Positions 1-20,488 of a DNA stretch of 20,488 nt are shown here, piece after piece. The notes under the pieces are model-generated. The model was not told where the DNA came from. It did no database searches and saw only the letters and a list, made by a program, of their open reading frames with translations. The DNA comes from a virus: the IMG/VR virus record IMGVR_UViG_3300032177_000087, positions 1 to 20,488 of that record; one strand, written 5' to 3'. A program made the position numbers and the translations under genes. Each line of letters begins with the position of its first letter. Positions within the stretch are counted from its first letter, which is position 1.

Positions 1-1012
1 CTGCCGAATCTGCCAGTCCACCAGAAGAAATGATCGTTAAAAATGGGAGGGAAAGGTCAAGGTTACCTACTTCACCAGTCAATCCCGTAGCCGCAATTCT
101 TAATCCAGGAAGATATGCACTAACCCTTCCAACTTCCCCGGTTTGGCCAGTCGCCTCAATCGTCAGGGCTGGCAGATCGACCCGAAGTGCGGCCATGCTA
201 TCGCGGCCGGTCGCCGCGCAGGTCAAAGCAGGAAGATCATTCGCGGCATCCGCCGTCCAAGCCTCATTATAAACGGTGGGAACAACCAAGGAACCAAGGG
301 AGTAAAACTTTTCCGCCGTTACGGTGATAAGATTCGTTACCGTAGGAACGATGATGCTGGATGTGGAGGTAAATATCGACTCGCCATATTCGTAAAATGG
401 CGGAGTGAAGGTGGTGGACCATCGGGATATCCCATTGCTCCAGCGATGTTCTTCAAACCAGCCGTCTCCACTCTGAGAATAGTCAGGATCATGACCAATA
501 TACATCGCACCGGTACTGGGATTTATGTTACCAGAATTAGATTGGTCCGATCCTAATTGTGTTCCATTTATCCATGCCCGTATAGTTCCAGCCTCTCTAG
601 TTATGGCAATATGGTACCAAGTGTCTGCCGATGGAGTCCAAGAAAAAGTTGTAGTTGTATTTTCACATCTGACACGTAGAGTACTGGCGGAATACCAATC
701 TAAATGGAAACCCGTATAAAGAGTTCCAAAATAAAGAAATCTCTGATACGTTGGAGTACCATTCCAACGATGTCTAAAATCTAAAGTGAAATTTCCCGTT
801 CCGGGGTTCATTGCCGCAGTGAGTGGGGCGGAGATATAATTCCCGGTCCCGGCGGGCCTACGCATAGAAGCACTACCGAAGACTTTCACCGCGGTATCTA
901 ACTGTGCGTCCCCGATAGCAGTCCACACGATCCCCAGTTCGTCAGTAAAGACCTGACTTTGGTTCACGCCGTTGAAGTGCAAGACGGATTTAGTATATGG
1001 ATCGTAAGGCAT
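1..1012 (-). CDS. LamG-domain tail/fibre-like protein, C-terminus beyond the left edge
   Basis: An open frame of at least 337 codons runs from ATG at 1012 to the window edge without a stop. GGAG lies about nine bases upstream of the ATG. The N-terminus has the phage LamG entry motif (YTKSVLHFNG, then VFTDE and IGDAQLDTA). It is followed by beta-rich sequence with the LamG-type segment SADTWYHIAITREAG at about residues 134-148 and GAMYIGHDP near 180. This fits a concanavalin A-like (LamG) jelly roll, usually carbohydrate-binding. After about residue 250 come degenerate repeats of roughly 25 residues of the form LPALTIEATGQTGEVG. A virion surface protein such as a tail fibre or receptor-binding component is inferred from domain and position. 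The first 40 residues resemble the N-terminus of the glycosyltransferase at 18658-20409. Confidence 0.75.
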   Translation of the reverse strand, partial: MPYDPYTKSVLHFNGVNQSQVFTDELGIVWTAIGDAQLDTAVKVFGSASMRRPAGTGNYISAPLTAAMNPGTGNFTLDFRHRWNGTPTYQRFLYFGTLYTGFHLDWYSASTLRVRCENTTTTFSWTPSADTWYHIAITREAGTIRAWINGTQLGSDQSNSGNINPSTGAMYIGHDPDYSQSGDGWFEEHRWSNGISRWSTTFTPPFYEYGESIFTSTSSIIVPTVTNLITVTAEKFYSLGSLVVPTVYNEAWTADAANDLPALTCAATGRDSMAALRVDLPALTIEATGQTGEVGRVSAYLPGLRIAATGLTGEVGNLDLSLPFLTIISSGGLADSA

Positions 1013-1031
1013 CAAGAAGCTCCGTTAGAAA

Positions 1032-1064
1032 TTAGCGTAATGGCATGGATATCCACTACGCTAA
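1032..1064 (-). terminator. Intergenic hairpin, possible weak terminator
   Basis: Twelve-base arms (TTAGCGTAGTGG and CCATTACGCTAA on the minus strand, one G.U pair) flank a nine-base loop. It lies directly after the stop of the 1068-1754 gene and before the SD of the LamG gene. Only a short T-rich tail (TTTCT) follows, so it could be an attenuating or RNA-stabilising hairpin instead of a full terminator. Confidence 0.4.
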
Positions 1065-1067
1065 AAT

Positions 1068-1754
1068 CTATGCCGATTGGATACCCAACCCCGTGATAAC
1101 GAGGCATGCAGCCGCAGCTACGGTTTGATCTGTGCCAAAATTGAGATACCCGATGATGGTATCATCCGATGTGGTATCGTCATAGAGAATCGCACCTGCC
1201 GTCGGGCCGAATCCCGCACCGGTTCCCGTCCACGAAATATCAGCGCAAAGCATTTGGCTGACATCGGTACCATCCTCTTCAGTCAAAACCTTGCTGGTCA
1301 ATAGTTCGCCGTTTACGGTATATCCCCCGCTTGTGGGCAGTTCGTCGTCCCCTGTCACGGTGATATTCGATTCGGCACCACCGGTTAACGAAGGATCTGC
1401 TCCGGCCATATCTGTTACCGTCAAGATCAATCCATTCGAATTCACATTAGAAATCAAGAATGGGCCCTGATTGGGTGAGTTGCCAGAGTTCGTTGTTATT
1501 TTCATTCCGACAACAAAGCCATCGGTGACGAATGAACCGGCTCCTCGGGTAAGGATATTCGTGCTATCTGTGAAGGTCAGCGAGGAAATTACCCCAGTTG
1601 TCGTCTTGACGTTGATCAACTTGGCATGATCGTCTTTATTGAACGTAAAGAGCGTGCGCATGAGCAAGATCCTTATGGCATCTGTGGAAAGATTGATCAG
1701 CCCTAGATCACGTTGATATTTAAAGTGATTTGAAAGTGTGCAGGAAACAGCCAT
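1068..1754 (-). CDS. Phage structural protein with inserted beta module
   Basis: 228 residues, ATG start with GGAGGAA upstream. The N-terminus (NHFKYQRDLGLINLSTDAIR, residues about 9-28) and the C-terminal part (ILYDDTTSDDTIIGYLNFG) match my recollection of a common small virion/tail protein type in uncultured phages, usually without assigned function. Residues about 56-133 look like an insertion. They contain TRGAGSFVTDGFVVGMKITT followed by a QGPFLISNV strand, a module also found in the adaptor protein at 8537-9451. Flanking sequence would join NVKTT to DELPTSGGYT if the insertion were removed. No enzyme motif is seen. A structural role is inferred from family resemblance and from its place between two other virion-type genes. 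Confidence 0.7.
   Translation of the reverse strand: MAVSCTLSNHFKYQRDLGLINLSTDAIRILLMRTLFTFNKDDHAKLINVKTTTGVISSLTFTDSTNILTRGAGSFVTDGFVVGMKITTNSGNSPNQGPFLISNVNSNGLILTVTDMAGADPSLTGGAESNITVTGDDELPTSGGYTVNGELLTSKVLTEEDGTDVSQMLCADISWTGTGAGFGPTAGAILYDDTTSDDTIIGYLNFGTDQTVAAAACLVITGLGIQSA
1356..1589 (-). other. Shared beta-rich inserted module, copy 1
   Basis: Codes for about 78 residues built around TRGAGSFVTDGF, VGMKITT and GPFLISNV. The second copy is at 8837-9049 in an unrelated protein and keeps the same order of motifs (TRGGGSFVSDGF, VGDKITT, GPFYITTV). Nucleotide identity is only partial, so the two are old or separately acquired copies of one domain family. Confidence 0.65.
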
Positions 1755-1783
1755 TTTTTATTCCTCCTTGATCCTTACAATCT

Positions 1784-2572
1784 TTATGCCGCGCTTGCGG
1801 GTTCGGTCAGGGTGAAGGTACTGATGGTCTCGGTAGCCTCGGCCACAAGATTTATATTTGAAAGATTCAACTCCGCGCCGGACGTACTGACGTTGCCCTG
1901 AATACGATAATCCGAATAATCGCTATCGAGATCTGCGCCATCCCGGGTTGTCACCAGACGGAAATATCCGGCCGTTCCGGAATAGTTCATCTCGCCAGAC
2001 CATACGCCAACTTTGGAGATTACGCCTAGAGCAGGAACACCAAGTTTTAGGCTATTGATTGGGCTTCCGGCCTGAGTATTCACCAGACTGATGAAGGTAC
2101 TCGTCCCGTTATTGTCCGTTATCGTGATCACAAGCCCAGCAATCCGGCACTGAATTAAAATAAGTCCTGCGTCTGTGCCATGCGTTGCGGCAATCGCCTG
2201 AAACTGTGGATCGTCATTGATCAGTAAGGCCATTTGTTCGGCGATAACATCCCTATAGGCTGGAGCTGAAGCAGGATTCGTTACAATAAAATCGTGATTA
2301 ACTCCGCCGACCGCGATCCTGAGTTTGTAGGTATGAGAGTTAACGTTGTCTGGAACCGTTACGGCCCATCGATCGGGCGTTGATCTTGCTCCTGCCGTAA
2401 CCGCTCCGCTGGCAAGGGTGATCGGAACCAGAAGAACGCCAGTGTCGTCATCGTCCGCGCTTGCGGGTGCTGATCCTGAATAAATATTCAGGATTCCATC
2501 TTCGAAGGCTTTGCGTAACGAGCCTCCACCAACCAGAAAATTCCTTAAACCAGTGCTAAGCTTGATTGCCAT
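1784..2572 (-). CDS. Phage structural/tail protein of unknown function
   Basis: 262 residues. ATG at 2572 is chosen because AGGAGGAAGGAAT sits just upstream; an in-frame extension to 2659 would run through the hairpin at 2596-2652 and has no SD. The N-terminus (MAIKLSTGLRNFLVGGGSLR) and the phrase GILNIYSGSAPASAD resemble small virion proteins of uncultured siphovirus- and podovirus-like phages. The middle is beta-rich (TPDRWAVTVPDN, HTYKLRIAVGGVNHDFIV), and the C-terminal third (GYFRLVTTRDG, DYRIQGNVSTSGAELNLSN) is the most typical of that family. No catalytic motif is visible. It starts a short series of structural genes ending at the left edge. Confidence 0.7.
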   Translation of the reverse strand: MAIKLSTGLRNFLVGGGSLRKAFEDGILNIYSGSAPASADDDDTGVLLVPITLASGAVTAGARSTPDRWAVTVPDNVNSHTYKLRIAVGGVNHDFIVTNPASAPAYRDVIAEQMALLINDDPQFQAIAATHGTDAGLILIQCRIAGLVITITDNNGTSTFISLVNTQAGSPINSLKLGVPALGVISKVGVWSGEMNYSGTAGYFRLVTTRDGADLDSDYSDYRIQGNVSTSGAELNLSNINLVAEATETISTFTLTEPASAA

Positions 2573-2595
2573 ATTCCTTCCTCCTGTGTTTAGAT

Positions 2596-2652
2596 AAAAT
2601 AAAAGGGCGAGGTAAACACTCATCCGAGCGTCCATACCCCGCCCTTTATTTT
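2596..2652 (-). terminator. Strong stem-loop with A and T tracts, probable (bidirectional) terminator
   Basis: On the minus strand the arms AAAATAAAGGGCGGGGTA and TACCTCGCCCTTTTATTTT pair almost completely, with one bulge and one mismatch, around a loop of about 20 bases. A T-rich run follows the GC stem on either strand, so it could stop transcription both ways. It lies after the 2701-2916 gene and just 24 bases before the start codon of the 1784-2572 gene. It therefore probably ends or attenuates the accessory-gene transcript. A closely similar element lies at 14103-14158. Confidence 0.75.
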
Positions 2653-2700
2653 CTTGCATATAATCCCAAACGGCACTGGCCGGGCACCGCTGGGGACGAT

Positions 2701-2916
2701 TTAACCCTTTTTCAGTTCGTCAAAAATCATCTGACTGACTTTGATCAGATAATTAGCAATCTCTGAAGCGGTGGCCTTTCTGTCCATTTTCAACGTGATC
2801 ACCTTTCCCATGGTCCCCGTGATAACGATATGAGGTTCAAACATGAAGTGAATCACGTAAATGCCACTTCCTTTATCCTCGATTGCTTTCACCCCAACCA
2901 AACGAGTATCTTTCAT
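2701..2916 (-). CDS. Small hypothetical protein
   Basis: 71 residues, ATG with GGGGGA five to six bases upstream. The sequence is soluble-looking: a beta-rich N-terminal half (VKAIEDKGSGIYVIHF, HIVITGTMGKVITL) and an amphipathic C-terminal helix (ATASEIANYLIKVSQMIFDE). I recognise no family. It follows the membrane protein at 2928-3251 by 11 bases and is the last gene before the stem-loop at 2596-2652, so it probably ends the accessory operon. Confidence 0.6.
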   Translation of the reverse strand: MKDTRLVGVKAIEDKGSGIYVIHFMFEPHIVITGTMGKVITLKMDRKATASEIANYLIKVSQMIFDELKKG

Positions 2917-2927
2917 GAATCCCCCTA

Positions 2928-3251
2928 TTAAATTTCTTTTTCCACCTGCAGCAACTTTGGAGGTGGGGTCTTGAACTTACCTTTGCTGTCCCTAGCTTTC
3001 TGTTTCGGAAGTTTCTCTTCAAGCCACATGGCCAACCATGTACCGATTACGCTACCCATACAATTCGGGATCACGTATATTGGCTCGGTCGCATAAATCA
3101 CGACCTCGAAAGAGATTAGGCCAGTCAAGGCGCCCGAGAGAAGTCCGGCTATGCCCCTCTTCCCCGCGACAACTCTTCTTAGAAATAAAATTACAAGAAC
3201 GTCGTCCGCGATGGAAAGAATAAATATTAGAATGGCCATCCAGGGATTCAT
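2928..3251 (-). CDS. Small integral membrane protein
   Basis: 107 residues. The N-terminus is a clear membrane helix (MAILIFILSIADDVLVILFL), followed by a positively charged turn (RRVVAGKRG). Two more hydrophobic stretches follow at about residues 33-55 and 58-77. The tail after residue 80 is charged and lysine-rich (KQKARDSKGKFK). The start ATG overlaps the upstream stop as ATGA, which suggests translational coupling to the DUF3310-like gene. The pattern VVAGKRGIAGLLSGALTGLI is loosely like DUF5698/YebE-type membrane proteins, but I would not assign a function. Confidence 0.65.
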   Translation of the reverse strand: MNPWMAILIFILSIADDVLVILFLRRVVAGKRGIAGLLSGALTGLISFEVVIYATEPIYVIPNCMGSVIGTWLAMWLEEKLPKQKARDSKGKFKTPPPKLLQVEKEI

Positions 3252-3523
3252 GGACGCTCACGCAATCCGACAAAGCCACCATATTCATAAGTCTTTTTCT
3301 GTAGACCGAAAGCAGCTATCAATATATCCGCATAGTGTTTAATCTTCTCCAAATCACTTATGGAAATTGGCCGATAGATGTCTGCATTTCGGAAAGCATA
3401 TTTTATGATACTTGACAGCGCAAAATGCCTAAGCATCCCAGCCGATTTATAGAGATCGACGGGCTCTATTGCTCCTGTCTTGTAATGCTCGCTTCCCTTA
3501 CTTTTCACTTCCTCCCAAGTCAC
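3248..3523 (-). CDS. DUF3310-like protein (phage nucleotide-kinase-like)
   Basis: 91 residues, GTG start with the SD GGGGAGGGG five bases upstream. The core has the order typical of DUF3310: SEHYKTGAIEPVDLYKSAGM, then a helix (HFALSSIIKYAFRNAD), then DLEKIKHYADIL. DUF3310 proteins are common in phage accessory operons and are sometimes annotated as nucleotide kinases, without good biochemical support that I know of. A role in nucleotide metabolism is plausible beside the DUF4406-like gene just upstream. The stop overlaps the next start by four bases. Confidence 0.7.
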   Translation of the reverse strand: MTWEEVKSKGSEHYKTGAIEPVDLYKSAGMLRHFALSSIIKYAFRNADIYRPISISDLEKIKHYADILIAAFGLQKKTYEYGGFVGLRERP

Positions 3524-3535
3524 GTTCCCCTCCCC

Positions 3536-3922
3536 TCAGTGTTTATAGATTAAATCGTATGCTTCAAAATGCTTGGTAATGCCCATTTCGTCGTAAAAAA
3601 CAGGAATCTGACATTTTATGGCCGCAGTCACTTCTCCCCTTACTCCCTTCGATTCCTCCCATCCCGGAAGTACCAAAACGGCCTCTGCCCAATGTTCGAC
3701 AAAGCTCACGGCGCATTCACGAATGACTTTTTCGCTGATTTCTTCTCCGGGATAGAGACTAAGAAAAAACTGAAAGTCAATCATCGGACAATAGGCAACA
3801 AATCCGGCCAGTATCAAGGCGTTGGCCGCCGCCACGCCGGCTCTCACATTCATAAGGTATTCAATGGCGTGATTACCTGGGCCCGTCGGCGTTATCGCTC
3901 CACAGATGAAAATTCGGTGCAT
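3536..3922 (-). CDS. DUF4406-like / nucleoside 2-deoxyribosyltransferase-fold protein
   Basis: 128 residues. ATG at 3922 is preferred to the GTG at 3937 because GAGGGGGA lies six bases before it. The N-terminus MHRIFICGAITP, then HAIEYLMNVRAG, an alanine-rich helix, and GFVAYCPMIDF match the Rossmann-like start of DUF4406 and nucleoside 2-deoxyribosyltransferases. The later strand VLVLPGWEESKGVRGEVTAA is the signature of that family, where the S/E-rich turn contributes to the active site. In phages these proteins are thought to act on nucleosides or modified nucleotides. The substrate cannot be read from sequence. Confidence 0.7.
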   Translation of the reverse strand: MHRIFICGAITPTGPGNHAIEYLMNVRAGVAAANALILAGFVAYCPMIDFQFFLSLYPGEEISEKVIRECAVSFVEHWAEAVLVLPGWEESKGVRGEVTAAIKCQIPVFYDEMGITKHFEAYDLIYKH

Positions 3923-3933
3923 CGTTTTCCCCC

Positions 3934-4146
3934 TCACTTTTCCTCCTTCTTATTCCAGTTATCTGTCAGCCACATTCTAATTGAAAGAACAATAAAGAAG
4001 GAATTCTCGGCGATGAAATAAAAGAAGATCGTCCAAAACCAGGATGCCGGTTTTAAACCCCAGCCGTGAAGCATGGCCAAAATTACCATGAGATAGCCAA
4101 ACATCCCAACAATATTAAGCCAAATCCAACCCCTTAAAATTACCAT
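3934..4146 (-). CDS. Small two-helix membrane protein
   Basis: 70 residues. ATG at 4146 overlaps the upstream stop as TGATG and has GGGGGGA five bases upstream. Two hydrophobic segments are clear: residues about 6-27 (WIWLNIVGMFGYLMVILAML) and 35-56 (WFWTIFFYFIAENSFFIVL). A short charged tail follows (NWNKKEEK). I recognise no family. It could affect the membrane or lysis, but nothing beyond topology supports this. Confidence 0.6.
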   Translation of the reverse strand: MVILRGWIWLNIVGMFGYLMVILAMLHGWGLKPASWFWTIFFYFIAENSFFIVLSIRMWLTDNWNKKEEK

Positions 4147-4520
4147 CACTTTCCCCCCGTAAGTTTTTTAAGGGCCTGCCTGAACAAATAATCAAAGTAA
4201 TAGGCCCCTGCCTCGCCACTGGGTTTTTCTTCAAGCCCGATAAAATTAAAAACGCTCGAAATAGTGTGAAAGATTTCATGTCCCAAGGTTGTTATGCTAT
4301 CAATATTGTCCAATGAAAATTTGCTAATCCAAACGAAAAAAACTCTCCTATTCCGTCCTTTATGAAAATAAAACGAACATCCATCAGAATGACAAAGATC
4401 AGAAACATCTATACTTGGATACTTCTTAGCCAGGTAATTTCTGGCATCTTGCCCACGTTTACTTAGGAGTAAAACAACCCTTATTGGATACGGATAGGTT
4501 TTCAGATGCCAAATCTTCAC
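4146..4520 (-). CDS. Putative zinc metallopeptidase-like protein (HExxH)
   Basis: 124 residues from GTG at 4520. The open frame extends to another GTG at 4565, but that start lies inside a G-rich repeat. GTG 4520 has GAGGG seven bases upstream. Two neighbouring genes show the same order (repeat, GGCAAGG, AT-rich stretch, SD, start). The motif LGHEIFHTISSVF at about residues 78-90 carries HExxH. Downstream EAGAYYFDYLF could provide the third zinc-ligand Glu, as in small phage HExxH proteins with an EAxAYxxxxL element. No signal peptide is seen, so it probably acts in the cytoplasm. Substrate unknown. Confidence 0.6.
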   Translation of the reverse strand: MKIWHLKTYPYPIRVVLLLSKRGQDARNYLAKKYPSIDVSDLCHSDGCSFYFHKGRNRRVFFVWISKFSLDNIDSITTLGHEIFHTISSVFNFIGLEEKPSGEAGAYYFDYLFRQALKKLTGGK

Positions 4521-4548
4521 TCGATCACCCTCATTAAAATCTTTAAAG

Positions 4549-4600
4549 CCCTTGCCTTGCCGCACTTTGCCTAGCCGGGCCGGGCCGGGCCCTGCCGGGA
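4549..4600 (-). repeat. Five-base-period G-rich leader repeat, copy 1
   Basis: On the minus strand this spacer consists of degenerate five-base units (GGCCC, GGCTA, GGCAA and similar), ending in GGCAAGGG before an AT-rich stretch and the SD of the HExxH gene. Related leaders stand before the next two genes upstream, at 5521-5583 and 6176-6237. Confidence 0.7.
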
Positions 4601-4616
4601 TACATCATGTTCTATC

Positions 4617-5498
4617 CTAAAGAGAAATGTGAATCATGGGTCGATAATATTTCGATTTTTCGATCTGCTCAAAACCGATTCCGATTGCTATACCTCCGAG
4701 ACTTGAAGGCGGATAGGATTTCAATTCCGGATAATTTCCTCTGGACTTAAACGCTGGTTCTTCCAATCTAAAGGGACCAGTAGAATAATAATTCAAAAAC
4801 CAACTTCCGGTCCTGGCGATCAATTTCGTTCTGTGGGAATGAATACCGTCCGGAGTAATCATCTGTCTGTCTATGGGAGCCGCAATCTTGGCGTGAGAAT
4901 GACCCATTAAATATACATCTGCCTCGATAAATTTCAGGAGATCGGATAAACGATGTAGGTGTCCTCCCTCTGTCCGACTCGAACCGATTCCGTGATGGCA
5001 ATAAATAATTACATCGGCTTCTGGATGATCTTTTGGGTGTTTGTGCATCTTCAGGCGGATTAACCCGGCCGAACCCAGAAACGGAGCATCCACGGCCTTA
5101 CAAATTCTTTGATCAACCGATGTTCCGTCGGCAAAATCCCATCGATGATCTCCCTCTAAGAGACCAATCCATCTACTTTTGGTAGATTTAACAATCTTGA
5201 GAAATTCTTCCGTCTGGTCAAGAATCATTTTGTCAAGAATTTCTTTTGTACTATCGCGTAATTGCCCCATTAATCCCCTCTGGGAATGAGCAGCGAAATC
5301 AAGATACTCTCCCATCCCCAAAAAATAAGCTCCACGTTCCATGCCCCATTCCAGATGAGTTTTAAATCGCTCCAATGGAAATCCGCGAGATCCGAAATGA
5401 ATATCGCCCAGGGGCATTATGAGAATTTTTTGATTGTCTACGAGATTGAATGGAATCTTTCCTTTGTAATCCCCCATGATCTTACTGAATGTAATCAT
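4617..5498 (-). CDS. Calcineurin-like metallophosphoesterase
   Basis: 293 residues from ATG at 5498, with GGGAGG five bases upstream; the preceding TTG is not needed. The metallophosphoesterase motifs appear in order: GDIHFG (D32, H34), a GD-like motif written GMGEYLD (residues 61-67), GDHRW (116-120) replacing the usual GNH[DE], CHHG (167-170) and GHSH (199-202). These would bind two metals and hydrolyse a phosphoester; phage relatives include nucleases, phosphatases and RNA-repair-type enzymes. Glu64 in place of the family's Asp and Asp117 in place of Asn are unusual and may alter metal binding. A G-rich repeat leader precedes the gene. Substrate unknown. Confidence 0.8.
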   Translation of the reverse strand: MITFSKIMGDYKGKIPFNLVDNQKILIMPLGDIHFGSRGFPLERFKTHLEWGMERGAYFLGMGEYLDFAAHSQRGLMGQLRDSTKEILDKMILDQTEEFLKIVKSTKSRWIGLLEGDHRWDFADGTSVDQRICKAVDAPFLGSAGLIRLKMHKHPKDHPEADVIIYCHHGIGSSRTEGGHLHRLSDLLKFIEADVYLMGHSHAKIAAPIDRQMITPDGIHSHRTKLIARTGSWFLNYYSTGPFRLEEPAFKSRGNYPELKSYPPSSLGGIAIGIGFEQIEKSKYYRPMIHISL

Positions 5499-5520
5499 CA
5501 ATCCCTCCCTTAAATTTTAA

Positions 5521-5583
5521 AACCCTTGCCTTGCCTAGCCTGGCCAAACCTCGCCCTGCCTCGCCTCGCCTTGCCTCGCTTCG
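5521..5583 (-). repeat. Five-base-period G-rich leader repeat, copy 2
   Basis: The minus strand reads as a chain of GGCGA and GGCAA units with some drift, ending GGCAAGGGTTTTAAAATTT before the SD of the metallophosphoesterase gene. The units resemble SD cores (AAGG, GAGG) repeated at a five-base period. Confidence 0.75.
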
Positions 5584-5591
5584 ATTGGAGG

Positions 5592-6149
5592 CTAAATCTT
5601 TTCAATACTAACAACTCTAAACTTTCCAAAGGGCCCCTTTTTGGCAGGCCGGAAATCTCCAATGCCCACCGATTCTCCCAAAATGGTAAGAAGTTCCGGC
5701 AAAATAACCTGATGAAAATCTTCTTCTAGAGTCGATAATTCCCATGAAACCTCAAAAGTCAATTGCCACTTAGAAAGCCACGCCCTGGATTTTATTACTC
5801 CCTGACGTTGAATCACGCATCGGGTGGTAAAAATCTCATATTTCTTTGTCCCAAAACTTAAAAAATCGGGGCCTATTTGAACATCCCCGGAAATACACGG
5901 AGCTAAACTTTTTTTCTTATTTGAAGGTAATTTCAAACCAGATGCCGCATAAACCAATCCAGAGCGCATATTCCAGGACGGAATTCCGATTTCTGTTTTG
6001 TCCTCATTCCAGTAACAACTCTTCTCCGCTTCGTCTTCGGGCTTGTAGGAAATCTTCTTTGCTGTTTTTGTTCGGATCATTCCCTGGGGATTATTAAATA
6101 AGATCCCCTTCCCCATCCCCTCAATGGTTACTTTACATTTTGCTGGCAT
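5592..6149 (-). CDS. Phage protein of unknown function with GxGDFRP C-terminal motif
   Basis: 185 residues from ATG at 6149, which has AGGGGGA just upstream; the longer frame to 6212 is repeat-leader DNA read as protein. Recognisable blocks are GKGILFNNPQGM (residues about 14-25), YKPEDEAEKSCYW, IPSWNMRSGLVYAA, then GDVQIGPDFLSFG and a C-terminal VGIGDFRPAKKGPFGKFRV. I recall this block order from a widespread phage hypothetical family. The last motif resembles the glycine-rich GDFRP-type segment of Cas7/RAMP-like folds. That similarity is a visual impression only, and no CRISPR array or other cas gene is present. Confidence 0.65.
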   Translation of the reverse strand: MPAKCKVTIEGMGKGILFNNPQGMIRTKTAKKISYKPEDEAEKSCYWNEDKTEIGIPSWNMRSGLVYAASGLKLPSNKKKSLAPCISGDVQIGPDFLSFGTKKYEIFTTRCVIQRQGVIKSRAWLSKWQLTFEVSWELSTLEEDFHQVILPELLTILGESVGIGDFRPAKKGPFGKFRVVSIEKI

Positions 6150-6175
6150 TTTTCCCCCTATGAAAAAATTTAGAA

Positions 6176-6237
6176 ACCTTGCCTTGCCGAGCCTAGACCT
6201 GCCTTGCCTCACCTCGCAACGCCTCGCCTTGCCTCGC
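6176..6237 (-). repeat. Five-base-period G-rich leader repeat, copy 3
   Basis: The minus strand carries GGCAA, GGCGA, GGTGA and GGCTC units at a five-base period, ending GGCAAGGTTTCTAAATTTTTTC, then the SD and ATG of the 5592-6149 gene. It fills the whole spacer after the stop of the 6239-7228 gene. Confidence 0.75.
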
Positions 6238-6238
6238 T

Positions 6239-7228
6239 TTAAGAAATTAATATTGAAGCCGTCAAAGATCCTGTCGATTTAAATAAATAACTGGACGCAT
6301 CCATGATCACGTCGGGAGAAATCTTCTGAGTGATCAAATATTGGTAAAATTGCTGATTTGTATTCTTGACGATCTTGTGGGCCATGGCCGCGCCGGCATA
6401 TTCAAGTTCCGGCCGAAAATATGGATTAACTTTGACCACCTCTCCGCCGGCGGGCCCCACAGCCATACCGGTCTTTGTCATCCACACGATCACCCATCCC
6501 GGAAAGCCCTTGCCGCCTACAAATTCTCCGTCAACCCTTACATCCGATCCTATAATCACTGGGTGCTCATCGGCGTTGGTGCGCGTCATCTCCGCGAACT
6601 CTCCGGCAAGCCAGAAGGTCTTCTCGCCATTGGAAACATACAGGCCATCCTGGACAGCACGTATCATGGTTAGATAGCCTCCAAGCTGCTTAAATCCTCT
6701 CCTGGTATCCGTCTGGTGGGGAGCCATAGGATCAGATGCCCATAGTTCCCCTCCGCGTGCTACAATCAGGCGCCCCATATACCACTCGATGAGGTGCCCT
6801 GGAGGCATTTTTGTTTTATAGGTCTGGGTGACTTCGGCGAATGAAATGGCCTCATGGAACAAAATATCGTAATATCCAATGATCGAATCGTTTGTGTAAT
6901 AGATCCGATTCTGCACACCGACATAGTTCATCCGGGCATTACCTATATTTTCATAAATGATTTCAGATGAATAATCTGGCTTCAGCCTTTTAAGATTTAC
7001 CCCCTCCACAAAAAGTACCACGTCCAGATAAGAAAACATGCTATGAATACCGCTGCCACGATATGTCGGATCAGCATACCCCCCCCTTATGGTCCCCTTG
7101 TGGGTATCATCAATGTCAAGATTCTGGGCCACGGTAAGGAACGCCCTTCCTCCGGGTGGTATTCGCTCCGGGGGAAGGACGTTGTTTAGGCCAAGAAGCT
7201 CTTTGACTGTTAGGATTTTTTGGTACAT
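6239..7228 (-). CDS. Virion propeller-like structural protein (possible gp10/stabilisation-type)
   Basis: 329 residues, ATG with AAGGA about eight bases upstream, nine bases after the methyltransferase stop. An N-terminal linker (LNNVLPPERIP) leads to alternating short beta blades, for example GTIRGGYADPTYRGSGIHSM, VVLFVEGVNLKRL and GELWASDPMAPHQTDTRR, then MIRAVQDGLYVSNGEKTFWL. The phrase LWASDPMAP with a following blade is typical of phage stabilisation/tail-tube plug proteins with a propeller-like core. In a P22-type particle such a protein would seal the head or extend the tail. The P22 gp10 comparison is inference from layout and motif style, not alignment. Confidence 0.6.
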   Translation of the reverse strand: MYQKILTVKELLGLNNVLPPERIPPGGRAFLTVAQNLDIDDTHKGTIRGGYADPTYRGSGIHSMFSYLDVVLFVEGVNLKRLKPDYSSEIIYENIGNARMNYVGVQNRIYYTNDSIIGYYDILFHEAISFAEVTQTYKTKMPPGHLIEWYMGRLIVARGGELWASDPMAPHQTDTRRGFKQLGGYLTMIRAVQDGLYVSNGEKTFWLAGEFAEMTRTNADEHPVIIGSDVRVDGEFVGGKGFPGWVIVWMTKTGMAVGPAGGEVVKVNPYFRPELEYAGAAMAHKIVKNTNQQFYQYLITQKISPDVIMDASSYLFKSTGSLTASILIS

Positions 7229-7237
7229 TTAATATCC

Positions 7238-8455
7238 TTAAATCATCGTCGGTGGTTGTTCGTAAATTCTCTTCTTCGCCATCTGGCAATATTCCGCTTT
7301 CAGGTCCAGGCCGATGAAATTTCGGCGATACTTCGCGCAGACTATCCCGACCGTACCGCTGCCAGCGAAGGGGTCGAGGACAACCGCCGGAACCGGATCA
7401 AGACCGCATTTGCAGGAGGGTTTCCAGCCGAGGGTTTTGGTGTATCCATCAATCCTTCCACTTCCACTTTTCCCTACCGTCCCGGTATGTTCTCCGGTTC
7501 CACCCCTCGCTTCGTGGCTTGCCTGTTCTTTGGGACATGTCTTTGAAATGGCCTTTTGGGTTTCCAGCACCCTCACCCACGGCCCCCCACACTTCGGGCA
7601 GACGCCTTTCTCGGATGTTCCGGCGAGGATACATCGGCGGGCGAGTTCTTCTGGAAATGTGGCGAAGTGGGATTCGGGGAAGGGTTGGGTAGCGATATTC
7701 CAGACGGTGCGGATGTTGCGGCCCCCATTTGGTTCTGCCTGCATTGATTGGCCGCCATCAATAGCGCATCGGTGCCTTGATTCAATGCCGCTTCTTAATT
7801 CTTTTCTACACCCAATGCGTACCTCTCCGCCATGTCTTTGTTCTTTGGGGCGTCCATCCATCTGCCATGCACCCTCGGAAGTATATGGCCTTCGGGGATC
7901 TCCGGTAATGCTTTTCTCCCTCACCGCCTCCTGGTCGAAGAAGTAGCTGGGCTGCTTCGATAGCAGGAAAACATATTCGTGGGACTTGGTCGGCCGGTCG
8001 GTGACGCTCTCCGGCATGGGATTCGGCTTCGCCCATATGATGTCCGATCGTAGATACCAGCCATCGGCCTGAAGAGCGAAGGCAAGGCGCCAGGGAATAC
8101 CACAGAGGTCTTTAGGCTTAAGGCCGGGGGAAGTCGAGCGGTTGTGATCATCGCCACAAGCAGAAGCCCGGTTTGTCATCTGTTTGCAGCCAATGCGTGT
8201 TCCGTGACCATTTCTCCCGGCGGCGTTATAAGAATCCCCCATATTTAGCCAAAGTGTAGCCTCCGGTTTCATCACTCGCCATACCTCCCGGAATACCATG
8301 GCCATTTTCTCGACGTACTCTTCGGGTGTTTTCTCAAGCCCGAGCTGTCCGTTGACTGCGTAATCACGGAGGCTCCAATAGGGCGGAGACGTGACCACAC
8401 AATGAACTGATTTATCTCTTAACGGAATTTGAAGACTATTTGATCTTAAAATCAT
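7238..8455 (-). CDS. DNA methyltransferase (N4-cytosine/N6-adenine, beta-type order) with zinc ribbon
   Basis: 405 residues. The catalytic motif TSPPYW is at 22-27 and the SAM-binding motif DPFAGSGTVG at 361-370, followed by FIGLDLKAEYCQMAKKRI. Catalytic before SAM motif is the beta-class order, and SPPY fits N4-cytosine or N6-adenine methylation of DNA. Between them are the target-recognition region and a probable zinc ribbon: CPKC at 286-289 and CKC at 348-350. Such phage enzymes usually protect against host restriction or mark the genome; no cognate nuclease is seen next to it. The ATG at 8455 lacks a strong SD (only GGGCG), so it may rely on coupling to the preceding small gene. Confidence 0.88.
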   Translation of the reverse strand: MILRSNSLQIPLRDKSVHCVVTSPPYWSLRDYAVNGQLGLEKTPEEYVEKMAMVFREVWRVMKPEATLWLNMGDSYNAAGRNGHGTRIGCKQMTNRASACGDDHNRSTSPGLKPKDLCGIPWRLAFALQADGWYLRSDIIWAKPNPMPESVTDRPTKSHEYVFLLSKQPSYFFDQEAVREKSITGDPRRPYTSEGAWQMDGRPKEQRHGGEVRIGCRKELRSGIESRHRCAIDGGQSMQAEPNGGRNIRTVWNIATQPFPESHFATFPEELARRCILAGTSEKGVCPKCGGPWVRVLETQKAISKTCPKEQASHEARGGTGEHTGTVGKSGSGRIDGYTKTLGWKPSCKCGLDPVPAVVLDPFAGSGTVGIVCAKYRRNFIGLDLKAEYCQMAKKRIYEQPPTMI

Positions 8456-8468
8456 TTAACAGAACGCC

Positions 8469-8537
8469 CTATTCGACCCAAAACCCCACTACTACCAGGG
8501 CCACTAAAGAAATAATAATAACGATTAAACCATCCAT
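8469..8537 (-). CDS. 22-residue single-pass membrane peptide
   Basis: A tiny ORF whose ATG overlaps the stop of the adaptor gene as TGATG. It consists of MDGL, an almost purely hydrophobic run (IVIIISLVALVVVGFW), then VE and a TAG stop. The size, the one-helix hydropathy and the coupled start are typical of phage mini-membrane proteins that gene callers miss. Its function cannot be told. The last bases before the methyltransferase start (AGGGCGTTCTGTTAA) echo the end of the adaptor gene (AAGGCGTTCTGTTGA), so a short duplication may have created the spacer. Confidence 0.5.
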   Translation of the reverse strand: MDGLIVIIISLVALVVVGFWVE

Positions 8538-9451
8538 CAACAGAACGCCTTATTCACTCCAACCGTTTCGGCTGTTTGAATTGCAAGTTGGGTAAGATTA
8601 AACACTTTTTTCACATCACCTTCGATCTTTCCGTCGTCCGATCCCTCGAATTGCTGACGATGATACTCTGCCTTCTGGATGTCGTAGGCCTCATTGTCCT
8701 GTTTCAGGTACGCCCGAGCAAGAATTCCGTGTTTCAGGTACTTGTGGTACTTTAATTCGAACTCTGGGCTTGCGATCAGGTCGGAAAGGGACATGGGCGT
8801 GAGGGGAAGTCGATAGACCATCAGTCTCATCGTGTCATAAGCCGAGATGGTCTTGGTCGCGGTCTCATTAACAAATGTTGCCGCCGAGCAGGTAATGGCC
8901 AGGGCCGAAACGGTGGTAATGTAAAAGGGCCCTGGGTTGTTTGCCGAATCCGTAGTGATCTTGTCTCCAACGATGAATCCATCGGAGACAAACGAACCGC
9001 CACCCCGAGTAATCGTCTTTCCAGAATTGGCGAAAGTGATGGATAGTTCTCCAGATGTAAGTTTGGCAGTCGGAGTTGGAATCAGCCGGATATAGCCAGT
9101 ACGCATGTTCTCACAGCCTATTTGAGGATGTCCGGCCCCGGCAGATGCCCAGGTGGGATAATGGTTCTCCAACCAATCCCGGGTACGCCACGCAAGAGGA
9201 TAGCGGGAACTATCAAGGCGAGCTTCGCGAACACGGATTATGCGTGGATCCTTGGCATAATAAGGTATACCTGGCGTTATCTTGATGATGGTAAAATCCG
9301 AATAGTCATCGTAGATAAGATATGCCGCCTGGCAGATCGTCTCGATGGACGGATTGATATAGGATAAGAGATCTGCATCGCTCCAAAGATACGGAGAAAT
9401 GAGATCGTCGAGATTTGCACGAGCTTCCAAAATCAAATCGGCTAAAGTCAT
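8537..9451 (-). CDS. Head-tail adaptor/connector-like protein with inserted beta module
   Basis: 304 residues, ATG with AAGGGG upstream. The N-terminus (LADLILEARANLDD, then PYLWSDADLLSYINPSIETI) is the typical helical start of phage adaptor proteins (gp6/gp4-like) that dock under the portal. The core continues GYIRLIPTPTA and resumes with RLMVYRLPLTPM, then helices ending in HKYLKHGILARAYLKQDNEA and a Q/E-rich helix. Residues about 135-205 interrupt a beta hairpin and form the same module seen in the 1068-1754 protein (TRGGGSFVSDGF, VGDKITT, GPFYITTV). Without it the protein has the usual adaptor length. Role inferred from family: joins head and tail. Confidence 0.75.
   Translation of the reverse strand: MTLADLILEARANLDDLISPYLWSDADLLSYINPSIETICQAAYLIYDDYSDFTIIKITPGIPYYAKDPRIIRVREARLDSSRYPLAWRTRDWLENHYPTWASAGAGHPQIGCENMRTGYIRLIPTPTAKLTSGELSITFANSGKTITRGGGSFVSDGFIVGDKITTDSANNPGPFYITTVSALAITCSAATFVNETATKTISAYDTMRLMVYRLPLTPMSLSDLIASPEFELKYHKYLKHGILARAYLKQDNEAYDIQKAEYHRQQFEGSDDGKIEGDVKKVFNLTQLAIQTAETVGVNKAFC
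8837..9049 (-). other. Shared beta-rich inserted module, copy 2
   Basis: About 71 residues placed between PTPTAKLTSG and RLMVYRLPL of the adaptor, a position that is normally a short turn. Its motifs and their spacing match the module at 1356-1589 in another virion protein. Confidence 0.65.
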
Positions 9452-9471
9452 CTTGGCCCCTTTGTGGCCCC

Positions 9472-9777
9472 TTATGCGTTAAACATAAACGGATTGATTA
9501 CGGGAATCATCGTGTCTGCGTAGGACATTCCGGAAATGTTCACCAAAATATGATGGCCCTGGTTATCCGCCTTGAAAATGGGATTAAAAATGCAGTTAAA
9601 CTTCTTTAAAGAGTCATTAATTTCCAGGGCACAGAGATTGGCGCGGACGCTTCCATCGAGGGTCTTGATCTTCTCCGGAGTCAATTCATCAGACAGTGTC
9701 TGATCTTTCTTTTCTTCCGGTTGTGCAACGGGTAGTTGCACTGGTTTCTCTTCCGGTTTATTCCCGTTTTCGCCCAT
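9472..9777 (-). CDS. Small hypothetical phage protein
   Basis: 101 residues, ATG with GGGGGGTGA upstream. The first 30 residues are charged and proline-rich (KPEEKPVQLPVAQPEEKKD), likely disordered. Then comes a compact domain: LTPEKIKTLDGSVRANLCAL, NDSLKKFNCIF and a final VNISGMSYADTMIPVINP. I recognise no family. It is the first gene after the sigma-70-like promoter at 9805-9833 and directly precedes the adaptor gene, so a virion or assembly role is possible but unproven. Confidence 0.6.
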   Translation of the reverse strand: MGENGNKPEEKPVQLPVAQPEEKKDQTLSDELTPEKIKTLDGSVRANLCALEINDSLKKFNCIFNPIFKADNQGHHILVNISGMSYADTMIPVINPFMFNA

Positions 9778-9804
9778 TTGTCACCCCCCAATAAATTTTA
9801 TAAG

Positions 9805-9833
9805 ATCATACACCGGCGGTTTAAACTTGTCAA
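9805..9833 (-). promoter_or_regulatory. Near-consensus sigma-70 promoter
   Basis: On the minus strand TTGACA (9833-9828) and TATGAT (9810-9805) are separated by exactly 17 bases. The -35 is perfect and the -10 has one mismatch to TATAAT. It points at the 9472-9777 gene, with the start codon 28 bases beyond the -10. It lies in the only longer AT-rich gap of the structural region, just after a hairpin, so it likely begins a separate transcription unit running through the adaptor and methyltransferase genes. Confidence 0.8.
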
Positions 9834-9857
9834 TGGTTTTTTAACTTTTGGTTACAT

Positions 9858-9889
9858 AATTTCAGGGGGGCATATAACCCCCCTGAATT
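9858..9889 (-). terminator. GC-rich hairpin ending the beta-helix gene transcript
   Basis: A perfect ten-base stem (TTCAGGGGGG with CCCCCCTGAA) closes a seven-base loop, 20 bases after the stop of the 9908-10915 gene and just upstream of the promoter. The following minus-strand bases (ATTATG) are not a real T run, so termination may be inefficient or factor-assisted. Confidence 0.6.
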
Positions 9890-9907
9890 GCTAGGGTTAA
9901 TCGAAGG

Positions 9908-10915
9908 TTAGGAAGTAATCATGCGCAACATATCATTGGCAGTTGCGGTGTAAGAAGCAGGGACACGCACATACGCCTTCGTGGCATCCGCCGTAAGCAG
10001 GGTCACATTATCGAAGGCGCATAGAGGATCCAGGTACACACGGCAAGTAGCAGACCCGGTTAATTTGATCGCTTCGGCCATCGCCGTGTTCATGCTAGAA
10101 GACATGGCGTAGAACTTGCAATTCTCGAACGCTACCTCCGTCAATCCAGAAGTATTCTCCACCTGCACGAAATACGGCGTGTCGGCTCCAAGATAGGCCA
10201 GGAAGGTACAATTCCGGAATAGGGTACATGTCCCCACCCCAAGAGCCACATTACAGTTGCCCAAACTTCTGGCAACCGAAAGATTGCCAAAGGTGCAATC
10301 CTCGAAAAGCTGGAAGCCCGTGCCAACAACACGAACACCCTGATAGGAAGCATCTCCGGCCAGACCCGTGCTGTTCGGACCGTGTAAATGGCACCGTTTG
10401 AAGGTGTTGTAATTTCCGTTAATCAGCCACCCAACGTGCGTCACGTGCGTTGTGGAATATCCGTGCATGGTGTATAGGTTGGCAAATAGATTGCCTACAC
10501 CCGTAGTACCACTGGCTCCAGCAGTCCCCACGTTGATCATTGCATAGCCCGAGCCAACAACCCCATAATCTGAGGCCATACCGATACGGGAACGCATTCC
10601 CTGCATGCCCGGGCCAGAACCGATCAGGCTAAACATGTTCTCTGTGAAGGCCGGATCGGCCGCGAGACTTATTCCGCTGCTCACGCCCGCTAAGCTGGCA
10701 TTCTGAAGTAGGATAATTCTGTCGTTTTTGCCTGTTGTGATGAGGGATCGGGCTTTCGCCAAAGTCTTCACGGGCTTGGCAATAGACTTACCGGTATTAC
10801 CATCCGTTCCATTTGTCGGATCAAGGTAACCGGTCCGACGAACATACGGACTGACTCCACCGCCAATGATGCTATCGACGGTCAACTCTCCGATACTAAA
10901 CAGTTCTTTTCTCAT
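9908..10915 (-). CDS. Right-handed beta-helix virion protein
   Basis: 335 residues, ATG with GAAGGAGAAAATTTCA upstream. The opening GYLDPTNGTDGNTGKSIAKP, then VKTLAKARSLI and IILLQNASL, is the entry typical of pectate-lyase-like beta-helix proteins in phages. The middle shows helix rungs with aligned asparagine, phenylalanine and cysteine positions: YNTFKRCHLHGP, FQLFEDCTFGNL, CTLFRNCTFLAYLG, EVAFENCKFYAMSS. No catalytic Asp/His set stands out. Located downstream of the capsid and decoration-like genes and tRNA-Thr, it may be a head fibre or tailspike-like surface protein. No N-terminal particle-binding domain is evident beyond the first 25 residues. Confidence 0.75.
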   Translation of the reverse strand: MRKELFSIGELTVDSIIGGGVSPYVRRTGYLDPTNGTDGNTGKSIAKPVKTLAKARSLITTGKNDRIILLQNASLAGVSSGISLAADPAFTENMFSLIGSGPGMQGMRSRIGMASDYGVVGSGYAMINVGTAGASGTTGVGNLFANLYTMHGYSTTHVTHVGWLINGNYNTFKRCHLHGPNSTGLAGDASYQGVRVVGTGFQLFEDCTFGNLSVARSLGNCNVALGVGTCTLFRNCTFLAYLGADTPYFVQVENTSGLTEVAFENCKFYAMSSSMNTAMAEAIKLTGSATCRVYLDPLCAFDNVTLLTADATKAYVRVPASYTATANDMLRMITS

Positions 10916-10978
10916 TGAAATTTTCTCCTTCGGTTATTCAGCGCGTCTGTGCTTCCCGGCCGCCTACGGTTTAGAAAT

Positions 10979-11001
10979 CCCCGGGGATAATCTCCCCGGG
11001 G
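10979..11001 (-). terminator. GC hairpin after tRNA-Thr
   Basis: Nine-base arms (CCCCGGGGA and TCCCCGGGG) enclose a five-base loop. The stem starts three bases after the encoded CCA end of the tRNA and is followed by ATTTCT. It may terminate transcription or protect or guide 3' processing of the tRNA. Confidence 0.55.
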
Positions 11002-11004
11002 TCT

Positions 11005-11079
11005 TGGAGCCCACGGTAGGCCTCGAACCCACGCGCAGGAGTTTACAAAACTCCGCTCTACCAACTGAGTTACGTGGGC
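11005..11079 (-). tRNA. tRNA-Thr (anticodon UGU), CCA encoded
   Basis: The acceptor arms GCCCACG and CGTGGGC pair fully, with discriminator U and an encoded CCA. The D loop is AGTTGGTA, the anticodon stem GGAGT/ACTCC holds loop TTTGTAA (anticodon TGT), and the T arm GTGGG/CCTAC holds TTCGAGG. Minor oddities are an A10.C25 mismatch in the D stem and no spacer base 26, giving 75 nt including CCA. It starts nine bases after the stop of the 11089-11610 gene, so it is probably cut from the structural transcript. It reads ACA and possibly other ACN codons. Confidence 0.92.
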
Positions 11080-11088
11080 AATCAGAAA

Positions 11089-11610
11089 TTACGTGGTGTA
11101 ACTTCCGGTTCCGCCAGTGGTGATCTGGGAGTACCCACTCACATCAACCAGGACCGCATAGAAATCGACCACAGCCGCATCGACGGTGGCGCTATCAAGA
11201 TTGGTAAAGGTAAGGACCGAATTGTCCGCCAAGGGGTGGAAAGAATCTGCCCCTCCAGAGTTGAAAGCAGCGTCAACATCCGAAGCCACGTAGCCGGCAA
11301 CAGTCAAAATCTGACCGGTAACTCCATAGCCGTCAGCATCTACCACGGTAATAACGCCAGCGGCGGTTTCGGTATAGACACCCAGTAAACCACTCGTCTC
11401 AATGTCGGCGTCCACCGTGATTACTTTCATGCCGAATTTGAGAACGAAGCAATCGGCCGGAACCTTGAAGATACCCATAATCCCATTCTGGGCCAGGTTA
11501 TTCGCGGCCACGCTGAAATCAACCCTCTTGCGAAGGACGGTTAATTTATTACCTGGCCAACTCAGGCTATAACCATCATTTGCCACTTTGCTAACAGTAA
11601 AAGCTGCCAT
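11089..11610 (-). CDS. Capsid decoration-like / head structural protein
   Basis: 173 residues, ATG with AAGGAGA upstream. The sequence is low in charge and beta-rich, with FKVPADCFVLKFGMKVITVD at about 47-66, an acidic loop, LGVYTETAAGVITVVDADGY, and a C-terminal strand VDAAVVDFYAVLVDVSG. Small beta proteins of this kind directly after P22/HK97-like major capsid genes are usually decoration or head-stabilising proteins. The identity is inferred from position and style, not from a motif. A small GC hairpin (GCCCC/GGGGC, 11641-11656) lies in the gap behind the capsid stop. Confidence 0.65.
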   Translation of the reverse strand: MAAFTVSKVANDGYSLSWPGNKLTVLRKRVDFSVAANNLAQNGIMGIFKVPADCFVLKFGMKVITVDADIETSGLLGVYTETAAGVITVVDADGYGVTGQILTVAGYVASDVDAAFNSGGADSFHPLADNSVLTFTNLDSATVDAAVVDFYAVLVDVSGYSQITTGGTGSYTT

Positions 11611-11668
11611 TAGAAAATCTCCTTTCCTATGTGAGGAATTGAGCCCCTCCGTAGGGGCCGAAAGTTGT

Positions 11669-12846
11669 TTACTTGGTTAGGTACAGTTCGCCCATGGCCG
11701 CAGACTTCAGGACTTTGTATCCGTACACGTTCAGGCCACGGACCAGGTCTCCGAAGGTACTCTCCGCCCGCAGACTTTCCATCTTGGTCAACTGAGCCGC
11801 AAAAGTCAGAGCGGACTTGTGAAGAAAGTAGGCGTACCAACAGGTCGTGCTGGTCCCGCTATCCGTCACCGAATAGAGCAGGTTGCTGGAAAAAATCGTG
11901 AAGTTGTCGATATTCCCTATTCTTCCATTTCGGAGAACTGATTTACCATCTCCGGTCAGGGAGGCATCTTTCAGATCGGACTTTTTGATCCGCCCAACCG
12001 CCCACGCGGGAAGGACCAAGGCCAGGTCTTCCGTGGGGATATTCTGCTCTTCGAGAACGGTACGGCAGTCCACGATGATATCAAGGGCGTTTTCCTTAGT
12101 GAACTGCAGGGGGGCCGTGGAGGCGCCCAACTGGAAATCGGCGGAAATACGGCCGGCCGCATTGCCTTTATTCTGAGCATGGGCCTGTCCCACCATTCCA
12201 GTCAGAATATCGCGGTCAACCGAGATCTTCATCTGGAAGCCCGCATCGTTTGACCAATCATCCATCAGCCGAATGTCGGTCTGGTGGAGAACGATGTCGT
12301 CACAGGTAAAACCAAAATATTTGCCTTTGTCGATGGTCAACTCGACAGAAGGGCTCTCGGGACGCTGATAGGTCAAATTCATCCCGATGCTATAATCGCT
12401 GATCGTGATGTCGGGGGTGGTTCTGATGTGAACTTTATCACCTATCCCCCGGATTTCGCCTTCATACAACCTGTTACTTTATGACCCTTGCGGGCGGGCG
12501 GTCATTTCTGTCGCCTCTGCATCTTTATTTATTCATGCAGTTCGGACTATCGCATCACCATAATGGCGTCCTCTCGTTTAGTCTCTCACGGTGCCCATTG
12601 GGCTTCCGCCTTGTTGCCCACATCCTGGGTTTTCAAGTCAATTAGAGAAGATTTTTCACGGACTACGAGTTAATCCGTGTTGCTAATGTCGGCCAGCACA
12701 CAAGCTGAATAAAACTTAATCAGAAGTTTTGCTGACCACACCTCCAAAATTCATTAGCAAATTTCTTATCCCCAAGGTGGTTAAGGGATAAACATTGATG
12801 TTCCTGAAGCGTTATAAATCGGATGTCCACCAGTTACGGGGTACAT
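11669..12846 (-). CDS. Major capsid protein (P22 coat-like), split into three exons
   Basis: Read straight, the gene is broken. ATG at 12846 (SD AAGGAG) gives 21 codons ending TSMFIP and then TAA. Removing 12745-12783 and 12467-12672 gives one clean frame: exon 1 12784-12846 (21 aa), exon 2 12673-12744 (24 aa), exon 3 11669-12466 (265 aa), 310 aa in all, with both joins at codon boundaries. The joins read FIP|EVWSAKLLIKFY and ADISNTD|YEGEIRGIGDKVHI, which is the normal N-arm of phage coat proteins of the P22-like HK97-fold group. The rest (IRTTPDITISDYSIG, VELTIDKGKYFGF, a long helix with DRDILTGM, C-terminal KVLKSAAMGELYLTK) is intact. It follows the scaffold-like gene by 25 bases. Splicing is inferred, not shown. 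Confidence 0.88.
12467..12672 (-). ncRNA. Compact group I intron (206 nt) in the major capsid gene
   Basis: Numbering from the 5' end (12672). P1: exon CACGGAT with intron 10-16 (GTCCGTG), U.G at the splice site. P10: intron 5-9 (TCGTA) with exon 3 TATGA. P3: 24-29/99-104. P4: 36-39/60-63 with AAAA joiner. P5: 44-47/53-56. P6: 64-67/82-85, P6a 70-73/77-80. P7: GACTA 90-94/TAGTC 124-128, the conserved guanosine-site helix. P8: 105-109/113-117. P9: CTGCAT 133-138/151-156. A further stem pairs 168-173/187-192. The last base is G, as required. No endonuclease ORF is present, so it is immobile or depends on one elsewhere. The subclass is not assigned; P2 seems absent. Confidence 0.88.
12673..12744 (-). 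other. Isolated middle exon of the capsid gene
   Basis: Twenty-four codons beginning GAG GTG TGG and ending ACG GAT encode EVWSAKLLIKFY, SAC and VLADISNTD, the conserved N-arm segment between the two inserts. It is in frame with both flanking exons only when both inserts are removed, and skipping it would delete a conserved part of the coat protein. Confidence 0.85.
12745..12783 (-). other. 39-nt insert with group I-type P1 and P10 but no core
   Basis: The insert follows codon CCT of TSMFIP and starts with an in-frame TAA; three more in-frame stops follow. Numbering from 12783: exon TTATCCCT pairs with insert 11-18 (GGGGATAA) in eight base pairs, ending in a U.G pair exactly at the boundary. 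Insert 5-10 (CACCTT) pairs with the first six bases of exon 2 (GAGGTG). The last base is G. This is the layout of a group I internal guide with P1, P10 and terminal G. The complete intron next door has guide elements at almost the same positions and shares the TAAC start and TTG end. Bases 20-38 can form a weak second hairpin. No P3-P8 is possible in 39 nt. Confidence 0.7.
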
Positions 12847-12871
12847 TGATAATTCTCCTTCTTAGGGGAGC

Positions 12872-13969
12872 TTATTTGTTCAGGATCTTCCCGGCCGATA
12901 CGGCGGCGTCTATTTTGGCTTGGATGACTTTTTGTTCCGCCTCCTTGCCTCGATATTTTCCGGTCACAACGTCCTGAGAAAATTTCCGAATAAAGCTCCT
13001 GGCAACGGGCTCTGGTCCCTGATTTTGCTGGCTTACCGCCCCGGGCCCCGATGGACCACTTCCGGGGGCGACGTACCGGGCATTGGGATTTTGAGCCGGA
13101 GTTAATACTTGCGCAGGAGGCACGGCCATTTCTTTCTTGAAATCGGATAGCAGATTAATCACTACCTGATGATCGAACTTTGCGCTTGCAGTTCGTAGGG
13201 CCATGAGTTTTGACAACCCATAGGTGTCGGTTTTGCTCAACCAGACTGGCCATCGTGGATCTCCCTGGCAAATAGTCTCCCAGTCGGGGTGCATATCGGC
13301 GATGGTCCTAGAAAAAGTTTCCTGCTTCGTATTGGAATTGATTTTCTCAATAGAAGCGATCTTCTCGTCTGATTTCTTGGTTAGTTGAGTACCGAAATCG
13401 TCCAGGATCTTTGACATGGGACCAAAAACGTCCGGAAAGTTCTCCCTGAAGTTTTTTATGGTCTCGTCGGGGCTGGACTTTAACGCCTCACTGAATACCG
13501 ACGTTGCCGGGGTTGCCGGCGTGGTAACGGCCGCCGTCATGGCCGGTTGTATGGCCGTATTGGCTATCTGCGCATTCAGGTCGGCGATCTGGTTCTCCAG
13601 GTATTGCATCCGATAAGTAAGCCGTGGAACCTCCGCGTCATACTTTCCCTGCAACACGCTGTACCGCTGTTTGTTCTTGTCGCATTCGGGACAGGCCGCA
13701 GGGACCGGTATAGGCGGTGCTGGCGTCACTGGCTCCGGTGGCGCTTGCAACGCGGGAGCCGGGGGAAAATTGTCTTGATTGGCATTGACGTATTCCGCCG
13801 GGTCCGGAGTAACAGGAGCGGGTGCGGGAGCTACGGGGGGAGCCGCCAGGGGGTCGGTGATCCCGGGAGGTGTCACAGCCGGTGGTTGGTTTTGCGACAC
13901 TCCAAATTGCTTCAGTAATTCGTCTGCCCGTCTTCCTTGTTCTTCAACTGCTCTTGGTAATCTTGCCAT
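12872..13969 (-). CDS. Scaffolding-like head assembly protein
   Basis: 365 residues from ATG at 13969 (AAAGGA eight bases upstream); the frame could extend to 14137 but that would run into the 14103-14158 stem-loop and has no SD. After MARLPRAVEEQGRRADELL comes a long Pro/Ala-rich, likely disordered part to about residue 110. A heptad-like coiled coil follows (RLTYRMQYLENQIADLNAQI), then a helical region with DETIKNFRENFPDVF and MHPDWETICQGDPRWPVWL, and a basic C-terminal helix (GKYRGKEAEQKVIQAKIDAA). This design, directly upstream of the coat gene, is typical of phage scaffolding proteins that guide procapsid assembly. The basic C-terminus is where scaffolds usually bind coat. No protease motif is seen. 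Confidence 0.75.
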   Translation of the reverse strand: MARLPRAVEEQGRRADELLKQFGVSQNQPPAVTPPGITDPLAAPPVAPAPAPVTPDPAEYVNANQDNFPPAPALQAPPEPVTPAPPIPVPAACPECDKNKQRYSVLQGKYDAEVPRLTYRMQYLENQIADLNAQIANTAIQPAMTAAVTTPATPATSVFSEALKSSPDETIKNFRENFPDVFGPMSKILDDFGTQLTKKSDEKIASIEKINSNTKQETFSRTIADMHPDWETICQGDPRWPVWLSKTDTYGLSKLMALRTASAKFDHQVVINLLSDFKKEMAVPPAQVLTPAQNPNARYVAPGSGPSGPGAVSQQNQGPEPVARSFIRKFSQDVVTGKYRGKEAEQKVIQAKIDAAVSAGKILNK

Positions 13970-14102
13970 TTTAATTTTCCTTTCTGCGAGTCCTTGCGGG
14001 TGTTCGCCGGGAATGCCCGGAAGAGCCCTGGCTCGGGTCTTCTTCTCGGGGTTGGGGTTAAACCCGCCATCAACATATGAGGGCGGGGATTTAATTTTGG
14101 GC
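13970..14102 (-). promoter_or_regulatory. Leader of the scaffold gene
   Basis: 133 bases between the stem-loop at 14103-14158 and the scaffold ATG. It is open in the scaffold frame but lacks a convincing start. Short GC inverted repeats occur, for example GGGCATTCCC. I found no clear -35/-10 pair; a transcript beginning after the stem-loop would have to start here. Confidence 0.3.
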
Positions 14103-14158
14103 AATAAAAAAGGGCAGAAGTACAGTGGAGTAGGCACCGTACTCTGCCCTTTTTTATT
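14103..14158 (-). terminator. Strong stem-loop with A and T tracts upstream of the head genes
   Basis: Minus-strand arms AATAAAAAAGGGCAGAGTAC and the 21-base partner at 14103-14123 pair with a single bulge around a loop of about 15 bases. A T run follows the GC part on either strand. It stands after the initiator tRNA and before the scaffold leader, so it separates lysis/tRNA from head genes or attenuates read-through. A sister element with the same entry (GCAAGAA, then an A-rich stretch and GGGC) lies at 2596-2652. Confidence 0.8.
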
Positions 14159-14223
14159 CTTGCGTCTCCTTGGCCTGGCCGGGCCGCAGAAAACCCAATA
14201 CGATTATTTAATTTTCAAAGAAC

Positions 14224-14300
14224 TGGTTGCGAGGGCCGGATTTGGACCGGCGACCTTCGGGGTATGAGCCCGACGAGCTACCAGGCTGCTCCACCTCGCG
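14224..14300 (-). tRNA. Initiator tRNA-fMet (CAU), CCA encoded, unusual T loop
   Basis: 77 nt with all hallmarks of a bacterial initiator. The acceptor is CGCGAGG/CCTCGCA with a C1.A72 mismatch, the D stem GAGC/GCTC has A11-U24, and the anticodon stem TCGGG/CCCGA carries the three G-C pairs next to loop CTCATAC. The discriminator is A, and CCA is encoded. The T stem GCCGG/CCGGC is perfect, but the loop is TCCAAAT, so position 55, normally U (pseudouridine), is C. It sits 25 bases after the holin stop. A phage initiator tRNA could favour translation start in a host whose own pool is limiting or attacked. Confidence 0.93.
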
Positions 14301-14325
14301 ATAATTTTTACTTCATTACTTTCCT

Positions 14326-14745
14326 TTATCCACTTTTCGCGACGCCATTCTTGGTCTTGTCATAGCTTCTCAAAGCCCCAAGGCCCAACATGCCAAGCAA
14401 CAGCGTCATTAACTCGCCCATGTCGAGGGCGGGCATATTGTTGACGACGCCGACAACATTCAGCAACCAAGCGAGGAAAGGTTGAAGGACGTAGTTGTAA
14501 GCTAGGGAGGCTCCGCAAACCCAGCCGATAGCCGGTCGCCAGCCTGCCACAAACACCGACTCGTGTTTGGCTTCCTCGATGTTTACTTCGATCTGCTTCA
14601 CCACTACCTGGAAGCTCTGTGTAAGCTCCTGGGTTAGCAGCAGAAACTTATTCTTTTCCGCCTCGGTTTTGTCCGGCCAAATTTTGTTGATTGCTGATTC
14701 GGCCAGATTGGCAATCGATCCAATACCTGTAAGATCTAGTCCCAT
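14326..14745 (-). CDS. Holin, 3TM type (GTA_holin_3TM-like)
   Basis: 139 residues from ATG at 14745, which overlaps the protease stop as TGATG; the upstream in-frame ATG at 14799 lies inside the protease gene. The N-terminal half is an amphipathic helical region (AESAINKIWPDKTEAEKNKF, then LTQELTQSFQVVVKQIEVNI). Residues about 70-120 hold the membrane part: GWRPAIGWVCGASLAYNYVL, FLAWLLNVVGVV and ELMTLLLGMLGLGAL. The GWRP-W-C-A-Y pattern is characteristic of the 3TM holin family first named from gene-transfer agents. It would permeabilise the inner membrane at lysis, next to the M15 peptidase and secreted protease. Confidence 0.82.
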   Translation of the reverse strand: MGLDLTGIGSIANLAESAINKIWPDKTEAEKNKFLLLTQELTQSFQVVVKQIEVNIEEAKHESVFVAGWRPAIGWVCGASLAYNYVLQPFLAWLLNVVGVVNNMPALDMGELMTLLLGMLGLGALRSYDKTKNGVAKSG

Positions 14746-15392
14746 CAAATCACCCCATCCGCAAAACCGTACTGGATAGCTTCCGCAGAAGTCAACCAAA
14801 ATTCCTTGCTGCGAATCCTCGTATTCAATTCTTCCTTGGAAATTTTGCTCTTCGCCACGATGTAAGAGTTTACGTTGTCTTGAATTTTTCTAAAGATCAC
14901 GGCCTCCTCTTCTTTAGAAGAAGGTGTCTCGATTGCTAAAAATTTGAGTGACCACATCTCATGAAACATCACGATAGCGTACTTATCAATGAAGCGATGT
15001 CCCGGGGATCCACTCAGCATAACAAGAAGCCCCGCCGATGCAATAATGCTGTGGGCTCGCATCTCTACAATTTTTCCTTCATTCTGGACAATATTAAAAA
15101 GGGAGATAATCCCCATGGCGTCGAACAGACTTCCCCCAAAGGAATACAAGTCCACTACCAGAGTGTCATAAGCATACCGGTCGAGAATTTGCAGATCCCG
15201 GCGAGTGCTTTCGTAATCCATTTTTTGGATAGAGATGTTAGCAACTTTTCCGTCAAGGCGGATGTGATTTGGAAGAATGACGCTTCCGTATTTTGGAGGA
15301 GGAGCGGACTTCTCCTGTGCCCAAGTCCAATTAAACGAACCCCCGCACAACACAAACACCAGAATCAAAATCACGGACAAAAATCTTTTCAT
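14745..15392 (-). CDS. Secreted ClpP-fold serine protease
   Basis: 215 residues, ATG with GGGAGGG upstream. Residues 1-26 form a signal peptide: KR, a hydrophobic core (FLSVILILVFVLCGG) and a likely cut after TWA. The rest has the ClpP/crotonase-type fold signs: YDTLVVDLYSFGGSLFDAMG with the GGS oxyanion segment (86-88), the Ser motif HSIIASAGLLVML with Ser119, and the His motif IVMFHEMW with His144. The C-terminal WLTSAEAIQYGFADGVI is the usual ending of ClpP-like proteins. Phage ClpP-like proteases usually mature capsids in the cytoplasm. Here export and position between endopeptidase and holin suggest periplasmic action, perhaps in lysis or envelope remodelling. Confidence 0.78.
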   Translation of the reverse strand: MKRFLSVILILVFVLCGGSFNWTWAQEKSAPPPKYGSVILPNHIRLDGKVANISIQKMDYESTRRDLQILDRYAYDTLVVDLYSFGGSLFDAMGIISLFNIVQNEGKIVEMRAHSIIASAGLLVMLSGSPGHRFIDKYAIVMFHEMWSLKFLAIETPSSKEEEAVIFRKIQDNVNSYIVAKSKISKEELNTRIRSKEFWLTSAEAIQYGFADGVI

Positions 15393-15408
15393 GGTCTTCC
15401 CTCCCTTG

Positions 15409-15816
15409 TTATTTTAAGAACACCACTTGTTGCGGATGATTCTCGTCTCTGGCCACATCTGCGTGGAGCCAGCCCGGGGCCACCTCAAGACGGTTAAATT
15501 GCCCCAGCAAGAGGCCCAGCAAAACGAATCTCTTGTGAGAATCCGTACAGGAAATGTCGGCGGCTTCGCCAACTTTCTTTTCCGTTGTCAGGTGGGCCGA
15601 ATCCGGCTTGCCCCCAACCTCGGCATTGTGTCTGGGGCAGCGACACACACAGTTAAGATTTAACCCTTCTTTGAAAACCGCAAAATATTGGTCTCGGGCC
15701 ACCTGCAATTTACACATAAGTTCCATACTCACCAGACATATGCCACAGCACTTGCAGGCGACTTCGGAACGAGAAAAATTCGCGGTGATCATGTCACTTG
15801 GTTGCATTGTGCCCAT
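15409..15816 (-). CDS. Peptidase M15A endolysin (peptidoglycan endopeptidase)
   Basis: 135 residues, ATG with AGGAGA upstream. The M15A order is clear: FSRSEVACKCCG near the start, CRCPRHNAEVGGKPDSAH, EAADI and WLHADV. Predicted zinc ligands are His75, Asp87 and His118. Relatives cut peptide cross-links of peptidoglycan (D-Ala-D-Ala carboxypeptidase or L-Ala-D-Glu endopeptidase type), some as phage lysins. No signal peptide is present, so it needs the holin at 14326-14745 to reach the wall. Several extra cysteines (C21, C23, C24, C27, C56, C58, C60) form a CxCC-type cluster found in many phage M15A proteins. Confidence 0.85.
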   Translation of the reverse strand: MGTMQPSDMITANFSRSEVACKCCGICLVSMELMCKLQVARDQYFAVFKEGLNLNCVCRCPRHNAEVGGKPDSAHLTTEKKVGEAADISCTDSHKRFVLLGLLLGQFNRLEVAPGWLHADVARDENHPQQVVFLK

Positions 15817-15895
15817 CTTTTTCTCCTACCACCACAGGCGCAGTAACAATGCCAATACTTATTACGAGCCCTATCACTTTTGTCTGATTGGGCAA
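15794..15895 (-). CDS. Possible small hydrophobic peptide overlapping the endolysin start
   Basis: A 33-codon frame from TTG 15895 (or 27 codons from GTG 15877) fills the gap between two genes and overlaps the first codons of the endolysin in another frame. Its core VIGLVISIGIVTAPVVVG is one membrane helix, with a polar tail ending NATK. The start has only a weak SD (GGAAG, far upstream), so it may be chance, although lysis cassettes often hold such peptides. Confidence 0.3.
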   Translation of the reverse strand: MPNQTKVIGLVISIGIVTAPVVVGEKDGHNATK

Positions 15896-15901
15896 TCGCA
15901 G

Positions 15902-16147
15902 TTAATCTTCCGAACTCTTGATAGGATAAGTCTCTTGCTTTTTGCATTCTGTTTTTTGCCCATCAATTTTTAAAGACATCAATCGATTAGCATCTCGGAT
16001 GGCCAGGCTTGCTTCGGCCATGGCCCGGTTGCCGCTTGCGCACATGAGATCATAGCCCGGAATGTCCCGATATTTGGCCATGGCCCGATTAAGCCACAAA
16101 CTCACGGCGATTAATTTATCTGCGAGGCGCCAATCCAAATCGTCCAT
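15902..16147 (-). CDS. Small hypothetical protein in the lysis region
   Basis: 81 residues from ATG at 16147, one base after the upstream stop with GGTGG as a weak SD; a TTG at 16168 is the alternative. It is mostly helical (DWRLADKLIAVSLWLNRAM, then ASGNRAMAEASLAIRDANRL) with a charged tail (KTECKKQE). No membrane segment long enough for a holin is seen. I recognise no family. Coupling to neighbours suggests a lysis or late function. Confidence 0.5.
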   Translation of the reverse strand: MDDLDWRLADKLIAVSLWLNRAMAKYRDIPGYDLMCASGNRAMAEASLAIRDANRLMSLKIDGQKTECKKQETYPIKSSED

Positions 16148-16148
16148 T

Positions 16149-16367
16149 TTACCACCGCGGAAGTCCAAACACCTTAATTACCAACCCGTTAAAGAGACCC
16201 CCAATAAACCCGGCAATGGCACCAATACCCATAATCTTCTTCCACTTCCAATCAATCTTTTCCTGCATGTCCATGAGACACGAGTAAATAAGCGAGTTCT
16301 GTTCCGATTGTGGAAGGTTTAAAAAGTCTTCCTTGCTGACTCTGAATTGGCATTGTTCAGGTGGCAT
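16149..16367 (-). CDS. Small tail-anchored membrane protein
   Basis: 72 residues from ATG at 16367 (GAGGA eight to nine bases upstream; the TTG before it is not needed). The first 40 residues are polar and helical (VSKEDFLNLPQSEQNSLIY). Then KWKKIMGIGAIAGFIGGLFN forms the start of a single glycine-rich membrane segment near the C-terminus. The topology resembles small phage membrane proteins of the haemolysin XhlA-like sort (short coiled region, one C-terminal helix), which act with holins. This is a tentative comparison. Confidence 0.55.
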   Translation of the reverse strand: MPPEQCQFRVSKEDFLNLPQSEQNSLIYSCLMDMQEKIDWKWKKIMGIGAIAGFIGGLFNGLVIKVFGLPRW

Positions 16368-16386
16368 CAAAATATCCTCTTACATT

Positions 16387-16752
16387 TTATTCTGGTACCA
16401 TATTGCAGATGATGGCCTGGGTATCTCCCGTAGAAAACGCAAAAGTTGCTACCAGTTGCGTTTCCTGCAACGACGGCTTTAACTCAAAACGGAATTTTCC
16501 GGTGGCCGTGAAGGTGGCAGTTACGGCCGCCATGTTCGCCGTGGCAAAAAGAGTTTGCTGAAATATGGTAGAAGCGTGGACCTTCGGATTAACAAAACCG
16601 ATGGTCATTGTTGGGTTGGCTCCGTTACCCTTGGTATAGTCCACATACAGAAATACTGCCTTCTGTATATAGTGAATTTTGAATGTCGCAACAAGGGACG
16701 GATCGGTTCCAGAAACCACCCCAGTAGTTGAAGTTACTGTATTCGCTGCCAT
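16387..16752 (-). CDS. Small beta-rich structural-like protein
   Basis: 121 residues, ATG with GGAGGAA upstream. It is Thr/Ala-rich with alternating strands: VVSGTDPSLVATFKIHYIQ, VFLYVDYTKGNGANPTMTIG, MAAVTATFTATGKFRFEL and LVATFAFSTGDTQAII. Low charge and length suit a minor virion protein, and it follows the propeller protein by 21 bases. I do not recognise a named family. Confidence 0.55.
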   Translation of the reverse strand: MAANTVTSTTGVVSGTDPSLVATFKIHYIQKAVFLYVDYTKGNGANPTMTIGFVNPKVHASTIFQQTLFATANMAAVTATFTATGKFRFELKPSLQETQLVATFAFSTGDTQAIICNMVPE

Positions 16753-16773
16753 GATTTATTCCTCCAAAAAGAT

Positions 16774-18639
16774 TTAATAAAACGGAATGATCACATTGCC
16801 AGATACCAACAAAATCTTAATCGGAGACGTTGGGGGAGCGCTTGTTGTTAAAACGACATTCCCAACTGCCTGCGCCTGAGAGCCGCCAGCGATCGCTAAA
16901 TTGTGATTCTGGGTAAGAATCACATCTTCAGCCGTCTGAGCCTGCGCTCCACTTGCCACGGTCAGCTTATGAACCTGACTGAGTACAACAGCATTGACGG
17001 ATTGGCCCTGCGTTCCATCGGCTACAATAAGAAACGTGGCCAGATCTAAATCAACATTGTCAACTTCCTGCGATTGCAGGCCAGATGCCACGGCTAGATT
17101 GTGGGCCTGAGTCAGTGCGACATTTCCAACGGCCTGGGCCTGGACTCCACCAGCAACGGCCAAATTATGATTTTGGGTAAGAATCACATCTTCAGCCGCT
17201 TGGGCCTGTGCCCCACTTGCCACCGTCAGGGTATGGGCCTGGGTGAGTAGGACGTTGCCAACGCTCTGCCCTTGATTGCTATCGGCTACCGCAAGATGAT
17301 GGGCTTGAGTTAAAACCGCATTATCGACCGTCTGGGCTTGAAGACCATTATTGACGGCCAGATTATGGGCCTGGGTCAAAACCACATTTCCGACTGCTTG
17401 CCCCTGAAGACCATCAGCCAGAGTTAAAATGTGCGCCTGAGTAAGAACTGCATTCCCAACTGCCTGCGTCTGAACACCACCAGCTACGGCAATATTGTGA
17501 ACCTGAGTTAAAACTTCGTTATTTACTGCTTGGCCCTGGGTGCCATCGGCAACGATCAAATCCACACCCGCAGAATACAATGTTTTTAAAGCTGCAAAAC
17601 TATGATTGCCTATCACAAGAACTGGGGAAGACTTTGTGGTAAGAGAACCATCTCCGACACCACCTTCACTATTTTCTCCCCAACCCCAAACTTGCCCATT
17701 TTCTTTCCTAGCAAATGGGGCATATTGTGTCGTTTCAAGCTCAACAAAAACATGACTACCTACTACAAGAACTGGAGAAGACCTATGAGTTACAGTATTA
17801 TCTCCAAGTTGGCCATAACTATTAAGTCCCCATGCCCAAATAGAACCATCTACTTTTCTAGCTGTATTAAAATAATATCCAGATGAAATTTGAGTGAAAG
17901 AATGATCACCTACTACAAGAATTGGAGAGGATACTTTATCATTAGCATTATTCCCAAGTTGACCGTATGCTCCATTACCCCAAGCCCAGACTTGACCATT
18001 AGCTTTCCTTGCAAGAGTAGTTAACATCCCCCCCGAGATTTCTACAAAACTATGCCCTCCTACTACAAGAACCGGAGAGGACCTATCAGTTATAGTGTTA
18101 TCGGCAAGTTGCCCTACACCATTATATCCCCAAGTCCAAACAGAGCCGTCCGCTTTTAACGCTGTACTATAACAATAACCTCCACAAACTTGAATAAAAC
18201 TATGACCACCTATTACAAGAATTGGAGAAGACTTACTCTCTGTAGTTCCATCTCCTAACTCCCCATATGTATTTAACCCCCAAGACCAAACTTCCCCATT
18301 TGCTTTTCTTGCCAAACAATGAGTATATCCACCTGAAACTTCTACAAAACTATGACCACCTATTACAAGAATTGGAGAAGACTTACTCTCTGTAGTTCCA
18401 TCTCCTAACTCCCCATGTGTATTTAACCCCCAAGACCAAACTTCCCCATTTGCTTTTCTTGCTACAGTAAAATTATGCCCCCCAGAAAATTCCTTAAAGT
18501 TATGACTACCAATTACCAAAACAGGTGAGGATGTATCAGTCCTAGTACCATCCCCACGTTGACCGCTACCATTTCGTCCCCATGTCCATAAAGATCCGTC
18601 ACTTTTTAATGCCCCTGAAGTATGATTTGGTGCTGCCAT
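16774..18639 (-). CDS. RCC1-like seven-bladed propeller protein with eleven 22-residue repeats
   Basis: 621 residues, ATG with AGGGGA upstream. Residues 1 to about 355 are seven RCC1-type blades of about 50 residues, each with a core like GEVWSWGLNTYGELGDGT and a following SSPVLVIGGHSF; seven is the number needed to close an RCC1 propeller. From about 362 to 603 follow eleven tandem 22-residue repeats of the form LAVAGGVQAQAVGNVVLTQ plus a short H-x turn, a beta repeat common in phage fibre-like proteins. A hydrophobic tail ends the protein (IKILLVSGNVIIPFY). A surface protein for host binding is likely, inferred from repeats and context. The propeller part is much more AT-rich than the repeat part, which suggests two origins. 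Confidence 0.8.
   Translation of the reverse strand: MAAPNHTSGALKSDGSLWTWGRNGSGQRGDGTRTDTSSPVLVIGSHNFKEFSGGHNFTVARKANGEVWSWGLNTHGELGDGTTESKSSPILVIGGHSFVEVSGGYTHCLARKANGEVWSWGLNTYGELGDGTTESKSSPILVIGGHSFIQVCGGYCYSTALKADGSVWTWGYNGVGQLADNTITDRSSPVLVVGGHSFVEISGGMLTTLARKANGQVWAWGNGAYGQLGNNANDKVSSPILVVGDHSFTQISSGYYFNTARKVDGSIWAWGLNSYGQLGDNTVTHRSSPVLVVGSHVFVELETTQYAPFARKENGQVWGWGENSEGGVGDGSLTTKSSPVLVIGNHSFAALKTLYSAGVDLIVADGTQGQAVNNEVLTQVHNIAVAGGVQTQAVGNAVLTQAHILTLADGLQGQAVGNVVLTQAHNLAVNNGLQAQTVDNAVLTQAHHLAVADSNQGQSVGNVLLTQAHTLTVASGAQAQAAEDVILTQNHNLAVAGGVQAQAVGNVALTQAHNLAVASGLQSQEVDNVDLDLATFLIVADGTQGQSVNAVVLSQVHKLTVASGAQAQTAEDVILTQNHNLAIAGGSQAQAVGNVVLTTSAPPTSPIKILLVSGNVIIPFY
16815..17548 (-). repeat. 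Eleven tandem 66-bp coding repeats
   Basis: DNA for the 22-residue repeats of the RCC1 protein. Units are diverged, but some pairs are close: the stretch from 16912 (GTAAGAATCACATCTTCAGC) recurs at 17178. Copy number could change by recombination, altering the length of the C-terminal stalk. Confidence 0.75.
18196..18462 (-). repeat. Near-identical 117-bp direct repeat, 150-bp period (RCC1 blades 2 and 3)
   Basis: 18196-18312 and 18346-18462 are identical over 117 bases except for a/g at 18267/18417, which changes Tyr to His in the blade. The 150-base offset equals one RCC1 blade of 50 residues. The other blades are far more diverged, so this is a recent duplication or gene-conversion event. 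Confidence 0.85.
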
Positions 18640-18657
18640 TTAAATATTTCCCCTATT

Positions 18658-20409
18658 TTACTGTAATTCTAAAACTGCCCTAACTACTCCATCAGACTCT
18701 AATAAGTATTTAGACCAATCTGGAACATCTACATCCGCACTCTGCTCATATAGCCGTGTTGGACTACTATCAATATCATCAATAACTAATCTCTTATATA
18801 ACGCCATCGTTTTATAAGACGGACTGCCATTCCGCCAAGGCAAAATATGATCTGGATGTTTACACGAAGGCAGAAGAACAATCCAGTTATCAAAAGCCCC
18901 GGCCAAATGAATTGGAGCAGAATCATTAGAAATTAAAACTTTAGACAATGAAAGTAGAGCCAAAGTTTGATCTAAACTTAATTTATTCCTCAAATCAATA
19001 GCCCCTTTTGGGCATATGACATCCACTGTTCCCCTTGACCCCGCTATAAAATCAGGAGGATCACCAGGAGAATCAAGACCAATGATACACAAATCTTTCC
19101 CGGCTTTTACTAGCCCATCAATAATCTGTTGCCAATATTCTACTGGAAACGTCTTTGATTGCCAATGTCTTCCGGGATGTATCACAATCATAGAATCAAA
19201 ATTGGTACGTCCAGTAATATCAAACATTCTATTCATTTCATCCAATTTTAAATCTATCTTGATTTGCCTATCAACAACTGGAAGTGTTCTTTTCATTAAA
19301 CAAATAGATGAATAATCCAACATATGAGACATTAAATGAGAACAAACAGCCCATTGGATACTTTTAGGACTTTTCAAAGTTTCAGTAATAAAATAAGGAG
19401 TATCATTATTTAAATCCGCTTTCCCATGCTCCACAATTCTTGTCCCATTACCATTCGCAAGATGTTTAAAAATAGTTGGAAAATGTGTAGCAATAACAAA
19501 TTCATCATGCGGATATAATTTATCTCGCATAAATCTGACAGCCGGTTCCGCACCTACTTGATCCCCTAGACCCCCCGAAACACTCACATAAATATGTTTT
19601 TTATAAACATAATTACCTTTATCATTTTTCCACTTATAAAGATCTTTTTTAATTAGTTCCAATACGATTGCCAAAGAAGGATAACCCGCGTAATGAATAA
19701 TGTAAGAATCATATCGTTCCTCTCCTGTTACACAATCAACACAAGTCATACGATTAAATTTATGTGGAAGTTCATAAACATCAATATTTTCCTTAGCAAT
19801 AATCATATTCAAATAACTTTGTTCATAAAAACTAAAAATTTCTTTTTCGGGTTTCCTAAACATATATTTATGCTTTTGTGAAATTACCATAACACCAGAA
19901 TTATAATATTTGCCGTTCCAAGATTGTAAAGTTTCCCCATATTGTTTACAAATATCAATCATTAATTCCTTACTACGATCCGTAAATGGGGCTTCATTAA
20001 AAACACCAAGTTTTTCTGGTGGAACAATTTTGAACAAATCTGGACAGTCATCTCTTATAATTAAATCACTATCAAGATAAAGAATCCTCTCATATTTTTC
20101 AAGAAGATTAAAAATTTGAAATTTTTCCCAATGAGGGGTTGTTTGTGAAATAAACTTTTTATTTATAACAACAAATTCTGCACCGATCTTTTTTGCGTAT
20201 TTTCTTAATATTGGATGCGTTAATTGCCCTATACGATGATAATCCGGGCCAATAGCGATAGTCAAAACAGCTTTTTTCCGTTTAATCATTTGGGCGTCAG
20301 CAACAGTAGTTACAGTACGAGTTGAGAGACTACTATCCTTGAATACAGTTGACGCATCCGTTCCATTCATGTGAAGCAAAAGTTTTGTGTAAGAATCATT
20401 CCCTGGCAT
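18658..20409 (-). CDS. Two-domain glycosyltransferase (GT8-like + GT9-like) with LamG-type N-terminal tag
   Basis: 583 residues. Residues 1-40 (SYTKLLLHMNGTDAS, then VFKDSS and VADAQ) are the opening of a phage LamG protein, not glycosyltransferase sequence. From Met41 (20289) a GT8-like domain runs to about 250: a strand start (KKAVLTIAIG), the DxD metal/nucleotide-sugar motif YLDSDL at 113-115, NSGVMV at 170-175 and HYAG at 239-242. From about 271 a GT9 (heptosyltransferase-like) domain follows: SGGLGDQVGAEPAVRF, HPGRHWQSKTFP at 411-422 and SNDSAPIHLAGAF at 494-506. It probably adds sugars to a host surface glycan or a virion protein. The gene is AT-rich. Its ATG abuts the upstream stop (TAAATG). 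Confidence 0.82.
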   Translation of the reverse strand: MPGNDSYTKLLLHMNGTDASTVFKDSSLSTRTVTTVADAQMIKRKKAVLTIAIGPDYHRIGQLTHPILRKYAKKIGAEFVVINKKFISQTTPHWEKFQIFNLLEKYERILYLDSDLIIRDDCPDLFKIVPPEKLGVFNEAPFTDRSKELMIDICKQYGETLQSWNGKYYNSGVMVISQKHKYMFRKPEKEIFSFYEQSYLNMIIAKENIDVYELPHKFNRMTCVDCVTGEERYDSYIIHYAGYPSLAIVLELIKKDLYKWKNDKGNYVYKKHIYVSVSGGLGDQVGAEPAVRFMRDKLYPHDEFVIATHFPTIFKHLANGNGTRIVEHGKADLNNDTPYFITETLKSPKSIQWAVCSHLMSHMLDYSSICLMKRTLPVVDRQIKIDLKLDEMNRMFDITGRTNFDSMIVIHPGRHWQSKTFPVEYWQQIIDGLVKAGKDLCIIGLDSPGDPPDFIAGSRGTVDVICPKGAIDLRNKLSLDQTLALLSLSKVLISNDSAPIHLAGAFDNWIVLLPSCKHPDHILPWRNGSPSYKTMALYKRLVIDDIDSSPTRLYEQSADVDVPDWSKYLLESDGVVRAVLELQ

Positions 20410-20488
20410 TTAAACAGAACCCTCATCCCAACCCACGGCATCCCCACCGGAGAAGGGTTTTTCTTTATCCCAATTCATTATAACAAAC
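20410..20488 (-). CDS. C-terminal end of an upstream gene, cut by the right edge
   Basis: An open frame enters from the right edge and ends TAA at 20410-20412, touching the glycosyltransferase ATG. The last residues read NWDKEKPFSGGDAVGWDEGS, then V. An ATG at 20478 is in frame but has no SD, so it is more likely internal. Too little is present to assign a family. Confidence 0.45.
   Translation of the reverse strand, partial: FVIMNWDKEKPFSGGDAVGWDEGSV

What the first reader, a model, noticed from the sequence alone, without database searches (positions are those of the whole stretch)
12745..12783. A 39-nt core-less group I 'mini-intron' in the capsid gene, perhaps excised by a neighbouring ribozyme
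Seen: removing these 39 bases restores TSMFIP|EVWSAKLL in frame. The exon end pairs with an internal guide in eight base pairs with U.G at the boundary, and the adjacent guide bases pair six base pairs with the next exon. The insert starts TAAC and ends TTG like the complete group I intron 72 bases downstream, with guide positions nearly equal. Known: group I introns need P3-P8 for catalysis, and natural ones are around 200 nt or longer. Inference: this insert kept only the substrate part (P1/P10 and the final G) and the core of the downstream intron may serve both splice events, one ribozyme for two introns. I know of no described case. If no excision occurs, the capsid gene stops after 21 codons.
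Basis: partly seen in the sequence, partly recalled or inferred. Interest (0 to 1): 0.97.

Follow-up and report, generated by a model that had tools for sequence, protein, structure and literature searches.

The report
Core-less 39-nt mini-intron in phage coat gene
A phage's essential shell-protein gene is broken by a 39-letter insert that has the cutting-and-joining signals of a self-splicing intron but none of its catalytic body, which suggests that the complete self-splicing intron 72 letters downstream may do the cutting for both.

Summary
On the minus strand, the insert 12783-12745 splits the major head protein gene (phrog_267) after codon 21. A near-identical relative (L007) has the uninterrupted site, so the insert's edges are fixed to the base, and they fall where group I rules place them. 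The last exon base is a U paired with G in a 9-bp P1, a 6-bp P10 starts at the first base of the next exon, and the insert ends in omega-G. Only two unrelated matches to this geometry turned up in 1.59 Mb of related phage DNA. There is no P3-P8 core. The insert is identical in two other mosaic phage contigs, so it is not an assembly error. The complete 206-nt intron 72 nt downstream has a full core, and its P9.0 bases (AA) match the insert's UU before omega-G. None of about 170 coat loci has anything else at this codon.

I judge group I ancestry very likely. Excision by the neighbouring ribozyme is the best single explanation (about 0.45) but is not shown. Rivals: a dead coat allele, another trans-acting ribozyme, and ribosomal bypassing as in T4 gene 60 (fits poorly: landing codon unmatched, nascent chain too short). 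RNA evidence is decisive and missing.

The parts
12784..12846 (-). Coat gene exon 1 (21 codons, ends ...SMFIP, last base U)
   Evidence: relatives
12745..12783 (-). 39-nt insert (core-less group I-like unit), in-frame TAA first, omega-G last
12784..12792 (-). P1 5' strand (last 9 bases of exon 1, TTTATCCCT)
12765..12773 (-). P1 3' strand of the insert's guide (GGGGATAAG; first G opposite the splice-site U)
12774..12779 (-). P10 strand of the insert's guide (CACCTT)
12739..12744 (-). P10 partner, first six bases of exon 2 (GAGGTG)
12745..12747 (-). UU + omega-G of the insert, compatible with P9.0 to J7/9 AA of the large intron
12673..12744 (-). Coat gene exon 2 (24 codons, EVWSAKLLIKFYSACVLADISNTD)
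12467..12672 (-). Complete 206-nt group I intron, candidate ribozyme for both excisions
12657..12668 (-). Guide of the large intron: P10 strand TCGTA and P1 3' strand GTCCGTG
12645..12651 (-). Large intron P3 5' strand (pairs with 12569-12575)
12579..12583 (-). Large intron P7 5' strand (pairs with 12545-12549)
12545..12549 (-). Large intron P7 3' strand
12541..12544 (-). Large intron J7/9 (CGAA); AA is the P9.0 partner of UU-omega-G
11669..12466 (-). Coat gene exon 3 to the stop codon

Best explanation
The 39 bases are the substrate half of a group I intron: guide (P1 plus P10), UU and omega-G, with no catalytic core. After transcription the exon-1 end and the insert's own guide form a P1 helix that docks into the core of the complete group I intron 72 nt downstream (in cis on the same RNA, or in trans from an excised copy). 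Guanosine attacks the U|U boundary. Omega-G of the insert then occupies the G site, held by P9.0 (AA:UU) and P10, and exon 1 is joined to exon 2, restoring FIP-EVW. The large intron also removes itself. Shown here: exact insert edges, P1/P10/omega-G geometry, absence of a core, the complete neighbouring core, presence in three mosaic genomes. Inferred: that the coat is made, that removal is at RNA level, and that the neighbour is the catalyst.
For: Empty site in L007/L006 fixes the edges to the base, and they coincide with the U.G and omega-G rules. P1 9 bp at insert nt 11, P10 6 bp, spacer 0, close to the range of nine coat-gene group I introns compared (P1 5-8 bp at nt 8-17, spacer 0-1). Background rate very low. 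P9.0 pairing is real in this intron family (7 of 11 introns, permutation p 7e-5, dinucleotides assigned by hand) and the insert's UU suits the neighbour's AA. Neighbour core complete. P1 of both introns survives in the predicted fold of the whole precursor. Same insert in three contigs that differ elsewhere, with exon 3 open and window-L005 dN/dS 0.24 (20 changes only), so a coat-dead allele is less likely. L007 is 99.9% identical to the window up to the insert's 5' edge and about 80% beyond it; exon-2 base +3 is G in the window (pairs in P10) and A in L007: insert and its P10 partner appear to have arrived together. An engineered group I ribozyme excises introns in trans in vitro and in E. 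coli (PMC4094466).
Against: No RNA or protein data. Only three contigs, identical over the whole insert-to-large-intron stretch, so no compensatory changes and no independent test that the two introns need each other. P1 and P10 could be fossils of a full intron that lost its core. UU also pairs with several other J7/9 dinucleotides if G.U is allowed. Untethered P1 docking is weaker than tethered (general knowledge), and coat protein must be made in large amounts. No natural case of one group I core serving two introns was found in the papers searched.
Confidence: 0.45

Rival explanations
1. Dead allele: the insert is the remnant of a group I intron that lost its core, nothing removes it, and these contigs are from defective phages or carry another coat copy elsewhere.
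For: No core in the insert; the three insert-bearing haplotypes are identical over the whole stretch, so the event could be recent; IMG/VR contigs are fragments, so a second coat gene cannot be excluded.
Against: Three genomes that are mosaic elsewhere (70-97% identity) carry the same haplotype; exon 3 stays open, with no frameshift or stop, dN/dS 0.24 between window and L005 (few changes); no second coat gene in the held parts.
Confidence: 0.2
2. [quoted passage not shown]
For: Stop codon directly after the take-off codon and a stem-loop that includes the take-off codon, as in gene 60. A degenerate-intron origin has been suggested for the gene 60 insert.
Against: Landing codon does not match: CCT versus TTG (gene 60: GGA/GGA). 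The only matched tRNA pair at this distance (ATC/ATT, Ile) would give FI-L-EVW, but the position is Pro in 104 of 113 motif matches and never Leu. [quoted passage not shown] The gene 60 gap lacks the P1/P10 geometry that the insert has, and P10 and omega-G have no role in bypassing.
Confidence: 0.12
3. Excision by group I chemistry, but catalysed by another group I ribozyme encoded elsewhere in the phage or host.
For: Window and contigs are fragments of the genome; the coat gene of relatives is rich in group I introns, and a relative of the large intron sits in another gene of another phage (L137).
Against: The neighbour is the only group I intron seen in the window (only the 12300-13000 stretch was searched below the curated cut-off), lies 72 nt away on the same RNA, and its J7/9 suits the insert.
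Confidence: 0.1
4. The insert folds with its flanks into a minimal self-splicing group I unit, as claimed for the 63-75-nt Phialophora introns.
For: P1 and P10 present; Phialophora introns reported with only P1, P7 and P10, PaSSU reported to splice in vitro.
Against: No P7: after P1 only an A-U/G.U hairpin is predicted, with no G-C pair to hold guanosine, and the last 20 nt alone do not fold. 39 nt is well below 63.
Confidence: 0.04
5. Internal restart: only the large intron is spliced and a coat lacking the first 21 residues is made from a start in the insert or exon 2.
For: TTG (last insert codon) and GTG are in frame with exon 2.
Against: No Shine-Dalgarno sequence at a usable distance before either codon (read); would lose the FIP motif kept in nearly all relatives.
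Confidence: 0.05

Closest known systems
Group I introns of phage coat genes (RF00028 type), including the large intron here and those of L006, L007, L015, L016, L018, L019, L023, L026
   Same: P1 with U.G at the exon end, adjacent P10, omega-G last, often an in-frame stop at the start
   Different: They have P3-P8 and are about 200-1060 nt; the insert has none of the core and is 39 nt
Small putative/degenerate group I introns of Phialophora and lichen fungi (PaSSU and relatives, 56-81 nt; PMC3160393)
   Same: Tiny, P1 with G.U and P10, most of the core missing
   Different: They keep a P7 and a pairing to the 3' exon and end in omega-U; the insert has no P7, ends in omega-G and lies next to a complete group I intron in a protein gene
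Group I spliceozyme (engineered Tetrahymena ribozyme, PMC4094466) and trans excision-splicing
   Same: A group I core removes an intron that lacks a core, using P1 and 3' splice-site recognition
   Different: Engineered; the guide is in the ribozyme and a long P9.2 duplex grips the 3' site. Here the guide is in the insert and only P10 and P9.0 are seen
T4 gene 60 bypass insert (PMC5009743; NC_000866)
   Same: Short stop-containing insert in an important phage gene, stem-loop including the take-off codon, suggested degenerate group I origin
   Different: Matched GGA take-off/landing, long nascent-peptide signal, no P1/P10 geometry; the insert here shows the reverse pattern
Natural trans-spliced (split) group I introns of organelles (e.g. 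PMC3873408, title and abstract only)
   Same: A group I core assembled from separate RNA pieces
   Different: There the pieces are parts of one intron; here a complete intron would serve a second, core-less one
Catalytically impaired group I introns of lichen rDNA (PMC8527467)
   Same: Group I introns lacking sequences needed for catalysis that are nevertheless removed in vivo
   Different: About 230 nt on average, in rRNA, removal machinery unknown and thought to be host protein

Membership tests
Group I intron | P1 helix of exon end and guide with U.G at the 5' splice site | tested here: met
   9 bp, U.G at the edge fixed by the empty site
Group I intron | P10 between guide and 3' exon | tested here: met
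   6 bp from exon base +1, spacer 0
Group I intron | Omega-G as last nucleotide, with P9.0 | tested here: inconclusive
   G last and UU before it; UU pairs with the neighbour's J7/9, the insert has no J7/9 of its own
Group I intron | Catalytic core P3-P8 with a G-binding P7 | tested here: not met
   39 nt; RF00028 does not match it, only the downstream intron; folds show P1 only plus a weak A-U hairpin
Group I intron | Guanosine-initiated two-step splicing | not testable with these tools
   Needs RNA experiments
T4 gene 60-type bypass element | Take-off and landing codons match | tested here: not met
   CCT versus TTG; T4 control GGA/GGA
T4 gene 60-type bypass element | Stop codon after take-off and stem-loop including the take-off codon | tested here: met
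   TAA follows CCT; predicted 9-bp stem
T4 gene 60-type bypass element | Nascent-peptide signal 25-30 residues before the P site | tested here: not met
   Only 21 codons precede the insert
Phialophora-type small group I intron | P7 with a G-C pair and a pairing of mid-intron with the 3' exon | tested here: not met
   No G-C containing second helix in the insert fold; a TTTGCT/AGCAAA pairing with exon 2 is possible but was not in the favoured fold of the longer stretch
Complete group I intron (the 206-nt neighbour) | P1, P3-P9, P10, omega-G | tested here: met
   RF00028 over the full model, though below the curated score; strands listed; relative L137 shares the core

The most novel reading that the evidence does not exclude
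A natural non-autonomous group I intron: a 39-nt unit with only the substrate elements (P1, P10, omega-G), kept in an essential phage gene because the complete group I ribozyme 72 nt downstream excises it as well as itself, one ribozyme for two introns.
Probability: 0.42. Interest if true: 0.95.

Novelty: new variant of a known kind. Interest (0 to 1): 0.8.

Why it matters
If true, it would be the first natural case I know of in which one group I ribozyme removes a second, core-less intron, a step often imagined on the way from self-splicing introns to a shared splicing machine. It would also turn engineered trans excision into a natural process and bear on how degenerate group I introns elsewhere are removed. 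If instead ribosomes skip it, it would be a rare relative of the T4 gene 60 insert, and would back the idea that such gaps are dead group I introns. Either way the two outcomes are easy to tell apart in a laboratory strain.

Tried and rejected
Full-length progenitor at this codon: none among about 170 coat loci, in a degenerate-gap scan for short inserts at FIP|E (phenylalanine codon TTT only) or in a scan for the 15-base guide (51 stretches, only the two known contigs relevant). A mobile family sharing the 3' part: hits to the last 20 nt were an unrelated conserved gene. Unbiased screen of 124 loci for other short stop-containing inserts gave only off-frame noise; it did not recover this insert either, since exon 1 is too short, so it is weak evidence of absence. 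Homology of the insert's 3' half to P3-J3/4 of the large intron or L137 is borderline (p 0.03-0.05) and not claimed. Simple inverted duplication rejected (junction wobbles). Archaeal-type bulge-helix-bulge splicing: no such fold seen. The whole 86-nt segment is not unusually stable (z -0.19), so the case rests on geometry, not on folding energy.

Full report
What is there. The coat gene lies on the minus strand, ATG at 12846. It is read as exon 1 (12846-12784, 21 codons), a 39-nt insert (12783-12745), exon 2 (12744-12673, 24 codons), a 206-nt intron (12672-12467) and exon 3 (12466-11669). The joined protein is a major head protein (phrog_267, E 3e-54; weak P22_CoatProtein match below Pfam's cut-off). 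The insert opens with an in-frame TAA.

Is it real? The same 39 bases in the same place occur in two other IMG/VR contigs, 3300031707_001539 and 3300036761_001680. These differ strongly from the window elsewhere but are almost identical over roughly 3 kb around the coat gene. An assembly error is therefore unlikely. L006 and L007 have the uninterrupted site. L007's DNA, TTTATCCCT|GAAGTGTGG, fixes the edges: moving the cut by one base in either direction does not restore the codon series.

Group I signals. The exon-1 end pairs with insert nt 11-19 in nine pairs, with U.G at the last exon base. Insert nt 5-10 pair with the first six exon-2 bases, directly adjacent. The last base is G. Nine complete coat-gene introns of relatives and of the window itself show the same layout: P1 of 5-8 bp, guide starting at nt 8-17, spacer 0-1. 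In 1.59 million positions of related phage DNA, the P1/P10 pairing to this exact junction occurs seven times. Three are the insert, two are the antisense of the same coat site in other phages, and two are chance. Of the 14 guide bases complementary to the junction, the two that depart from an exact reverse complement are those opposite the junction, and both give G.U pairs. That is expected for a group I splice site and not for an inverted duplication.

No core. RF00028 matches only the downstream intron (23.1 bits, E 0.0012, below the curated cut-off). Its P3 to P9 strands can all be placed. The insert folds into P1 plus at most a weak A-U hairpin. It therefore fails the defining catalytic feature of group I introns and I do not file it as one; it works, if it works, like the substrate part of one.

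Link to the neighbour. In group I introns the bases before omega-G pair with J7/9 (P9.0). In 11 introns of this set, 7 obey this against 2.3 expected from permutation (p 7e-5; dinucleotides were assigned by hand). The neighbour has AA:UU, and its closest relative L137 has AG:CU. The insert ends UU-G, suited to the neighbour. With G.U pairs allowed, UU also suits several others, so this is modest support. The insert's P10 fits exon 2 and not exon 3, so exon skipping is not what the signals favour.

History. The coat gene is an intron hot spot in these phages: introns sit at NTD|Y (window, L015, L016), YEG|E (L006, L007, L018, L019, L023, L026), KGKY|F (L007) and after SGKL (L078, L091). L007 is 99.9% identical to the window for 1042 bp up to the insert's 5' edge, then about 80% through exon 2 and the start of exon 3. 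That is the footprint expected if insert, exon 2 and large intron arrived together by homing-like conversion. Exon-2 base +3, which pairs in P10, belongs to the arriving allele. No full-length intron or other insert was found at this codon.

Is the coat made? Exon 3 is open in all three. dN/dS is 0.24 between window and L005 (only 20 changes, part of them probably recombinant), 0.14 to L006 and 0.16 to L007. Spread of the haplotype through mosaic genomes argues against a dead coat, but the evidence is thin.

Mechanism. Best supported: removal by group I chemistry with the neighbour's core, about 0.45. The chemistry is feasible, since an engineered group I spliceozyme removes introns in trans in vitro and in E. 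coli (PMC4094466). The main rival by analogy is bypassing. A review states that the 50-nt T4 gene 60 insert may itself be a degenerate group I intron (PMC5009743). Tested side by side, gene 60 has matched GGA codons and no P1/P10 geometry, whereas the insert has P1/P10 and no matched codon. [quoted passage not shown] The residue bypassing would predict (Leu) is never seen at a position that is nearly always Pro. P1 and P10 could still be fossils, so a dead allele stays at about 0.2.

Known relatives. Fungal group I-like introns of 56-81 nt are described and one was reported to splice in vitro (PMC3160393), but they keep a P7. Lichen group I introns that cannot self-splice are nonetheless removed by unknown machinery (PMC8527467). 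A core-less unit next to a complete group I intron in a protein gene was not found in the papers searched.

Noticed in passing
L006, L007, L015, L016, L018, L019, L023, L026, L078, L091: The phrog_267-type coat gene is a hot spot for group I introns, many with endonuclease-like ORFs, at four or more nearby codons; L007 carries two in one gene.
   Followed up: partly
L137 5475-5675: A compact group I intron with a core closely related to the window's 206-nt intron, in a different gene of another phage; its P9.0 is AG:CU instead of AA:UU.
   Followed up: partly
window 12781-13822 versus L007 1-1042: 99.9% identity ending exactly at the insert's 5' edge, about 80% beyond it: a conversion-like breakpoint.
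   Followed up: partly
window 16774-18639 (-): 621-aa protein with RCC1 repeats (seven matches) followed by what reads as a second repeat type, unusual cargo for a phage.
   Followed up: no
window 18658-20409 (-): 583-aa protein with glycosyltransferase family 8 and family 9 domains in one chain.
   Followed up: no
window 14745-15392 (-): Clp protease-like protein with a signal-like N-terminus, near a GTA-type holin gene (14326-14799) and an M15 peptidase gene (15409-15816).
   Followed up: no
window 11005-11079 and 14224-14300 (-): tRNA-Thr (TGT) and tRNA-Met (CAT) genes flank the coat region; identity between the three insert-bearing contigs breaks down just past the tRNA-Thr.
   Followed up: no
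window 12745-12764 and exon 2: TTTGCT in the insert can pair with AGCAAA in exon 2, similar in position to the mid-intron/3'-exon pairing described for Phialophora introns; not in the favoured long fold.
   Followed up: partly

Follow-up and report, generated by a model that had tools for sequence, protein, structure and literature searches.

A GT8-GT9 glycosyltransferase gene of a tailed phage begins with 40 codons that resemble the start of a LamG gene. We consider it likely that a LamG stub has captured a gene cassette, that the 40 residues are a passive leader and that the RCC1 propeller encoded next to the enzyme is its likely target. On this view, recombination in a variable locus of tail genes produced the fusion gene, leaving a mobile GT8-GT9 + RCC1 cassette behind the opening 40 codons of a LamG gene. 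Comparison shows an in-frame join at or beside the start codon native to the enzyme; how the steps followed one another is something that we infer. The LamG start, its ribosome-binding site and the TAAATG coupling would then serve the enzyme. The 40 residues would be translated and, going by the models, would form a disordered, probably passive leader. The enzyme may modify the adjacent RCC1 propeller, with its two domains adding sugars in turn. The fusion would illustrate how an enzyme enters a phage tail-gene locus via the borrowed start of a resident gene. If the account is true, phages possess a portable means of adding sugar to a tail propeller, with effects on host recognition or escape from host defences.

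The window (the whole stretch of DNA that was analysed) comprises the 20,488 bases of a linear viral record. It codes for a major head protein, and the overlapping viral record L127 codes for the portal and the large terminase, which is why we assign both to a tailed phage. The fusion gene, with its ORF coordinates confirmed, runs from 20409 to 18658 on the minus strand (583 residues). The features are:

20410..20488, minus strand: 3' end of an upstream 135-aa gene (gene read in L127)
20407..20412, minus strand: TAA-ATG junction, where the stop of the upstream 135-aa gene abuts the fusion start (sequence; L127)
20290..20409, minus strand: LamG-derived leader, residues 1-40 (MPGNDSYTK...DAQ) (leader HMM, tblastn, identity with L127)
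18658..20289, minus strand: GT8-GT9 enzyme, Met41 through stop codon (its GC content is 33.5% versus 48.6% in window 1-16700)
19684..20127, minus strand: GT8 domain, residues 95-242, with DSD at 113-115 (Pfam PF01501, E 2.1e-9)
18835..19266, minus strand: GT9 domain, residues 382-525 (Pfam PF01075, E 1.2e-10)
17575..18639, minus strand: RCC1 seven-repeat propeller, partner gene of the glycosyltransferase after an 18-nt gap (Pfam RCC1, E 2.5e-62; conserved neighbour)
16774..17574, minus strand: repeats at the end of the RCC1 gene, forming its C-terminal tail (GC 51.4%)
893..1012, minus strand: residues 1-40 of the LamG protein at the left end, for comparison; probably not the donor (own-genome search, BLASTP, model)

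The GC content changes in steps, from 42.5% in the leader to 29.3% in GT8 and from 40.9% in the propeller to 51.4% in the RCC1 tail (window 1-16700: 48.6%). A family was sought for the upstream 135-aa gene and none was found. Elsewhere in the window, a gene for a ClpP-like protease with a signal-like start adjoins one for an M15 peptidase (14745-15816); these are probably lysis or head maturation genes. An N6/N4 DNA methylase gene (7238-8455) has no match in the near-identical contig L078 and a partial match in L080, suggesting that it was gained or lost recently. Near 4565 and 6212, two genes are preceded by GC-rich stretches that resemble each other (GGCAAGGCGAGGC-like), and L078 has similar sequence too.

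The enzyme, its RCC1 partner and the candidate substrate

Both enzyme domains score above the curated Pfam cut-offs: PF01501 (Glyco_transf_8) with 37.8 bits (cut-off 24.3) and PF01075 (Glyco_transf_9) with 41.5 bits (cut-off 22). Among 25 sequences, D113, D115 and H239 are invariant in the GT8 half, and DSD 113-115 matches the conserved DxD metal site of GT8. In the GT9 half, the invariant residues are H411, G413, K419, N495, S497 and H501. A profile search against solved structures found heptosyltransferase II and LgtC to be closest by sequence; both build lipopolysaccharide. With the enzyme model, Foldseek retrieved two GT9-type structures, TibC and heptosyltransferase II, as well as the PBCV-1 capsid glycosyltransferase. 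The TibC-like GT9 fold was recovered with a best E of 5.3e-8 and TM-scores by target of 0.47-0.56.

The first-pass annotation missed the conserved RCC1 partner, which is a better lead to the target of the enzyme than the leader. In the window, Pfam finds seven RCC1 stretches in the partner gene, and seven repeats are seen in the sequence. Counting an RCC1 protein as present at three or more repeats, it occurs in 60 of the 74 viral enzyme loci, on the same strand every time. The 14 loci without it comprise ten with an enzyme cut at the contig edge, L027 (59 bases upstream), the partial L074 and two real misses (L042 and L062). Pairing holds for 57/59 loci that are full-length and have over 600 nt of upstream sequence, for 20/22 clusters at 90% and for 12/13 clusters at 70%, while the control loci, which were chosen for LamG, have RCC1 in 0/66. 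Among four genome-collection contigs with strong matches, L190-L192 carry RCC1 and L193 does not. The two genes are adjacent in most loci; those with several hundred to 4,000 bases between them include L048-L050, L055-L061 and L011. No description of a GT-RCC1 pair was found in the literature searched. The RCC1 mentions in the accessible part of PMC12906663 are culture-collection numbers.

In L003, L005, L006 and L007, homology to the window is limited to the stretch from glycosyltransferase residue 39-45 through the propeller end, apart from one weak match each in L005 and L007. L004 additionally shares scaffold-like and capsid genes with the window. RCC1 tails longer than 420 residues have no similarity among one another. 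The tail in the window (16774-17574) consists of VLTQAHNLAV-like repeats and may be part of a native fibre that became joined to the propeller. It is attractive to view these repeats as the leftover 3' part of the LamG gene that was interrupted, and the GC jump fits this. However, the tail has no homologue in the other cassettes compared or in viral_contigs, a single weak phage match, and 0 matches in the loci collected by then. In PHROGs, the best-matching phage RCC1 families are filed under DNA metabolism; the context at 16774-18639 suggests tail proteins.

The conserved pairing, the folds and the Ser/Thr seen before Pro in the repeats lead us to infer that the enzyme most likely glycosylates the neighbouring RCC1 propeller, which is presumed to be a tail protein. 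The residue before the invariant Pro of the RCC1 repeat is Ser/Thr in 95% of cases in 26 GT-linked loci (the window among them, redundancy in the enzyme clusters having been removed by hand) versus 40% in 22 unlinked loci; this difference was reached by 0/5000 label permutations, at 90% and at 60% clustering, but it is a hint only because the unlinked set consists largely of other RCC1 branches and some of its contigs are short. Ser before Pro is found in the unlinked RCC1 proteins of L095 and L097 too. Gene order counts against the favoured account: the RCC1 gene is downstream of the enzyme in the window and in L003-L007 but upstream in the other viral relatives, which are the majority.

The enzyme might instead act on sugars of the host surface, masking receptors or changing lipopolysaccharide, RCC1 being merely a co-travelling tail gene. 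That the closest solved structures by sequence are LgtC and heptosyltransferase II speaks for such a role, yet we consider it rather unlikely, since the pairing at the level of 70% clusters and the tail-gene setting exceed what is expected for a host-directed enzyme and the fold matches include protein-modifying enzymes. Returning to the propeller as substrate, it is tempting to speculate that GT8-GT9 + RCC1 is an undescribed virion-glycosylation cassette. It would place a short glycan on Ser/Thr-Pro of each blade and be swapped as a unit between unrelated phages into tail-gene loci, with the LamG stub as landing point and start signal. This extended proposal is tentative, and we rate it somewhat below an even chance.

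The LamG-derived leader

Residues 1-40 had been described as resembling the left-end LamG protein. An own-genome search agrees (match to residues 4-27, E 6.8e-5, 50% identity), as does pairwise BLASTP of the leader with that protein (E 1e-4). The motif given for the likeness, YTK-x-LLH-x-NG, is not matched exactly, as the left-end protein has the looser YTKSVLHFNG. By tblastn against 50,697 phage records, the leader matches Rhizobium phage proteins of the concanavalin A-like lectin type (55% identity across 38 aa, E 9e-4). A leader HMM was built from LamG proteins of other viral loci; it covers all 40 positions of the leader with 69.9 bits (best of 1,996 scored shuffles: 10.3) and gives 63.2 bits in the full fusion protein and 37.0 bits for the left-end LamG protein, a result that is partly circular because the HMM loci were picked by a motif spanning residues 7-16. 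The own-genome search, tblastn and BLASTP were unselected and so are free of that circularity. The left-end LamG gene is unlikely to be the donor. Other viral LamG starts are closer to the leader (67-75% identity), so another LamG gene probably was.

LamG likeness ends at Gln40, consistent with the boundary at DAQ that had been proposed. A LamG profile, made from the sequence that follows the leader elsewhere, had no match in P0001 residues 41-260. A complete LamG beta-sandwich is absent from the fusion, which has no LamG match beyond residue 40 and a leader that is modelled as disordered. The degenerate pattern YTK-LLLH-x-(D/N)G is found in 67 viral loci. One of these (L127) is the same fusion, and four of the other 66 are too short. 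Of the remaining 62, which are testable, 60 continue as LamG (exceptions: L123 and L147). In a wider scan of the collected loci with the leader HMM, 83 of 87 testable leader-like segments run on as LamG, and the four exceptions join no recognisable enzyme. Within these loci, the proposed check for the same leader on other enzymes was negative. In L123, a minus-strand ORF has the LamG-type leader motif from residue 294 on, followed by non-LamG sequence, possibly another swap.

Relatives bear out the claim that the leader is grafted onto a glycosyltransferase that normally begins at Met41. Of the 74 viral enzyme relatives, 64 were examined upstream; in the remaining ten, the contig edge truncates the enzyme. 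As L074 matches the GT9 half only, 63 relatives have a visible start. They begin at or near Met41, and none (0/63) has the leader, so it is not an ancestral part common to all homologues. A leader search in 13 of the enzyme-relative records found nothing at E 1.

In the enzyme model (25 aligned sequences), the mean pLDDT is 84.3 and residues 1-42 are under 50, which is partly technical because no other alignment row covers the leader. In the model of the left-end LamG protein, the equivalent stretch forms strands at 7-11, 21-23, 29-33 and 37-39 (block means 62, 84, 84 and 91). As these strands are present in the LamG model and disordered in the fusion model, the leader is, according to the models, a fold fragment: the first strands of a beta-sandwich that requires about 160 further residues. 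Of the two roles offered by the first-pass annotation, expression capture is favoured, while virion targeting fits poorly with an incomplete, disordered sandwich piece. If targeting did occur, the leader would dock the glycosyltransferase onto the virion structure that holds LamG proteins, and the enzyme would be packaged or work at the tail. The leader is in frame in both records, phage LamG proteins are annotated as baseplate or virion structural (P0002; tblastn matches), and leader-like segments are found within longer proteins as well. Even so, docking is improbable, given the modelled state of the leader, its absence from the visible-start relatives and the lack of a further enzyme with it among the collected loci.

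The leader does supply the start codon and the coupled TAAATG junction, as had been suggested. TAA-ATG is at 20412-20407 and is preceded by a moderate Shine-Dalgarno sequence. Pairing with the anti-Shine-Dalgarno sequence is worth -6.1 kcal/mol at the first ATG but -0.6 at Met41; over the 406 ATGs of the minus strand, the median is -3.6. Since Met41 has no Shine-Dalgarno sequence, the leader is probably translated. A coupled start is not unusual for this enzyme, as in several close relatives (L003, L006 and L008) it begins directly behind or within the preceding gene. Translation from Met41, with the leader as merely residual upstream sequence, would agree with the starts of the relatives, but we regard it as quite unlikely because pairing at Met41 is almost nil, the first ATG is directly behind the upstream stop and the leader frame is open for 40 codons.

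The junction and its locus

The same junction occurs in L127, with 265 nt at 100% and the leader identical and in frame. Both records end close by, the window 199 nt upstream of the junction and L127 66 nt downstream. That assembly joined a LamG gene and a glycosyltransferase gene into a chimera is extremely unlikely: these nearby breaks and the GC shift at the junction would suit it, but two records are identical across the junction, the frame is kept, and breaks of such kind are expected from a variable locus anyway.

Among sister contigs, a relative with an empty site was sought and none was found. The closest, L078, begins after the cassette; L078 and L079 share the capsid region but start too late, and L187 ends too early. 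L187 (portal 94%) and L079 (head protein 88%), with the same sample number, have other genes between portal and capsid. This suggests that the portal-to-capsid region is variable among sister phages, which fits gene exchange at that place. At the junction, several LamG relatives have CAA or CAG followed by AT(C/T/A), and the fusion has CAA-ATG. This microhomology is too short to prove a mechanism. The join may have come about either through insertion of the cassette or through a deletion that fused the LamG gene to a cassette already behind it.

Comparison with known systems

The leader's source family is the phage LamG / concanavalin A-like structural proteins that start with M(A/P)GNDSYTKLLLH. 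In those proteins the leader runs into a full sandwich, whereas in the fusion it stops at residue 40. Phage-encoded RCC1 repeats are shared with coliphage phAPEC6, which has eleven RCC1-like proteins with a DNA-organising role suggested by the authors (PMC7247149). In the accessible text of that paper, the word stem glycosyl is absent.

The autotransporter heptosyltransferases TibC and AAH, which carry out protein O-heptosylation, have a GT9-type fold like that of the enzyme (Foldseek: 4rap, 4rb4). The TibC enzyme gene adjoins the adhesin gene. TibC is a dedicated enzyme that glycosylates a surface adhesin, according to the accessible part of PMC4358343, in which the tibC gene order was not found. 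Compared with TibC and AAH, the system described here, known from sequence and model, has GT8 fused in front, an RCC1 propeller as partner, a phage setting and about 16% identity.

The PBCV-1 capsid glycosyltransferase (2p6w, 2p72, 2p73) is also virus-encoded and, by its PDB titles, takes part in glycosylating a virion protein. Judged by its size and its rank among the matches, it seems to correspond to the GT8 half. It differs in being a single-domain enzyme of an algal virus that acts on a capsid protein, with about 14% identity.
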